Source: Beijerinckiaceae bacterium (GTDB taxonomy: Bacteria > Pseudomonadota > Alphaproteobacteria > Rhizobiales > Beijerinckiaceae). From it: DNA of 64,000 nucleotides. Numbering within the stretch: position 1 is the first letter of the stretch; each line of letters opens with the position of its first letter. Location: NCBI GenBank assembly GCA_024304885.1, contig JALJOM010000003.1, forward strand, positions 1,088,110-1,152,109, given 5' to 3'. Shown in pieces: positions 1-64,000 of this stretch. The notes beneath the pieces are model-generated. The model searched no databases and was not told where the DNA came from. It saw nothing but the letters and a program-made list of their open reading frames with translations. Made by a program: the position numbers and the translations under genes.

Positions 1-1367
1 TCGACCTCGTCGATGCCATGGTGGCCGCGGCCGACGACAAGATCCCCGACCAGGAGGTCGCGGTCATCGAGCGCTCGGCTTGCCCGACCTGCGGCTCCTG
101 CTCGGGCATGTTCACCGCCAACTCGATGAATTGCCTGACGGAGGCGCTCGGCCTCGCGCTTCCGGGCAATGGCTCGATGCTCGCGACCCACGCCGATCGC
201 AAGCGCCTCTTCGTCGAGGCCGGCCATCTGATCGTCGATCTCGCCCGCCGCTGGTACGAGCAGGGCGATGCCTCCGTGCTGCCCCGCTCGATCGCGAGCT
301 TTGCGGCCTTCGAGAACGCGATGACGCTCGACATCTCCATGGGCGGCTCGACCAATACGGTGCTGCATCTCCTCGCCGCCGCCCACGAGGCGGAGGTCGA
401 TTTTTCCATGCGCGACATCGATCGCCTGTCGCGGCGCGTGCCGGTGCTCTGCAAGGTCGCGCCGTCCTCGCCCGACGTGCATCTCGAGGATGTCCATCGT
501 GCCGGGGGCATCATGGCGATCCTCGGCGAGCTCGACCGCGCCGGCCTCGTCCATTCGAACTTGCCGACCGTTCATTCCGCGACGCTCGCCGACGCCCTCG
601 CGCGGTGGGACGTGGCGCGCAGCGCGAGCGAGACGGTGACGGACTTCTACCGTGCCGCGCCGGGCGGCGTCCCGACCCAGGTCGCCTTCAGCCAGGCAAG
701 GCGCTTCGACGGGCTCGACCTCGATCGCGCGACGGGCGTGATCCGCGACGCCGCGCACGCCTTCTCGAAGGACGGCGGGCTCGCGGTCCTCTATGGCAAT
801 CTCGCCGAGGAGGGGTGCATCGTGAAGACGGCGGGCGTCGATGCCTCGATCCTGACCTTCGCGGGTCCGGCGCGCATCTTCGAGAGCCAGGACGCCGCGG
901 TGGACGCCATTCTCGGCGGTCGGGTGAAGCAAGGCGATGTCGCGGTGATCCGCTACGAAGGCCCGCGCGGCGGTCCCGGCATGCAGGAGATGCTCTATCC
1001 GACGAGCTACCTGAAGTCGAAGGGCCTCGGCAAGGCCTGCGCCTTGATCACCGACGGGCGCTTCTCCGGCGGCACCTCGGGCCTTTCGATCGGCCATGTC
1101 TCGCCCGAGGCGGCGGAAGGCGGCCTCATCGGGCTCGTGGAGGAGGGCGACCTCGTCGAGATCGATATCCCGAACCGGCGGATCCATCTCGCCGTGGCCG
1201 AGGCCGAGATCGCGCGGCGCCGCTCCGCCATGGAGGCCAAGGGCAAGGACGCCTGGAAGCCCGCGCATCGCGAGCGGAAGGTCTCGGCAGCGCTGAAGGC
1301 CTATGCCGCACTCACGACGAGCGCCGCGCGAGGCGCGGTGCGAGACGTCTCGCGGCTCGGGTCGTGA
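1..1367 (+). CDS. ilvD: Dihydroxy-acid dehydratase, 3' part (cut by window edge)
   Basis: Dehydrates 2,3-dihydroxy-3-methylbutanoate and its methylpentanoate homologue to the 2-keto acids of valine and isoleucine synthesis; cytoplasmic iron-sulfur enzyme. About 455 codons are visible, so roughly the first quarter lies outside the window. The motif [11 protein letters not shown] with the following SMNCL is the cluster-binding region of the IlvD/Edd family. Near the C terminus [10 protein letters not shown] and the segment around [22 protein letters not shown] are also typical of the family. The true start cannot be seen. It ends with TGA 130 bases before a LuxR-type gene and looks unrelated to it. 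Gluconate dehydratase (Edd) is a paralogue, but the C-terminal wording fits IlvD better. Confidence 0.95.
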
Positions 1368-1496
1368 GGGGAGCCTCGTCCCCGGGAGGAAGCTGCGCTG
1401 CGCCTCGGACGGCTGTTAGGCACTCGTTATCTTACAAAAAGCTGACAAGCGACTCTCGATGTCGTACCAAGGCTTCCATCACGATCGGGAGGCCTC

Positions 1497-2639
1497 ATGA
1501 TTGCGGCTTCGAATGGAAGTGCCGAGATACTCACCGCAATCTATGATGCCGTTCTGGATCCATCGCGTTGGGATGAAGTCGTCGGGCGTATCGTCGCGGC
1601 CACGAATTCGGTGAGCGGCAGTATCGCGATCAGGCGGTCGGGGTCTATTCATCTGTCGGCCATACACAATATGGACCCCTTCTATCTCGATCTTTATGCG
1701 AAGAATTTTTATAATAGGAACCCACTCGACACCCTCAAGGACTCGCTGAGTCCTGGCCAGATAAGATCATATACCAAGGTCACCCAAAGCAGGACGTTCA
1801 AGAGCTCTGCCTATTTCAACGAATTCATTCACCCGCAGGGCTGGGGTGACGGTGTCATCTCCTGCCTCGCGCGTGGACAGACGGCTTCAGGCTATTTCGG
1901 GATCATCCGATCGCCCGACCGGATGTTGGTCGAACCCGCGGAATGGAATCTCCTCGAGACGGTCGTCCCGCATTTGCAGCGTGCCGTGGAGGTCCAACGC
2001 CTCCTCTTGCGAGCGACGACGATCGCGGATTCCCTCGGCCAGGCTTTTACCGCGGCAGGATTCGGCGTCCTTCTCGTCTCCGGGGACTGCGGGGTCCTCT
2101 TCGGCAACGCCAAGGCCGAGGAACACATTCGCCGGCGTGTCGGCCTGGGATATGCCCGAGGCCGGCTCGTGGCGACGGACCGTGTCGTCAACCAGCGCCT
2201 TCAGGCTCTCGTGCGCGCGGGCACGAAGACGGAGCACGGCACCGAAGGCGGAGGCGGAACACTCGAGCTTCGGCGCGAGGGGGAGGGACAGCGGCTTATC
2301 GTTCACGTCATCCCCCTCGTACCACAGCGCACTTGGGCGATCCTCGATCGTGACCGGCCAGCCGCCGCAGTTTTCGTCGTCGACCCCGGCGCGGACCTTC
2401 TCGTCCGAGTCCGGCAATTCGCCGCGAGATTCGGGCTGACAAGCGCGGAAATACGAGTCCTCGCCGAGATCATCGCCGGAAGCCGCATGCACGCCGCTGC
2501 CGACAAGCTGAAGATCGCCGAGGGAACGGTGCGCACCCACGCGAAACGTATCCTCGCCAAGACCGGAACGACGCGTCAAAGCGAGCTGATCCGGCGATTT
2601 TTCGAGACGAGCTTGCCGGGGTCTTCGGGCTTCTGGTGA
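1497..2639 (+). CDS. LuxR-family transcriptional regulator (380 aa)
   Basis: DNA-binding regulator. The last 65 residues form a LuxR/FixJ-type helix-turn-helix: FGLTSAEIRVLAEI, then AADKLKIAEGTVRTHAKRILAKTGTTRQSELIRRF. The first 300 residues do not look like an acyl-homoserine-lactone domain that I recognise. They read like the PAS/GAF-like N terminus of many alphaproteobacterial regulators of this length (EILTAIYDAVLDPSRWDEVV at the start). The ATG has a good ribosome site (GGAGG, four bases upstream). No LuxI-type synthase lies nearby. The first 300 bases are less GC-rich than the neighbours. The ligand and targets are unknown. Its closest downstream neighbour is a glycosyltransferase about 90 bases away, which could be a target, but nothing in the sequence proves it. 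Confidence 0.85.
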   Translation: MIAASNGSAEILTAIYDAVLDPSRWDEVVGRIVAATNSVSGSIAIRRSGSIHLSAIHNMDPFYLDLYAKNFYNRNPLDTLKDSLSPGQIRSYTKVTQSRTFKSSAYFNEFIHPQGWGDGVISCLARGQTASGYFGIIRSPDRMLVEPAEWNLLETVVPHLQRAVEVQRLLLRATTIADSLGQAFTAAGFGVLLVSGDCGVLFGNAKAEEHIRRRVGLGYARGRLVATDRVVNQRLQALVRAGTKTEHGTEGGGGTLELRREGEGQRLIVHVIPLVPQRTWAILDRDRPAAAVFVVDPGADLLVRVRQFAARFGLTSAEIRVLAEIIAGSRMHAAADKLKIAEGTVRTHAKRILAKTGTTRQSELIRRFFETSLPGSSGFW

Positions 2640-2732
2640 CGCTCCGTGTCGTGTGGTTGCGCAGCGCCTCGGCCGCTAGGGTGTACCTCGCAAACGCGCT
2701 TGTCCTGGATCGCAGTGACGACGGGCCGGGGA

Positions 2733-3950
2733 ATGGAAATCGTCTTTCTCGACAATGGATTGATCGGCCGGGGGGAGCACAGTTACAGCCTCGCCAAGTC
2801 AGTCGGCGCGGCTCTTGCCCGGCGCGGGCTGCCACACCGGATCTATGCCGCAAGAAGTGCCGACCCGTCAGTCGTCGTCGAGCTCGGCGCGATTCCCCAT
2901 TTCACGCACACGCTCTACGACAGCAAGCGCCCGCTCCTCGTGCTGCCCGGATGGGCGCGAGGCGGTTCCACCGAGCTCGCGATCTCCGAACGCAGAACCG
3001 CGAGGGTTCTCAATGCCTCCTACGCGCGCGACCTAGCCGCCCTGCCGCGCGCCATATGGAATCCCGACAAGCTCGTCGTCGTGCCGGGCCTGTCGCAGAA
3101 CCAGATTTTCGGTCTCCTCCGCACCCTCTTCGCCGTGCCGGAAGCCCGACGGCCTCGTGTCATATGCCAATTGATGTTCCCGCCCGATTGGACGTCCTGG
3201 GGCAGCATCTCGCGCCTCGGGGCCGAGCTCTATCGCAAAGCGTTTCGCCGCGCCGCCCCGCTCATCGGAAAGAGCTTGTTCTTCACCGCCGAGAACGAGC
3301 CGATCGCAGGACACTATCGCGCGCATTACGGGATCGACGCGCGCATCCTGCCCGTGCCTTTCGGCGGGGCGCACCCGGCACGACCCTGCAAAGGATGGCC
3401 GACCTTCGGGTTCCTCGGCTATTCCAAGTGCGAAAAGGGCTTTCACCTCCTGGCCCCGGCGATCGAAATCTGCCAGAAGCACGGGATCGACGCTGACTTC
3501 GCCATCCAGGTCCGCCACGACGGCTGGGAGGCGGCAACAGTCGCGGCGGAGGCAGCCTTGCGAAAGATGGACAGGGTCCGCCTCGTCGAAGGCGTGCTGG
3601 ACGCGGACGAGTTCGACCGCGAGATGGACCGGATCGACGTGATGCTCTTGCCCTATGATCCGGCGCTCTTCGGGCTTCGCGGCTCCGGCCTCTTCACGCA
3701 ATCGGTCGCGGCAGGTCGCCCGGTCGTTGCCGCGGCTGGAACCTTTGCCGGAGTGGAGATCGCGCGGGGCGCCGCGGAGGGCGTCGCGTTTTCTCCCTAC
3801 GATGCAGCGGCGCTCGCCGAGGCGATCCTGCGCTCGGCTTCCCGCCTCCCGGAAGCCGGCGCTCGCGCGGCCGGTCTCGCCAAGGACTTCGCGCGCCGGC
3901 ACAGCGCCGACGCCTATGTCGATGTGCTTCTGAGGCACATGCCTGCGTAG
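2733..3950 (+). CDS. Glycosyltransferase, GT-B fold (405 aa)
   Basis: Likely transfers a sugar from an activated donor; the acceptor is unknown. The N terminus [32 protein letters not shown] is a Rossmann-like start with the glycine-rich loop used by GT-B enzymes. The C-terminal half carries [16 protein letters not shown] and [32 protein letters not shown], matching the donor-binding region of GT4-type enzymes, including a glutamate/serine-rich loop variant. An in-frame GTG lies 29 codons upstream, but the ATG at 2733 is preceded by GGGG and begins the recognisable fold. It stands alone, without polysaccharide export or sugar nucleotide genes, so its product cannot be assigned. Confidence 0.75.
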
Positions 3951-4009
3951 CGGTCGTCTTGCCTTGCCCGATGCGACGCGCTAGCGCTCTCGCATTCCCG
4001 GGGACCCCC

Positions 4010-5074
4010 ATGACGGCGAAGCCGACTCTCACCTATGCCGATGCCGGGGTCGATATCGACTCGGGCTCCGCCCTCGTCGAGGCGATCAAGCCGCTCTGCC
4101 GTGCGACACGGCGGCGCGGCGCCGATGCCGAGCTCGGCGGCTTCGGCGGCCTCTTCGACCTGAAGGCGGCAGGCTTCACCGACCCGATTCTCGTCGCCGC
4201 GAACGACGGGGTCGGCACGAAGGTCAAGATCGCGATCGACTCCGGCCTCCACGGCACGATCGGCATCGACCTCGTCGCCATGTGCGTTAACGATCTCGTC
4301 GTGCAAGGCGCGGAGCCCTTGTTCTTCCTCGACTATTACGCGACGGGCAAGCTCGATCCGAAGGTCGCGGCAGAGGTCGTGAAAGGCATCGCCGAAGGCT
4401 GCATCGCGGCGGGCTGCGCCTTGATCGGCGGCGAGACGGCGGAAATGCCCGGCCTCTACGCGAGCGCCGACTATGATCTCGCGGGCTTCGCCGTCGGGGC
4501 GGTCGAGCGCGGGCGGCTCTTGCCGAGACGCGATATCGGCGAGGGCGACATCGTGCTGGGGCTGCGCTCGTCCGGCATCCATTCCAACGGGTTCTCGCTG
4601 GTCCGAAGGATCGTCGCGGACCATGCCCTCGACTGGCATGGGCCTGCGCCCTTCATGGCCGAGAAAGGCCTCGCCGAGGCGCTGCTCGAGCCGACCCGCA
4701 TCTACGTTCGGCCGCTCCTCGAGGTGTTGCGCGCCACCACGGGCGTGAAGGGCTTGGCCCATGTGACGGGCGGCGGATTTCCGGAAAACCTGCCGCGAAT
4801 CCTGCCCGAAGGTCTCGGCATCGCGCTCGACCTTACGTCCTTCCCCGTGCCGGACGTCTTTCGCTGGATCGCGCGGGCGGGCGGCATCGCCGAGGCCGAG
4901 ATGCTCAAGACCTTCAATTGCGGGATCGGTATGGTCGTGGTGGTAGCAAAGGCCGAGGCCGATGCGGTCGCTAATGCCGTCGCGGCGACCGGCGAGACGC
5001 CGATCGTGCTCGGCGCGGTCGTCCCCGCGCAAGGGTCCGACCGCGTGACCACGCGTGGAAAGCTCGACTTGTGA
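4010..5074 (+). CDS. purM: Phosphoribosylformylglycinamidine cyclo-ligase (AIR synthetase)
   Basis: Closes the imidazole ring in purine synthesis, using ATP to turn FGAM into AIR; cytoplasmic. The 354-residue length is normal. Visible family motifs are [13 protein letters not shown] at the N terminus, [11 protein letters not shown] (ATP-binding region), [30 protein letters not shown], and [12 protein letters not shown]. An upstream ATG at 3959 is in frame, but the protein family begins with the Thr-Tyr-Ala-Asp-Ala segment, so the start at 4010, preceded by GGGG, is preferred. The gene overlaps purN by four bases, indicating a two-gene operon and translational coupling. Confidence 0.97.
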
Positions 5075-5730
5075 TCCTGCGACGCAAGCGCACCGCGATC
5101 CTCGTCTCCGGCCGCGGATCCAACATGCGCGCGCTCGTCGAAGCGGCGCAGGGCCCCGATTTCCCGGCCGAGATTTGCCTCGTCCTGTCGAACCGGCCGG
5201 ATGCGCCGGGCTTGGCTTTCGCCAAGGAGAAAGGACTCGCGGTTGCGGTCGTCGATCACAAGATTCACGCCGGCCGCGAGGAGTTCGAGCGCTCGATGCA
5301 GGTGCTGCTCGAGCTCCACGGGATCGATCTCGTCTGCCTCGCAGGCTTCATGCGCCTGCTCACGCCGTGGTTCATCGGGCAATGGCGCGGCCGCCTCGTC
5401 AATATCCACCCGGCCCTCTTGCCCGCCTACCGCGGCCTCCACACCCATGCGCGCGCGCTCGCCGACGGCGTGAAGATCCACGGCTGCACGGTGCATTTCG
5501 TCGTCGAGGCCATGGACGAGGGGCCGATCATCGCCCAGGCCGCTGTCCCTGTCCTCGATACGGATACGCCCGAGACTCTCGCTGCGAGGGTTCTCGCGCA
5601 GGAGCATATCATCTACCCGGCGGCGCTCGGGCATATCGCCGGAGGGTCCTACACCGTTCGAGGCAACCGTGTGCTGCTGGGTGAGCCGGCGGCGGAGCCG
5701 CTGCCGCTCCTCGTGCCGCCGGTCGCGTAG
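5071..5730 (+). CDS. purN: Phosphoribosylglycinamide formyltransferase (GART)
   Basis: Transfers a formyl group from 10-formyl-tetrahydrofolate to GAR in purine synthesis. It is 219 residues long, with [16 protein letters not shown] as the nucleotide loop near the N terminus, LAGFMRLL, and [16 protein letters not shown], which holds the catalytic His and Asn of the family. Start is GTG overlapping the TGA of purM, so it is translated with it. The C-terminal tail of about 20 residues is slightly longer than in the Escherichia coli protein. This is the standard alphaproteobacterial purMN pair. Confidence 0.96.
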
Positions 5731-5742
5731 GTTTCGGTCCGC

Positions 5743-7263
5743 TCAGAAGAATCCCATAGCCTTCGGGCTGTAGCTGACCAGGATGTTCTTCGTCTTCTGG
5801 TAATGGTCGAGCATCATCTTGTGGGTCTCACGACCGATCCCGGACTGCTTGTAGCCGCCGAAGGCCGCATGCGCCGGGTAGAGGTGGTAGCAATTCACCC
5901 ACACACGCCCGGCCTCGATCGCGCGGCCGAAGCGATAGGCGCGGGTGCCGTCGCGCGTCCACACGCCAGCGCCGAGGCCATAGAGCGTGTCGTTGGCGAT
6001 CGCGAGCGCCTCGTCGTCGTCCTTGAACGTGGTCACGGAAACCACCGGGCCGAAAATCTCCTCCTGGAAGATCCGCATCCTGTTGTGGCCTTCGAGCACG
6101 GTCGGCGCCACATAGAAGCCCTTCGCGAGGTCGGCGCCGACGTCCGCCTTGCCGCCGCCGGCCAGCACCTTGGCGCCCTCCTGCTTGCCGATCTCGATAT
6201 AGGACAGGATCTTCTCGAGCTGGTCGTTGGAGGCTTGCGCCCCCACCATGGTCTCGTCGTCGAGCGGGTTGCCTTGATGCATCGCCTTCACTCGCGCGAG
6301 GCACCGCTCCATGAACCGGTCGTAGATCTTCTCGTGCACGAGCGCGCGCGACGGGCAGGTGCAGACCTCGCCTTGGTTCAGGGCGAACATCGCGAATCCC
6401 TCGAGCGCCTTGTCGAGGAAGTCGTCGTCCTCGCGGGCCACGTCCTCGAAGAAGATGTTGGGCGACTTGCCGCCGAGCTCGAGGGTCACCGGGATGATGT
6501 TGTCCGATGCATATTGCATGATGAGCCGGCCGGTCGTCGTCTCGCCGGTGAAGGCGACCTTGGCCACACGCTTGTTCTGCGCGAGCGGCTTGCCCGCCTC
6601 GAAGCCGAACCCGTTCACCACGTTCACCACGCCCGGCGGAAGCAAGTCGCCGATCATGTCCATGAGCACCATGATGCTCATCGGCGTCTGCTCGGCGGGC
6701 TTCAGCACCACGCAATTGCCGGCGGCGAGCGCGGGCGCGAGCTTCCACACCGCCATCAGGAGCGGGAAGTTCCACGGGATGATCTGTGCGACCACACCGA
6801 GCGGCTCGTGGAAATGATAGGCGACGGTATCGTGGTCGATCTCGCTGAGGCTCCCTTCCTGCGCGCGCAGGCAGCCGGCGAAGTAGCGGAAATGATCCAC
6901 CGCGAGCGGCAGATCCGCGGCCTTGGATTCACGGATCGGCTTGCCGTTGTCGATCGTCTCGACGAGGGCGAGAAGGTCGAGCTTTTCCTCCATCCGGTCG
7001 GCGACCTTGCTCAGGATGCGCGCGCGCTCTGCCGGTGCCGTGCGTCCCCAGGCCTCGCGTGCGGCATGGGCGGCGTCGAGCGCGAGCTCGACGTCCTCGG
7101 CGCTCGAGCGGGCGATCGTACAGACCGTGCTGCCGTCGATCGGCGAGATGTTCGCGAAGCTCTGGCCCTTCACGGCCGGCACCCATCGGCCGCCGATGAA
7201 ATTGTCGTAGTGCGGCCGGATCGCGATCTGATGGGCGATGTCGGCGAGAATCTTGTCCACCAT
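5743..7263 (-). CDS. NAD-dependent aldehyde dehydrogenase, ExaC/AcoD type (506 aa)
   Basis: Oxidises an aldehyde to the acid with NAD(P)+. The sequence matches the acetaldehyde dehydrogenase II/ExaC group: [23 protein letters not shown], the NAD loop FTGETTTGR, catalytic Glu in [10 protein letters not shown] (about residue 262) and catalytic Cys in [11 protein letters not shown] (about residue 301). The C terminus has [14 protein letters not shown]. The chosen ATG has GGGAGG five bases upstream; an in-frame ATG ten codons earlier has no such site. The 3' end faces purN. Such enzymes often serve ethanol or other alcohol oxidation, but no alcohol dehydrogenase is adjacent. Confidence 0.93.
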
Positions 7264-7531
7264 GTTCGCCTCCCTGCACAGCTGGTCGCACATTGTGCGC
7301 CAGCGCGTTCCGCTGTCGTTCCCGCGAATTTAGCATCTCGGGAACGTTTGGGAAGCCGCAGGAAAGCGAATTATCTTTCGGGGCCGCCGCGACAGCCGAG
7401 CCATCGCACGAGGGAAGGCGCGAGCTCTCGCCGGAGCTTGCGCTACACCGGCAGCATCGCGCGGCGTCTTCGGCATCCTCGGCCGCAGCGAGCGAGACCG
7501 GAAGCTCGGGTGACCTCGAGCGAGATCGAAC

Positions 7532-7687
7532 CTAGATCCGCCCGAGCAGCGCCAGCAGCAACACGACGACGAGAACAAGCCCTAGAATCCCACCCGGGCC
7601 ATAGCCCCAATTCGCGCTATAAGGCCATGTGGGCAATGCACCGAGCAGCAACAGGATCAAGATTACGATCAGAATTGTAGACAACAT
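7532..7687 (-). CDS. DUF3309 small membrane protein (51 aa)
   Basis: A very short gene found by direct translation of the minus strand. The product starts MLSTILIVILILLLLGALPTW, continues with a PYSANWGYGPGG turn, and closes with a second hydrophobic stretch ILGLVLVVVLLLALLGRI. This two-helix layout around a Trp/Gly/Pro loop is the DUF3309 family, common in Hyphomicrobiales and of unknown function. A ribosome site, GAAGGGAG, lies seven bases before the ATG. The nearest neighbours are the aldehyde dehydrogenase (same strand, downstream) and an MgtC-like gene (divergent). Confidence 0.85.
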   Translation of the reverse strand: MLSTILIVILILLLLGALPTWPYSANWGYGPGGILGLVLVVVLLLALLGRI

Positions 7688-7962
7688 CTCGTGACTCCCT
7701 TCATGCTATCGACTCGGAGGTTGCGCAATGCGTCCAGCAAGACCGTCGGCGCGCGCTCTGTCGTCAGCGCGCCGGCATAACGTCGATAGGTATCATTGGT
7801 TCCGGTTTGCCACCGACCGCCGAGGCTCCTCCACCTGCAGCGAGACGCGGTGGTACCGCAAAGGCCTATGCCGCGACCACGCCTGCACGAGAAACCCGGG
7901 CCGCTTTCGTTCGTTGATCCATTCTGAACGCAACCTCGCGAGCGCAAACGGATCGATCTGCC

Positions 7963-8667
7963 ATGACCTTGCAACCGAGCTGGGAAGACATCGCGCTTCG
8001 ATTGGCGCTCACGCTACTCGCCGGAGGCTTGCTCGGCCTCAACCGTGGGGTTCATGGCAGGGCTGTAGGCCTGCGCACCACATGGCTCGTGACTCTCGCG
8101 GCTTCGTTGGCGATGTTGCTGGCGAACAGCCTCGTCGACACTACCGATCGCCCGCCCGAGTCCTTCGTGACTATGGACGTGATGCGGTTGCCGCTCGGCG
8201 TGCTGACGGGAATAGGCTTCATCGGGGCCGGTGCGATCTTTCGCAACGACACGCTGATCACCGGCGTGACCACGGCCGCCACATTGTGGCTCGCGACGAT
8301 GATCGGCCTATGCCTCGGCGCCGGTGAAATCTCCTTGGGTCTCGTCTCCTGCGGGATCGGGTTCCTGATCTTGAACTCGACCCGAATCGAAGCCGCCTTC
8401 AGCAAGGATCGCATGGCAACGCTCGAAGTATGGGGAAGCGAGAGCCTCTCCGACGATGCGGTCCGAGGAGTTCTCGAATCCTTTGGCGTCAAGGTTTCGG
8501 CTTCTTCGATCCGGCTGGACAACGAGGGGAAGCTGAAGCATCTGCGGTTCGAGATCGAGCGGCGTGAGTCCTCGGACTGCGGTGTGCCCCCGCCCTTCCT
8601 TCAGCTCGTCGCGGAGCTGCCGCATGTCTCCTCCCTGGAGTGGAAGGCGGTCATGCTTCCGGTTTGA
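7963..8667 (+). CDS. MgtC/SapB-family membrane protein (234 aa)
   Basis: Inner-membrane protein of the MgtC/SapB family, linked in other bacteria to growth at low magnesium and to modulation of the F-type ATPase. The first 140 residues hold four to five membrane helices with the family hallmark LLAGGLLGLNRGVHGRAVGLRTTWLVTLAAS and LGVLTGIGFIGAGAIFRNDTLITGVTTAATLW. The last 80 residues form a soluble domain, as in longer MgtC relatives. Upstream there are 275 bases without another gene on this strand. I see no convincing magnesium leader there. The specific role is unproven. Confidence 0.9.
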   Translation: MTLQPSWEDIALRLALTLLAGGLLGLNRGVHGRAVGLRTTWLVTLAASLAMLLANSLVDTTDRPPESFVTMDVMRLPLGVLTGIGFIGAGAIFRNDTLITGVTTAATLWLATMIGLCLGAGEISLGLVSCGIGFLILNSTRIEAAFSKDRMATLEVWGSESLSDDAVRGVLESFGVKVSASSIRLDNEGKLKHLRFEIERRESSDCGVPPPFLQLVAELPHVSSLEWKAVMLPV

Positions 8668-8769
8668 TCAGGGTCGCTCTCCGAGGATCGGCCGCTGCCG
8701 TCGAGACTTTTGAGGAATTGACCGAGAAGAATGCTGAGGACGGGGCCGATCTCGGTGGCGATCGAGACC

Positions 8770-8897
8770 CTGTCAGGTCGGCGCCAGACCCGGAATGTCG
8801 TGATTCTCCTGGCTGCGGCCGCGCTGGCTGTCGTGGTGCCGGCTCGGCCCGCAGGGCTGCGATGCTCGATCCGATCGACGCTTTGCGCTACGAGTGA
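8770..8897 (+). pseudogene. Decayed C-terminal tail of a MacB/FtsX-type ABC permease
   Basis: One frame (codons in register with position 8731) reads NVVILLAAAALAVVVPAR, and the next frame, joined near 8850, reads RRAAMLDPIDALRYE and then TGA. Together they rebuild the typical end of MacB or ADOP-type permeases: last helix, PARRAA linker, DPxxALRYE end. The frame change and the absence of the upstream 300-700 residues or of an ATPase gene show that this is a remnant. The exact left edge is not clear. The match is by eye only. Confidence 0.55.
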
Positions 8898-8977
8898 AGC
8901 GACGGACGGCGCCCGCCGATGTCGTCCGATGCGTGCCCGGTCGAGCTCGAGGAGTTCACCTCGGCCCCCTGGATCAC

Positions 8978-9091
8978 GATGACTTTGGATCGAATCGATC
9001 CGAAGTCATGAAACGTGATCGAGTCCAAAAGCTTAGTGCGGGATGCGGGCGGAAGACCGGTATCCACTTTTCCTCATCCCGCTCTAGCGGC
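8978..9091 (-). repeat. Copy of dispersed intergenic palindromic repeat (inverted orientation)
   Basis: This stretch reads as the reverse complement of the repeat at 46810-46970. Shared blocks are the GAGCGGGATGAGGAAAAGTG segment, CTAAGCTTTTGGA, and a palindromic core of GGATCGATTCGATCC flanked by CATGACTT/AAGTCATG. It fills the gap between the ABC remnant and the inositol monophosphatase gene. No coding function is seen. Confidence 0.75.
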
Positions 9092-9304
9092 AGGAGGCGG
9101 TTTCCGGTCCGTGTCACCCCGAACGTCGCCGAGCGGCCCCGGTCGTGCATGGCCGGACTGCGGCCTTCTCTTGTAGGCTCGTGATCCGCGAGACCGGGTT
9201 GCGCGTGCCGGTCCCGCCCTTCATAGAGGCGGGCGAGGCGATCGTCGTCGCTGCGAGCAGCGTCGTCGCTACGAACGAGGGGACCTCCATGCGCCGGGCG
9301 GAGT

Positions 9305-9360
9305 AGAGCAATTTCGGTTTCGATGTCGATGCTTCGAACCATCGACATCGATGACGGAAA
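9305..9360 (+). repeat. Partial dispersed repeat with inverted repeat
   Basis: Starts with TAGAGCAATTTC, the usual left end of the dispersed repeat. It then forms an 11-base perfect inverted repeat, CGATGTCGATG at 9321-9331 and its complement at 9340-9350, with an eight-base loop. It lies 31 bases upstream of the inositol monophosphatase start, so it may affect that gene's leader. Confidence 0.55.
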
Positions 9361-9390
9361 CGGGTCAATTTTTTCGGGACAGGCTCCAGC

Positions 9391-10179
9391 GTGATCAAAT
9401 CCGCCCTCATGAACGTGATGACAGCGGCCGCCCTGAAGGCCGGACGCGGCCTGAAGCGCGACTTCGGCGAGGTCGAGAACCTGCAGGTCTCGGTCAAGGG
9501 GCCGGGCGATTTCGTCTCGGCCGCCGACCGCAAGGCCGAGAAGGTGCTCTTCGAGGAGCTTTCCAAGGCGCGGCCGGGCTATGGCTTCGTGCTCGAGGAG
9601 AGCGGCACGATCGAGGGGCCGGACAAGAGCCATACCTGGTATATCGACCCGCTCGACGGCACGACGAACTTTCTTCACGGCCTGCCGCTCTTCGCGATCT
9701 CGATCGCGCTCGCCCGCGAGGGCCAGCTCGTCGCCGGCCTCGTCTATAATCCCGTGACCGACGAGATGTTCGTCGCCGAGAAAGGGCAGGGCGCCTATTG
9801 CAACAATCGCCGGCTGCGCGTCGCTGCGCGGCGTGACCTGGCCGACACCCTGATCGGCTGCGGCGTGCCGCATCTCGGCAAGATGAACGACCACGCTCGG
9901 TTCACGAAGGAATTCAACGCCGTGATGGCGAAGGTCGCGAACCTGCGCCGGCTGGGCTCCGCCGCGCTCGATCTCTGCTTCGTCGCCGCCGGCAGCTACG
10001 ACGGGTTCTGGGAGCGCGGCCTGAAGTCCTGGGACATGGCCGCCGGCATCGTGATCGTCCGCGAGGCCGGCGGCTTCGTGACCGACGCGGACGGCGGCGA
10101 GGACATGATGGGCAAGGGCTCGGTCTGCGCCGGCAACGAGGCGATCCACAGGCAATTGCTCGCGCTCGTGCGCTCGTAG
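9391..10179 (+). CDS. Inositol monophosphatase family protein (SuhB-like, 262 aa)
   Basis: Mg-dependent phosphatase of myo-inositol-1-phosphate or a related sugar phosphate; SuhB members can also act in rRNA transcription. Metal-site motifs are all present: GDFVSAADRKAE, the Glu in LEESG, YIDPLDGTTNFLHGLP, and SWDMAAGIVIVREAGG near the end. The start is GTG; the residues that follow (SALMNVMTAAALKAGRGL) match the N terminus of alphaproteobacterial SuhB-like proteins, which supports it. It stands alone between two repeat-bearing or empty gaps. Confidence 0.92.
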   Translation: MIKSALMNVMTAAALKAGRGLKRDFGEVENLQVSVKGPGDFVSAADRKAEKVLFEELSKARPGYGFVLEESGTIEGPDKSHTWYIDPLDGTTNFLHGLPLFAISIALAREGQLVAGLVYNPVTDEMFVAEKGQGAYCNNRRLRVAARRDLADTLIGCGVPHLGKMNDHARFTKEFNAVMAKVANLRRLGSAALDLCFVAAGSYDGFWERGLKSWDMAAGIVIVREAGGFVTDADGGEDMMGKGSVCAGNEAIHRQLLALVRS

Positions 10180-10516
10180 GTCGCGACGAGCTCCAATCCC
10201 GGCTCCTGAAACTGCTCGATTTCAAGAGCATCGAGCGGAGTGCGGGCGTGCTGCAGCAGCGCGAGACCGGGCAGGATCAAGGGCGCGACGAGCGCCCGTT
10301 CCGCGTCGGCCCGGTCAGAGCGAGAGCGCAGCTTGCTGCGGTCGTGGCGCCCGCGGTTCTTCGTCGTCCCCAGCGGGCGACCCCTCTCGTATCGAGCCAC
10401 CCCTCTTGAATCAGAGGTGATTCATAGGATTCGATAGGTCCCCGGTCGGACACTCGGGACGGCCTGACCATCGTCATCTATTTCCTGGCCATGGCGATCG
10501 CGCTGCCGGCCCGATG
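10180..10516. other. Intergenic stretch without recognisable gene
   Basis: Holds the 3' ends of two convergent genes. Open frames exist on the minus strand, but none gives a recognisable protein or has a clear ribosome site. I see no repeat-family copy here. Confidence 0.5.
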
Positions 10517-11269
10517 TCAGGCGAGGTAGTCGTGGACGACCTCGCCGAGGCCGAGCGTGAGGTCGGCGATGAAATGCTTGGCGGAGACGATCTCGCGCAC
10601 CGGCAGGCGCGCCACGTCGCACATGGCATGCTCGAATAGCTGGATGGCGGCGGGGCCGGACCATGCCCCCTTCAGCGTGACATCCTCGAGATAGTAGCGA
10701 ACGAGCTCGCAGACCCGCGGCGTGCAATCCACATGCGGGATGATCTTGATCATGAAGTTCGGGCCGGCGAGGCTCGCGAGCAGCGGGGCGGGATCGAGCT
10801 CCTTGTGCTTGTAGCCCATCGTGGCGGAGACGCAGAGCACCGAGCCGTAGTGCAGCGTGCAGACGATGGTCTCGCTCTCGTGGCTGATCCTCGGGCTCGC
10901 GAGCTTCTTCGGGAAGCCCCAGATCTCGCGACCGCCGGCGATCGGTGCGTTGTCGTCGAGATACATGGCATGCACGTAGCCGCCCTCCTGGACCGTGCCG
11001 TCGGCAGCGCGGAAGCGCACCGGGATCACCTGCCCGGTCTCGGTATAGTCGCCGAAGCCGGTCGAATCCGGCATCCGGATGAACTCGTAGTGGACGAGGT
11101 CGGCGGCGACCTCGAGCGGCTCGGGGACGACCTCACGGAGGACCTGCGGGTCGGTCCGGTAGCTGACGATAATATACTCGCGATCGTAAAACTTGTAGGG
11201 GCCGCGCGGGTAGGCGGGATCATTGAGCGGCATCGCGAAGGCATTCGCGCGGACGTCGGCAATCTTCAT
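10517..11269 (-). CDS. adc: Acetoacetate decarboxylase (250 aa)
   Basis: Decarboxylates acetoacetate to acetone and CO2 through a lysine Schiff base; cytoplasmic. The catalytic motif [15 protein letters not shown] is intact, with the adjacent pair Lys121 and Lys122 corresponding to the Schiff-base lysine and the lysine that tunes its pKa. The 250-residue length is normal. It lies 78 bases downstream of a patatin-like gene on the same strand. This pairing is seen in Proteobacteria near ketone-body or polyhydroxybutyrate genes. Members of the superfamily can have other activities, but the active site here is canonical. Confidence 0.92.
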
Positions 11270-11347
11270 CGCTTCAGGCTCCGGGATATGGGGTCTCGTG
11301 CGTGGGATGCCGCATGCGCGGCAGGTGGCGAGCGATCGGGTGCGAGG

Positions 11348-12520
11348 CTACTCGCGGCCGTCGCGGGCGAGGTCGAAGGTGCGGACCCCGTCGGGGCCGT
11401 CGGGTCGCTCCAGAACCTCCGGATGGCGCAGGGTCCGCACGGCATCGTAATAGCCGGCCTTCCAGTGCTCCTCCATGGTCCGCCGCGAGAACTCGTAGTC
11501 CTTGGAGGTGCCTTCGTAGTTCTTGGCGTGGTAGATGAGATGGACGATGTTGTAGACCTTCTCGTCTGCCGCGGCTGCGAGCATCTCGGCTTCCGGAGTC
11601 TGGCGGAGGTCCTTCGGCAGATCGGTGAGGAGCTTCGCTGCGGCCCGGCGCAGCCTTTGCGCCTTCTTGAACTGGTCGGTCGCCGCGCGCGTGCGGCTCG
11701 AGTAGCGAATCTCCTTCTGCCGCAGCTCGGCCTCGAGCAGGTTGCGCGGCGTCTCGCCGCGTGCGTTCCAGAGGTCGATCTGGAAGGCGAGCGTGTCCTG
11801 CCGCGGCGTGCTGTCGAGCACCCACTGGAGCGGCGTGTTGGAGACGAGGCCGCCGTCCCAGTACTGCTCGCCTTGGATCTCGGTCGCCGGGAAGCCCGGC
11901 GGCAAGGACCCGCTCGCCATCACGTGCTCCGGCCCGATGTCGCAGGTCGTATTGTCGAAGTAGACGAAGTTGCCGGTGCGGACATTGACCGCGCCGACGC
12001 TGAATCGCGTCGTCCCGTTGTTGATCAGGTCGAAGTCGACGAGCCGCGCGAGGGTCTCCCGCAGCGGCGTGACGTCGTAGAAGCTCAAGGAATCCAGGCC
12101 TCCCTGGGGGGTGAGATAGGGCGGCGGGACGCGAGGCTTGAAGAAGCCCGGGGCGCCGCCGAGGAGAATGTTGAACGCGCGCGCCTGGTTGACGAGCTGA
12201 TGCGTATAGTCGTCCTTGATCTCGATGCCGAGGAGGGACGGGACGCCGAAGGGTGAGGTGCTGATGGTTTCCCAGAACTCGCGCAACCTCGCGACTCGGT
12301 GCTCCGGCGGGTTTCCCGCGATCAGCGCGGCGTTGATGGCGCCGATCGAGATTCCCGCGATCCAGTCGGGATGAAGATCGGCCTCGGCGAGCGCCTGATA
12401 GGCGCCGGCTTGGTAGGCGCCGAGCGCGCCGCCGCCCTGCAACAGAAGGGCGATCCGCTCGAAGGGCGGGCGCCCGGCTCGCCGATGAGTCTTGTGCGTC
12501 GGGGACCGGGTAGCGGGCAT
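11348..12520 (-). CDS. Patatin-like phospholipase with DUF3734 tail (390 aa)
   Basis: Serine hydrolase with a Ser-Asp dyad. Oxyanion loop QGGGALGAYQ at about 28-37, nucleophile in GISIG (Ser58), and catalytic Asp in WDGG (about 222). The C-terminal 100 residues, ending in RTMEEHWKAGYYDAVRTLRHP, form the DUF3734 extension common in proteobacterial homologues. The ATG at 12520 has GGAG seven bases upstream; the 62-codon in-frame extension upstream lacks family similarity. No signal peptide is seen, so it is probably cytoplasmic. It likely forms an operon with acetoacetate decarboxylase. The substrate may be a lipid or intracellular polyester, but this is inference. Confidence 0.9.
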   Translation of the reverse strand: MPATRSPTHKTHRRAGRPPFERIALLLQGGGALGAYQAGAYQALAEADLHPDWIAGISIGAINAALIAGNPPEHRVARLREFWETISTSPFGVPSLLGIEIKDDYTHQLVNQARAFNILLGGAPGFFKPRVPPPYLTPQGGLDSLSFYDVTPLRETLARLVDFDLINNGTTRFSVGAVNVRTGNFVYFDNTTCDIGPEHVMASGSLPPGFPATEIQGEQYWDGGLVSNTPLQWVLDSTPRQDTLAFQIDLWNARGETPRNLLEAELRQKEIRYSSRTRAATDQFKKAQRLRRAAAKLLTDLPKDLRQTPEAEMLAAAADEKVYNIVHLIYHAKNYEGTSKDYEFSRRTMEEHWKAGYYDAVRTLRHPEVLERPDGPDGVRTFDLARDGRE

Positions 12521-12814
12521 CGTGAGCTCCATGCGTCGAGCAAGGGGTGGTAGGCCCGAAAGATCCATCAGGGGGCGACGCCTCTGCATGGTAGCACAGG
12601 ACCGCGCGGCGTCGAAACGCCGGACCGGGGGCTCGGTGGGAGACGCCGCACGCGTCGATCGTTTTCGCACCGCGCAAGAACGCTGTGAAGGTTGCCGATA
12701 TGTCACAGCCTCTGCTCGGGCCCCGTGCTAGCGTGCCGGCTGCACGACCTCGGGGGCGCATCGCGCGGACCTTCGGGCGAATGCTCGACGTCGATTTGCC
12801 CAGCGGGACGAGAC
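12521..12814. promoter_or_regulatory. Divergent promoter region, patatin gene / RND efflux operon
   Basis: This 294-base gap separates two divergent transcription units, so promoters for both must lie here. I cannot place a convincing -10/-35 pair or operator, and no regulator gene for the efflux operon is adjacent. Confidence 0.4.
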
Positions 12815-14434
12815 ATGCGCGACGAGGCTTGCAGGCGCTCAGCGGCGGCGGCACTTCGCCTCGTCGGTCTCGCAGCTCTGCTCCTCGTGGGCGGATGCGC
12901 CGTCGGCCCGGACTTCGCGCCGCCGCCGGCCCCAGTGGCGGAATCCTGGCTCGAGTCGAAGAGCAAGGCCGTCGAGACGAAGCGACAGCGCTACGATGAT
13001 TGGTGGAGGGTCTTTCGCGACCCCGTCCTCGATCGGCTGATCGAGATCGCCTCGACCGAGAACCTGACCCTGCTCAGCGCCGGAACGCGGGTCCTCCAGG
13101 CCCGCGCGACGCTCGGCATCGCGATCGGAGAGCTCTATCCGCAGCAGCAGCAGGCGATCGGCGCGGTCACCTACAACCTCCGGAGCCGGTCGGATCCCAC
13201 CACCGTCCCTGTCATCGCGGCGTCCAACTATTGGCGCGACGTTCTCGGGGTTCAGGCGCTCTGGGAGATCGACATCTGGGGCAAGTTCAGGCGTGGTGTC
13301 GAATCCGCCGATTCCGCCTATCTCGCCTCGATCGCGAGCTATGACGACATCCTCGTCACGCTGATCGGCGACGTCGCGCGGACCTATGTCGGCATTCGCA
13401 CGCTCGAGAAGCAGATCGCCATCGCCCGCGCCAACGTGGTGCGCCAGAGCAAGGTGCTCCGAATCGCGCGCGACAAGTACGAGGGCGGCACCGCGACGAA
13501 GCTCGACGTCTTCCAGGCCGAGAACGTTCTGGCGACGACGCAGGCCTCGATCCCCCAGCTGACCCTGCAGCTCCAGCAAGGGCAGAACGCGCTCCGCGTC
13601 CTTCTCGGCATGGCGCCCGAGCCGCTCGGCTTCCTGCTCGCGCGCTCGACGGGCAAGATCCCGTCCGCGCCGGGCAAGGTCATGGTCGGCATCCCCGCCG
13701 ACCTTCTGCGGCGCCGGCCCGACATCAGGGCCGCCGAGCTCAGGGCCGCGGCACAGAGCGCCCAGATCGGCGTCGCCTTCGCGGACCTGCTTCCGGCGGT
13801 CAGCATCACCGGGACCTTCGGCGGCGCGGCCAGCACGCTGCTCGGCAACAATCTCGCCAATATCTTCCAGCCGACGGGACGCTTCTTCACCATCGGGCCG
13901 TCGTTCCAGTGGAACCTCCTGAACTACGGGCAGATCACCAACAACGTGCGCCTGCAGGACGCCACGCTCCAGCAATACCTCGTCGATTATCAAAATTCCG
14001 TGCTGAATGCGCAGCGCGAGGTCGAGGACGGGCTTTCCGCGACGCTGCAGTCGCGTGCCCAGGCCGCTTACCTGCAAAAGGCCACCAAGGCCGCCGAGGG
14101 CGCGCTCGGCATTGCCCTCCTCGAATATCAGCAGGGCACGCGTGACTTCACGACCGTTCTCACCGCCGAGCAGAATCTCTATGCTGCGCAGAACAGCCTC
14201 GCGCAGGCGACCGGCAATGCCGCGACGGGCCTCGTTGCGGTCTATCGGGCGCTCGGCGGCGGCTGGCAGATCCGCGAGGGCAGGGGCTTCGTCGATCCCG
14301 CGACCGCGGAAGAGATGCGCGCCCGGACCGATTGGGGTGGGCTCCTCGCGCCGGCCGGTGCGCCGCTGCAGCCGGATCCGGGCCTGCCCGGGCCGGAGAA
14401 CCGCGGTCCGACAGTCGGAGCACCGGAATGGTGA
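12815..14434 (+). CDS. RND efflux outer-membrane factor, NodT type (539 aa)
   Basis: Forms the trimeric outer-membrane channel of a tripartite efflux pump. It begins with a lipoprotein signal, residues 1-29, ending LLLVGGC, and then AVGPDFAPPPAPV, the standard NodT/OprM family start. The two TolC-like repeats follow (LWEIDIWGKFRRGVESADSAYLAS and FQWNLLNYGQITNNVRLQDA are landmarks). The ATG at 12815 places the lipobox correctly; the frame stays open 41 codons further upstream without similarity. The next gene begins within or just after the stop codon. The C-terminal tail after the second repeat, about 50 residues, is proline-rich. Confidence 0.94.
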   Translation: MRDEACRRSAAAALRLVGLAALLLVGGCAVGPDFAPPPAPVAESWLESKSKAVETKRQRYDDWWRVFRDPVLDRLIEIASTENLTLLSAGTRVLQARATLGIAIGELYPQQQQAIGAVTYNLRSRSDPTTVPVIAASNYWRDVLGVQALWEIDIWGKFRRGVESADSAYLASIASYDDILVTLIGDVARTYVGIRTLEKQIAIARANVVRQSKVLRIARDKYEGGTATKLDVFQAENVLATTQASIPQLTLQLQQGQNALRVLLGMAPEPLGFLLARSTGKIPSAPGKVMVGIPADLLRRRPDIRAAELRAAAQSAQIGVAFADLLPAVSITGTFGGAASTLLGNNLANIFQPTGRFFTIGPSFQWNLLNYGQITNNVRLQDATLQQYLVDYQNSVLNAQREVEDGLSATLQSRAQAAYLQKATKAAEGALGIALLEYQQGTRDFTTVLTAEQNLYAAQNSLAQATGNAATGLVAVYRALGGGWQIREGRGFVDPATAEEMRARTDWGGLLAPAGAPLQPDPGLPGPENRGPTVGAPEW

Positions 14435-14460
14435 GGACTGTCCAGAAGGGGTGTTCTGCG

Positions 14461-15741
14461 ATGCGGTCGAGACCTTTCCGTCATGGCGCGGCATTGCTCG
14501 CCTTGGTGATGGCTGGCGTCACGGCAGGTTCTGATGTGTGCCTCGCCGAGTCCTGGTGGGAGAGCTGGTTCGGCAAGCCGGCGCCCGCGGAGACTCCCGC
14601 CAAGCCGGCGGAGCCGGGCAAAGGCGCGCCGGAGGCGAAGGCGCCTGCGCCGCAAGCTACCGGCCCGACGGTCCCGGTCATGCTCCCCGAGCGCCAGAAG
14701 GTGACGGAATTCGTCGAGCTCACCGGCAATGCCGCGCCGATCATGACGGTGAAGCTCATCGCTCGCGTGGAAGGCTATCTCGAGAAAATCCACTTTCTCG
14801 ACGGCGATTTCGTGAAGGAAGGCGATCTTCTCTTCACGATCCAGCAGGACCAGTACAAGGCTCAGCTCACCCAGGCCGAGGCACAGGTCAAGGCGACCAA
14901 GGCGGCGCTGTTCTATGCGAGGACCGAGGTCGATCGCTACACCGCACTGCAGAAGAAAGGTGCGGCAGCCCAGGTCGTCGTGGACAATTGGAATTTCCAG
15001 GCCGCCAAGACCGCAGCCGAGCTCGCCTCCGCCCAAGCCCAGGTGGACATCGCGCAGCTCAACATGGACTATACCGAGGTGCGTGCGCCTTTCGACGGGA
15101 TGATGGGCAAGCATCTCGTCGATATCGGCAATGTCGTAGGCAAGACCGGCCAGCAGCAAACCGTGCTCGCCGAGATCGTTCAATTGAACCCGATCTATGT
15201 CGTCGCCAACCTGAGCGAGCAGGACGTGCTGCGGATCCGGGCCAATCTCGGTGAGCGCCGCTTGACCCATGCTGAGCTTCTCGAGGTCCCGATCGAGGTC
15301 GGCCTCGAGCCGGGCGGCCCCTATCCCTACAAGGGAAAGATCCAATATGTCGCACCGGCGGTGGATCCCTCGACCGGTACCCTCCTCGTGCGTGGTATTC
15401 TCCCCAACCCGGACAGGGCGCTCCTGCCCGGGTTCTTCGTGCGGTTCAGGATCCCGAAGGGTCGCGTCCTGCCCAATGCCTTGCTGGTGCCGGACCGCGC
15501 CCTGCAGGCGGATCAGGGCGGGCGCTATCTCCTCGTCGTCAACGCCGATAACGTGGTCGAGAAGCGCTACGTCACGCTCGGCGAGCTCGTCGGCGAGCTT
15601 CGCGTCGTCGATTCCGGGGTCGATGCCGATGCCCGCGTGATCGTCGGCGACCTCTGGCGCTCGAGCCCAGGGACGAAAGTGATGCCGCGGCTGACCACGC
15701 TCGACGCCTGGCGCGCGGGGAGCAAGGGGAGCCGGCCCTGA
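14461..15741 (+). CDS. RND efflux periplasmic adaptor subunit (426 aa)
   Basis: Membrane-fusion (HlyD/AcrA-type) protein linking pump and outer-membrane channel. A signal peptide covers about the first 33 residues. An Ala/Pro/Lys-rich linker comes next, then the lipoyl half [25 protein letters not shown], an alpha-hairpin ([26 protein letters not shown]), and the barrel ([25 protein letters not shown]). The start at 14461 has GGGGTG upstream; an ATG at 14428 overlapping the previous stop is the alternative and would add 11 residues. The stop codon overlaps the pump gene's start by one base (TGATG), so the two are coupled. The linker between signal and barrel is unusually long. Confidence 0.93.
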
Positions 15742-18700
15742 TGGCGAAGTTCTTCATCGAGCGGCCGGTCCTCGCGAATGTTCTCGCGATCGTCCTCGTG
15801 GTCCTCGGCTTGGTCTCGCTGTTTCGCCTGCCCGTGTCGCAATATCCGAACATCGTGCCGCCGACCGTCCAGGTCACGACTCGCTATCCCGGCGCGAGCC
15901 CGCAGACCGTGATCGACACGATCGCCCTGCCGATCGAGTTGAAGGTCAACGGCGTCGACGGCATGCTCTACATGCAATCGACGAGCGCGGCCGACGGCAC
16001 CTACAACCTGACGGTCACCTTCAAGATCGGGACGGATCCGGACACCGCCCAGGTGCTGGTGCAGAACCGGGTGTCGAACGTGCTGGCGTCCCTGCCGCAG
16101 GCGGTGCAGGCCCAAGGCGTGACGGTGCAGAAGAAATCCACCGCCATCCTGCAGATCGTGACGCTCGATTCGCCGGGCGGCACCTACGATTCCCTCTTCC
16201 TCTCCAACTACGCGACAATCAACCTCGTCAACGAGCTCGCCCGCCTGCCGGGTGTCGGCAACGTCAATGTCTTCGGCGCCGCCCAATACGCGATGCGCAT
16301 CTGGCTCGATCCGGAGAAGCTCTATTCGTTCGGGCTCGTGCCGAGCGACGTCATCATGGCGGTGCGCCAGCAGAGCCAGGTGGTCGCCGCCGGCCAGACC
16401 GGGATGCCGCCCGCGCCCCCGACGCAGGACTTCCAATATACGATCGACATCCAGTCCCGCCTCGACGATCCGAGCGAGTTCGAGAACATCGTCGTCAAGA
16501 GCCAGACCGAGGCCGGCGGCCGCCTCGTTCGGGTGAAGGACGTAGCAAAGGTCGAGCTCGGCTCGCAGACCTATTCCCAGCAATGCTACCTCGATGGGCG
16601 ACCGGCGGCCGGCATCGCGATCTACCAGACCCCCGAGGCCAACTCCTTGCAGGTCGGCGAGGAGGTCAAGAAGAAGATGGAGGAGCTGTCGCATCGGTTC
16701 CCGAAGGACATCCGATACGGCATTCCCTACGACACCACGATCTTCGTCGAGGCCTCGATCGACGAGGTCTACCACACCCTCTTCGAGGCCGGGGTCCTCG
16801 TCCTCATCGTCATCCTGGCCTTCCTGCAGAACTTCCGCGCGACCCTCGTCCCAGCGACCACGGTGCCCGTCACCATCATCGGCGCCTTCGTCGCCATGGA
16901 CATGCTGGGCTTCAGCATCAACCTCTCGACGCTTTTCGGCGTGGTGCTGGCGATCGGCATCGTGGTCGACGACGCGATCGTCATCGTGGAGGCGGTCTCG
17001 CGCTATATCGAGCGGGGCCTGTCGGGCCATGACGCCGCGGTGAAGGCCATGGGCGAGCTGATCGGCCCGATCATCGGCATCACCTTGGTGCTGATGGCGG
17101 TCTTCATGCCGGCGGCTTTCCTGCCGGGCCTCACCGGCCAGATGCTCGCCCAGTTCGCGATCGTGATCGCCGCGACGGCGCTCATCAGCGCGATCAACGC
17201 CGCGACCTTGAAGCCGACCCAATGCGCGCTCTGGCTCCGCGCGGCCGTGCCGATGGACCAGCGCAACTGGTTCTATCGCGGGTTCAACGCGGTCTACGAA
17301 CGGCTGGAGAATGCCTATGTCTTTCTCGTCCGCCACCTCGTCGCGCGGGCCGGCCTCGTCGTCCTGGTCGCGCTCGCGGTGTCGGGCTTCGGGATCTGGG
17401 GCACCGCGCGCCTGCCGACCGCCTTCATCCCCAACGAGGATCAGGGCTATGCCATGATCTCCGTACAATTGCCGGACGGCGCGGCGCTCGGACGCACCGT
17501 CGCGACCCTGCAGGAGGCCACGCAGATCGCGCTCGCGATTCCCGGCGTGAAGCAGGTGATCACGATCGCCGGTATCTCCGTGCTCGACAACAGCGCGTCC
17601 TTGGCCAATGCCGGCATCAACTATGTGATCTTCGACGATTGGGCGAAGCGCGAGAAGGAGAAGGGCCAGGATCTCGTCAGCCTCGTCGAGGGCCTGCAGC
17701 AGAAACTGCAGTCCGTCTCGGACGGGAGGGCGTTCATGCTCGTGCCGCCGGCGATCCAAGGCATCGGCAATGCCGGCGGCTTCCAGCTCCAGGCCGAGCT
17801 CTTAGGCGGCAGCTTCGACTACGCGAAGCTCAGCGAGGCGACGGATGCCGTGATCCACAAGGCACAGGCCAATCCGCAGATGCAGCGGATCTTGACCACG
17901 TTTCGCCCGGATTCGCCGCATGTCAGCCTGACGGTCGATCGCACCCAGGCGGAGACCCTGCGCGTGTCGGTCGGCGACGTGCTGTCCACGCTGACATCCT
18001 ATGTCGGCTCGACCTACATCAACCAATTCAACAAGTTCGGCCTGTCGCTCCAGGTCTATGCGCAGGCCGATTCGCACTATCGCCTGCAGCCGGACGACCT
18101 CTTGAACCTCTACGTCAAGAGCAAGGACGGCAACATGGTGCCGATCGGCACGCTCGCCCGTCTCGGGCCGGTGACCGCGCCGCCCTTGATCACGCTCTAT
18201 AATCTCTATCCCTCGGCGACGATCATCGGGGCGCCGGCGAAGGGATTCAGCTCCGGCCAGGCCATGGCCGACATGGAGGCGATCGCCAGGGCGACGTTGC
18301 CTACCGACATCGGCACGGAATGGAGCGCGATGTCCTACCAGGAGAAGATCACCGGGAACCTGCTCTACTGGGGCTTCGCTCTGTCCGTGCTTCTCGTCTA
18401 TCTCGTTCTTGCCGGGCAATACGAGAGCTGGATCCTACCGCTCGCCGTCATCTCGGCGGTGCCACTCGCCCTCCTCGGGCCGGTCCTGACGCTCACGAGC
18501 CTCGGCGTCGACAACAATCTCTATGTCCAGATCGGGCTCATGCTGCTCATCGCCTTGTCGGCGAAGAACGGCATCCTCATCGTCGAGGTCGCGCGCGAGC
18601 ACAGGTTGATCGACAAGAAGTCCATCCTCGAATCGGCGGTCGAGGCGGCGCGGGCGCGGTTTCGCGCGATCCTCATGACCTCCTTCGCCTTCATCCTCGG

Positions 18701-18890
18701 CGTCCTGCCGCTCGTGCTCGCGACCGGGGCCGGCGCCAATGCGCGGCGTTCCCTCGGGATCAGCGTGTTCACCGGGATGCTCGCCTCGACCTGCCTCGCC
18801 GTCGTCTTCGTGCCGGCCTTCTTCGTCGTGCTGCAGCGGCTCGACGAGCGCTTCCGCGAGAAGAAGCCCGTCGAGGAGCCCGCTCACTGA
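15741..18890 (+). CDS. RND multidrug efflux pump, HAE1 family (1049 aa)
   Basis: Proton-driven inner-membrane transporter of the AcrB type, with 12 predicted membrane helices and two large periplasmic loops. The N terminus [23 protein letters not shown] is classic. The proton-relay aspartates sit in [12 protein letters not shown] at about residues 410-411 (fourth helix). The tenth helix region has [17 protein letters not shown]. The length is that of the family. Third gene of the operon. The substrate cannot be read from sequence. Expression control is unclear because no TetR or two-component gene adjoins the operon. Confidence 0.96.
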
Positions 18891-19210
18891 AAATAGAGGA
18901 GGCGGGCCTCGGCGAGCGCGCCGGCGCAGGCCGGGTCGTTTTGCGAGTCGAGCCTCTTGGCACGGGCGAGGACGGCATCGAACCCCGCCTGCGCTTGCTT
19001 CTTCGCCCGGGCGACGGATTCCGGTGTCGGCTGATGCTCCATTTGTGCGCCGATCGATTGCGGACCGCTCGGCCCCGCGTCGGGGCTCCCCTGTGCCGCC
19101 CGCACCTCCGCCTCGAAGCTCGCGATGTCCGCGGTGCAGGGTCCCGCATGCGCCGAGGCCGTACCGATGACGAGGGCCGCGACGATCGAAGCGATGCATG
19201 CTGTGCGCAC
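18884..19210 (-). CDS. Small secreted protein facing the RND operon (108 aa)
   Basis: Unrecognised. A signal peptide ([20 protein letters not shown]) is followed by a helical, Ala/Gln/Glu-rich domain: [60 protein letters not shown]. Two cysteines after the signal could form a disulfide. The start is GTG with GAGGGAG upstream; the frame continues far upstream but without similarity. Its 3' end overlaps that of the RND pump by seven bases, tail to tail. I recall similar small Cys-bearing proteins near pumps of this type in Hyphomicrobiales, but cannot confirm it. The function is unknown. Confidence 0.7.
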
Positions 19211-19969
19211 GGCGGCTGTGCTCCCTCGGGTTCGAAACCGCGCCCGGTGGGCGGGCGCTTTCTCCGGACGACCCTCCCTGGATCCGACGACGTCACGGGA
19301 GAGCGCCCCGGAGCCGCCGATGTCCGGCGGATCGGTGAGGCGGTGCACGCATGGCACCCTTTTGCGCTCCGCTCGTTCCACGTGGGTCCACGCCGCGGGC
19401 AGGTCGGTGACGATTCGGCTTATTGCGGTTCGAATTATATCAGCTATCATCGTAGCCGTCGCGGCACCATCGATCGATTGGGTCTTCCGGCGATCTCCCG
19501 AAGGGCGGGCGCGAGACCTTGTTCGCGGTGACGTGCGAACGTCATGGAGCGCGCTTACAGGCGGGCGCAAGGCACGCGGGAAACCGAGGAGTCCGAAGGG
19601 CGTCATGCGCGGACCGGTGCCGGTTCCGTGCCTCGAGGCCACGAATCATCCCGCGATCCGGGGCTCGTGACGGCGGTGCGCGGCGGATAGAGCAATTTCC
19701 GGCGGGCCGAATCACGGCTCGCGTCGTGAGATTGCGACGAGGCAAGAGTGTCGCGCGGCTTCCGATTCCACCGAATCCGAAATCGCACGTGAGCCTCGTC
19801 GGAACCGGGCAGGGGTTCGCGTCGCAAGAACGCGACCCCGAGACATAGAGAGCCGTGATCCGACGAGATCGGAAGGCGGCGCGAGGCATGAAGCCGAGAT
19901 GCGGCGGGCATGGGCTCGGTGACGAGCCCGAGCGACGACCGAATGGGCAGGAAAGAGGGGGCGAGAACC
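19211..19969. other. Gene-less stretch before the redox locus
   Basis: About 760 bases between divergent genes. The right half holds a degenerate copy of the dispersed repeat (separate entry). The left half, including a short AT-richer block near 19420-19460, has open frames on both strands, but none has a recognisable product. Promoters for the redox locus and for the small secreted protein should lie here. Confidence 0.5.
19685..19880 (+). repeat. Degenerate, probably doubled copy of the dispersed repeat
   Basis: Starts TAGAGCAATTTCCGGCG, then shows CACGGCTCGCGTCGTGAGATTGCGAC-like text and TTCCGATTCC...GAATCCGAA, the palindromic core with substitutions. A second, weaker round with GGTTCGCGTCGCAAGAACGCGAC and GATCGGAAGG follows. 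The order of blocks matches the copies at 46293-46500. Confidence 0.55.
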
Positions 19970-22480
19970 ATGGCTGAGACGAGAACCGTGGCACGACTTC
20001 TGTCGCTCGTTGCGGTCGTCGCGACCGGAGCGTTGCTGGCGTCCTGCGGCTCCGGTCCGCAACCGGGTACGGTTCTCGACGAGGCCAAGACGGCGGGCCG
20101 CGACGTTGCCTCCTTCCCTCATGCGGACGAGGACTACTTCCGCGATATGGACAACGGCGTCGCCTTGACTCCGGAAGAGGTCAAGGGCCGCAACATGTGG
20201 ATCGTCTGGACCGGAGGCAATGATCGCCAATGGGACAAGCTCGGTCCCTTGGGGTTCGGCACCTTGGATCTCTTGAAGATCGTGACCTCGCATCCGTCGC
20301 AGCGGGTCACCTACGGCGACGACAAGGACGCGCCCTACAACCGTGACACGCGTTGGGCCTGGCTCGGTGGAGTCAACGAGCCGTGCTTCAGCAAGGCGAC
20401 GCGACCGGATCCCGATCGGTTCGGGCTCTGGCTCGATGTCCGCAGCAAGGACTGCCCTGCGGATCCCTTCGAGAACGAGGAGAAATATCCGGGCGTCAAG
20501 ATCGGCGCGCGCGGCCAGCCGATCGGCGGCGGCAAGACCTTGCCGGTCGGATCCTACTACGGCACTGCGACGGGCATCGTCGGCCTGCGCCTGTTTCCCA
20601 ATCCCGATTTCGACGAGAAGGCCGCGAAGGAGTGGGATCCGGAAAGGTTCTACACCGATCCGCAGTATTACAACCGCCCGGATCTGGTCAGGCCCTACCG
20701 CGTAGGCATGTCCTGCGGATTCTGCCATGTCGGCCCGAGCCCGATCCATCCGCCGGCGGATCCGAGCAATCCGTCCTGGGCAAACCTCAGCTCCAGCGTC
20801 GGCGCGCAATATTTGTGGTCCGACCGGCTGTTCAGCTACAAGGCGCGGCGCGACGATTTCGTCTACCAGGCCTTGAAGACCTATCGTCCCGGCGCGATGG
20901 ACACCTCGCTCGTCTCGACGGATTACATCATAAATCCGCGCACGATGAACGCGATCTACCTCCTCTGGCCGCGGCTCGACCTCGCCTATCGCTGGGGCAA
21001 GGAGACGCTGAAAGGGGGCGAGCTCGACAACAAGCAGTTCAACGACTTCGTCCCGCCGGACAATCTCCTCTCCGAACTCTACAAGGCGCCTCACGCCTGG
21101 TCTCCCCGCGTCCTCAAGGACGGCTCCGATTCCGTCGGCGCCCTCGGGGCCTTGAATCGCGTCTACCTCAACATCGGCCTCTTCAGCGAGGAATGGTTCC
21201 TTCATTTCCGGCCGTTCTTCGGGGGGCAGCCGATCACCCCGATCAAGATCGCCGACGCGCAGAAGAACTCGACGTACTGGCGGGCGACCGAGGAGGGTAC
21301 GATGGCGATGGCCGCCTTCTTCCTCAAGGCGGCCCAGCCCGACCATTTGAAGGACGCGCCGGGCGGCGAGAAATATCTTCAGGCCGATGCGGCGACTCTC
21401 GCCCGCGGCCGGCAGGTCTTCGCCGAGACCTGCGCGCGCTGCCACTCGAGCAAGCAGCCGGAACCCGCTCCGGGAGTGGATCCCGGCGGGTGCGCCGGGC
21501 CGGAGTATCTCACCTGCTTCAAGAAATATTGGGCCTGGACCAAGACCGACGCCTACAAGGCGGAGATGCGCAAAATCGTCGACGATCCGGACTTCCTCGA
21601 GGACAACTACCTTTCGACCGAACTGCGCGTGCCCGAGACGCTCTTGCGCACGAATGCCTGCAGCCCGATCGCGACCAACGCGCTCGAGAACAACATCTGG
21701 GATAATTTCTCGTCGCAGACCTACAAGACCATGCAACCGGTCGGCTCGATCACGGTGCATGATCCGGTGACCGGCGAGAAGCGGCCGTTCGTGGTTCCGG
21801 GGGGCGGACGCGGCTATACGAGGCCGCCATCGCTGGTCAGCGCCTGGTCCACTGCCCCCTTCCTCCTCAACAACACGCTCGGCCCGTTCACCACGGACCC
21901 CTCGGTCGACGCGCGGCTGCGGGTCTTCCAGGCCTCGATCGAGCAATTGCTGTGGCCGGAGAAGAGGGAATTCGATTCGGTGCTCGGCAACAAGGTGCCG
22001 GGAACGATCGATCGCACGGATGCGCGAAGCTATGTCAAGCTCCCGGTCGGCTACCTTCCGTCCTGGCTCGCCTGGATCGCGGGGGACAAGGATGATCTCG
22101 AGATCGGGCCGTTCCCGAAGGGCACCCCTATCAGCCTCGTCGCCAACGTCGATCTTCTGCCCGACAACGTCGGCCTCGCCACGAAGCTCTTGAACGACGT
22201 GAAGCTCCTCGGCCTCGGCGTCCGCGGGCTGTGGAGCCTGTGGACCGCGGACCGCAACGCGACCGACGCAGAGCTGCTCGAGCATTACAGCGGGATGAAG
22301 GACCCGCTTCTCGGCGTCAGCAAATGCCCGGATTTCGTGGTCAATCGCGGCCATTATTTCGGGACGGCCGAGTTCAACAATGTCGACGGCTTGACGGAGG
22401 ACGAGAAATATTGGGGGGTCGAGCCGCCGCTCGCCGACGACGACAAGCGTGCCTTGATCGAATTCGTCAAGACCTTCTGA
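19970..22480 (+). CDS. Large di-heme c-type cytochrome lipoprotein (836 aa)
   Basis: Probably an exported electron-transfer protein or heme oxidoreductase; not assigned to a described function. A lipoprotein signal ends at Cys26 (GALLASC). Two heme-c attachment motifs are visible: CGFCH at 249-253 and CARCH at 488-492, 239 residues apart. Only two hemes in 836 residues leaves large regions unexplained. The end region (KCPDFVVNRGHYFGT, DDDKRALIEFVKTF) resembles the tails of the two smaller cytochromes at 26101 and 28157. ATG with GAGGGGG eight bases upstream. It is 13 bases from the GMC gene, suggesting electrons flow from that flavoprotein to this cytochrome. Substrate binding in the heme pocket is possible as well. 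Confidence 0.85.
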   Translation: MAETRTVARLLSLVAVVATGALLASCGSGPQPGTVLDEAKTAGRDVASFPHADEDYFRDMDNGVALTPEEVKGRNMWIVWTGGNDRQWDKLGPLGFGTLDLLKIVTSHPSQRVTYGDDKDAPYNRDTRWAWLGGVNEPCFSKATRPDPDRFGLWLDVRSKDCPADPFENEEKYPGVKIGARGQPIGGGKTLPVGSYYGTATGIVGLRLFPNPDFDEKAAKEWDPERFYTDPQYYNRPDLVRPYRVGMSCGFCHVGPSPIHPPADPSNPSWANLSSSVGAQYLWSDRLFSYKARRDDFVYQALKTYRPGAMDTSLVSTDYIINPRTMNAIYLLWPRLDLAYRWGKETLKGGELDNKQFNDFVPPDNLLSELYKAPHAWSPRVLKDGSDSVGALGALNRVYLNIGLFSEEWFLHFRPFFGGQPITPIKIADAQKNSTYWRATEEGTMAMAAFFLKAAQPDHLKDAPGGEKYLQADAATLARGRQVFAETCARCHSSKQPEPAPGVDPGGCAGPEYLTCFKKYWAWTKTDAYKAEMRKIVDDPDFLEDNYLSTELRVPETLLRTNACSPIATNALENNIWDNFSSQTYKTMQPVGSITVHDPVTGEKRPFVVPGGGRGYTRPPSLVSAWSTAPFLLNNTLGPFTTDPSVDARLRVFQASIEQLLWPEKREFDSVLGNKVPGTIDRTDARSYVKLPVGYLPSWLAWIAGDKDDLEIGPFPKGTPISLVANVDLLPDNVGLATKLLNDVKLLGLGVRGLWSLWTADRNATDAELLEHYSGMKDPLLGVSKCPDFVVNRGHYFGTAEFNNVDGLTEDEKYWGVEPPLADDDKRALIEFVKTF

Positions 22481-22493
22481 ACGGCGTTCGTCC

Positions 22494-24359
22494 GTGCCCG
22501 AGCGCGAATACGACTATGTGATCGTCGGTTCGGGAGCCGGCGGCGGGACGCTCGCGGCGCGGCTCGCCGAGTCGGCGGCGGTCAGCGTCTGCCTGCTCGA
22601 AGCGGGCGGCGACCCCCTGTGGGGGCGTGCCGACCCGACGCTGCCGGAAGACTACGAGGTTCCCGCCTTTCATCCGTTCGCCTCGGAAAACCCCGCGATG
22701 AGCTGGGAGTTCTTCGTTCGGCATTACGCCGACGAGCGGCAGCAACGGCGCGATCCCAAGCTCGTCGAAGGCAAGGGGATCTTCTACCCGCGCGCGGCCA
22801 CGCTCGGCGGCTGCACCGCCCACAATGCGATGATCTTCGTCTATCCGCACGAGTCGGATTGGGAGAAGATCAGGGACATCACCGGCGATCCGTCCTGGTC
22901 CGCGCGGGAGATGGAGAAGTATGCGCGCAAGGTCGAGGATTGTCGGCATCGCCCGGTCTGGCGCTTCCTGCGCCGGTTCGGCCTCGATCCGACCGGGCAC
23001 GGGTGGGACGGCTGGCTTTCGACCGAGATCGCGATCCCGCGCCAGGCCTTTCGCGACGACAGGCTCGTGCGGGTCGTCTTCGGCGCGACCTTGCGCGAGA
23101 TCTTCGGCTCCTCCGGTTGGCTGAGCAAGCTGTTGGGGCTGATCCGGAGCAAGGCCGATCCGAACGACGAGCGCTGGATCGCGTCGCACAAGACCGGGCC
23201 TTGCTTCACGCCCTTGAGCACGCGGGGCCACCGCCGTGGAAGCGTCCGCGAGCGGGTGCTCGACGTCGCGCGCCGCTATCCGGATCGCTTGCACATCGTC
23301 ACCGACGCCCTCGCCACGCGCGTCCTTTTCGACGACGTGCGGCTTCCGAACGGCGATCTTCGTGCGGTCGGCGTCGAATATCTGGCGGGGGAAAAGCTCT
23401 ACAAGGCCCATCCCGGATCCGGCGCGTCCACCGGGACGAGGCGGATCGTCCACGCGCGGCGCGAGGTGGTTCTCTCCGGGGGGGCCTTCAATACGCCACA
23501 GCTCTTGTTGCTTTCGGGCATCGGGCCCGAGGCCGATCTCGTCGCGCACGGGATCGAGGTCGCGGTCCCGCTCGCAGGGGTCGGCAGCAATCTCCAGGAC
23601 CGTTACGAGGTCGGTGTCGTGCACAGAGCGAAGGAGCCGTGGCGATCGTTGCGCGGCGCGCGCTTCGAGAAAGGCGACCCGCTGTTTCGGCAATGGCAGA
23701 AGGGCGGCAAGGGCTTCTACGGATCGAACGGGGTCGCGCTCTCGTTTATCATGAAGTCCGATGCGAGCCCGGTCGATCCGGACCTCTTCTGCATCGGGCT
23801 CCTCGGTCGCTTCACCGGCTACTACCCCGGCTACTCGCGACAGATTCCCAAGCATCTCGACACGATCTCCTTCGCGCTCTTGAAGGCCCACACCACCAAT
23901 CGAATGGGCAAGGTGACCTTGCGCTCCTGCGATCCGCGCGATCCTCCCGAGATCGACTTTCACTATTTCGAGGAAGGAAGTGACGTAGATGGCAAGGATC
24001 TCCGTGCGGTGGTCCAAGGCGTGGAGGCGATCCGCAACATCACGCGCGGCCTCGTGAACGAGGGGCTGCTGTATCCCGAGGACCTGCCCGGCGCGGACGT
24101 GACGTCGGCGAACGGCCGGCTCGAGCAGTTCATTCGGGACAATGCCTGGGGGCATCATGCTTGCGGCACCTGCCCGATCGGCCCACGCGATGCGGGCGGC
24201 GTGCTTTCGGGCGACTTCGCGGTGCACGGCACGCGCGGCTTGAGGGTTGTCGATGCCTCGATCTTCCCGGAAATTCCGGGTTTCTTCATCGCGAGCGCCA
24301 TCTTCATGATCGCCGAGAAGGCGGCCGACGTCATGCTTCGCGAGGCCGGTACCAGGTGA
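22494..24359 (+). CDS. GMC-family FAD oxidoreductase (621 aa)
   Basis: Flavin alcohol dehydrogenase or oxidase of the glucose-methanol-choline family. The FAD-binding loop VGSGAGGGTLAARLAE sits at residues 11-26 with LLEAGG after it. The GMC signature region is GIFYPRAATLGGCTAHNAMIFVYPHESDW, and the catalytic His lies in WGHHACGTCPIG near residue 560. The start is GTG with no strong ribosome site, 13 bases after the cytochrome stop, consistent with translational coupling. No signal peptide or Tat motif is visible, so how it meets the exported cytochrome is unclear. Similar dehydrogenases pass electrons to c-type cytochromes. The substrate is unknown; a bulky alcohol or lipid is a guess. Confidence 0.9.
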   Translation: MPEREYDYVIVGSGAGGGTLAARLAESAAVSVCLLEAGGDPLWGRADPTLPEDYEVPAFHPFASENPAMSWEFFVRHYADERQQRRDPKLVEGKGIFYPRAATLGGCTAHNAMIFVYPHESDWEKIRDITGDPSWSAREMEKYARKVEDCRHRPVWRFLRRFGLDPTGHGWDGWLSTEIAIPRQAFRDDRLVRVVFGATLREIFGSSGWLSKLLGLIRSKADPNDERWIASHKTGPCFTPLSTRGHRRGSVRERVLDVARRYPDRLHIVTDALATRVLFDDVRLPNGDLRAVGVEYLAGEKLYKAHPGSGASTGTRRIVHARREVVLSGGAFNTPQLLLLSGIGPEADLVAHGIEVAVPLAGVGSNLQDRYEVGVVHRAKEPWRSLRGARFEKGDPLFRQWQKGGKGFYGSNGVALSFIMKSDASPVDPDLFCIGLLGRFTGYYPGYSRQIPKHLDTISFALLKAHTTNRMGKVTLRSCDPRDPPEIDFHYFEEGSDVDGKDLRAVVQGVEAIRNITRGLVNEGLLYPEDLPGADVTSANGRLEQFIRDNAWGHHACGTCPIGPRDAGGVLSGDFAVHGTRGLRVVDASIFPEIPGFFIASAIFMIAEKAADVMLREAGTR

Positions 24360-24714
24360 GCGATGTGCGCTATCGCACAGCTCGGAAGCAGCTGGTAATG
24401 TAAAGGTAATAGTTAGAAAGTTTGGAGGCTGTCCTGGATCTGTTTTCGAGAACAACTTGTATTTTTGACGGGTTTCGGCTAGGCTGATGCCATCTACATT
24501 AGAGGTTGTACAATTCTAGATATACACACATTCCGTGCAGCCCGTGTGGCGACGAAGCAATGCGGTCGCGCCGTGGTGACGTGCCGCTTCGCAAGTGTCG
24601 AGGTATCCGTCTTAAGCCGCGCCGCTCGTCCGGCGCACCTTCGGCGAAGGTGACGAGCCGCCTCGGTCAACTGCGAGCCGACCTGAAGTCGAGCCGAAAC
24701 GTAAGGGGGAGGTC
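24360..24714 (+). promoter_or_regulatory. AT-rich leader between GMC and OYE genes
   Basis: A 355-base gap with an AT-rich core at 24395-24535, unlike its surroundings. It contains TTGACG at 24465-24470, a possible -35 box, but no clear -10 at the usual spacing. The last 12 bases before the next gene give a very strong ribosome site (AGGGGGAGG). The gap suggests a second promoter inside the redox locus. No hairpin followed by a T run was found. Confidence 0.4.
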
Positions 24715-26046
24715 ATGGGCGCAGATATCATCTTCGAGCCGCTCGAATGGCGCAATATCCGAATCAAGAACAGGATCTTTCGCTCCAGCATCAACGGCCG
24801 CTGGGACAACGAGGACGGGAGCCTGACCCAGCCTCGGGTCAACTGGGAATCCAAGTTCGCCGAGGGCGGCGTCGGCGCGATCATCTCCTCCTTCGTGCCG
24901 GTGCTGATGGAAGGGCGCATCCTGCCCAACTACGGCACGATCCACCGCGACGACTTCATCCCGTTGTGGGCGAAGGTCGGCGAGGCGGTCCACAAGCACG
25001 ACTGCAAGTTCATCATGCAGCTCAGCCACTCCGGTCGCCAGCTCGATCTGCAGGGAGTGTCGAACCTGAACAAGCGGAGCCGGAGCTCGACGAGCAAGAC
25101 GGAATCCTTGAACGGAATCCTCACCCAGGCGATGACCCAGGAGGAGATCGACAAGGTCGTCAAGGCGTTCGGCGACGGCGCATGGCGCGCTCGCGAGGCC
25201 GGGCTCGACGGTGTCGAGCTCCACGGCGCCAACGGCTACCTGATCTCGCAGTTCCTGAGCTCGGGAATCAACGATCGCACCGATGGCTACGGCGGCGATA
25301 TCCGCGCCCGCGCCCGCTTTGTGCTCGAGATCATCGCGGCGATCCGCGACCGCTGCGGCCCCGACTTCCATCTGCAGGTCAAGTTCAACGCGATCGACTA
25401 CAACAATGTCATTCCCTGGGAGAAGCCCGGCAACGTGCTGGAGGAGAGCATCGAGGCCGCGAAGCTCTTCGAGGCCGCCGGCGCCGACGCGCTCCACATC
25501 TCCACGGGCAGCCTCTTCCCGCACCCGCTGAACCCGCCGGGCGACTTCGATTTCGACACGATCGCGAGGACCTATGGCACGGTCCTTCCGGCCGGCATCT
25601 ACACTTTCCGGAACCTCCTCCTGTTCCGCTTCACGTGGCTCCGGCCGATCTTCCGCTGGCTGTGGTTCCGCATGAAGGCGGGACATCCCGTGGAAGGCGT
25701 GGGTCTCGCGGCGGCCAAGGCGATCAAGCAGGCCGTCTCGATTCCCGTGATCAGCACGGGGGGCTATCAGAGCTCGAACTTCGTGCGCGACGCGATCTCG
25801 AGCGGCGCGATCGACGGTGTCGCGATCGCGCGGTCGCTGATCGCCAATCCCGACCTTCCGAAGCAATGGGCCGAAGGGCGGGACCTGCCGGCCATTCCGT
25901 GCACCTATTGCAACAAGTGCCTGCTCAATGCGCCGGCGAACCCGCTCGGCTGCTACGAGCTCGAGCGATACGGCGGCGACTACGACAAGATGCTCGCCGA
26001 GATCCTGTCTGTCTACAAGGTCCAACCCGAGCTCGTCGTGCCCTGA
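24715..26046 (+). CDS. NADH:flavin oxidoreductase / old yellow enzyme, with Fe-S cysteines (443 aa)
   Basis: FMN-binding TIM-barrel ene-reductase family. Landmarks are FEPLEWRNIRIKNRIFRSS at the start, MQLSHSGRQ, VELHGANGYLISQFLS, the NDRTDGYGG loop, and VISTGGYQSS for phosphate binding. After the barrel, four cysteines (396, 399, 402, 413; CTYCNKC then C) have the spacing of the 4Fe-4S site in 2,4-dienoyl-CoA reductase and trimethylamine dehydrogenase. The protein stops 30 residues later and lacks their 200-250-residue FAD/NAD(P)H domain. A separate protein would then have to deliver electrons. A hydrophobic, Trp/Phe-rich insertion (FRNLLLFRFTWLRPIFRWLWF) near residues 300-320 is unusual and may touch the membrane or a lipophilic substrate. 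Confidence 0.88.
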   Translation: MGADIIFEPLEWRNIRIKNRIFRSSINGRWDNEDGSLTQPRVNWESKFAEGGVGAIISSFVPVLMEGRILPNYGTIHRDDFIPLWAKVGEAVHKHDCKFIMQLSHSGRQLDLQGVSNLNKRSRSSTSKTESLNGILTQAMTQEEIDKVVKAFGDGAWRAREAGLDGVELHGANGYLISQFLSSGINDRTDGYGGDIRARARFVLEIIAAIRDRCGPDFHLQVKFNAIDYNNVIPWEKPGNVLEESIEAAKLFEAAGADALHISTGSLFPHPLNPPGDFDFDTIARTYGTVLPAGIYTFRNLLLFRFTWLRPIFRWLWFRMKAGHPVEGVGLAAAKAIKQAVSIPVISTGGYQSSNFVRDAISSGAIDGVAIARSLIANPDLPKQWAEGRDLPAIPCTYCNKCLLNAPANPLGCYELERYGGDYDKMLAEILSVYKVQPELVVP

Positions 26047-26100
26047 GCCGACCCTGTGGGTGTAAGAACAACGAGCAGCGACAGGTAGGAGACCTCGACA

Positions 26101-27633
26101 GTGGCAAAGCAAGGCGGCGCGCTCGGGCGCGTAATCCTCGTCATCGCGGCGATCCTGATCGGTGTTCCGGGACTCGCCGTGCTCGGAATCGGCGGAATCG
26201 TCGCGTGGCGCTACTTGCTCCGCCCCGAATCCACGCCGACCTATACGAATATCGTCGAGCACTGGAAGTACGGCTCGATCGGCAGCGAGGTCACGGGACT
26301 CCCCTATTGGGTGTGGAAGGCGCTGCCGGTGCTCTTTCCGGAGAAGCTGCCGAACGGCGACTTGTCGTCGATCGGGCTCCTCTACGAGACCGACGCGAGC
26401 GGCAACAAGCTCGACCTGCCGATCGGGCTCAGCCGGCGCACCCTCCAGGGCGTCGAGCGGGCCTGGTTCAATTGCGCGCTCTGCCATACCGGAACCGTGC
26501 AAAAGACCGCGGACGGAGCTCGCGAGATCGTCTCGGGCATGCCGTCGAACAATCTCGACATGCACGGGCTCATCGCCTTCGTGGTCGGCATCTCCGACGA
26601 CCCGAGGCTCGCCCCGGATAGCTTGATCCCGGCGATGAAGAAGGCCGGTGCGAAGCTCGATCTCATCGACGAGGCCTTCTGGCGGTTCCTCGCCATTCCC
26701 GTCCTTCGCGAGACCCTGCTCCAGCAGCGCGCGAACCTCGAGCCGCTCCTCGCCTATCAGCCCGTGTGGGGGCCAGGCCGGGTCGATACCTTCAATCCCT
26801 ACAAGGTCATCCAGTTCCACGAGAAATTCGACGACCTCACCGAGGCCGAGAAGGTCGGCGTGTCGGATTTTCCGACGACGTTCAACCAACGTCCGCGCGG
26901 CGATCAGAACATGGAGCTGCATTGGGACGGCAACAATCCCTCGCTTCAGGAACGCAACCTCAGCGCTGCGCTCGGCGCGGGGGTCACCGAGACATCTGTC
27001 GATCATCCCGCGATCGACAGAATTGCGGAATGGCTCCTCGACCTGCGTCCGGCACCGAGCCCCTACACCCCGGACCCCGCCAAGGTCGAAGCCGGCAAGG
27101 CGGTCTATATGGCGCAATGCGCGACCTGCCACGGCTTCCAGGGTCCGGACGGCTACGTGTTCGAGGGTGAGTATCTCGGCAAGGTCGAGCCCAACGCGAA
27201 GCTCGGCGCCGACAGGTCGCGGCTCGACAGCTATACCCAGAAGCTGCGCGACTACCAGCTCACCCTGTTCAAGGATGTGGACGGCGGCAAGTACCAATTC
27301 CGCCACTTCAGGAAGACCGACGGCTACGCCAACCTTCCGCTCGACGGGCTGTGGCTGCGTGCCCCCTACATGCATAACGGATCCGTGCCGACGCTCGCCG
27401 ACCTGTTGCTGCCGCCTGAGCAGCGTCCCAAGGCCTTCCTGCGCGGCTCGGATGTCCTCGATGCGGAGAAGGGCGGGTTCGTCGCACCGGCCTGCGTGCC
27501 CGGCGAGAAGGTCGAGAAGGGATTCTGCTACGACACGAGCGTGCGCGGCAACGGCAATGGCGGGCACCTCTACGGCACCGACCTTTCCGGCTCGGACAAG
27601 GACGCTCTCGTCGCCTATCTCTTGACGTTCTAG
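26101..27633 (+). CDS. Membrane-anchored di-heme cytochrome c (510 aa), paralogue 1
   Basis: One N-terminal helix (about residues 8-38) anchors an exported domain. Two heme-c motifs: CALCH at 125-129 and CATCH at 340-344. Between them lies VWGPGRVDTFNPYK, and after the second heme comes LPLDGLWLRAPYMHNGSVPTLADLL, a region with a Tyr, Met, His cluster as in the CcpA/MauG/RoxA superfamily. The roughly 215-residue heme spacing is close to that of RoxA-type rubber oxygenases as I recall them, but the protein is shorter and the resemblance is only by eye. GTG start with TAGGAG upstream. It is a clear paralogue of the protein at 28157, from the first heme to the last residue. Confidence 0.85.
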   Translation: MAKQGGALGRVILVIAAILIGVPGLAVLGIGGIVAWRYLLRPESTPTYTNIVEHWKYGSIGSEVTGLPYWVWKALPVLFPEKLPNGDLSSIGLLYETDASGNKLDLPIGLSRRTLQGVERAWFNCALCHTGTVQKTADGAREIVSGMPSNNLDMHGLIAFVVGISDDPRLAPDSLIPAMKKAGAKLDLIDEAFWRFLAIPVLRETLLQQRANLEPLLAYQPVWGPGRVDTFNPYKVIQFHEKFDDLTEAEKVGVSDFPTTFNQRPRGDQNMELHWDGNNPSLQERNLSAALGAGVTETSVDHPAIDRIAEWLLDLRPAPSPYTPDPAKVEAGKAVYMAQCATCHGFQGPDGYVFEGEYLGKVEPNAKLGADRSRLDSYTQKLRDYQLTLFKDVDGGKYQFRHFRKTDGYANLPLDGLWLRAPYMHNGSVPTLADLLLPPEQRPKAFLRGSDVLDAEKGGFVAPACVPGEKVEKGFCYDTSVRGNGNGGHLYGTDLSGSDKDALVAYLLTF

Positions 27634-27750
27634 GCGTTCGCCCGGAGCGGCGCCTCCGCCGCCGGCAGTGGACGCGTGGCGCCTGAACTTGCAGCTCCAG
27701 CGCCGGGCGTCGATCGAAATGTGGGCATCCGACGAGCAAAGGACTCGGCA

Positions 27751-28137
27751 ATGGACGAGAACAGGTATCTCCTCTGGTTCAGCCGGGTGGTGTGGGCCGG
27801 CATCGCCGCCAATTGCCTCCTCGCCGGCTTCGCCCTCGTCGCGCCGGTGACCGTCATAAACCTCGTCGGGCTACCGATGGCCGAGCCTCTGGTTTGGCCG
27901 CGATTCGCCTCCTTCCTGCTCTTGCTGCTGTCCGGATTCTACGTGGCGGCGGCGAGGGATCCGCTCGGCAATCTCTACACCTCCGTCTGGACGGTCGCCT
28001 GCCGCGTCGGAGGCGTCGTCTTCTTCTCCATCGTAGGCGGGAACTACATCGTTTTCGCGCTGTTCGACCTGACCTTCGGTTTGCCCGAAGGAATCCTGCT
28101 GTGGCTCGGTGTCTCCGCCGCGTCGAAACAAAAATAA
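27751..28137 (+). CDS. Small four-helix membrane protein (128 aa)
   Basis: Not recognised. Four hydrophobic segments are visible: VVWAGIAANCLLAGFALVAP, FASFLLLLLSGFYVAAA, SVWTVACRVGGVVFFSIVGG and YIVFALFDLTFGLPEGILLWLG. There is an Arg/Asp-Pro loop (RDPLGNLYT) in the middle. ATG with AAGGA about eight bases upstream. It lies between two paralogous di-heme cytochromes and 19 bases before the second, so it is probably part of the same complex or a quinone-facing or assembly subunit. No heme-binding His pair stands out, so I do not call it a b-type cytochrome. Confidence 0.75.
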   Translation: MDENRYLLWFSRVVWAGIAANCLLAGFALVAPVTVINLVGLPMAEPLVWPRFASFLLLLLSGFYVAAARDPLGNLYTSVWTVACRVGGVVFFSIVGGNYIVFALFDLTFGLPEGILLWLGVSAASKQK

Positions 28138-28156
28138 CAAAAGGAGCGCGCCACCC

Positions 28157-29599
28157 ATGAGAAAGACCCTTCCTTGGCTCGTCGGTCTCCTGGTCGTCCT
28201 CGGCGGTATCGGGTGGCTCGCGTATGATAAGCTGTTTCGGCGGGACTTCCCCGTCTATGCCTCGGACGCCGAGTATTTCAAGTACGGGTCGATCGGCAAC
28301 GACAGCGAGAACGGCGTGCCCTATCTCGTCTGGCGCGTGCTCCCGACGGTCTTCCCCGACCTGTTTCCTGGTCCGGGCGGCTATGCCTCGCTCGGGTTCT
28401 ATTGGGAGAAAGGCCGCTCGGAGGCCGATGCTCCCGTGGGATTTTCGAAGGCACGCATAGGTTTCGAGCGGATGGCGATCAACTGTGCCTTCTGCCACAA
28501 TACCATCACGCGCAGCGCGCTCGGCGCAGAGCCGGTCGCCTATCCGACCGGCCCTTCGAACCTGACCGACGTCCAGGCCTATCAGCGGTTCCTGTCGGCC
28601 TGTGCCTCCGATCCGAGATTCACGCCGGAGGTGCTCCTGCCGGAGATCGAAAAGGTCGCCCCACTTTCCTTCATCGACCGCGCCCTCTACCGGTTCCTGC
28701 TCATCCCCGCCACGCGCCAGGCGCTGCTCGACCAGAAGGCGGTTTTCGCCTGGTCCTTCACGAGGCCAGTGTGGCACGCCGGGCGTATCGACCCGTTCAA
28801 CCCGGTGAAGTTCGACATGCTGAAGCTTCCCGACGACGGCACCATCGGCAACTCGGACATGATGGCGGTCTGGGGGCTCGACGCCCGCAATGCGATTCGT
28901 CCCGACGCGCCATTGCATTGGGACGGGCTCAACACCTCGATCCGCGAGGTCGTGATCAGCTCGGCGCTCGGCGACGGCGGACGCGCGAGCGCGCCGAACT
29001 TCTTCGATTCGATGAATCGGATCGAGCGATACCTTCGCAGCTCCCGCGCTCCGGCCTCGCCCTACGAGGCGGCCCCCGTCCTCGTCGAGCAGGGTGCCGC
29101 CGTGTTCGCGGCGGAGTGTGCCGAATGCCACGCAAAGGACGGCGCGAAGACCCTCACCGTCGTGCCGTTGGCGGAGGTCGGGACGGATCGGCACAGAACC
29201 GACATGTGGACCATCGCGGCCCGCGACGCCTACAACAACTACAACCAAGGCTACGACTTCGGCTTCAAGTCGTTCCAGAAGGTCGAAGGCTATCTCGCCG
29301 AGCCGCTCGACGGCCTCTGGTTGACGGGACCCTATCTCCACAACGGCTCGGTCCCGACCGTCGCCGATCTCCTGGAGCCCGCCGCGGCGCGGCCGAAGGC
29401 TTTCGTCCGCGGCATCACCGTGCTCGATTCCGAGAAGATCGGCTTCGTCGCTCCGGCATGCGTGCCCGGCGCGAAGCTCGACGAGGGCTATTGCTACGAT
29501 ACGAGCGAGGCGGGCAATTCACCCGAGGGCCACGAGTACGGGACTTCGTTGCCGCCGGCCGACAAGGCGGCGCTCATCGCCTACCTGAAGACTCTCTAG
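28157..29599 (+). CDS. Membrane-anchored di-heme cytochrome c (480 aa), paralogue 2
   Basis: Exported cytochrome with an N-terminal anchor (residues 4-23). Heme motifs CAFCH at 110-114 and CAECH at 321-325. It shares with paralogue 1 the blocks FKYGSIGN, VWHAGRIDPFNPVK, LHWDGLNTSI, LDGLWLTGPYLHNGSVPTVADLL and GFVAPACVPGAKLDEGYCYDTS. The last block holds two extra conserved cysteines that could form a disulfide. The ATG has AAGGAG upstream. The Met of paralogue 1's APYMHNG is Leu here, so the second heme may have a different ligand or redox potential. This suggests the two proteins do different jobs rather than being simple duplicates. Confidence 0.85.
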   Translation: MRKTLPWLVGLLVVLGGIGWLAYDKLFRRDFPVYASDAEYFKYGSIGNDSENGVPYLVWRVLPTVFPDLFPGPGGYASLGFYWEKGRSEADAPVGFSKARIGFERMAINCAFCHNTITRSALGAEPVAYPTGPSNLTDVQAYQRFLSACASDPRFTPEVLLPEIEKVAPLSFIDRALYRFLLIPATRQALLDQKAVFAWSFTRPVWHAGRIDPFNPVKFDMLKLPDDGTIGNSDMMAVWGLDARNAIRPDAPLHWDGLNTSIREVVISSALGDGGRASAPNFFDSMNRIERYLRSSRAPASPYEAAPVLVEQGAAVFAAECAECHAKDGAKTLTVVPLAEVGTDRHRTDMWTIAARDAYNNYNQGYDFGFKSFQKVEGYLAEPLDGLWLTGPYLHNGSVPTVADLLEPAAARPKAFVRGITVLDSEKIGFVAPACVPGAKLDEGYCYDTSEAGNSPEGHEYGTSLPPADKAALIAYLKTL

Positions 29600-29604
29600 C
29601 TCCC

Positions 29605-29624
29605 GCCGGCCCCTCGGGGCCGGC
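29605..29624. terminator. Bidirectional hairpin between convergent genes
   Basis: GCCGGCCCC at 29605-29613 pairs perfectly with GGGGCCGGC at 29616-29624. It sits between the stop of the last cytochrome gene and the stop of leuB. No T run follows on either strand. Confidence 0.6.
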
Positions 29625-29633
29625 CGACCGCGG

Positions 29634-30746
29634 TCATGCGAGCGCGGCCTGCAGCTCGGCGAGAATGGCATCGCCCATCTGCGCTGTAGAGACGCTCTCT
29701 GTCGCGTCGCCCGCGATATCGCCGGTTCGGATACCCTTCGCGAGCACGCCCGCGATCGCTTGCTCGACGCGATCGGCGAGATCGCCGAGGTTGAAGGAAT
29801 AGCGCAGAGCCATGCCGAGCGAGCCGATCATGGCGATCGGGTTCGCGATGCCTTTGCCTGCGATGTCGGGCGCCGAGCCGTGCACGGGCTCGTAGAGCGC
29901 CTTGCGCGTCTCGGTCCTCGGGTTCTTCTCGCCGAGCGAGGCCGAAGGCAGCATGCCGAGCGAGCCGGTGAGCATCGAGGCCACGTCGGACAGCATGTCG
30001 CCGAAGAGATTGTCGGTGACGATGACGTCGAATTGCTTCGGCCGGCGCACGAGCTGCATGCCGAGCGCGTCGGCGAGCTGATGCTCGAGCGTGACGTCGG
30101 GATATTCCCGCGTGTGGAGAGCGCTGATGACCTCGTGCCACAGCACGCCCGATTTCATCACGTTGCGCTTTTCCGACGAGGTCACCTTGTTGCGGCGCTT
30201 GCGGGCGAGATCGAAGGCCACGCGGCCGATTCGCTCGATCTCGTAGGTATCGTAGACTTGCGTGTCGATGCCGCGCTTCTGCCCGTTGCCGAGGTCGATG
30301 ATCTCCTTCGGCTCGCCGAAATAGACGCCACCGGTCAATTCTCGCACGATCATGAGATCGAGCCCCTCGACGAGCTCGCGCTTCAAGGAGGAGGCGTCGG
30401 CGAGGGCCGGATAGCAGATCGCGGGGCGGAGATTGGCGAAAAGCTCGAGTTCCTTGCGCAGCCGCAGGAGCCCCGCCTCGGGACGCACGTCGTAGGGCAC
30501 GTGGTCCCATTTCGGGCCGCCGACCGCGCCGAAGAGGACGGCGTCCGCTGCCTTGGCGCGATCCATGTCGGCCTCGCTGATCGCCATGCCGTGTGCGTCA
30601 TAGGCGGCGCCGCCGACGAGGCCTTTCTCGACCTCGAACCGCACGACGCCGGCTTCGGAAAGCCAGGCCAAAATCTTCTCGACCTCGGCCATGACCTCGG
30701 GGCCGATGCCGTCGCCGGGCAGGACGAAGAGCTTGTAGGATGTCAT
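29634..30746 (-). CDS. leuB: 3-isopropylmalate dehydrogenase (370 aa)
   Basis: Oxidative decarboxylation of 3-isopropylmalate in leucine synthesis with NAD+. Typical pieces are [17 protein letters not shown] at the start, [32 protein letters not shown], the catalytic Lys/Tyr region [33 protein letters not shown], the metal-binding [28 protein letters not shown], and [24 protein letters not shown] for NAD. The length is normal. It follows acnA on the same strand, separated by a structured repeat. leuC and leuD are not in the window. Confidence 0.97.
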
Positions 30747-30832
30747 GGTGGGTGGCTTTCAGGCAACGGTGTGGGGAATTGGGACGCGGGCGCTCGATGT
30801 GTGCACGCGAAAGGGCAGCGAATGCGCAAAAT

Positions 30833-30945
30833 CCCTCCCCGGAACGGGGAGGGTGGCTGCGGAGCAGCCGGGTGGGGTCGAGCTGGTGTAACCCCATCCG
30901 GCGGCGGTGCTTCGCACCGCCGCCACCTTCCCCTTCAGGGGAAGG
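30833..30945. repeat. Four-hairpin palindromic intergenic element
   Basis: Four perfect inverted repeats follow each other: CCCTCCCC/GGGGAGGG (30833-30853), GGCTGC/GCAGCC (30855-30869), an 11-base GGCGGCGGTGC arm with a three-base loop (30900-30924), and CCTTCCCC/GGGGAAGG (30926-30945). It resembles the RIME-like mosaic repeats of Hyphomicrobiales. It ends 14 bases after the acnA stop and may end or stabilise that transcript. It is unrelated to the other repeat family in this window. Confidence 0.75.
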
Positions 30946-30959
30946 ATATGCACGAGTCG

Positions 30960-33686
<2,727 letters not shown>

Positions 33687-33803
33687 CGCGATTGTCCCCG
33701 TGGAGCGGATCGAAGGTCGGAAGGATTCCGGGCTTATAGATAATTTCCGCGCGTCGAGCTACAGCGACGAGCGTGGAGGCGAAAAAGCCCAGGAGCATCT
33801 CCC

Positions 33804-34412
33804 TTGCTGCGGATCGAAGCCTCGGATATCGCCGTCGAACGCGGCGGACGCAGGGTCTTGTCGGGCCTCTCCTTCGCGCTCGATGCGGGCGAGTGCCTGC
33901 TCGTTACCGGGCCGAACGGCGCAGGGAAATCGACGCTCTTGCGCGCCATGGCCGGACTCCTGCCTCTGCGGAGCGGCACCCTGTCCCACACGCCCGACAG
34001 CGATGCGCCGCTCGCCGAGCAGGCCCATTTCGTCGGCCACGCGGATGCGCTCAAGGGAAGCCTCACGGTCGCGGAGAACCTGACCTTTCTCGCGGCGATG
34101 CTGCGTACCGGCGAGGCCGGTTGTTCGGTCGAGGGATCGCTCGCGGCCTTGGGCCTCGCCCGGCTCGCGGACCTCCCCGCGTCCTATCTGTCGGCCGGGC
34201 AGAAGCGCCGAGTGGCGCTGGCACGCTTGCTCGTCGCGCGCCGGCCGCTCTGGCTCCTCGACGAGCCCTCGACCGCGCTCGACCGCGCGGCACAGGGGAT
34301 GCTCGGGAAGATCATGGCCGCGCATCGCGCCGACGGCGGGCTCATCGTCGCCGCCACGCACGCGAGCCTCGGGATCGACGGCCGTGAGCTGAAGCTCGGG
34401 GCGTCGTCGTGA
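33804..34412 (+). CDS. ccmA: Heme exporter ATP-binding protein CcmA (202 aa)
   Basis: ATPase of the CcmABCD complex, which moves and releases heme on CcmE during cytochrome c maturation. Walker A GPNGAGKST at 36-44, signature LSAGQ at 129-133, Walker B LLDEP at 151-155. The start is TTG, supported by AGGAG eight bases upstream and by alignment of the first residues. It overlaps ccmB by four bases. Divergent from acnA across a 117-base gap that must hold both promoters. Confidence 0.95.
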   Translation: MLRIEASDIAVERGGRRVLSGLSFALDAGECLLVTGPNGAGKSTLLRAMAGLLPLRSGTLSHTPDSDAPLAEQAHFVGHADALKGSLTVAENLTFLAAMLRTGEAGCSVEGSLAALGLARLADLPASYLSAGQKRRVALARLLVARRPLWLLDEPSTALDRAAQGMLGKIMAAHRADGGLIVAATHASLGIDGRELKLGASS

Positions 34413-35098
34413 CACTGTACCGACCTCCGAGGTCTCCCCTCGCGGCGCTGTTCCTGCGCGAGATTCGAGTCGGGCGGCGCATCGGCGGCGGCAGCATGCT
34501 GGGCGTGATCTTCTTTCTCGTTCTGGTCACCCTCACGCCCTTCGCCATCGGACCCGATCTCGCGCTGCTCTCACGGATCGCCCCGGCGATTCTCTGGCTC
34601 TCGGGGCTCCTTGCCACCTTGCTCGGGCTCGATCGCCTGTTCCAGGCCGACTACGAGGACGGCTCGCTCGACCTCATGCTCACGAGCCGGACGCCGCTCG
34701 AGCTCGTGATCCTGACGAAATGCGCCGCACATTGGGTCCTGACCGGCCTGCCGCTCGTGGCCGCGGCCCCTTTGTTCGGCCTCATGTTGGCGATGCCGGC
34801 GCAGGACCTCTGGCGCATCGCCCTCTCGCTCCTCGTCGGGACGCCGGCCTTGACCTTGATCGGCGCGATCGGCGCCGCCTTGACCGTCAGCCTCAGGCGC
34901 GGCGGGCTTCTGCTCGCGGTCCTGATCCTGCCGCTCTCGGTCCCGGTCCTCATTTTCGGCGTCGCGGCCGCGGCGGCGACCGAGTCGGGGCTTTTGCCTT
35001 TCGCGACGCCGATGATGATCCTTTGCGCCCTGACCCTGCTCGCGCTCGTCGGCGCGCCGGTCGCCGCCGCCGCAGCCTTGCGCCAGGCTGGCTCGTAG
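34409..35098 (+). CDS. ccmB: Heme exporter membrane protein CcmB (229 aa)
   Basis: Membrane half of the Ccm ABC transporter. FLREIRVGRRIGGGSMLGVIFFLVLVTLTPFAIGPD opens the protein as in CcmB, and GLDRLFQADYEDGSLDLML is the conserved cytoplasmic loop. Six hydrophobic segments. The start is GTG overlapping the ccmA stop, so both are co-translated. In most relatives ccmC follows directly; here two secreted-protein genes intervene. Confidence 0.96.
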   Translation: MTLYRPPRSPLAALFLREIRVGRRIGGGSMLGVIFFLVLVTLTPFAIGPDLALLSRIAPAILWLSGLLATLLGLDRLFQADYEDGSLDLMLTSRTPLELVILTKCAAHWVLTGLPLVAAAPLFGLMLAMPAQDLWRIALSLLVGTPALTLIGAIGAALTVSLRRGGLLLAVLILPLSVPVLIFGVAAAAATESGLLPFATPMMILCALTLLALVGAPVAAAAALRQAGS

Positions 35099-35196
35099 CA
35101 TTCTTGCGACGCTCTGCTGCGTCGATTCGAGTTATGAAGACTGCGATGATTTGTTATCCTACGGCTCGGGTATCGTCGAAGCTCTGCGAGGCTCGC

Positions 35197-36006
35197 ATGA
35201 AACGAACGGGCGTATTTCTGCTTGCCGCCGTCGGGGCCTGGAGCCTCTGGGACCCATCTGCCGTCGCGCAGGGCAAGCCGGCGACGCCGCCAGCCAGAAC
35301 TGTACCCGCCAGGGCGCCCGCGATCGATCCGGCGGCGCTCGCCTTGGTCAAGGCCACGAGCGACAAGCTGGCCGCAGCGAGATCGATCTCCTTCGTCACC
35401 TGTGGCGCCTTCGATGTCCCCGCGCGCAACGGCCAGCCGCTCTTCTATTTCACCCGCTCGGAAGTGCTCATGGTGCGGCCGAGCAAGCTGCGGGTCGTCG
35501 TCCCCGGCGATGGGCCCCCGTCCGAGTTCTATTTCGACGGTAAGACCATCGCGGTCTTCCAGCCTTACACGGATCTCGTCGCGACGATGGAGGCGCCGGG
35601 CACGCTCGAGGAGGCACTCGAGGCGATCTACAAGAAGGCCGGGCTCTATTTCCCCTTCGTCGATTTCATCGTCGCCGATCCCTACGAGACCTTGACCGCA
35701 AGGCTCACGAGCGCGTTCGTCATCGGGACCTCGAAGCTCGTCGGCGGCACCGAGACGAATATCGTGTCGCTGTCGAGCAAGGACACGCATCTCCAGATCT
35801 GGATCGGGGTCGACGACAAGCTGCCGCGCCTCGTCTGGGCCACGCCCGTCAATCGTCCGAAGGAGCCTCGGCACATGGTCGAGTTCTCGGATTGGAAGCT
35901 CACGGGCGAGGTCGGCACGGCCGAAGCTTTCGCGCCGAGGACAAGCGAGTCGACGAAGCAGATCCCTTTCGCGCGGCCGGAAAGCCTCGCGGACAAGAAG
36001 CATTGA
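35197..36006 (+). CDS. DUF2092 periplasmic protein (269 aa)
   Basis: Predicted exported protein of the DUF2092 family (LolA-like beta fold by family knowledge). A signal peptide spans about residues 1-25 (VFLLAAVGAWSLWDPSAVA). Then come ATSDKLAAARSISFVTCGAFDVP, LMVRPSKLRVVVPGDGPPSEFYFDGKTIAVFQP and DFIVADPYETL. The ATG at 35197 has GAGG five bases upstream and starts the signal; an in-frame ATG at 35133 is less fitting. It is followed 28 bases later by a glycine-rich secreted protein. This DUF2092/Gly-rich pair is seen in other Hyphomicrobiales genomes, as I recall; here it splits the ccm locus. Function unknown. Confidence 0.85.
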   Translation: MKRTGVFLLAAVGAWSLWDPSAVAQGKPATPPARTVPARAPAIDPAALALVKATSDKLAAARSISFVTCGAFDVPARNGQPLFYFTRSEVLMVRPSKLRVVVPGDGPPSEFYFDGKTIAVFQPYTDLVATMEAPGTLEEALEAIYKKAGLYFPFVDFIVADPYETLTARLTSAFVIGTSKLVGGTETNIVSLSSKDTHLQIWIGVDDKLPRLVWATPVNRPKEPRHMVEFSDWKLTGEVGTAEAFAPRTSESTKQIPFARPESLADKKH

Positions 36007-36034
36007 GTTTTGCGGGGGACGGAGGTCCAGAGCC

Positions 36035-36487
36035 ATGCAGCCGAGACGATTGCTCGTAGGCGCCCTCGTTGCTCTCGCGGCGTCGGCCGGAGCCGCGGCG
36101 CCCGCGCACGCCTTCTTTCGGGCCGGCGGCTGGCACGCGGGCGGCATCGGCCCCGCCGGCGGCGTTTGGCATGCCGGCGGCTGGCATGCGGGCGGCTGGG
36201 CCGGCGGCGGAGTTTGGGGCGGCGGGTTTCACGGCCCGGTCGTGGTCAACCATTATTGGGGCGGCGGCTGCTGGGCCTGCGGCGGCGCGGCGGTGGTGGC
36301 CGGAGTGGCCGCGGGCGCGGCAGCCGTCGCGACCGCCTATGCGATCGGGTCCACGGTCGCGACCATTCCCGGCGGATGCGCGAGCCAGTACGTCGGAGGC
36401 GCGACCTACTACGTCTGCGGCGGAACCTGGTTCCAGCCCTTCTATGGGAACAATGGCGTCTATTACCGGGTCGTCGCCCCGCGGTGA
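36035..36487 (+). CDS. Secreted Gly/Trp/His-rich protein (150 aa)
   Basis: Signal peptide about 1-26 (LVGALVALAASAGAAAPAHA). Residues 27-70 are a low-complexity run built on GGWHAGG-type units, with five Trp and several His spaced regularly. A hydrophobic Ala/Val-rich segment follows at about 84-106, then a Cys/Tyr-rich end (CASQYVGGATYYVCGGTWFQPFYGNNGVYYRVV) that matches the C terminus of many small alphaproteobacterial secreted proteins. Four cysteines. It may bind metal or self-associate. I know of no assigned function. It sits between the DUF2092 gene and ccmC. Confidence 0.8.
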   Translation: MQPRRLLVGALVALAASAGAAAPAHAFFRAGGWHAGGIGPAGGVWHAGGWHAGGWAGGGVWGGGFHGPVVVNHYWGGGCWACGGAAVVAGVAAGAAAVATAYAIGSTVATIPGGCASQYVGGATYYVCGGTWFQPFYGNNGVYYRVVAPR

Positions 36488-36537
36488 CCGAGGCGCGTCC
36501 CTTGGCCGGATTTGCGTCGGCGCTCGGTCGGCCTTAG

Positions 36538-37311
36538 ATGCAGCCCATGCGCAACTACGCCAATCCGACCGAGTTCCTCCGCCTCGCCGATGTCCTCGTG
36601 CCGATCGCGGCCGCGATCACGGGCCTTTTGCTCGCGCTCGGCCTCTATCTTTCCTGGTTCGTCGCGCCGCCCGACTACCAGCAGGGCGAGACCGTGCGGA
36701 TCATGTATCTCCATGTTCCGGCGGCTTGGATGTCGCTCTTCGTCTACGCGGTCGCGACCTCCGCCGCGCTCGGCACGCTCGTTTGGCGTCATCCGCTCGC
36801 CGACGCCGCGCAGAAGGCCGCGGCCCCGCTCGGCGCTTCCTTCACCTTCCTCTGCCTCGTGACGGGCTCGATCTGGGGCAAGCCAATGTGGGGCACCTGG
36901 TGGGTCTGGGACGCGCGGCTGACCTCCGTCCTCGTGCTGTTCCTGATCTATCTCGGCCTCGTTGCACTCTGGCAGACGATCGAGGACCCGGGCAAGGCCG
37001 CGCGTGCCGCCGCGATCTTCACTCTCGTCGGCGCGGTGAATATCCCGATCATCAAGTTCTCGGTCGATTGGTGGAATACGCTGCACCAGCCGGCCTCGGT
37101 GTTCCGCCTCGGCGGCCCGGCGATCTCGGGTGCCATGCTCTGGCCTCTCGTCGTGATGGCCCTGGCCTTCACCTTTCTCTTTCTCACGCTCCATCTCATG
37201 GCGATCCGCAACGAGATCCTGCGCCGCCGCTTGCGCCGGCTCGCGCTCCTCGCCGTGGACGCCGAGGACCACGCGCCTGATCCTTCCTGGGAGGCCGCGC
37301 TTGAGCGCTGA
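36538..37311 (+). CDS. ccmC: Heme exporter / heme-presenting protein CcmC (257 aa)
   Basis: Holds heme for transfer to CcmE in the cytochrome c maturation system. Six membrane segments. The periplasmic Trp-rich heme motif KPMWGTWWVWDARLTS is intact, and the conserved His residues lie in MYLHVPAAW and in WWNTLHQPAS. The ATG has no strong Shine-Dalgarno box. The 3' end overlaps ccmD. The polar C-terminal tail of about 25 residues is longer than in Escherichia coli. Confidence 0.96.
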   Translation: MQPMRNYANPTEFLRLADVLVPIAAAITGLLLALGLYLSWFVAPPDYQQGETVRIMYLHVPAAWMSLFVYAVATSAALGTLVWRHPLADAAQKAAAPLGASFTFLCLVTGSIWGKPMWGTWWVWDARLTSVLVLFLIYLGLVALWQTIEDPGKAARAAAIFTLVGAVNIPIIKFSVDWWNTLHQPASVFRLGGPAISGAMLWPLVVMALAFTFLFLTLHLMAIRNEILRRRLRRLALLAVDAEDHAPDPSWEAALER

Positions 37312-37459
37312 TCCGAACATCGGCTTCGTCGCCGCCGCCTATGCGCTGGGCTTCCTCGTGCTCGGCGGGATGATCGCGTCCGTCGTCACCGACTACCGGC
37401 GCTTGAAGCGTGAGCTCTCGAAGTTTCCGCCCCGATCCGACGCTCGGGCGTCCGACTGA
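37301..37459 (+). CDS. ccmD: Heme exporter protein CcmD (52 aa)
   Basis: A micro-gene read directly from the sequence. The product has one membrane helix (GFVAAAYALGFLVLGGMIASVV) followed by the CcmD signature TDYRRLKRELSKF. The start is TTG inside the ccmC end (11-base overlap), six bases after GGGAGG. CcmD stabilises CcmC and helps release holo-CcmE. Position right after ccmC supports the call. Confidence 0.92.
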   Translation: MSADPNIGFVAAAYALGFLVLGGMIASVVTDYRRLKRELSKFPPRSDARASD

Positions 37460-37472
37460 CGAGCGCCGAGCC

Positions 37473-37793
37473 ATGCTCACGCTCTATTCCTATTCCGAGC
37501 TTTTCGGCGTCGCCGACAACAACGGCTATGGGCTGAAGGTCTTCGCCTTGCTCGCGCGCGGGCTCGCCGATCTCCGGGTTCTGGCCGACCTTCTCCCGGC
37601 GGAGGGCTATTTCCACGGGCCGAAGCCGACCACGATCGACTGCGGCATCTACGGCTTCATCGCCAACATCTGGTTCTACGATATCGAGACGCCGCTGAAG
37701 CAATTCGTCTCGGCGCAGCAGAACCTCGTGGGCCATTGCGAGGCGATGCATGCCGCGGTCAATGCCGTGCCGGTGGCGGTCGAAGACAGGTAG
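37473..37793 (+). pseudogene. Internally deleted glutathione S-transferase (106 aa)
   Basis: The first 27 residues (MLTLYSYSELFGVADNNGYGLKVFA...) are the N terminus of a metaxin-like GST. Residues 28-106 (GLADLRVLADLLPAEGYFHGPKPTTIDCGIYGFIANI...) are the end of its C-terminal helical domain. About 120-130 residues in between, including most of the thioredoxin fold, are missing, and the two ends are joined in frame. A working glutathione site is therefore unlikely. The frame is still open, so a short protein could be made. It sits between ccmD and ccmG, with gaps of 13 and 8 bases, so it is transcribed with them. Confidence 0.75.
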
Positions 37794-37801
37794 AGGTACG
37801 C

Positions 37802-38380
37802 ATGACGAGAACCGAGCCAGAGACCACACCGAAGCCGGCGACGCGCTCGCGCCTCGTCTATGTTCCGCTCGTCGTCTTCCTGGCGCTCGCCGCGCTCTTT
37901 CTCCTGCGGCTTTTCGCTGGCGACGCCTCGCGCCTGCCGTCCGCCTTGATCGGCAAGCAGGTTCCGTCCTTCGCCATGCTGGCGATCGAGGGGCTCGAAG
38001 GCACCCCCGGATTCACCGATGCGGATCTGCGCCAGGGCCAGGTGACGCTCGTGAATGTCTTCGCCTCCTGGTGCGTGCCCTGCCATCAGGAGCACGAATA
38101 TCTGATGACGCTCGCGGGGCAGGGGGTGCGGATCCTCGGCCTCGCCTACAAGGACGACCCCGCCAACATCACGAAATTTCTCGGCGGGAAAGGCAATCCC
38201 TACGCCAAGGTGGGAGCCGACCGGTCGGGGCGCGTGGCGATCGACTGGGGCGTCTATGGCGTGCCCGAGACCTTCATCGTGAAGGGCGACGGGACGATCG
38301 CCTACAAGCTCGTCGGTCCGATGGATGCGCAAAGCCTTCGCACGGTCGTCCTGCCGCAGATCTCGGCGGCGTCGCGGTGA
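37802..38380 (+). CDS. ccmG: Thiol:disulfide interchange protein CcmG/DsbE (192 aa)
   Basis: Membrane-anchored periplasmic thioredoxin that keeps apocytochrome cysteines reduced for heme attachment. Anchor helix at about residues 20-40 (LVYVPLVVFLALAALFLLRLF), then the redox motif ASWCVPCHQEHEYL and the cis-Pro region YGVPETFIVKGDG. The ATG follows AGAGGTACGC. Last gene of the ccm run; ccmE, ccmF and ccmH are not in the window. The fold and motif spacing are normal. Confidence 0.95.
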   Translation: MTRTEPETTPKPATRSRLVYVPLVVFLALAALFLLRLFAGDASRLPSALIGKQVPSFAMLAIEGLEGTPGFTDADLRQGQVTLVNVFASWCVPCHQEHEYLMTLAGQGVRILGLAYKDDPANITKFLGGKGNPYAKVGADRSGRVAIDWGVYGVPETFIVKGDGTIAYKLVGPMDAQSLRTVVLPQISAASR

Positions 38381-38440
38381 GTGCACCCCCGGTCTTCGCT
38401 CGACCGCGATCGCCGGGGGTATATCCGACAACCATGGTTC

Positions 38441-38893
38441 TCAGCGCGCTTGCGCCGCTTGATTGCGGAGGTCCCGGATGCGATCGTGGTTCTGCAACAC
38501 ACCTTGATATTGCCGGCGGACGATTGCTTCCACATCGGCAGGGAGACTCTCCTCGAGCGCGGCTTCGTATGCGTGCTTGGCGACGTCTTCGCCGCGCTCA
38601 CATTCCGCAAGCACGGCGTAATCGTCCATTCCGGTGACCGAAGCTTTGATATTGGTCCATGCGCGGTGAAGGGTCCCGGTGATCGTGCCCGATTGGGTGG
38701 GTTCACCGCCGAGGCTGCGGATCTTGGATTCGAGCTCGATGGCTCCTTCGTCACATCTCTTTGCCGCGGTCTCGAATACCGTCTTGAGCTCGGGGTTGGT
38801 CACGGCGTCCGAGCAGGTCCGGAACCCGCTCTCGCCGTCCTTCGTCGTCTCCAGGAGGTTGTTCAGGGTCGTGATGACCTTTTGGTCGACCAT
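38441..38893 (-). CDS. PA2169/DUF2383-type four-helix protein (150 aa)
   Basis: Ferritin-like four-helix bundle family of unknown role. VITTLNNLLETTKDGESGFRTCSDAVTNPELKTVF is the family's opening, and QYQGVLQNHDRIRDLRNQA closes it. An inner block, LGGEPTQSGTITGTLHRAWTNIKASVTGMDDYAVLAECERGED, is also typical. The ATG at 38893 has GAGGA seven bases upstream; 11 further codons upstream remain open. Members are often stress-induced. It is convergent with ccmG. Confidence 0.88.
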   Translation of the reverse strand: MVDQKVITTLNNLLETTKDGESGFRTCSDAVTNPELKTVFETAAKRCDEGAIELESKIRSLGGEPTQSGTITGTLHRAWTNIKASVTGMDDYAVLAECERGEDVAKHAYEAALEESLPADVEAIVRRQYQGVLQNHDRIRDLRNQAAQAR

Positions 38894-38996
38894 CGATTCG
38901 TCCTCGCGAACGTTGCTGGGACGCATGTAATCGTTATCGACGCCCGTGGTTCCAACCCGAGCCTCGCCGCACGTGCTCCCTCCAGCCGAACTAATT

Positions 38997-41405
<2,409 letters not shown>

Positions 41406-41798
41406 TCAGGGATTGAGGAACGTCTCGTCCACGGGGATTTGATAGCCGTTCGCGATCCGGTTCGTCTCGTTGGCGAGCCCGACCACCGCGATCAGCTCCG
41501 CCCATTGCTCGTCCGTCATTCCTTTCGCCCGCGCCGAGGCCGAGTGCGAAGCGATGCAATAGGGACAATTGTTGGTGACGCTGACGGCGATATAGACGAG
41601 CTCCTTCGTCAAGGGATCGAGCGTACCCGGCGCCATCACCTCCTTCACGTTCGCCCAGAGGCGCCGGAGCGTTGGCGGGTGGGTCGCGATCGCCTTCCAG
41701 AAATTGTTGATCCAATCTACCTTACGCGTCGCCTTGATGTCGGCATAGACGGCCGCGACCTCCGCCGAGGCCGCGGCTTCTTCGATCAGCTTTGCCAA
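41406..41798 (-). CDS. Carboxymuconolactone decarboxylase / AhpD-like protein (130 aa)
   Basis: All-helical CMD-family protein. The AhpD-type redox motif is present: NNCPYCIASHSASARAKG, with the CxxC pair and following His needed for peroxidase-linked thiol chemistry, so it is more likely a redox protein than a lactone decarboxylase. The start is TTG with AGGAGGAAGAG just upstream, inside the last codons of the membrane protein gene (13-base overlap). It therefore belongs to the same operon as the two membrane proteins at 41786 and 42269. The physiological partner is not known. Confidence 0.88.
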   Translation of the reverse strand: MAKLIEEAAASAEVAAVYADIKATRKVDWINNFWKAIATHPPTLRRLWANVKEVMAPGTLDPLTKELVYIAVSVTNNCPYCIASHSASARAKGMTDEQWAELIAVVGLANETNRIANGYQIPVDETFLNP

Positions 41799-42208
41799 TG
41801 CTCTTCCTCCTGTCGTTCGGCCGTGAAGCCGGCATAGGTCAAGTAGGCACCGAGCAGGAAGGGGGTCATTGCATAAAGATAGATGCGTTCCTCGAAGCGG
41901 AGCCAGGCGATGAAGGACTCCATGACACCCGACGGCAGGAACACGAGCAACAAGCCTCGGAGCACGAGCACCCAGCCGAGCACCGTCACGACAATGGTCA
42001 GGACCCCGCCCGACCATCGGTTGTGGGCGAGCACGATCGCAAGACCGCTCGCCAGCGCAAGCATCCCGAAGAGGATCAGGGTCGGGCGATCGTTCATGAA
42101 GGCGGTCATGGTCACGACGAGGTCCTCGCCACGCAAAAGCAAGGCGACGGAGAAGATCAAGGTGAACAGCCCGATCAGCTTGGCAAGAAAGATCGTGAGC
42201 GGCGACAT
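41786..42208 (-). CDS. Four-helix membrane protein (140 aa), tandem copy 2
   Basis: Not recognised beyond its paralogue just upstream at 42269-42670. Four hydrophobic segments: FLAKLIGLFTLIFSVALLLRG, PTLILFGMLALASGLAIVLAHNRWSGG, LTIVVTVLGWVLVLRGLLLVFLP and IYLYAMTPFLLGAYLTYAGFTA. The two paralogues share GLAIVLAHN-WSG, LTIVVT--GWV--RGLLL-FLP and the end GAYLTYAGFTA. ATG with GGAGGC upstream. It overlaps the AhpD-like gene. Function unknown. Confidence 0.8.
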   Translation of the reverse strand: MSPLTIFLAKLIGLFTLIFSVALLLRGEDLVVTMTAFMNDRPTLILFGMLALASGLAIVLAHNRWSGGVLTIVVTVLGWVLVLRGLLLVFLPSGVMESFIAWLRFEERIYLYAMTPFLLGAYLTYAGFTAERQEEEHWQS

Positions 42209-42268
42209 GCAAGCCTCCATCGCGAGGTGTCCACCCCGTTCCCTTCGTGAGCCGAGATACGCGTCCCT

Positions 42269-42670
42269 CTAAAGTGGCACGGCGGTGAATCCCGCATAGG
42301 TCAAGTAGGCACCGAGCACGAGGGGCAGCGTGGCATAAAGATAATAATGCCGTTCGAACTGCAGCGCCGCGAATGTATGCTCCACGCGTTCCGCGGGCAG
42401 GAAGAGCAGAAGGAGGCCCCGGATCAGAGTGACCCAGCCGAAGAGGGTCACGACGATCGTGAGCGCGCTGCCCGACCAGATGTTGTGGGCGAGCACGATG
42501 GCGAGGCCGATGACGAGCCGGATCGTCGCGATGATCAGCAGCATCGGCCGGTCGTCGATCATGGCCTGCATGGTCTCGATGTAGAAGTCCCGGCGCAGGA
42601 ACAAGGATGCAGAGAGCAGCAGCGCGGCGCTTCCGATCAGCTGGGCGAGATAGATGGTGAGCGACGACAT
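42269..42670 (-). CDS. Four-helix membrane protein (133 aa), tandem copy 1
   Basis: Tandem paralogue of the protein at 41786. Segments: YLAQLIGSAALLLSASLFLRR, PMLLIIATIRLVIGLAIVLAHNIWSGS, LTIVVTLFGWVTLIRGLLLLFLP and YYLYATLPLVLGAYLTYAGFTA. Start ATG at 42670 with GGAGGCCC before it. Only 11 bases separate the frame's open upstream end from recN's stop, so recN and these genes may be cotranscribed. Function unknown. Confidence 0.8.
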   Translation of the reverse strand: MSSLTIYLAQLIGSAALLLSASLFLRRDFYIETMQAMIDDRPMLLIIATIRLVIGLAIVLAHNIWSGSALTIVVTLFGWVTLIRGLLLLFLPAERVEHTFAALQFERHYYLYATLPLVLGAYLTYAGFTAVPL

Positions 42671-42693
42671 GTGGGCCTCCATGGCACGAGGGC

Positions 42694-44358
42694 CTACCCG
42701 GTTCCGTCCATCAAGCGGAGCGCCGCCGCGCGCGCCTCGTCCGTGATTGTCGCGCCGGCGAGCATGCGGGCGATCTCCTCGCGCCGCGCGGCCTTGTCGA
42801 GGCGGATCACCTTGGTCTCGACGCGCCGGCCCTTGTCGGCGGAGTCCTTGGTGATGCGCAGGTGGCCGCCGGCGCGTGCCGCGACTTGCGGCGCATGGGT
42901 CACGGCGAGCACCTGGACCTTGCCGGCGAGCCGCGCGAGCCTTTGGCCGATCGCATCTGCGACGGCGCCGCCGACCCCCGTATCGATCTCGTCGAAGACG
43001 AGAGTCGGCGCCGAGCCCTTGTCGGCGAGGACGACCTTCAGGGCGAGCATGAAACGCGCGAGCTCGCCTCCGGATGCAATTTTCATCAAGGGGCCGGGCC
43101 TCGTGCCCGGGTTGGTCTGGACCCAGAACTCGATGGCGTCGATCCCGTTGGGCCCCGGCGGCTCGGGACGGATTGCCGTCGAGAACCGCGCGCCTTCGAG
43201 CTTGAGAGGGGCGAGCTCGCCGTTCACGGCCGTGTCGAGTGCTTCCGCGGCTTTCGCGCGCGCCCGCGACAGCGCCGCCGCGGCCTTTGCGTAAGCTGCT
43301 TCCGCTTCCGCCACCTCTCGCGTCAATTTCACGAGCTTCGCCTCGCCGTGATCGAGGTCGCCGAGGCTTGCCGAGAAGGCTTCGAGGATCTTCGGCAGGT
43401 CGTCGGCGGGAACGGAATATTTCCGGCTCGCCGCGCGAAGCGCAAAAAGCCGTTCCTCGATCCGCTCCAGCTCGCGGGGGTGGAAATCAGCGGCGCGCAA
43501 GGCGTCGTCGAGCGCTTGCCCCGCGAGGTCGAGCGCGGTCAAGGCAGCGTCCACGGCCCTTACCGCCGGATCGATCAAGGCGGGTGCCTGGGCCTGGCGG
43601 CGCTCGAGCCGCCGCAGGGCCGAGGACAAGGCGGGCAGCGACGACGACTCGCCGGCGACGAGGCCGTGCACCTCGCGCAGCTCGGCCGCGACCTTCTCGG
43701 CCTGCATCATCGTGGTGCGGCGCAGCGCGAGCGCCTCCTCCTCGCCGGGCTCGGCGGCGAGCTTGTCGAGCTCGGCAAAGGAATGGCGCAGATACTCGGC
43801 CTCGGCGCGCACCTTCGCGAGGCGGGCCTCCTCGCGCTCCTTCATGGCGAGAAGCTCGTGCAAGCCGCGATGGGCGGCGCGGACCGCGGCGAGCTCACCG
43901 TGCAACCCGCCATAGGCATCGATCAGCTGGCGATGCAGCGCGGAGCTGACCAGCGCGCGATCGGCATGCTGGCCATGAATCTCGACGAGCTCGCGCGCGA
44001 TCGCGCGCAGCGCTTGGGACGTGACCCTCTGGTCGTTGACGAAGGCGCGGGTGCGTCCGTCCGCGAGCTGGACGCGCTTGAGAACGAGGTCGCGCTCCGC
44101 CTCGATGCCATGGGCCTCTGCTGCGGCGAGAGCGGGGTGATCCGGCGCGAGATCGAATGCCGCGCTGACCTGGCCTTGGTCCAGCCCGGCGCGCACAAGA
44201 GCGCCGTCGCCGCGCGCGCCGAGCGCGAGCGAGAAGGCATCGAGCAGGATCGACTTTCCGGCGCCGGTCTCGCCGGTGAGGATCGTGAGGCCGGGACCGA
44301 TCTCGAGATCGAGGGATTCGATCAGGACGATGTCGCGGATGGAGAGCTCGACCAGCAT
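42694..44358 (-). CDS. recN: DNA repair protein RecN (554 aa)
   Basis: SMC-like ATPase for double-strand-break repair. Walker A in LTGETGAGKSILLDAFSLALGARGD at the N terminus; a long coiled-coil middle; the signature MKIASGGELARFMLALKVVLAD and Walker B TLVFDEIDTGVGGAVADAIGQRLARLA near the end; then LAVTHAPQVAARAGGH. Length and start (MLVELSIRDIVLIESLDLEIGPGL) are normal. It follows bamD on the same strand, 128 bases away. Confidence 0.97.
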   Translation of the reverse strand: MLVELSIRDIVLIESLDLEIGPGLTILTGETGAGKSILLDAFSLALGARGDGALVRAGLDQGQVSAAFDLAPDHPALAAAEAHGIEAERDLVLKRVQLADGRTRAFVNDQRVTSQALRAIARELVEIHGQHADRALVSSALHRQLIDAYGGLHGELAAVRAAHRGLHELLAMKEREEARLAKVRAEAEYLRHSFAELDKLAAEPGEEEALALRRTTMMQAEKVAAELREVHGLVAGESSSLPALSSALRRLERRQAQAPALIDPAVRAVDAALTALDLAGQALDDALRAADFHPRELERIEERLFALRAASRKYSVPADDLPKILEAFSASLGDLDHGEAKLVKLTREVAEAEAAYAKAAAALSRARAKAAEALDTAVNGELAPLKLEGARFSTAIRPEPPGPNGIDAIEFWVQTNPGTRPGPLMKIASGGELARFMLALKVVLADKGSAPTLVFDEIDTGVGGAVADAIGQRLARLAGKVQVLAVTHAPQVAARAGGHLRITKDSADKGRRVETKVIRLDKAARREEIARMLAGATITDEARAAALRLMDGTG

Positions 44359-44486
44359 GGGAGGCGGTGGGCTCCCGCATGCGCTCCCGGATCCTCGACC
44401 ATCCGGAGGAGCCGGAGCGCGATTCGAAGCCTGAACCCTATCACTTTTTCACGACGCGAGCCGGACAAGGCGGTGCATAGGCTGCT

Positions 44487-45371
44487 TCAGCCCAGGCCGA
44501 ACTTCCGAAACGCCTTGGAGATCCAGGAGTCCTTGTCCTCTTGCGGCTCGAGCCCCCCCTTCTGCAGGCGGGCATAGGCGTCCTTGTACCAGGCCGACTC
44601 GGGGAAGTTGTGGCCGAGCACGGCCGCCGCAGTCTGAGCCTCGTTGGTGATGCCGAGAGCGAGATAAGCCTCGGTGAGGCGCATCAAGGCCTCCTCGGCG
44701 TGGCGCGTCGTCTGGTACTTGCCGAGCACCTCGCGGAACCGGTTGATCGCCGCCGCGTAGTTGTGCTGCTCGAGGTAGTAGCGCCCGACGAGCATCTCCT
44801 TGCCGGCGAGCTGGTCGCGGGTGACCTGGAGCTTGGTCCGCGCGTCCTCGGCATATTCCGATTTCGGGAACTTCTCCACGATCTGCGTGAAGAAGGCCGC
44901 GGCCTTGGCGGCGCGCGCCTGATCGCGGCTGATGTCGGGGATTTGGTCGTAGTTCGCCATGCCGGCGAGATAATAGGCATAGGCGACGTCGGGCGAGCTG
45001 GGATAAAGCCCGATGTAGCGCTGGGCGGAGGCGATGGCGTCGTCGTAGCTCTTGTTCTCGTATTGGCTGAAGGTCGTCATCAGGAGACCCTTTCTCTGCC
45101 ATTGCGAGTAAGGATATTGCTTCTCGAGCTCGGCGAATTTCTTGGCGGCGCCCTCGTAGTCCTTGTTCTCGAGACGACCGAGACCGTCGTTATAGAGCTT
45201 CTCGGCCGGGACGTCCGGAACGATCTTGGTCTCGTACTTGTCCCCGCCGAGCAGGTTGAACGGGTTGAACGAATCGCTCGAGGAGCAGGCCGCGAGCGGG
45301 ACCACGAGTGCGGCTGTTGCCGCTATCCGCAGCGCCCGCGACGAAGCCTTCGACAGATGCGGCTGAGCCAT
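44487..45371 (-). CDS. bamD: Outer-membrane assembly lipoprotein BamD (294 aa)
   Basis: Part of the Bam complex that inserts outer-membrane beta-barrels, here including the two TonB-dependent receptors at 49-54 kb. Lipoprotein signal ending LVVPLAAC (Cys about 29). Five TPR-like repeats: LYNDGLGRLENKDYEGAAKKFAELEKQYPYSQW, then SYDDAIASAQRYIGLYPSSPDVAYAYYLAG, and so on to the end. The ATG at 45371 gives the correct signal length; an ATG eight codons upstream is also possible. Typical chromosome order bamD-recN-ligA. Confidence 0.95.
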   Translation of the reverse strand: MAQPHLSKASSRALRIAATAALVVPLAACSSSDSFNPFNLLGGDKYETKIVPDVPAEKLYNDGLGRLENKDYEGAAKKFAELEKQYPYSQWQRKGLLMTTFSQYENKSYDDAIASAQRYIGLYPSSPDVAYAYYLAGMANYDQIPDISRDQARAAKAAAFFTQIVEKFPKSEYAEDARTKLQVTRDQLAGKEMLVGRYYLEQHNYAAAINRFREVLGKYQTTRHAEEALMRLTEAYLALGITNEAQTAAAVLGHNFPESAWYKDAYARLQKGGLEPQEDKDSWISKAFRKFGLG

Positions 45372-45766
45372 CTCGCTCGAGCTCCTCCTGAGCATGTTCG
45401 CGTGAACCGAAGGCCGGATCCCGCCGCGGAAATGCGACCAAGGAAAGTAACGAGCGCATGTTGCGGCGCGCCCGGCAATACTTCGCACCTCGAGAATACG
45501 ACAAGGCGAAATTTTCGAGACCGATTCGACCGATTCGAGCGTCGTGCGGTCGCGGACCGTGCGAGCGGCCCGAACCATAGGGAGCCATCCAAGCGTCTGG
45601 TCGGACCAATAAGCGGCATAATTGTGGCAAAGATGCAGCGCGAAGCACCCTTGTCGTTTGCAATGCAGCAATCGACATCGGCAAGTCGTAATAGAAGCGG
45701 ATAATCGCGCGCCGCTCGGTTCGCCGGGCGCGGCCGACTCGTGCTCGCTTCGCAAAGGATAGGATC
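45372..45766. promoter_or_regulatory. Divergent gap, bamD / tyrosine phosphatase
   Basis: About 395 bases without a recognisable gene. Promoters for both flanking genes should lie here. In many alphaproteobacteria lpxC precedes bamD; it is not present. I see no copy of the repeats and no clear operator. Confidence 0.4.
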
Positions 45767-46279
45767 ATGCCGCGCATCCATGTCTGCCCGATGTCGAAGG
45801 TTTCCGAGACCGTGCGGGCGACCGGCGCCCGTAGCCTCGTCACCTTGATCAACCAGGGCACGATCGTCGAGCGCCCGCGCGAGATTCCCGCGAACCGCCA
45901 CCTCTTCGTTGCGGTCTCCGACATTACCGAGCCGATGGACGGGCACATCCTTCCCGAGGAGAGCCATGTCCACCAAATCCTCGGCTTCCTGCATGGCTGG
46001 GACAGGAGCCATCCCTTGCTCTTTCATTGCTGGGCGGGAGTCAGCCGATCGACGGCCGCGGCCTTTATCGCGGCCTGCGCCTCGAGCCCGCACCGTAGCG
46101 AGGAGGAGATCGCGCGCACGATGCGCCGCAGCTCGCCGACCGCGACACCGAACTCGCGTCTCGTCGCGCTCGCCGATGCCGTGCTCGGCCGCGGTGGGCG
46201 CATGGCCGCGGCGGTCGCCGGCATCGGGCGCGGCCAGGACTGCGACGAGGCCGCGCCCTTCGCCTTGGAGTTGCCCTGA
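45767..46279 (+). CDS. Protein tyrosine phosphatase-like protein (170 aa)
   Basis: Cysteine phosphatase of the dual-specificity type. The P-loop FHCWAGVSRSTAAAFIAAC has the full HC-x5-R-S/T motif. A candidate general-acid Asp lies in VSDITEPMDGH. An N-terminal beta-strand segment MPRIHVCPMSKVSETVRATGARSLVTLIN matches a group common in Hyphomicrobiales. No signal peptide. Its targets are unknown. It is followed directly by two copies of the dispersed repeat. Confidence 0.88.
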   Translation: MPRIHVCPMSKVSETVRATGARSLVTLINQGTIVERPREIPANRHLFVAVSDITEPMDGHILPEESHVHQILGFLHGWDRSHPLLFHCWAGVSRSTAAAFIAACASSPHRSEEEIARTMRRSSPTATPNSRLVALADAVLGRGGRMAAAVAGIGRGQDCDEAAPFALELP

Positions 46280-46292
46280 GCGCCAAGGCACG

Positions 46293-46500
46293 CTAGAGCC
46301 TTTTTCCAGCGAACCGGACACCGGTTCGCGTCGCGAAAATGCGATAAAATAGGAATCTAGAGCTGGTTTCCGATCCAATTGGATCGGAAGGTACTCTAGA
46401 GCAATTTCCATCGAAGCGGATCCTGCTTCGTGTCGCGAAATTGCGACAAAACAAGGATGTAGAGCGGATTTCCGAGTCCTTTGGATCGGCAGCCGCTCTT
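46293..46500 (+). repeat. Two tandem copies of the dispersed palindromic repeat
   Basis: Copy one, 46293-46400, reads CTAGAGCC, then CCAGCGAACCGGACACCGG, TTCGCGTCGCGAAAATGCGA, TAGAGCTGG and a perfect 22-base palindrome at 46368-46389 (TTCCGATCC, AATT centre, GGATCGGAA), ending CTCTAGA. Copy two, 46401-46500, repeats the same order with a weaker palindrome. They lie between the phosphatase stop and xseB. The palindrome just after a stop codon suggests a terminator role. Confidence 0.85.
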
Positions 46501-46544
46501 GGCCCTCCTCGCATGGGCACGTCCGGGGAGCACGAGGGCTGAGG

Positions 46545-46793
46545 GTGGCGGAAACTTTTGCGGACGTCGCGGGGCTTTCCTTCGAGAAGGCCTTGGCCGA
46601 ACTCGAGCAGATCGTCGATCGGCTCGAGAAGGGCACGGTCGCGCTCGAGGAATCGATTGCGCTCTACGAGAGGGGCGAGGCCTTGAAGGCCCATTGCGAG
46701 AGCCTGTTGAAGACCGCAGAGCAGAGGATCGAGAAGATCACGCTCGGTCCCGACGGGAAGCCCACCGGCACCGAGCCGCTCGACGTCGCCTGA
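46545..46793 (+). CDS. xseB: Exodeoxyribonuclease VII small subunit (82 aa)
   Basis: Small subunit of the single-strand exonuclease that forms a complex with XseA. The family signature is clear: [54 protein letters not shown]. The start is GTG. xseA is not in the window. It is flanked on both sides by dispersed repeats. Confidence 0.95.
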
Positions 46794-46809
46794 GCCGCGG
46801 CTCCGGCGG

Positions 46810-47110
46810 GCTAGAGCGGGATGAGGAAAAGTGTGCAGCGGTTTTCCGGCGCAGTCGCGTTTACGCAGATTACGTAAACTTATCTGCCTATCCCGCTCTA
46901 AGCTTTTGGAATCGAGAACGTTTCATGACTTTGGATCGATTCGATCCAAGGTCATGAAACGTGATCTAGAGCGCTTTCCCTCTTCAATGGAATCGGAAAG
47001 CAGCTCTACTTTCCTGTCTTGTCGCATTCTCGCATCGATGTCGATTTATCGAAACATCGAGATCGAAATGCGAACCGGTGTCCGGTTCGCTGGAAAATGC
47101 TCCAAGAGGG
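46810..47110 (+). repeat. Composite copy of the dispersed repeat
   Basis: Starts CTAGAGCGGGATGAGGAAAAG and contains three palindromic parts: a TTTACGCAGATTACGTAAA inverted repeat near 46860-46878, a GGATCGATTCGATCC core flanked by CATGACTTT and a near complement at about 46922-46957, and a loose GATGTCGAT/ATCGAGATC pair at about 47036-47065. It closes with CGGTGTCCGGTTCGCTGGAAAATGCTC, the complement of the usual left end. So it is a mosaic of at least two units. It fills nearly the whole gap before the next gene. Confidence 0.75.
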
Positions 47111-47189
47111 TACTGGCAAGGCGCTTGCTTCGTGCTCACCCCGGCGCCGCGCCCGAGCTCCGGGCCCAGAGAAGAGAGAGATCCGCCTG

Positions 47190-47876
47190 ATGGGTGACTA
47201 TGCCTTCGCCGAGCCGCCGGTCGTCTCTCTCATGTCGATGTCGACCAAGCCGTTCCCCGTGCGGCGCATCTATTGCGTCGGCCAGAACTACAAGGAGCAC
47301 GCGAAGGAGATGGGGGGCAACCCCGAGGTCGAGAAGCCGTTCTTCTTCATGAAGCCCGCCGATGCGATCCTGCAGAACGGCGAGACCATGCCCTATCCTC
47401 CGGGCACGAGCGACCTCCAGCACGAGGTCGAGCTCGTCGTCGCCATGGCCATGGGCGGCAGGAACATCCCGCCCGAGAAGGTCAACGACATGGTCTTCGG
47501 CTATGCCGTCGGCCTCGACATGACGCGGCGCGACATCCAGGCCGAGGCACGCAAGAAGGGTCGGCCCTGGGAGATGTCGAAATCCTTCGATTTCTCCGCA
47601 CCTTGCTCGTCGATCACGCCGGAGATGTACACTGGCGTCGTCGCCAAGGGCAAGATCCAGTGCAAGGTCAATGGCGAGCTGCGCCAGAGCGCCGACCTCG
47701 CCGACATGATCTGGGGCGTGCCGGAGATCGTCCACCACCTCTCGCAGCTCGTCGAGGTGTGCCCGGGTGACCTGATCTTCACCGGAACCCCGGCCGGCGT
47801 CGGGCCGGTCGTCAAGGGCGACAAGATCGAGGCGACGATCGCTGGCCTCGAACCGCTCCTGATCGAGATCGGCTGA
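47190..47876 (+). CDS. Fumarylacetoacetate hydrolase family; fumarylpyruvate hydrolase-like (228 aa)
   Basis: Metal-dependent C-C hydrolase. PVRRIYCVGQNYKEHAKEMGGNPEVEKPFFFMKPADAI, then LQHEVELVVAMAMGGRNIP with the metal-binding Glu pair, and GYAVGLDMTRRDIQAEARKKGRPWEMSKSFD carrying the Asp/Lys. This wording and the 228-residue size match fumarylpyruvate hydrolases (gentisate pathway) better than the longer fumarylacetoacetases, but no gentisate genes are near, so the substrate stays open. ATG with GAGAGAG upstream. Confidence 0.88.
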   Translation: MGDYAFAEPPVVSLMSMSTKPFPVRRIYCVGQNYKEHAKEMGGNPEVEKPFFFMKPADAILQNGETMPYPPGTSDLQHEVELVVAMAMGGRNIPPEKVNDMVFGYAVGLDMTRRDIQAEARKKGRPWEMSKSFDFSAPCSSITPEMYTGVVAKGKIQCKVNGELRQSADLADMIWGVPEIVHHLSQLVEVCPGDLIFTGTPAGVGPVVKGDKIEATIAGLEPLLIEIG

Positions 47877-47964
47877 CCGGGGCCGAGCGTCGGCTCGAGC
47901 CCGGGATTCGCCGATTTCGACGCGCTGGAGTCACGCGACCTCGGACTGCGAGACCCGGAACGCG

Positions 47965-48342
47965 ATGATCGCAACCCTGCGCCAGCTCACCACCTTCGCC
48001 GGTGTCGGTTTCGTCGCGACCGCGCTGCATTATGCCGTGCTGATCGCACTCGTCGAGGTCGCGGGGATCCCCGCGGTCGGCGCCGCGCTCTGCGGCTTCG
48101 TCGCGGGGGGCATCCTGTCTTATTGCCTCAACCGGCGTCACACCTTCAAGTCGGAGCGCCGGCACGCCGAAGCCATCTGGCGCTTCGCTATCGTCGCGGG
48201 TGTCGGCTTCGTGCTGACCTATCTCTTCATGTCGCTCTTCGTCGATCTCGGCGGCATGCCCTATCTGCCGGCGCAGATGATCACCACCGGGATCGTCATG
48301 CTGTGGGGCTTCGCCGCGCACAAGGCCTGGACCTTCGCCTGA
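47965..48342 (+). CDS. GtrA family membrane protein (125 aa)
   Basis: Four-helix inner-membrane protein of the GtrA family, members of which are thought to flip lipid-linked sugars for surface glycan modification. LRQLTTFAGVGFVATALHYAVLIALVEVAG at the start, then the family's CGFVAGGILSYCLNRRHTFKSERRH, and the end TTGIVMLWGFAAHKAWTFA. No glycosyltransferase partner adjoins it; the nearest one is far away at 2.7 kb. Confidence 0.93.
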   Translation: MIATLRQLTTFAGVGFVATALHYAVLIALVEVAGIPAVGAALCGFVAGGILSYCLNRRHTFKSERRHAEAIWRFAIVAGVGFVLTYLFMSLFVDLGGMPYLPAQMITTGIVMLWGFAAHKAWTFA

Positions 48343-48351
48343 GCGGCGGCG

Positions 48352-48807
48352 CTACTCGTTCGGCATCGGCCGGAAGTCCAAAAGAGCCTTGATCCTCCGG
48401 AAAAGACCCTCGCGGACCTGGCGGTAGGACTCGAGAATATGCTCGCGCGACCCTTCGACGGCGGTCGCGTCGAGGGTCGGCCAATAGACGACTTCGGAAG
48501 CGAGCGTGCGGGTCAATTCGAGCGCCTTGTGATGAGCTTGCGGCGAAAGGGTGACGACGAGGTCGAAATAGCTGTCCTCGAGATCCTCGAATGTATGGGG
48601 ACGATGCTTCGACATGTCGATGCCGATCTCGTCCATGACAGCGATTGCGAAGGGGTCGGGCTTACCGGGCTTGATCCCGGCCGAGGCGAAATAGACCTGT
48701 CGCCCGAAATAATGCTTGCCGAGCGCCTCGGCGATCGGGGAGCGAACCGTATTCAAAGTGCAAGCGAAGAGGACCGATTGCGGCCGGCTCCCGGCAGGTG
48801 TCGTCAT
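48352..48807 (-). CDS. Low-molecular-weight protein tyrosine phosphatase family (151 aa)
   Basis: Phosphatase fold with the P-loop CTLNTVRSP (C-x5-R-S) after a short strand SVLFA. GKHYFGRQVYFASAGIKPGKPDPFAIAVMDEIGIDMSKHRPHTFEDL matches the arsenate-reductase/LMW-PTP superfamily. A candidate general acid lies in YWPTLDATAVEG, though the usual Asp-Pro is absent, so the catalytic class is uncertain. The ATG at 48807 begins the conserved part; the frame stays open 33 codons upstream. Convergent with gtrA. Confidence 0.88.
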   Translation of the reverse strand: MTTPAGSRPQSVLFACTLNTVRSPIAEALGKHYFGRQVYFASAGIKPGKPDPFAIAVMDEIGIDMSKHRPHTFEDLEDSYFDLVVTLSPQAHHKALELTRTLASEVVYWPTLDATAVEGSREHILESYRQVREGLFRRIKALLDFRPMPNE

Positions 48808-49138
48808 GAGAACGGCCCCTAGCCGCAGCGCGCAGCAGGCCTCGAAAAACGCGTCCCCGGAGTTCGCACCTCGTGCGGCAGGCGCCTCGAGCCTTCGATC
48901 TCGCACGCGACGCCGGGCGCATACAGTCTAGCGGATCTGTCGACGTCCCCCGAGCGATGACGGGCTCGCCGCTTCGGGTACGACGCACCCGTCGTCCGGT
49001 CAAGCCACAGGGGCGGACCGACATGCGCCGCTTCCCCGCACGGAGTGCGCGCCCCGAGCACGCGCAACGCCCCTCGTCCGGCACGAACGAAGGGCGCTTG
49101 GTCGCGAGGGCTCCGGACGAGGCCCGAGCAGCCTCGGC
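48808..49138. other. Gap without recognisable gene
   Basis: About 330 bases between two minus-strand genes. I see no plausible short gene and no repeat-family copy. The promoter of the phosphatase gene should lie on its left side. Confidence 0.4.
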
Positions 49139-51364
49139 TCAGAAGGTCGCCGTCACGCCGGCACGTACCGCGATCGGCGAGCCTGGAGTGATGTTGTTGT
49201 TGTTGTGGGCTGTCGGATAATATTTCGTGTTGGTGAGATTCTCGATATTGACCTGGGCGCGCAGGTTGTCGTTCCACCTCCAGTAGACGGCTCCGTCGAG
49301 GCGGAAGAAGCCGGGCAGGGTGACGGTATAGGCGGGGAGGTTCCCCTGCGCCTCGGGAAGGCCGGCGAAGGAATAGGATTGATAGATCGCGCCGAGCCCG
49401 ACACCCCACACGGGATCGATCTGATACTTGTTCCACAACGAGAAGACGTGATTGGGCGTCAACGGGACGATCGTCCCGGCCCTCGCCGCCGCCGTGTCGC
49501 TGGTGATCCGCACGTCCTGGTAGGCATAGCCGCCGAAGACCTGCCAGGCTTCCGTGAGGTTGCCGGCGATCGAGAGCTCGGCGCCGCGGCTCCGTTGGGC
49601 GCCGGTTTGCAAGAGCTGCGCCGTATTGGCGGGATTCGGCAAGGTGGTGTTGGTTCGGTCGAGCTGGTAGAAGGCGAGGGTGACGAGGAGGTCCGGAGTC
49701 GGCTCCCATTTGACGCCGCCTTCGTAGTTGGTGAACTGCTCCGGTTGCAGCGCAAGCTGATTCACCGCGAGCGAGGTGAACTGGTCGCCCGTAGCCGGAA
49801 GGTAGGACACGCTGTAATTGCCGTAGAAGGAGAGGTTCTCGAGCGGCTTGACGATCATGCCCGCCCGGGGCGACACCAGGTTGTTGACCTGCCTCAGCGC
49901 TTGGTTGTAGTTCGCATTGAGCGTGTTCAGGTTGCGGAAGCCGACATTGAAATTGTCGTATCGTACCCCCGCGACGATCTGGACGTTCGGCGAGAGCTCG
50001 AGCTGGTCCTGGGCATAGACGGACCAGACCCGCGCAACCGTATTGCTGTGTGCGTCCTGAGCCCGCGTCACATAAGAGATCGGCATGAAGGTGATGGGAA
50101 AGGCGCTCTGCACGAGCGTCGAGGTCGCGGCTGCGCTGAAGAAGCCCGTTCGCCTCAGGTTGAACGTGTCCTGGTAGCCGAACTCGGAGCCGAGCAAGAG
50201 CCTATGCACGAAGGGCCCGGTGTTCACCGACCCGGTCAGGTCGAGCTGGTTGAAGAGATTGGTTCGGTTCGTCGTGTTGTTGTAGGCATCAATTCGTACG
50301 AGCCCCGTCTCCGGGCTCACGCGACCGTTCGCGAAGACGTTCTGATAGAACTTGTCGTAATTCGCTGCGCGGGTGAAGTTCCGGATCTTGATTCCGAGCT
50401 CGGTGTCGCGCTCGTAGAGGACCTGGCCGGCCTGGACGTCGACGCGGGCATTGCTGTCGTAGGGGTTGCCGAAAAATCTCCCGCGCCCCGCGGCGAAGAA
50501 CGGGTTGCCGAGCAGGGAAGGGATGCCGCGGTCTGCGGTGCGGCTGTCGTGGAAGAACTCGTAGCCGACCCGGATCTTGGTCTTGTCGTCGGGTCGGAAG
50601 GTCAGAGTCGGGTTCACGCCATAGCGTTCGAGCTTCACGCCGTCGCGATAGGACCCGGAGTTCTCGAAGAGGCCCAGAAAGCGGCCGGCGACGTCGTCGC
50701 TGAGCGGTTGGTTGGTATCGACCGTGACCCTGCGGTTGCCGAACGAGCCCAGTTGCCCGTAGATTTGGGTGAGCGGCGAGAAATGGGCTTCCTTCGTCAC
50801 GCGGTTGATGACGCCGCCGCCGCCGCCGCGGCCGAAGATCATGGCGTTCGGGCCCTTCAAGACCTCGACGCGCTGGATATTGTAGAGGTCTCGAAAATAT
50901 TGCGCGTCGTCGCGCACGCCGTCGATGAAGAAGTCCGCCGTGGAGGCTTGCCCGCGGATCACGGTCGCATCGCGATTGCTTTCGCCCTGCGCGAAGATAA
51001 CTCCCGGCACGTAGCGCAACGCCTCGGCGAGGCCCTCCGCCGCGCGATCCTGAATCTGCTCTTGCGTCACGACGTCGATCGACTGCGGGATATCGATGAT
51101 CGGCGTATTGGTCTTCGTGGCCGTCAAGGTGCGCTTCGCGAGATAGCTCTGAGCGCCGTTCTGGGTCGTATCGACAGTCACTTGCGGCAGCGTCACCTGT
51201 CCCGCCTCCTGTGCCGCGGCCGACCCGCAGGCGAGCACGGAAACGAGACAGAGGGCGGCCTGCTTGCCGCGACCGGGGTTCTTCGTGATTCCGATCGGCG
51301 CGGCACCGGAGCGGCGCCGATTCTTGCGGGCCTCGGCGCCCGTCCTCGTTCGTTTCGGACTCAT
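49139..51364 (-). CDS. TonB-dependent siderophore receptor 1 (741 aa)
   Basis: Outer-membrane 22-strand barrel importing a ferric siderophore. A long N-terminal region with a signal (QAALCLVSVLACGSAAA) is followed by the TonB-box/plug region: TPIIDIPQSIDVVTQEQIQDRAAEGLAEALRYVPGV, FFIDGVRDDAQYFRDLYNIQRVEVLKGPNAMIFGRGGGGGVINRVTK. The end GVTATF is a proper beta-signal. The wording is like catecholate receptors of the Fiu/CatA type. ATG with AGAGG upstream. A candidate Irr-type palindrome begins 24 bases upstream of the ATG. Confidence 0.94.
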   Translation of the reverse strand: MSPKRTRTGAEARKNRRRSGAAPIGITKNPGRGKQAALCLVSVLACGSAAAQEAGQVTLPQVTVDTTQNGAQSYLAKRTLTATKTNTPIIDIPQSIDVVTQEQIQDRAAEGLAEALRYVPGVIFAQGESNRDATVIRGQASTADFFIDGVRDDAQYFRDLYNIQRVEVLKGPNAMIFGRGGGGGVINRVTKEAHFSPLTQIYGQLGSFGNRRVTVDTNQPLSDDVAGRFLGLFENSGSYRDGVKLERYGVNPTLTFRPDDKTKIRVGYEFFHDSRTADRGIPSLLGNPFFAAGRGRFFGNPYDSNARVDVQAGQVLYERDTELGIKIRNFTRAANYDKFYQNVFANGRVSPETGLVRIDAYNNTTNRTNLFNQLDLTGSVNTGPFVHRLLLGSEFGYQDTFNLRRTGFFSAAATSTLVQSAFPITFMPISYVTRAQDAHSNTVARVWSVYAQDQLELSPNVQIVAGVRYDNFNVGFRNLNTLNANYNQALRQVNNLVSPRAGMIVKPLENLSFYGNYSVSYLPATGDQFTSLAVNQLALQPEQFTNYEGGVKWEPTPDLLVTLAFYQLDRTNTTLPNPANTAQLLQTGAQRSRGAELSIAGNLTEAWQVFGGYAYQDVRITSDTAAARAGTIVPLTPNHVFSLWNKYQIDPVWGVGLGAIYQSYSFAGLPEAQGNLPAYTVTLPGFFRLDGAVYWRWNDNLRAQVNIENLTNTKYYPTAHNNNNITPGSPIAVRAGVTATF

Positions 51365-51387
51365 GGTGCGATACCTCTTTACTTCTG

Positions 51388-51404
51388 TTTTGATCGCTTC
51401 TAAA
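51388..51404. promoter_or_regulatory. Candidate Irr/ICE-like box upstream of receptor 1
   Basis: Plus-strand TTTTGATCGCTTCTAAA. The right arm TTCTAAA matches the Irr-box arm (TTTAGAA, three bases, TTCTAAA, from memory) perfectly; the left arm has two differences. It lies 24 bases before the start codon, almost the same distance as the box of receptor 2. Confidence 0.4.
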
Positions 51405-51590
51405 CTAGAGCTGCTTACTCGAAGCTAGCATAGGCCGGGCCTCGGACGATTCTTTATCGCGGTGGTACAAGTATTTGCTCGGACACTATTGCAAGAGTGT
51501 CACAATCTTGAATTAGAGGAGTTCGAAAAAAGCTCCTATGGCGCACGCCGATAAGCGTGCGCCACCGGCCCCACGTCCCGGGACGGAAGG

Positions 51591-53957
51591 TCAGAAGGCG
51601 ATCCTCGCCGTGAAAGCCGCATAGCGGCCGGGTCCCGGGATCGCACGGCCTCCGAGCGCCTCGAAGTTCGTCACGTTCGAGATATTGTAGACGTTCGCTT
51701 GCAGCTGGACGTTCTTGTCGATGCGATAGATCGCATAGGCATCGATGGTCACGAAGCCCGGCACCCGTCCGGAATGGTCCACATTGGTCCAGCGCGGCCC
51801 GACGTAGAAGACGCTTCCGCCGATCTCGAGCTCGGGCGTGATCTTGTAGGTATTCGTGACCGAGACGCTGTTGAACGGCGTATTGGCGATCTGGTTGCCG
51901 ACCTCGCTCGGATCGGCCACGCTGGAGATCAGGCGCCCGTCGAGAAACGTATAGCCCCCGAAGATCGACCATTGCTCGGTCACTTGCCCCGCGACCCCGA
52001 CCTCGGCGCCACGCACCCTCGTCGTTCCGACCAGCTGATAGACCGGGGGCGGGCCGGGGAAGACCAGCTCGATCGCGTTCTGCTGGGTGGTCTGGAAGAT
52101 TGCGGCGTTGAGGCTCAGCCTGTGGTCGAAAAGGTCGACCTTGCCACCGAATTCGTAGGTTTCGTTGGTGACCGGCAAGAGGTCTTGCTGGCCATTGGTG
52201 ATCGTCGTGAACTCGCTCGGGGGGTTGAATGACGTGCCGTACATGAAGTAGAGGCTCGAGTTTTCCGTCGGATTCCCTACGGCGCCGGTTCGCCAGCTCA
52301 CGAAATTGATCGTATTCTGCAGGTTGAACGGTACGTTCGATGCCGGTGTGCCCGATGTCGCCGGGCTGATCGTCCCGTTGCCGTTCACATTGGAGGTATA
52401 TTGCCAGGATTTGTACTGATCGTAGCGAAACCCGCCGAGGACCTCGAGAAATTCGTTGAAAGCGATTTGGTCGCTGGCGTAGAGCCCGATAGTCCGCGCC
52501 ACCGTATTCGTCGGCGTGTAGAAAGTCGGCAGCGCTCCGGGCGACGCGGGATAGGGGTCGGGATTTGCGGCGTTGACGCGATCCTTGGGGGTCGTGAAGG
52601 TCGTCCGGTAGTTGTCCCTGGTCTCGTAGGCGATCTCCATCCCGGACAATATGGTGTGGTGCCATCCCCAGGTGTCGAGCTGCCCGACGAGATCGGTCTG
52701 GCTCGCATAGAGCGTGTTGTTGGTGAAGTTCTTGAAGTAGCTCGGATTGTTGAGCCAGATCGATCCGAGCGGAACGGCCGACGTCAATAGGCGTGTGGCC
52801 GTATTGAACGAGGATCCTCCGATGGGTGCGTTGAAGAGATTCGTGACGGTCGAGAAGCTCGTCGCGCGGGCACGGAGGAAGCGGTTGACATCGGAGAACC
52901 GGAACGCCTGGGTCAGGCGCCACTCCTCGGTGAAGTCATGGGTGATCCAGCCGGTGGCGATATGGGCCTCGACTTTCTCGGTATCCGGCTCGCCGTTCGT
53001 TTGCACGCCGTAGTACTTGCCGCGCGACACCGGCAGCGGCTGGTTGAAGCTGGTTCCGAACCAGGAGCCCGGCAGGAACGGGATGCCGTAGTCGGGAATA
53101 TTGTCGTCCTTCTGGTAGATGTAGCTGATCGTCGCCTTGGTCTGCTCGGTGGGCTGCCACGTGAACGATGGCGCCACGCCGAAGCGCTTCACCTCGATGA
53201 AATCGCGTCCCGCGACCGCCGCGTCGGTTCCGAGCAAGACGATACGTGCAGCGGCGTCTCCGAACTGCCGGTTGGCGTCGATGACGACGCGTGCACTCGG
53301 TGCAGTGCCGCCCGAGGTCTCGATCTCGGTGAAGTCGGTGAAGCGCGGCAGTTTCGTCGTGACATTCACCACGCCGCCAGTCGAGCCGCGGCCGAACAGG
53401 AACGAGGACGGGCCCTTGAGGACCTCGACGTTCTGGATCGAGAAGACGTCGCGGGTGTACCAGCCAGGCTCGCGAATGCCGTCGCGGTAGATGTCGTTAC
53501 GCGCGGTGAAGCCGCGAATGTTGAAGGCGTCGCCTTGGACGCCGCCCTCCGCCGCCTGGAAGGTGATCCCCGGCACGTTGCGGAGCGCTTCCTGGAGCGT
53601 GTTGACCCTCTGATCCCGGATCAATTGCTGCGGGATGACGGTGATGCTTTGTGGCGTGTCGAGGATCGAGGTCGGCAATCGACTCAGCCCGAGGGTCTTC
53701 GGCGGGGCATAGGTGCTGGATATACCTTCGACGTCGATCGGGGTCAGCGTGACAGCTGCCTGCTGTTGTGCCGCTCCCTGCTGTTGTGCCGTTTCCCGTT
53801 CTTGCGCCGCTGCGCCGCTCCCGAGCATGACAGAGGCGAGGCCGATGGCTGCGGGCTTCAACGGTGCGCGAGCCTTGGCCCGGATGAATCGCGACGCGGA
53901 TTTCGGTTCCGTCCCCGAATCGGATGGATATACTGCTACTGCTAGTGCTGCAGACAT
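51591..53957 (-). CDS. TonB-dependent siderophore receptor 2 (788 aa)
   Basis: Second outer-membrane siderophore receptor. The signal region is PLKPAAIGLASVMLGSGAAAQ. A Gln-rich linker (QQQGAAQQQ) is followed by the TonB box/plug: TSILDTPQSITVIPQQLIRDQRVNTLQEALRNVPGITFQ, FNIRGFTARNDIYRDGIREPGWYTRDVFSIQNVEVLKGPSSFLFGRGSTGGVVN. The barrel ends TARIAF. The ATG at 53957 is preferred; a TTG ten codons upstream (53987) lies inside a palindrome that looks like an operator. It runs in the same direction as receptor 1, with 226 bases between. FecA-type signalling domains are absent. Confidence 0.93.
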   Translation of the reverse strand: MSAALAVAVYPSDSGTEPKSASRFIRAKARAPLKPAAIGLASVMLGSGAAAQERETAQQQGAAQQQAAVTLTPIDVEGISSTYAPPKTLGLSRLPTSILDTPQSITVIPQQLIRDQRVNTLQEALRNVPGITFQAAEGGVQGDAFNIRGFTARNDIYRDGIREPGWYTRDVFSIQNVEVLKGPSSFLFGRGSTGGVVNVTTKLPRFTDFTEIETSGGTAPSARVVIDANRQFGDAAARIVLLGTDAAVAGRDFIEVKRFGVAPSFTWQPTEQTKATISYIYQKDDNIPDYGIPFLPGSWFGTSFNQPLPVSRGKYYGVQTNGEPDTEKVEAHIATGWITHDFTEEWRLTQAFRFSDVNRFLRARATSFSTVTNLFNAPIGGSSFNTATRLLTSAVPLGSIWLNNPSYFKNFTNNTLYASQTDLVGQLDTWGWHHTILSGMEIAYETRDNYRTTFTTPKDRVNAANPDPYPASPGALPTFYTPTNTVARTIGLYASDQIAFNEFLEVLGGFRYDQYKSWQYTSNVNGNGTISPATSGTPASNVPFNLQNTINFVSWRTGAVGNPTENSSLYFMYGTSFNPPSEFTTITNGQQDLLPVTNETYEFGGKVDLFDHRLSLNAAIFQTTQQNAIELVFPGPPPVYQLVGTTRVRGAEVGVAGQVTEQWSIFGGYTFLDGRLISSVADPSEVGNQIANTPFNSVSVTNTYKITPELEIGGSVFYVGPRWTNVDHSGRVPGFVTIDAYAIYRIDKNVQLQANVYNISNVTNFEALGGRAIPGPGRYAAFTARIAF

Positions 53958-53978
53958 AGGAGTGCTTTTCCCTGCTTG

Positions 53979-53995
53979 TTTAGACAACGTCTAAG
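53979..53995. promoter_or_regulatory. Candidate Irr/ICE-like box upstream of receptor 2
   Basis: TTTAGACAACGTCTAAG: arms TTAGAC and GTCTAA are perfect complements around AAC. Compared with TTTAGAA-N3-TTCTAAA it differs mainly at the inner base of each arm. Distance to the ATG at 53957 is 22 bases. Confidence 0.5.
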
Positions 53996-54441
53996 ATGTT
54001 GTTTGTCTTGAAAAACCTAGCAGGAGGGAGCTTGTGATCCAACGATTGCGGTGCTGGTGTCGGCAGGTTTCCAAGCCGTGTAGTAGACCAGCAACAAACT
54101 GGAGTTAATTGAATTCTAGAATAGCCGATCTCTCGAATTGAAGTTTCTCGCTGGCACTGCAGAAACGCCTACCGCAAATGCAGGCGTTCGAGCCGATCTT
54201 GGAATTCTTGGCGTATCCTGTCCGGGTTCCGGTGCGGCCTGCACGACGGATCCGAACATCCGTGTCCGTCTCGCGATCGAAGTCGGGAAAGCCGCCGTGT
54301 TGGATGCGGGACGGCCGCTTGGTTCCCGACCTCGCTGAAAAATTCCTCATCTGTCCGATATGAGGGCAGCTTCAAAGAATCGTGCAGACGCAGCAGTAGT
54401 ATATTCTGGTACATCCAGTTGATCTGGTCGGAAATATTTGA
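53996..54441. other. AT-richer divergent gap, receptor 2 / PepSY operon
   Basis: About 450 bases without a recognisable gene. Base composition is clearly lower in GC than the flanking genes. It contains a short perfect palindrome ATTCTAGAAT at 54113-54122. Both promoters probably lie here. Open frames on both strands are short and unlike known proteins. Confidence 0.45.
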
Positions 54442-54458
54442 TTTATAATCATTTTAAA
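54442..54458. promoter_or_regulatory. Candidate Irr/ICE-like box upstream of PepSY operon
   Basis: TTTATAATCATTTTAAA fits TTTAnAA-N3-TTnTAAA, differing from the Irr-box form only at one symmetrical base per arm. A shorter palindrome, TGATTTATAATCA (54439-54451), overlaps it. The AT-rich setting raises the chance of a random match. Confidence 0.35.
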
Positions 54459-54494
54459 CAAGGTATTGCTTGATCTGCGGGCCGGTTGGTTGTT

Positions 54495-55676
54495 ATGAGT
54501 GGCGGTCGTCATCTTTCACCGTCGAGCCATATGCCAGGTTTCCGTCTCCATTCGATCCGATTGCTGTGGCGTCGTGTGCATCTTTGGATTGCGCTCGGGC
54601 TCGGTCTCCTTCTCCTGCCGGTCGGCCTGACCGGCGCGGTGCTCGTGTTCCACGAAGAGCTGGATCGGTTGATCGATCCGGCGCTCTTTGCCGTCACGGA
54701 GGGCGGGCCAGGCAAGCCTCCGGGTCTCTACGTTGCGAACGCCGCAGCCGTCGTCCCCGGGGCGCTGCCCGTGCGCATGCGCTTTCCCGAGTCTGCGGAC
54801 GCCCCGGTCATGGTGTTGCTGCGGAGCGGGGGGGCTGGCTCGGGCGGAGACTTGCGGGCCACATACCTCGATCCGGCGACAGGACGTGTGCTCGGTACGA
54901 GAAATTTCCGAGGCACCGCCGTCGGCCTCGTTCACTCGTTCCACGCGAACCTTTTGCTCCAGGCTTACAACGGGCGCGCTATCGTCGGCTGGACCGGAGC
55001 CGGCTTGTTGGTCTTGGCTCTGACGGGGCTTTACCTCTGGTGGCCTCGCAACGGCGGGTTTTTTCGCGGCCTACGCTGGCGGCGTGGACCGCTGACGAGT
55101 ATCAACTTGCATAACATGTTCGGTTTCTGGATCTGCATTCCCTTGGCCATCGTGGCCGGAACCGGCATTACTTCGAGCTTCCCGCAGGAAACGCGCGCGG
55201 TTGTGGGTCTCGTGGCCGAAACGAGCCCGCGGCCCGAGGCTGGCGGCAAGCCATCGGTGCGGCTGGTCCAGGACGTCGATCGGATCGCGTCGATCGCCTC
55301 TTCCGGGCTCGAAGGAGAGCGATTGGTTTCGCTCGCGTTTCCGACCGAGCGCGGGAAGATCTGGCGGGTCCAGATCGCGCGCGGAGATGAGCTAGGCACG
55401 GTCGTGGTCGATGACGCGACCGGCGACGTGACCGTGCTGCCCGAAGCCTTGCCGGGCGATGTTTTCATGTCGATCCTGCGCCGCTTGCACGAAGGCGATC
55501 ACCTCGGCCCGGCGTGGCGAGCGATTGTCTTCGTGACCGGCTTCGCTCCGATGCTGCTGATGGTGACCGGTGTGCTGATGTGGCTGCGCCGGGGCAAGTC
55601 GCCCGTCGCGCGCCAGCATGGCGAGCCTGCGGATGTCGTGCTGCGTGCGGCGGAAGGCCAAGATGCCGCCGCGTGA
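54495..55676 (+). CDS. PepSY-associated membrane protein (393 aa)
   Basis: Inner-membrane protein of the PepSY_TM family, often next to siderophore receptors and thought to help release iron by ferric-siderophore reduction. [43 protein letters not shown] is the classic first helix. Then [71 protein letters not shown], and a last helix [23 protein letters not shown]. Several His residues in the helices could hold heme. The start could also be a TTG three codons earlier or an ATG at 54531. First gene of the likely operon with piuC and exbB-exbD-tonB. Confidence 0.9.
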
Positions 55677-55738
55677 AAAAATCGTCGCCTCGCGTCCGAG
55701 GCTGTCGTGATCCGGGGTGCTCATACGTTGAAGCAGCA

Positions 55739-56419
55739 ATGATCGTCCATATCCCAGAGGTACTCGACAAGATCCAGCTCGAGCATTGCCGTGAGGCAAT
55801 GCGGCGCGCCGGATGGGTGGACGGCCGAGTTACGGCCGGCTATCGGTCAGCCATGGTCAAGAACAATCTCCAGCTGCCGGAAGGCGGCCCCGAGCATCTC
55901 GAGCTCGGGGACATCGTGTCACGCGCGCTCCAGCGCAATCCTGTCTTTCTCTCCGCCGTACTCCCGCAAAAAGTCTTTCCGCCCTTGTTCAACCGCTACG
56001 GGGTCGGCATGGGGTTCGGGTCGCACGTCGACAATGCCGTGCGGCAATCGGCCGACGGATCGGTCCGCATCCGGACCGATGTTTCCGCCACCTTGTTTCT
56101 CAGCGGTCCGGAGGAGTACGACGGCGGCGAGCTGACGGTGGAAGACACCTATGGCTGCCACAGCGTCAAGCTGCCGGCGGGTGATCTCGTGGTCTATCCG
56201 GCCGACAGCCTGCACGAGGTCACGCCGGTCACCCGAGGTGAACGGCTCGCCTCGTTCTTCTGGGTTCAGAGCCTCGTGCGCGACAAGGCGAAACGGGCGC
56301 TCCTGTTCGAGCTCGACTCGGCGATCGTGCAGCTCACGCGCGACGTGCCCGGCCATGCGGCGCTCGTGTCGTTGACGGCGACCTATCACAACCTCTTGAG
56401 GCAATGGGCCGAGACCTGA
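55739..56419 (+). CDS. piuC: Fe(II)/2-oxoglutarate-dependent dioxygenase, PiuC/YbiX type (226 aa)
   Basis: PKHD-type hydroxylase commonly paired with TonB-dependent siderophore receptors. Metal ligands: GSHVDNAVR (HxD) and the later His in [23 protein letters not shown], where the Arg binds 2-oxoglutarate. [16 protein letters not shown] and [24 protein letters not shown] are family blocks. The ATG at 55739 matches the family N terminus; the upstream open frame does not. Sixty-two bases after the PepSY gene. The substrate in the family remains unclear. Confidence 0.93.
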
Positions 56420-56511
56420 GCCCGCTGAAGGTGGCGGCAGGCGAGGAGCGGCAGAGACGCGTAAAGGGCATCGGCCCAAAAATTCGGTCAGTCAGAGGAG
56501 AGGAATTCGAG

Positions 56512-57522
56512 ATGACGCGTGCGGAAATCGATCACGGGAGCGGGTGCCGCTCGCGAGTGCACCGGCTCGGCGGGCTTTTCGGGCTTCTCGGGCCGGCGAT
56601 CGTGCTGTGCACCGGAATCGCGCTCGCCGAGCCGCCGGCTCCCACAGACAGCGCGGCGAGCGCACCGCCGCCCGCCGTTTCCGAAGTGCCGTCCGCGCCC
56701 CTCTCCGCGACCGAGCCGGCCGCAGAGGCCCAGGCCACGGGGACCAACGAAGCGTCCGTCGCGGCGAAGCCCTTGCCCAAGCAGGACGCCTATCTCCCCT
56801 CGGCGCTGCCCCACGACCTTTCGCCCTGGGGCATGTTCCGCAATGCCGACCGGCTGGTCCAGGCCGTGATGATCGGCCTCGCCTTCGCGTCGGTCGTGAC
56901 CTGGACCGTCTGGCTCGCCAAGACCATCGAGCTCTGGCTCGCCGGACGGGCCGCGCGGCGCGAGCTCGAAGCGCTCGCAAAGGCCGGGACCTTGCGCCAG
57001 GCGGCCGGTGAGCTGCAGCGCTCGCGCGCGCCGGTTGCACTCCTGGTCGCGGCCGCGATGACCGAGGCCGACCGCTCGCAAGGGCTCGAGAGCGAAGGCG
57101 TCAAGGAACGCACAGCGGTGCTGCTCTCGCGGATCGAGGCGCGGGCCGGGCGCGCGATGACGCGCGGCACCGGCGCGCTCGCCACGATCGGCGCGACCGC
57201 GCCCTTCGTCGGCCTGTTCGGGACCGTTTGGGGCATCATGAACAGCTTCATCGGCATCTCGCAGACGAACACGACCAATCTCGCGGTCGTGGCTCCGGGC
57301 ATCGCCGAGGCGCTTCTCGCGACCGCGCTCGGCCTCGTCGCGGCCATTCCGGCGGTCGTGATCTACAATATGTTCGCCCGATCGATCGCGGGCTATCGCG
57401 CTGTCCTCGGCGACGCCACCGCGGAGGTTCTGAGGCACCTGTCGCGTGATCTCGACCGCGACAGCTCGCCGCGCCATGCCGACGACGGCAAGGTCGTCCC
57501 GATGCGTCAACCCGCGGAGTAA
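56512..57522 (+). CDS. exbB: TonB-system proton channel subunit ExbB (336 aa)
   Basis: With ExbD it uses the proton gradient to drive TonB. Signal-like N terminus ([15 protein letters not shown]), then an Ala/Pro/Glu-rich periplasmic stretch of about 70 residues, longer than in Escherichia coli and usual for alphaproteobacteria. The three-helix MotA/TolQ core follows: [63 protein letters not shown] and [30 protein letters not shown] with GAGGAGAGGA upstream. Five bases before exbD. Confidence 0.95.
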
Positions 57523-57527
57523 CCGAG

Positions 57528-57998
57528 ATGGCGCTTCAGCTCTCCTCCGGCACCGACGATCTCGAGGAGAACCACGAGATCAATGTCACGCCCTTCATCG
57601 ACGTCATGCTCGTCTTGCTCATCATCTTCATGGTCGCGGCACCACTCTCCACCGTCGATGTCAATGTCGATCTTCCCGCTTCCACGGCACAGCCGCAGCA
57701 GCGTCCGGACAAGCCCTTGTTCTTGACGATCAAGCCGGATCTCACGCTCGCCCTCGGCGAGGCGGCGATCGAGAAAGCGAGCCTCGCCGCCGCGCTCGAC
57801 GCGGCAACGGGCGCCGATCGCGACCAGCGCGTCTATGTGCGCGCCGACAAGGTCGTCTCCTACGGTGACGTGATGGAGACGATGAACCTCTTGCGGGGGG
57901 CAGGCTATCTCAAGATCGGCCTCGTCGGCATGGAAGCCGTCGCGGCGAGCGGCGCCTCCCCCGGTGCGCCGGCGCCGGCAGCGGGGCCGCAACCATGA
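57528..57998 (+). CDS. exbD: TonB-system subunit ExbD (156 aa)
   Basis: One N-terminal helix with the essential Asp: HEINVTPFIDVMLVLLIIFMVAAPLSTVDVNVDLP. The periplasmic domain KPLFLTIKPDLTLALGEAAI follows. The C terminus has an Ala/Pro-rich tail of about 15 residues beyond the family core. The stop codon overlaps tonB's ATG (four bases). Confidence 0.95.
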   Translation: MALQLSSGTDDLEENHEINVTPFIDVMLVLLIIFMVAAPLSTVDVNVDLPASTAQPQQRPDKPLFLTIKPDLTLALGEAAIEKASLAAALDAATGADRDQRVYVRADKVVSYGDVMETMNLLRGAGYLKIGLVGMEAVAASGASPGAPAPAAGPQP

Positions 57999-58711
57999 CG
58001 GCCGCCGCCGCACCGATCCTGCCTCCGTCCAGGGAACCCTTGCCGCGGCATTGGATCGTCGCGGCGATCGTGATCGTCCTCGCTCACGCGGGCCTGTTCT
58101 ATTGGATGATCCACGAGAAGTTCTTCGCGGCCGCGCCGGGCGCGCCCCCCGCAGCGATCATGATCGATCTCGCGCCCATGCCGGAGGAGCCGCCGATGCA
58201 GCTTCCGGCCGAGGTCCCGCCCGAGGTCGTCGAGCCAGAGCCGGAACCCGAGCCCGAGGAGGCCGTCGTCGTCCCCGAGCCGCCGCCGCGGGTGCCGAAG
58301 GCCGCCGCGGTCTTGATGGTGCAGCCGAAGCCCAAGCCCAAGAAAGTCGCGAAGCCGGAGACGAAGCCGGCCGAGCGGCCGACCCGGGCCGCCTCCGCTG
58401 CGGCCGGGGCGCCGACGTCGGGAGCCTCGATGACCAACGGCGCATCCAATGCCAGCTGGCATGCGATGGTCGCGGCGCATCTGCAGCGGCACAAGCCGCA
58501 CAGCGCGCAAGAGAAAGGGAGCTGCACCGTCGCCTTCACCGTCGATCGCTCGGGTCATGTCCTCGGCGCGCGCTTGAGCTCGAGCTCGGGCTCTGCGGTG
58601 CTCGACAGGCTGGCGGTCGCCGCGGTCCAAGGCGCGAGCCCGGTGCCGGCTCCTCCCGCGGACGTCGCCGGCAGCCGGTTTCCTTTCAACGTGCCGATCA
58701 GGTTCAGATAG
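57995..58711 (+). CDS. tonB: Energy transducer TonB (238 aa)
   Basis: Inner-membrane anchor RHWIVAAIVIVLAHAGLFYWMI with the conserved helix His, a Pro/Glu/Lys-rich periplasm-spanning segment (residues about 60-125), and a C-terminal TonB domain that includes SWHAMVAAHLQRHKPHSAQEKGSCTVAFTVDRSGHVLGARLSSSSGSAVLDRLAV. The last part RFPFNVPIRFR is the family end. It should serve the two receptors encoded next to it. Confidence 0.94.
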   Translation: MTAAAAPILPPSREPLPRHWIVAAIVIVLAHAGLFYWMIHEKFFAAAPGAPPAAIMIDLAPMPEEPPMQLPAEVPPEVVEPEPEPEPEEAVVVPEPPPRVPKAAAVLMVQPKPKPKKVAKPETKPAERPTRAASAAAGAPTSGASMTNGASNASWHAMVAAHLQRHKPHSAQEKGSCTVAFTVDRSGHVLGARLSSSSGSAVLDRLAVAAVQGASPVPAPPADVAGSRFPFNVPIRFR

Positions 58712-58972
58712 AGCCGTTCGCCGCGAGAGGCGGCCTTCTCGGCGACGCGCTCGCGGCGCCGTGAGCGGCTTTGTATGGGTCCGGCATGGAGTTCTGCACG
58801 CTCTTTGTGCTAAACTCGGCTCGTGCCTGATCAATCGGCTGCGTAGATAGCGGGCTATCGCGGTCGGCTCCGGTCACGACGCCCCCGCAGAGGTCATCCG
58901 GAGCGGAAGCCACGAAGAGCCTGTCGCATTGTCTCGAGCCCTGCGCTCAACGACCTCGAACGGACCAATCCG

Positions 58973-59965
58973 ATGCTCTCCAAGCTGGACCAGTTGAAGG
59001 CCATGACGACCATCGTCGCCGATACCGGTGACATGGACGCGATCCGTGCCTATTCCCCGATCGATGCGACCACCAATCCGACATTGCTCTTGAAGGCGGC
59101 CAAGCTTCCGGCCTATGCGCCCCTCGTCGAGGAGGCCGTGCTCTGGGGCCACAATCATCACCGCATGACGAGCGAGGTGGCCGAGCGGCTCGCGATCAAT
59201 TTCGGGGTCGCGCTCACCGGCATCGTTCCCGGACGGGTTTCCACCGAGGTCGATGCCGATCTCTCCTTCGATGTCGAGGGGACGGTCGCCAAGGCGCGTG
59301 CGATCATCGCGGAATACGAGCGCCGAGGCGTCGGCCGCGACCGCATCCTGATCAAGATCGCGGCGACCTGGGAAGGCATTCGCGCCGCGGAAATCCTGCA
59401 GGGCGAGGGGATCGACTGCAACATGACGCTCGTCTTCTCGCTGACCCAGGCCGTCGCCTGCGCCGATGCGGGCGCCACCCTCGTCTCGCCTTTCGTCGGA
59501 CGGATCCTCGACTGGTACACCAAGGTCGAAGGCAAGACCTATACGGCCGAGACCGATCCCGGCGTTCTCTCGGTGCGCCAAATCTACAATTATTTCAAGG
59601 CGCACGACGTGAAGACGATCGTCATGGGCGCGTCCTTCCGCAACAAGGGCGAGATCGAGGCTCTGGCCGGCTGTGATCGGCTCACCATCTCGCCGGTCCT
59701 TTTGGACGAGCTCGCCAAGGACTTCGGCGAGCTGCCGCGCCGTCTCGACCCCGAGACCGCTGCAGCCCATTCGCCGGCGAAGCTTTCGCTCGACGAGAAG
59801 ACCTTCAGGTTCCTCTTGAACGAGGATGCCATGGCGACCGAGAAGCTCTCCGAAGGTATCCGAACCTTCGCGCGTGACCTCCAGGCCTTGCGCGAGGTCG
59901 TGGCCGATCGTCTCTTGAACATTGCCGCCCGGCACGAGCTGATGAGCGACACGATCGCCGGGTGA
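58973..59965 (+). CDS. tal: Transaldolase (330 aa)
   Basis: Pentose-phosphate enzyme moving dihydroxyacetone between sugar phosphates. MLSKLDQLKAMTTIVADTGDMDAIRAYSPIDATTNPTLLLKA is the TalB-type start. The Schiff-base Lys lies in ILIKIAATWEGIRAAEIL. CNMTLVFSLTQAVACADAGATLVSPFVGRILDW and VKTIVMGASFRNKGEI are family blocks. Normal length. No partner gene of the pathway adjoins it. Confidence 0.97.
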   Translation: MLSKLDQLKAMTTIVADTGDMDAIRAYSPIDATTNPTLLLKAAKLPAYAPLVEEAVLWGHNHHRMTSEVAERLAINFGVALTGIVPGRVSTEVDADLSFDVEGTVAKARAIIAEYERRGVGRDRILIKIAATWEGIRAAEILQGEGIDCNMTLVFSLTQAVACADAGATLVSPFVGRILDWYTKVEGKTYTAETDPGVLSVRQIYNYFKAHDVKTIVMGASFRNKGEIEALAGCDRLTISPVLLDELAKDFGELPRRLDPETAAAHSPAKLSLDEKTFRFLLNEDAMATEKLSEGIRTFARDLQALREVVADRLLNIAARHELMSDTIAG

Positions 59966-60069
59966 GCCATGTCGCCGCTGCGGCACGCGAGAGGCCTTGC
60001 GCGATCGGTCCGGACCGCGCAAGGGCTCCGTGCTGCCGACGGTGTCAATTCGCAGGGAGGAAACCTGGT

Positions 60070-60456
60070 ATGGCGATTGAACTGCAGCTGCTCGTCTGGT
60101 CCGTTGGGCTCGCCTTCGTTCAAGTCTTGGTGGCGGTCGTCGGCGCCGCGCTCTGGCACGGTCTCGACACGCTCCTCGGCAATCGCGAGTACATGTCCGA
60201 TGTCCCGGGATGGGGCGGCCGGGCCGAGCGCGCCTCGATCAACATGATCCAGAATTTGGCGCTCTTCGCGCCGCTCGTTCTCGTCGCGCATGTCACGGGA
60301 CGAACCAATGCGACGACGGCGCTCGGGGCGCAGATTTTCTTCTTCGCTCGCCTCGCCTATGCCTTCGTCTACCCGATCGGGATTCCCTACCTGCGCACGC
60401 TCGTGTGGACCGTGTCCGTGATCGGCCTGGTCCTGATCTTCATCCAGCTCCTGTAG
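60070..60456 (+). CDS. MAPEG family membrane protein (128 aa)
   Basis: Four-helix protein of the membrane-associated eicosanoid/glutathione metabolism family. LQLLVWSVGLAFVQVLVAVVGAALWHGLDTLLGNREYM, then the hallmark RAERASINMIQNLALFAPLVLVAHVTGRTN and RLAYAFVYPIGIPYLRTLVWTVSVIGL. Strong AGGGAGGAAA ribosome site. Bacterial members have no settled role; glutathione transferase or peroxidase activity is possible. It is convergent with phaC, with a hairpin-bearing repeat in between. Confidence 0.92.
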   Translation: MAIELQLLVWSVGLAFVQVLVAVVGAALWHGLDTLLGNREYMSDVPGWGGRAERASINMIQNLALFAPLVLVAHVTGRTNATTALGAQIFFFARLAYAFVYPIGIPYLRTLVWTVSVIGLVLIFIQLL

Positions 60457-60492
60457 GGCTCGAGGGAGAGGCCGGCGATCCGCGAGATCGCA

Positions 60493-60598
60493 AGAGCATT
60501 TTCTAGCGAAGCGGACACCGGTTCACGTTGCGAAAATGCGACACTACAAGAATGCAGAGAGGCTTTTCGATCCAGCCGGATCGAAAAGCCTCTCCATG
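60493..60598 (+). repeat. Dispersed repeat with 17-bp perfect hairpin
   Basis: Begins AGAGCATTTTCTAGCGAAGC, then GGACACCGGTTCACGTTGCG, as in the copies at 46.3 kb. The palindromic part is a 17-base perfect inverted repeat at 60557-60573 and 60578-60594 with loop AGCC. It lies between two convergent stop codons (MAPEG and phaC), four to thirty-six bases from them, and would serve as a bidirectional terminator. Confidence 0.85.
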
Positions 60599-60601
60599 CT
60601 C

Positions 60602-62461
60602 TCACGCTTCGACCACATAGGTTCCGGGCGCATCGCAAAGCGCCGTGTGGCCCTCGAGCTTCGGCGGGGCGAGGGTCCCCGTCGAATGCCGCTCGAGCCA
60701 ATCGACCCATTCCGGCCACCACGAGCCGTCGTGGGGTGTGGCCGTTACCAGCCAGCGGCGCGGGTCGAGATGCTGGTCGTTCGCCGCCTTGGTGTGGACC
60801 CTGTAGCGGCGTCCCCGATGGCCGGGCTCGGAAACGATCCCCGCATTGTGGCCGCCGGACGTGAGCACGAAGGTCACGTCGGTATCCGCCAGCATGTGGA
60901 TCTTGAAGGCGGAGCGCCATGGCACCACATGGTCGCGCTCGGTGCCGACCGCGAAGATCGGCACGCGAATATCGGTGAGCGCAACCGGTCGCCCGCCGGC
61001 CTCGAAGCGGCCCTCCGCGAGGTCGTTGCGCAGGAACAATTCCCGCAGATATTGTGATTGCATCCGATAGGGCATGCGGGTCGTGTCGGCATTCCAGGCC
61101 ATGAGATCGGTGAGCGGCTCGCGCTCTCCCATCAGGTAGTGCTGCACCATGCGCGACCAGACGAGATCGTTCGAGCGCAGGATCTGGAACGCGTGGGCCA
61201 TCTGCGCGCCGTCGAGGTAGCCCTGGCGCCGCATCAGCTCCTCGAGGAAGGCGATCTGGCTCTCGTTGATGAACAGGGCGAGCTCGCCGGGCTCGGTGAA
61301 GTCGACCTCGGCCGCAAGGAGCGAGAGGCTCTGCAGGCGGTCCTCGCCATCGCGCGCCATGGTCGCCGCCGCGATGGAGAGTAGCGTCCCGCCGAGGCAA
61401 TAGCCCGCGGCGTGGATCTTCCGGCCGGGGAGCCGCTCGCCTATGGCCTCGATCGCCGCCGTCACGCCGAGCCGCCGGTAGTCTTCCATCCCGAGGTCGC
61501 GGTCGGCCTCGGTCGGATTGTGCCAGGAGATCATGAAGACCGTGAAGCCGTGATCCACGAGATGGCGCACGAGCGAGTTCGACGGCGACAGGTCGAGAAT
61601 GTAGTATTTCATGATCCAGGCCGGGACGATCAAGATCGGCTCGGCTTGGACCAGTGCGGTCGTCGGCGCATATTCGATGAGCTCGATCAGCCGGTTGCGA
61701 TAGACGACCTTGCCCTCGGTCACGGCGACCGTGTAACCGGGTTCGAAAGGCCCGTCGCGCTCGAGCTGCGGGGTGGTTCGGCGGTTCACCACATCGTCGA
61801 CGAGATTGGCGAATCCGTCGACGAGATTGACACCGCAGGTTTCACGAATGCGCCTTTGGACCACCGGATTGGTGGCGATGAAGTTGGTCGGCGACAGCAT
61901 GTCGAGCATCTGCCGCACAGCGAAGGACACGATGAACTCGTGCTGCGTGGTGACGCCGCGAATGCCTGTCGTGGCGTTGTGCCACCATTGCTGCTGCAAG
62001 AGAAAGGCTTGTGCGATCTGGTGAAACGGCCAGCTTCGCCATTCGTCGGCGACGAAACGCAGATCCTGCGGCAGGGGCTCGATGTCACGTGGATGGCCGG
62101 GCTCGGCGAACGGATCGAGCGCGATCGCGGCGAAGCGGGTCCATTTGCGCAGTGCCTTGCCGGCCAGCAGCATTCGGCGGCCGGGCGAGAAGGCGAGATG
62201 CACGCCCCAGTCCGCGAAGGCCGCGCCGATCGGCAGCGGCGACAGGCCGTTCAGGGCCGTGGCGAGCATGCCGCGAAAGGCATGGTCGATGAGGCCGGCG
62301 GCTTCCTCGAGCGGGTCGACCTCTCCGCTGCCCGCTTGCGGCTGCATCGGGCCGAATCGACGTGATCGCGGCGGCTCGATCGCCGGGCTCCGATCGGTCC
62401 CGGCCGATCCGGCGCGATCCCCGTGGTCGAGGAAGAGAAACGGAGCGAGGTCGATCGGCAT
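60602..62461 (-). CDS. phaC: Class I polyhydroxyalkanoate synthase (619 aa)
   Basis: Polymerises 3-hydroxyacyl-CoA into PHA storage granules. Lipase-like box AAGYCLGGTLLS with the catalytic Cys at about 355. WRSWPFHQIAQAFLLQQQWWHNATTGI and FIATNPVVQRRIRETCGVNLVDG are PhaC N-domain features; Asp and His of the triad lie in VGTERDHVVPW and TSGGHNAGIV. ATG at 62461 with GGAAGAG before it. phaA, phaB, phaP and phaR are not in the window. Some members of this group have a long N terminus such as this one. Confidence 0.94.
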   Translation of the reverse strand: MPIDLAPFLFLDHGDRAGSAGTDRSPAIEPPRSRRFGPMQPQAGSGEVDPLEEAAGLIDHAFRGMLATALNGLSPLPIGAAFADWGVHLAFSPGRRMLLAGKALRKWTRFAAIALDPFAEPGHPRDIEPLPQDLRFVADEWRSWPFHQIAQAFLLQQQWWHNATTGIRGVTTQHEFIVSFAVRQMLDMLSPTNFIATNPVVQRRIRETCGVNLVDGFANLVDDVVNRRTTPQLERDGPFEPGYTVAVTEGKVVYRNRLIELIEYAPTTALVQAEPILIVPAWIMKYYILDLSPSNSLVRHLVDHGFTVFMISWHNPTEADRDLGMEDYRRLGVTAAIEAIGERLPGRKIHAAGYCLGGTLLSIAAATMARDGEDRLQSLSLLAAEVDFTEPGELALFINESQIAFLEELMRRQGYLDGAQMAHAFQILRSNDLVWSRMVQHYLMGEREPLTDLMAWNADTTRMPYRMQSQYLRELFLRNDLAEGRFEAGGRPVALTDIRVPIFAVGTERDHVVPWRSAFKIHMLADTDVTFVLTSGGHNAGIVSEPGHRGRRYRVHTKAANDQHLDPRRWLVTATPHDGSWWPEWVDWLERHSTGTLAPPKLEGHTALCDAPGTYVVEA

Positions 62462-62877
62462 ACGGCTCTTCCGTGCAGCGAGCATCTTCCGGCGAGACGA
62501 AACCCGGTTCGGGTTGAGACATTACGCTGGCCAGTTTGCCATAGACGCAGCGCCGCAACAATCGGTGCTGTCGAGTCACGATTCCTTTCCCGACCCGACT
62601 GTCGCCAGAGCGATAGATACGAGTTTCTGGTCTGCCGTCCTGAAAGGTATCGTAGCCGCTTACGCCGCAGGTCCGCGGCTCATGGGGCCGTTCGCGGTGG
62701 GTGGTTTGCCGCACTTCATCGGATGGCCGGCATCACCGGTTCTCCTCGCCGCCATCGCCGGAATACACGTGACCCACGCCTTGTTGGCGGGAAGCGTGAG
62801 GGCTCCGTAGAGTGAGCCCGGACGGAACCGGTCGCGGCCGACCTCGCCCGGGCCGATGCTCGGCGATCGCCTATCGG
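62462..62877. other. Gap without recognisable gene (phaC upstream region)
   Basis: About 415 bases upstream of phaC, ending at the PRC-barrel gene's stop. It must include the phaC promoter. Short open frames occur, but none is recognisable, and no repeat-family copy is seen. Confidence 0.4.
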
Positions 62878-63291
62878 TCAGATCGGGCCAGGTGTGCTCG
62901 GCGGATTCATCCTGGATTCCCCGGACGCTCCTCGCTCTTCCCAATAAGGCCGGGTGCCGAAATACTGATGCCAGCGCGCTTCCCAATCCCGGTCGGTCAA
63001 GCTGTCGTCGGTGAATTCCGGAGCATCCTTCAGCTGGCTCTCCGTGACGTTCGCTATGTAGCCTTCCTTTGCGGTGTCGTACCTGATGGCATTCCACGGC
63101 AATGGATAATGGCTGTGGCCGAGGCCCAAGAAGCCGCCGAAGCTCATGACGGCATAGCGGACCTGGCCCGAGACCTTATCGATCATGAGATGATCGATCT
63201 CGCCGATCTTGCTGCCGCCCTGATCGTATACCTTCGTGCCTTCTACCTTTTCGCTCGAGATGAGGTTGAATGTCGGGCTGGCTGTAGCCAT
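62878..63291 (-). CDS. PRC-barrel domain protein (137 aa)
   Basis: Small cytoplasmic PRC-barrel protein: FNLISSEKVEGTKVYDQGGSKIGEIDHLMIDKVSGQVRYAVMSFGGFLGLGHSHYPLPWNAIRYD is the full domain. A tail (DSLTDRDWEARWHQYFGTRPYW) of about 40 residues follows, as in Hyphomicrobiales homologues. ATG with AAGGAG seven bases upstream. Such genes are often stress-responsive; no partner is adjacent. Confidence 0.92.
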   Translation of the reverse strand: MATASPTFNLISSEKVEGTKVYDQGGSKIGEIDHLMIDKVSGQVRYAVMSFGGFLGLGHSHYPLPWNAIRYDTAKEGYIANVTESQLKDAPEFTDDSLTDRDWEARWHQYFGTRPYWEERGASGESRMNPPSTPGPI

Positions 63292-63530
63292 GTTCGAGCT
63301 CCTTCTACGAGGTGAGTGTAAGCTGGCGACACCACATCCGTCACCGGTCAGGCAAGCATGCACCATAGGTGCTACGAAGGCCGATTGGTGCCACGAAGGC
63401 CGATGTCGTGGCGCGAGAACTCGTTGCTGTATTAAAGGTTCCGGCCACAGCTGCGCGACCGTCGCGTCGAGCGCTCGGCCGTCGCGCAGGACGGCGCGAG
63501 CGCGGCGGACCGTAGTTTGTGGGGCTCTGA

Positions 63531-63560
63531 CCGGCGACGTGCCGTAGAGCACGTCGCCGG
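63531..63560. terminator. Perfect 12-bp hairpin
   Basis: CCGGCGACGTGC at 63531-63542, loop CGTAGA, and GCACGTCGCCGG at 63549-63560. It lies in the 350-base gene-less stretch between the PRC-barrel start and the last repeat, not just after a stop codon. No T run. It may be an operator or a stray hairpin rather than a terminator. The rest of 63292-63640 holds nothing I recognise. Confidence 0.4.
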
Positions 63561-63640
63561 CCGATTGTCGCGGCGAGAGAGCGTCTTGCGATCGCAAGCG
63601 CTAACGCCCGACGTGTGCCGTGTCAGGTGCGTTCCGTCCT

Positions 63641-63745
63641 GTAGCAATTTCCAGCGAGGCGGATACCGTTTCGCGTCGCGAAATTGCGACAAAACAAGAA
63701 TGTAGAGCTTGTTTCCGATCCCACGGGATCGGAAACCAGCTCTAG
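63641..63745 (+). repeat. Dispersed palindromic repeat, full copy
   Basis: GTAGCAATTTCCAGCGAGGC, then the TTCGCGTCGCGAAATTGCGA block, AAAACAAGAATGTAGAGC, and the palindrome GTTTCCGATCC/GGATCGGAAAC around CACG, ending AGCTCTAGA. Its right end holds the stop codon of the DUF1328 gene on the other strand. Confidence 0.85.
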
Positions 63746-63921
63746 ACGCCTCGTCTGAGAATGCCTCCGACCAAGGCGACGACGAAGAGCACGACCGCCA
63801 CCCAGAACAACAGGCGAGCACCTTCCATGGCTGTCCCGGCCACGCCACCGAACCCGAACGCCGCAGCGATCAAGGCGACAACCAAGAATACCGCAGCCCA
63901 ATAGAGCAGGTTCCCGAACAC
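63742..63921 (-). CDS. DUF1328 small membrane protein (59 aa)
   Basis: A micro-gene read directly from the minus strand. The product has two hydrophobic helices: NLLYWAAVFLVVALIAAAFGFGG and ARLLFWVAVVLFVVALVGGI, joined by VAGTAMEG. This is the DUF1328 (YtjA-like) family, of unknown role, often stress-linked. The start is GTG, with GGAGG six bases upstream. The TAG stop lies inside the adjoining repeat. Confidence 0.9.
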   Translation of the reverse strand: MFGNLLYWAAVFLVVALIAAAFGFGGVAGTAMEGARLLFWVAVVLFVVALVGGILRRGV

Positions 63922-64000
63922 GTCGTCCTCCTGTGTCGATTGCTGTCGGACAGGAGAACGGTCGGATCGCGAGAGGGTTTCAGCTTGGGCGGGAAACCGC

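Follow-up and report, generated by a model that had tools for sequence, protein, structure and literature searches.

The six-gene set at positions 19970-29599 of the window (the whole 64,000-nt stretch of Beijerinckiaceae DNA analysed here) consists of two portable modules that recur in other genomes, and its genes probably make or process oxygenated lipids akin to plant and animal oxylipins, with a putative lipid substrate. An ORF check of the window indicated that all six ORFs are real, and all lie on the + strand, as the initial annotation had reported:

19970..22480, + strand: LIP (P0001, 836 aa), an exported di-haem lipoprotein with lipobox LLASC, two CXXCH motifs and a C-terminal RGHYFG
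22494..24359, + strand: GMC-family flavoprotein (P0002, 621 aa), with H555 kept and F598 at the second catalytic position
24360..24714, + strand: inter-module gap of 355 bp, containing a promoter-like site at 24487-24514
24715..26046, + strand: OYE-family flavoprotein (P0003, 443 aa), with a Cys cluster, an H..NGY site and a Trp/Phe/Arg-rich insert
26101..27633, + strand: cytA (P0004, 510 aa), a membrane-anchored RoxA-like di-haem cytochrome with PYMHNGSVP and WDG
27751..28137, + strand: TM (P0005, 128 aa), a small multi-pass membrane protein
28157..29599, + strand: cytB (P0006, 480 aa), a second RoxA-like di-haem cytochrome

Module 1 comprises LIP and GMC, and module 2 comprises OYE, cytA, the small membrane protein and cytB. 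The locus is not one uniform block, because the 355-bp gap splits modules that also occur apart; the initial annotation had described a single six-gene locus. The co-occurrence search proposed with that annotation found the complete set of families in Rhizobium johnstonii 3841 (plasmid pRL11, RL_RS32245-RL_RS32270), in Sinorhizobium fredii and in two further genomes, contrary to the lack of co-occurrence that had been named there as a refuting outcome. The LIP-GMC half is spread much wider (Variovorax, Cupriavidus, Acidobacteria, Nitrospira and Sorangium records); both genes are present in 75 of 80 LIP loci, and GMC starts no more than 400 bp downstream of LIP in 66 loci. In those relatives in which this part was read or matched, cytA is likewise followed by a small membrane protein. 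Six of the seven matches to the haem-site pattern in the window's DNA fall inside the locus (chance mean for the whole window, 1.68), and the promoter-like site in the gap is the only one found in 18800-30800, where 1.1 are expected, i.e., it is at chance level. By titles and abstract openings, no description of a set combining these families was found among the open-access papers searched.

The cytochromes cytA and cytB are 42% identical, and both match the Pfam family RoxA-like_Cyt-c above cut-off. Their CXXCH sites lie at residues 125 and 340 (cytA) and 110 and 321 (cytB), and those of LIP at 249 and 488, which confirms the two haem-c sites that had been assigned to each of three exported cytochromes; all three proteins have a leader or membrane anchor. 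The cytA model has a single significant fold match in the PDB, RoxA, and the chains of the MauG complex reach only E 0.6. The suggested comparison with RoxA, MauG and CcpA thus places cytA with RoxA, and a MauG/CcpA identity was rejected even though the MauG motif is present. With RoxA/RoxB (4b2n; as described in part in PMC6311187), cytA and cytB share the fold, two CXXCH sites, the MauG motif PYxHNGSVP, a C-terminal GH ligand motif and the conserved inter-haem Trp (RoxA W302), but they differ in their predicted membrane anchor, their gene company, a Leu at the F317 position (from alignment to 4b2n and motif reading) and NCBIfam RoxA/RoxB/RoxC scores of 41-76 bits against cut-offs of 900-1000. 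By these cut-offs the HMM comparison set for the cytochromes makes neither of them a RoxA, RoxB or RoxC, and membership in the rubber oxygenases was rejected on the Leu and the scores. The Leu also counts against the lipid pathway proposed below. Of the OYE-locus cytochromes, the 15 in which the motif was found all have Leu or Ile at this position, a count that omits the cytB of L121 (an empty row) and an own-genome paralogue in L015 (the motif differs), and Phe is found there in five cytA-like relatives of LIP loci without this OYE (L018, L020, L091, L097 and L099). The NCBIfam profile NF040606 (‘di-heme-cytochrome C peroxidase’; cut-off 150 bits) scores cytA at 152 bits and cytB at 140.

The oleate diol synthase PA2077/PA2078 (‘FadCcp’) of P. 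aeruginosa, a tandem pair of the same RoxA-like group that oxygenates oleate (PMC4496055), was likened to cytA/cytB by its published description rather than by direct alignment. Both are tandem exported RoxA-like di-haem pairs of common ancestry, with PYxHNGSVP and two CXXCH sites, and the internal identities are close (43.4% for PA2077/PA2078, 42% for cytA/cytB). The Pseudomonas proteins are larger (634/624 aa versus 510/480), their haem motifs are spaced by 245/235 residues versus 215/211, they both keep the F317 equivalent where cytA and cytB have Leu, and the residue matching W302 is Ser in PA2078 where cytA and cytB both have Trp; the abstract and Results of PMC4496055 mention no LIP, GMC, OYE or small membrane partner.

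For LIP, no Pfam family scored above cut-off, and its AlphaFold model (mean pLDDT 84.8) gave no significant PDB fold match in Foldseek, so that we do not call it RoxA-like. A RoxA-fold assignment was considered and rejected, the sequence links being an hhalign alignment of 30 columns at the second haem site, a match of 28 end residues to 4b2n (E 8e-4) and an NF040606 score of 25.6 bits, below the cut-off of 150.

Of the two flavoproteins, P0002 matches Pfam GMC_oxred_N at 85.1 bits (cut-off 23) and GMC_oxred_C at 96.9 bits (cut-off 24.6). Its H555 and F598 align with the His and the Asn, respectively, of the catalytic pair of choline dehydrogenase/oxidase. The GMC catalytic pair (His plus His or Asn) is not complete in P0002, position 598 is Phe in all 74 aligned rows, and the active site, which had been called intact, is not fully canonical. 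Cytochrome-linked GMC dehydrogenases exist, but the electron transfer from GMC to cytochromes that had been suggested for this locus is weakened, because the GMC N-termini have no export signal (alignment inspected by eye) and the cytochromes have leaders or anchors. Since the OYE P0003 has no hydrophobic leader either, an export route for the partners would be needed; that GMC and OYE look cytoplasmic and the cytochromes exported counts against the lipid pathway.

P0003 contains an Oxidored_FMN domain (Pfam, 211.9 bits). The cysteines C-x2-C-x2-C-x10-C are present in 10/10 aligned rows, the window's protein included, in keeping with the earlier description of a barrel with four clustered cysteines; the active-site H..NGY is likewise found in every row, and the Trp/Phe/Arg-rich insert is conserved among closer relatives. 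The protein resembles Fe-S OYEs of the FadH/BaiCD type in its barrel, its active-site His/Asn and its four clustered Cys, which would bind a putative [4Fe-4S] cluster, but at 443 aa (642-645 in the models) it is too short to include an NAD(P)/FAD domain at its C-terminus, and it scores far under the model cut-offs. TM matched no family above cut-off, so that nothing marks this multi-pass protein as a redox protein; the statement that all six genes encode redox or membrane proteins holds for gene 5 as to the membrane, and its redox role has no support.

The gene company of relatives points to acyl lipids. Among 10 OYE-cytA loci (a small sample of related, non-independent loci, partly chosen through LIP), six carry LIP and GMC, four carry an animal-haem-peroxidase (cyclooxygenase-like dioxygenase) gene, and none carries both. 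The motif E-F-x3-Y-R-x-H occurs in the dioxygenases of these four loci and in six others checked, and F-x3-Y surrounds the catalytic Tyr of a bacterial 10S-dioxygenase (described in part in PMC13049297). Patatin genes occur in 5/10 OYE loci and 15/80 LIP loci (L101 belongs to both sets), catalase-related (allene-oxide-synthase-like) genes in 40/80 LIP loci and DyP-type genes also in 40/80, all of these counts, like that of the dioxygenase, including seeds, as the models were built partly from the loci then counted. Patatin is absent from the other five OYE loci, the window among them, and no catalase-related gene was found in any of the 10, both of which count against the lipid pathway proposed below. 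Neither patatin nor catalase-related genes were found in 200 kb of control DNA, and the only hits there are explained by control regions that had been selected for a dioxygenase or a cytochrome. Coral allene oxide synthase-lipoxygenase ranks first and third among the seven PDB matches of the catalase-related family, and in R. phaseoli a catalase-dioxygenase fusion adjoins a distant cytA-like gene (29% identity). The phospholipase assignments differ in strength: those in L066, L101, L020, L103, L120 and L141 exceed the Pfam cut-off, that in L104 is below it (21.4 versus 27.7), L091 has no Pfam match, and the remaining ones are based on a custom profile alone. Among the automatically derived neighbour families, most consist of wrong-frame ORFs from high-GC DNA, and they served as leads only. 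A known combination of such enzymes is that of Nostoc, with a 10S-dioxygenase and a catalase-related hydroperoxide lyase (Brash 2014, as described in PMC13049297); both enzyme types adjoin relatives of the locus, though no OYE locus has the two together, searches of the window's genome detected neither, and the passages of PMC13049297 describing the system mention no cytochrome or OYE partner.

In the window's own genome (G000), searches for the dioxygenase (E up to 1e-40) and for catalase-related proteins (E up to 1e-15) found no match, nor did one for PF03098, whose control was likewise silent. Its patatin homologue (Patatin 25.4, below cut-off; PLA2_B above cut-off) lies ~0.95 Mb from the locus. 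The missing dioxygenase and catalase-related matches and this distance count against the lipid pathway. Across 398 genomes, OYE was found in three (G000, G706, G915) and the dioxygenase in eight, with two common to both (Fisher p 0.001, in favour of the pathway but not a clean test); LIP was also found in three (G000, G785, G829), overlapping with OYE in the window's own genome only. In six of the eight dioxygenase-positive genomes (four of these six belong to one genus) no partner gene adjoins the dioxygenase, and this, like the single genome shared by LIP and OYE, counts against the pathway.

Our preferred reading, held with a little less than even confidence, is that the locus may encode a membrane-linked oxylipin-type pathway, which would oxygenate unsaturated fatty acyl chains or a similar lipid and then modify the product. 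Homology and gene company are the sole basis for the order of steps. A phospholipase, whose gene adjoins the relatives' clusters and has a homologue elsewhere in G000, would free the acyl chain; exported cytB and/or cytA, perhaps with LIP, would then insert O2 or convert a hydroperoxide at the N-terminal haem, in the manner of RoxA on rubber and PA2077 on oleate. The apparently cytoplasmic OYE would reduce or form a C=C adjacent to the oxygen function thus introduced, the GMC flavoprotein would oxidise a hydroxyl, and the small membrane protein may anchor cytA or supply electrons to it. In relatives without LIP-GMC, the cyclooxygenase-like dioxygenase would perform the oxygenation, and we infer that cytB, LIP and GMC stand in for it here, with putative substrate and product. 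A more specific version, which we regard as somewhat unlikely, is an octadecanoid-like pathway in which RoxA-like cytochromes, LIP and the variant GMC replace the dioxygenase and feed an OYE like the plant 12-oxophytodienoate reductase, i.e., a non-orthologous swap around a constant core of OYE, cytA and membrane protein. The lipophilic unsaturated substrate and the option of a haem-based oxygenase in the initial annotation both gain from the RoxA-like cytA/cytB and from the relatives' neighbours, among them phospholipases, cyclooxygenase-like dioxygenases and catalase-related proteins.

An unlikely alternative is lipid-peroxide defence, in which di-haem peroxidases would clear membrane lipid hydroperoxides, patatin would excise damaged chains, and OYE and GMC would remove reactive enals and alcohols. 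The NF040606 match of cytA, just above cut-off, and the frequent DyP-type and catalase-related genes are consistent with it, as is the published interpretation that PA2078 keeps in check the toxic hydroperoxide that PA2077 produces in P. aeruginosa (PMC4496055); yet the cyclooxygenase-like partner retains the Tyr motif of hydroperoxide-making enzymes, the RoxA-like PYxHNGSVP and WDG are conserved, and the rarity of the set (LIP in 3/398 genomes) would be odd for a general defence.

Less likely again is a respiratory dehydrogenase, with GMC oxidising an alcohol, LIP and the di-haem cytochromes passing electrons to the respiratory chain, and OYE as a side enzyme. The conserved LIP-GMC pair and the existence of cytochrome-linked GMC dehydrogenases would suit this arrangement, but GMC has no visible export signal and a Phe at its second catalytic position, and the RoxA-type catalytic features of cytA/cytB exceed the needs of electron transfer. 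We give the lowest probability to a pathway in which RoxA-like oxygenases cleave polyisoprenoids, terpenoids or hopanoids and OYE and GMC act on the resulting enals, which is near the terpenoid, sterol or polyisoprene-like substrate initially suggested. RoxA is the nearest solved fold, enal or alcohol products would suit both flavoproteins, and five relatives have Phe at the F317 position; against this stand the low Rox scores, the Leu/Ile of the OYE-locus cytochromes, and the identified neighbours, which indicate acyl lipids over isoprenoids. Of the neighbours compared with Pfam or NCBIfam, none was identified as a terpenoid, sterol or rubber gene.

To our knowledge, few bacterial oxylipin enzymes are known. 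Because the LIP-GMC half is much more widespread than the full set, a function found for this locus would also explain a di-haem lipoprotein without a solved relative. If the oxylipin-type pathway is real, the six-gene set on Rhizobium/Sinorhizobium plasmids, of value for bringing phospholipase, RoxA-like cytochromes and OPR-like OYE together in one place, would offer a way, open to direct test, to new lipid signals or plant-lipid catabolism.

The six genes encode a di-haem lipoprotein (LIP), a GMC-family flavoprotein (GMC), an old-yellow-enzyme-family flavoprotein (OYE), a RoxA-like di-haem cytochrome (cytA), a small multi-pass membrane protein (TM) and a second RoxA-like di-haem cytochrome (cytB), with intergenic gaps of 13, 355, 54, 117 and 19 bp, in that order.

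19970-29599, one strand: window ORFs for LIP, GMC, OYE, cytA, TM and cytB
33804-35098: ORFs read as ccmA- and ccmB-like, for cytochrome c maturation, ~4 kb downstream of cytB
41786-42682: tandem pair of paralogous small membrane proteins with the pattern MEA.MS.LTI.LA.LIG

LIP, cytA and cytB have two CXXCH motifs apiece, and six of the window's seven haem-site pattern matches in DNA fall inside the cluster (chance mean 1.68, whole window). By ORF reading, an RND efflux system lies upstream, and leuB- and acnA-like genes lie downstream on the opposite strand.

LIP has an N-terminal leader bearing the lipobox LLASC. In an alignment of 43 sequences (the window's LIP and 42 of 77 usable relatives), the lipobox Cys column contains Cys in 27, and exactly two CXXCH motifs and a C-terminal GH are present in all 43. 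No Pfam family reaches its cut-off for LIP, and its predicted structure (mean pLDDT 84.8, pTM 0.87) has no significant structural match in the PDB; in profile comparison with the cytochromes, the overlap is restricted to the second haem site. GMC contains both Pfam GMC domains. In alignment with the solved structures of choline dehydrogenase and choline oxidase, its H555 falls on a His, and F598, which is Phe in all 74 aligned rows, on the Asn in their GNLN/VNPN segment; we take this His and Asn to be the catalytic pair of those enzymes. Read by eye, none of the N-termini in the 74-row alignment (one row truncated) is signal-like. In OYE, H..NGY and C-x2-C-x2-C-x10-C are both kept in 10/10 rows, and for TM none of the families searched scores above cut-off.

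The two cytochromes are 42% identical, and each has a hydrophobic anchor at its N-terminus. Both exceed the Pfam RoxA-like_Cyt-c cut-off of 26.7 bits (cytA 55, cytB 62); against NF040606, the NCBIfam di-heme-cytochrome C peroxidase model (cut-off 150), they score 152 and 140 bits, respectively, and against the NCBIfam RoxA, RoxB and RoxC models only 41-76 bits (cut-offs 900-1000). RoxA is the sole significant PDB match of the cytA model (1.6e-7; mean pLDDT 75.1), and RoxA 4b2n is the top match of a profile of eight cytochromes (8e-25). In this profile, RoxA W302 aligns with the conserved WDG of the cytochromes, whereas F317 aligns with Leu (residues as given in PMC6311187 and PMC4496055). Three relatives (L091:3214-6144, L097:11103-14438 and L099:12556-15888) are single ORFs with a long N-terminal part and a cytA-like domain; in L091 this part starts with a weak TM-like match, followed by a middle domain without an assigned family.

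The cluster can be divided into two modules, LIP-GMC and OYE-cytA-TM-cytB. When named genome records were scanned with a LIP profile, 352 relatives were obtained, and the analysis kept the best 80 (Variovorax, Cupriavidus, Bradyrhizobium, Rhizobium, Chromobacterium, Acidobacteria, Nitrospira, Sorangium and others). Among these best 80 loci, 75 have a GMC homologue; in 66 it shares LIP's strand and starts at most 400 bp downstream, and in nine it lies elsewhere in the locus. A close OYE occurs in one (L101, an Acetobacteraceae MAG whose contig stops after TM), and a second OYE match (L066) is distant (30%). With the window's genome included in each count, LIP is present in 6/249 genomes of the order (E up to 1e-3) and 3/398 of the phylum (E up to 1e-100), cytA-like genes in 9/385 of the class (E up to 1e-30), and OYE in 3/398 of the phylum (E up to 1e-80). 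Since only the window's genome among the 398 has both LIP and OYE, the modules are mostly apart. Four other cytA-positive genomes of the class (L122-L125) combine a distant LIP with two paired cytochromes and have neither GMC nor OYE there.

Plasmid records were matched by LIP (21), cytA (65, 29 of them with at least 80% query coverage) and OYE (2409), and 18 Rhizobium/Sinorhizobium accessions are common to the top matches of all three. The two of these 18 that were examined, R. johnstonii pRL11 and S. fredii pSF45436e, have the order OYE-cytA-TM-cytB-LIP-GMC, as do genomes G099 (L017) and G600 (L121). Permuting this order gives that of the window, which fits two joined modules. After GMC, pRL11 has an annotated patatin-like phospholipase, and pSF45436e an ORF with a patatin match below cut-off.

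Ten loci with OYE and cytA were collected: L017 and L101 (found via LIP), L103 and L104 (via LIP, cytA and OYE alike), L120 and L121 (via cytA), L139-L141 (via OYE), and the window. LIP and GMC are present in six; the other four have an animal-haem-peroxidase gene, encoding a cyclooxygenase-like dioxygenase, near OYE, and the two occur together in 0/10. This exclusion is suggestive rather than a test, because of how the loci were found and because of kinship among them (L120 and L141 are of one genus, and the Rhizobium-type loci are mutually similar). The four proteins score 347-366 bits against Pfam An_peroxidase and share the motif EEFTA[VI]YRMH. According to PMC13049297, the catalytic Tyr context is F-x3-Y in the bacterial 10S-dioxygenase and Y-x-W or Y-x-F in cyclooxygenases and fungal dioxygenases; the four proteins match F-x3-Y exactly, whereas their Y-x-M resembles the latter in kind only.

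E-F-x3-Y-R-x-H is found in six more proteins (L105, L106, L126, L154, L155 and L156; L157-L159 were left out). In L105 (Qingshengfaniella) the dioxygenase lies <4 kb from a cytA-like gene, in L106:5036-7864 (R. phaseoli pRetR611c) a catalase-related domain is fused to it directly before a distantly related RoxA-like cytochrome gene, and in L126 (G457) it lies near a cytochrome flanked by a catalase-related gene. In the other direction, the dioxygenase is not generally accompanied by OYE and cytA: it is present in 8/398 genomes, with both beside it in two (G706 and G915) and no OYE/cytA-type partners within 20 kb in the other six. The association with OYE across the 398 genomes (Fisher p 0.001) is not a clean test, as the query came from G915, in-sample, and was chosen after being seen beside OYE, four of the eight positive genomes are one genus, and the identity of the 398 genomes in both searches was judged by equal numbers and shared handles.

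Profile matches at the best 80 of 352 LIP loci, in counts that include the profile seeds, comprise catalase-related proteins (40), DyP-type peroxidases (40), a DyP N-terminal-like partner (41), patatins (15) and RoxA-like cytochromes (6); the patatin, catalase-related and DyP profiles gave 0 matches in 200 kb of control DNA. Among the genome records behind 15 LIP loci, 12 have the catalase-related gene in the locus, and in all 12 the cluster's own copy is, by coordinates, the record-wide best match. The two of these proteins compared with Pfam, and that of L126, match no family above cut-off. Against the PDB, the catalase-related profile matches coral allene oxide synthase-lipoxygenase (9e-7), 3e4w (2e-6) and the coral fusion protein (1.5e-5); a catalase follows (0.004), then three weaker entries. 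About half of the 80 loci have a three-gene block like L031:14913-18861, with a DyP-like N domain, a DyP-type peroxidase and an allene-oxide-synthase-like catalase relative; to our knowledge, a lipid-peroxide cassette of this kind has no earlier description.

Homology searches of the window's genome gave no catalase-related match and no dioxygenase match (an additional dioxygenase search, also negative, had a silent control). A 900-aa PLA2/patatin-type gene (L160:9075-11774; G000:C3, ~152-155 kb), homologous to the phospholipases adjoining cluster relatives, is unlinked, ~0.95 Mb from the cluster. On contig 3, ~88 kb upstream of LIP-cytB, is the gene of another RoxA-like di-haem protein (L015:6575-8479), a strong NF040606 member (445 bits); a P450 gene lies near it, and this is possibly a second lipid-oxygenation locus. 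Sequences at G000:C3:1683946-1684026 and G000:C8:444929-445018 (L131 and L132) also exceed the RoxA-like_Cyt-c cut-off (30.4 and 27.7 bits).

Homology alone leaves four readings of the locus: oxylipin-type lipid oxygenation, lipid-peroxide defence, a respiratory dehydrogenase, and cleavage of polyisoprenoids, terpenoids or hopanoids. Because phospholipase, dioxygenase and allene-oxide-synthase-like proteins are among the neighbours in related loci, oxygenated fatty acids are favoured as the subject of the pathway. In the literature consulted, the non-rubber activity reported for the RoxA-like cytochrome group is that of PA2077, which oxygenates oleate, with both haems required, and PA2078 converts the toxic hydroperoxide (PMC4496055). 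The exchange of LIP-GMC(-cytB) for the dioxygenase suggests that LIP-GMC(-cytB) takes the oxygenating step in the window's genome; we infer the substrate, product, reaction order and role of LIP. GMC and OYE are apparently cytoplasmic whereas the cytochromes are exported, so an intermediate would need to cross the membrane.

The components of the cluster are known families, and no description of the six-gene set was met in the open-access literature searched, at title and abstract level. We rate the set as a variant related to bacterial oxylipin-type systems.
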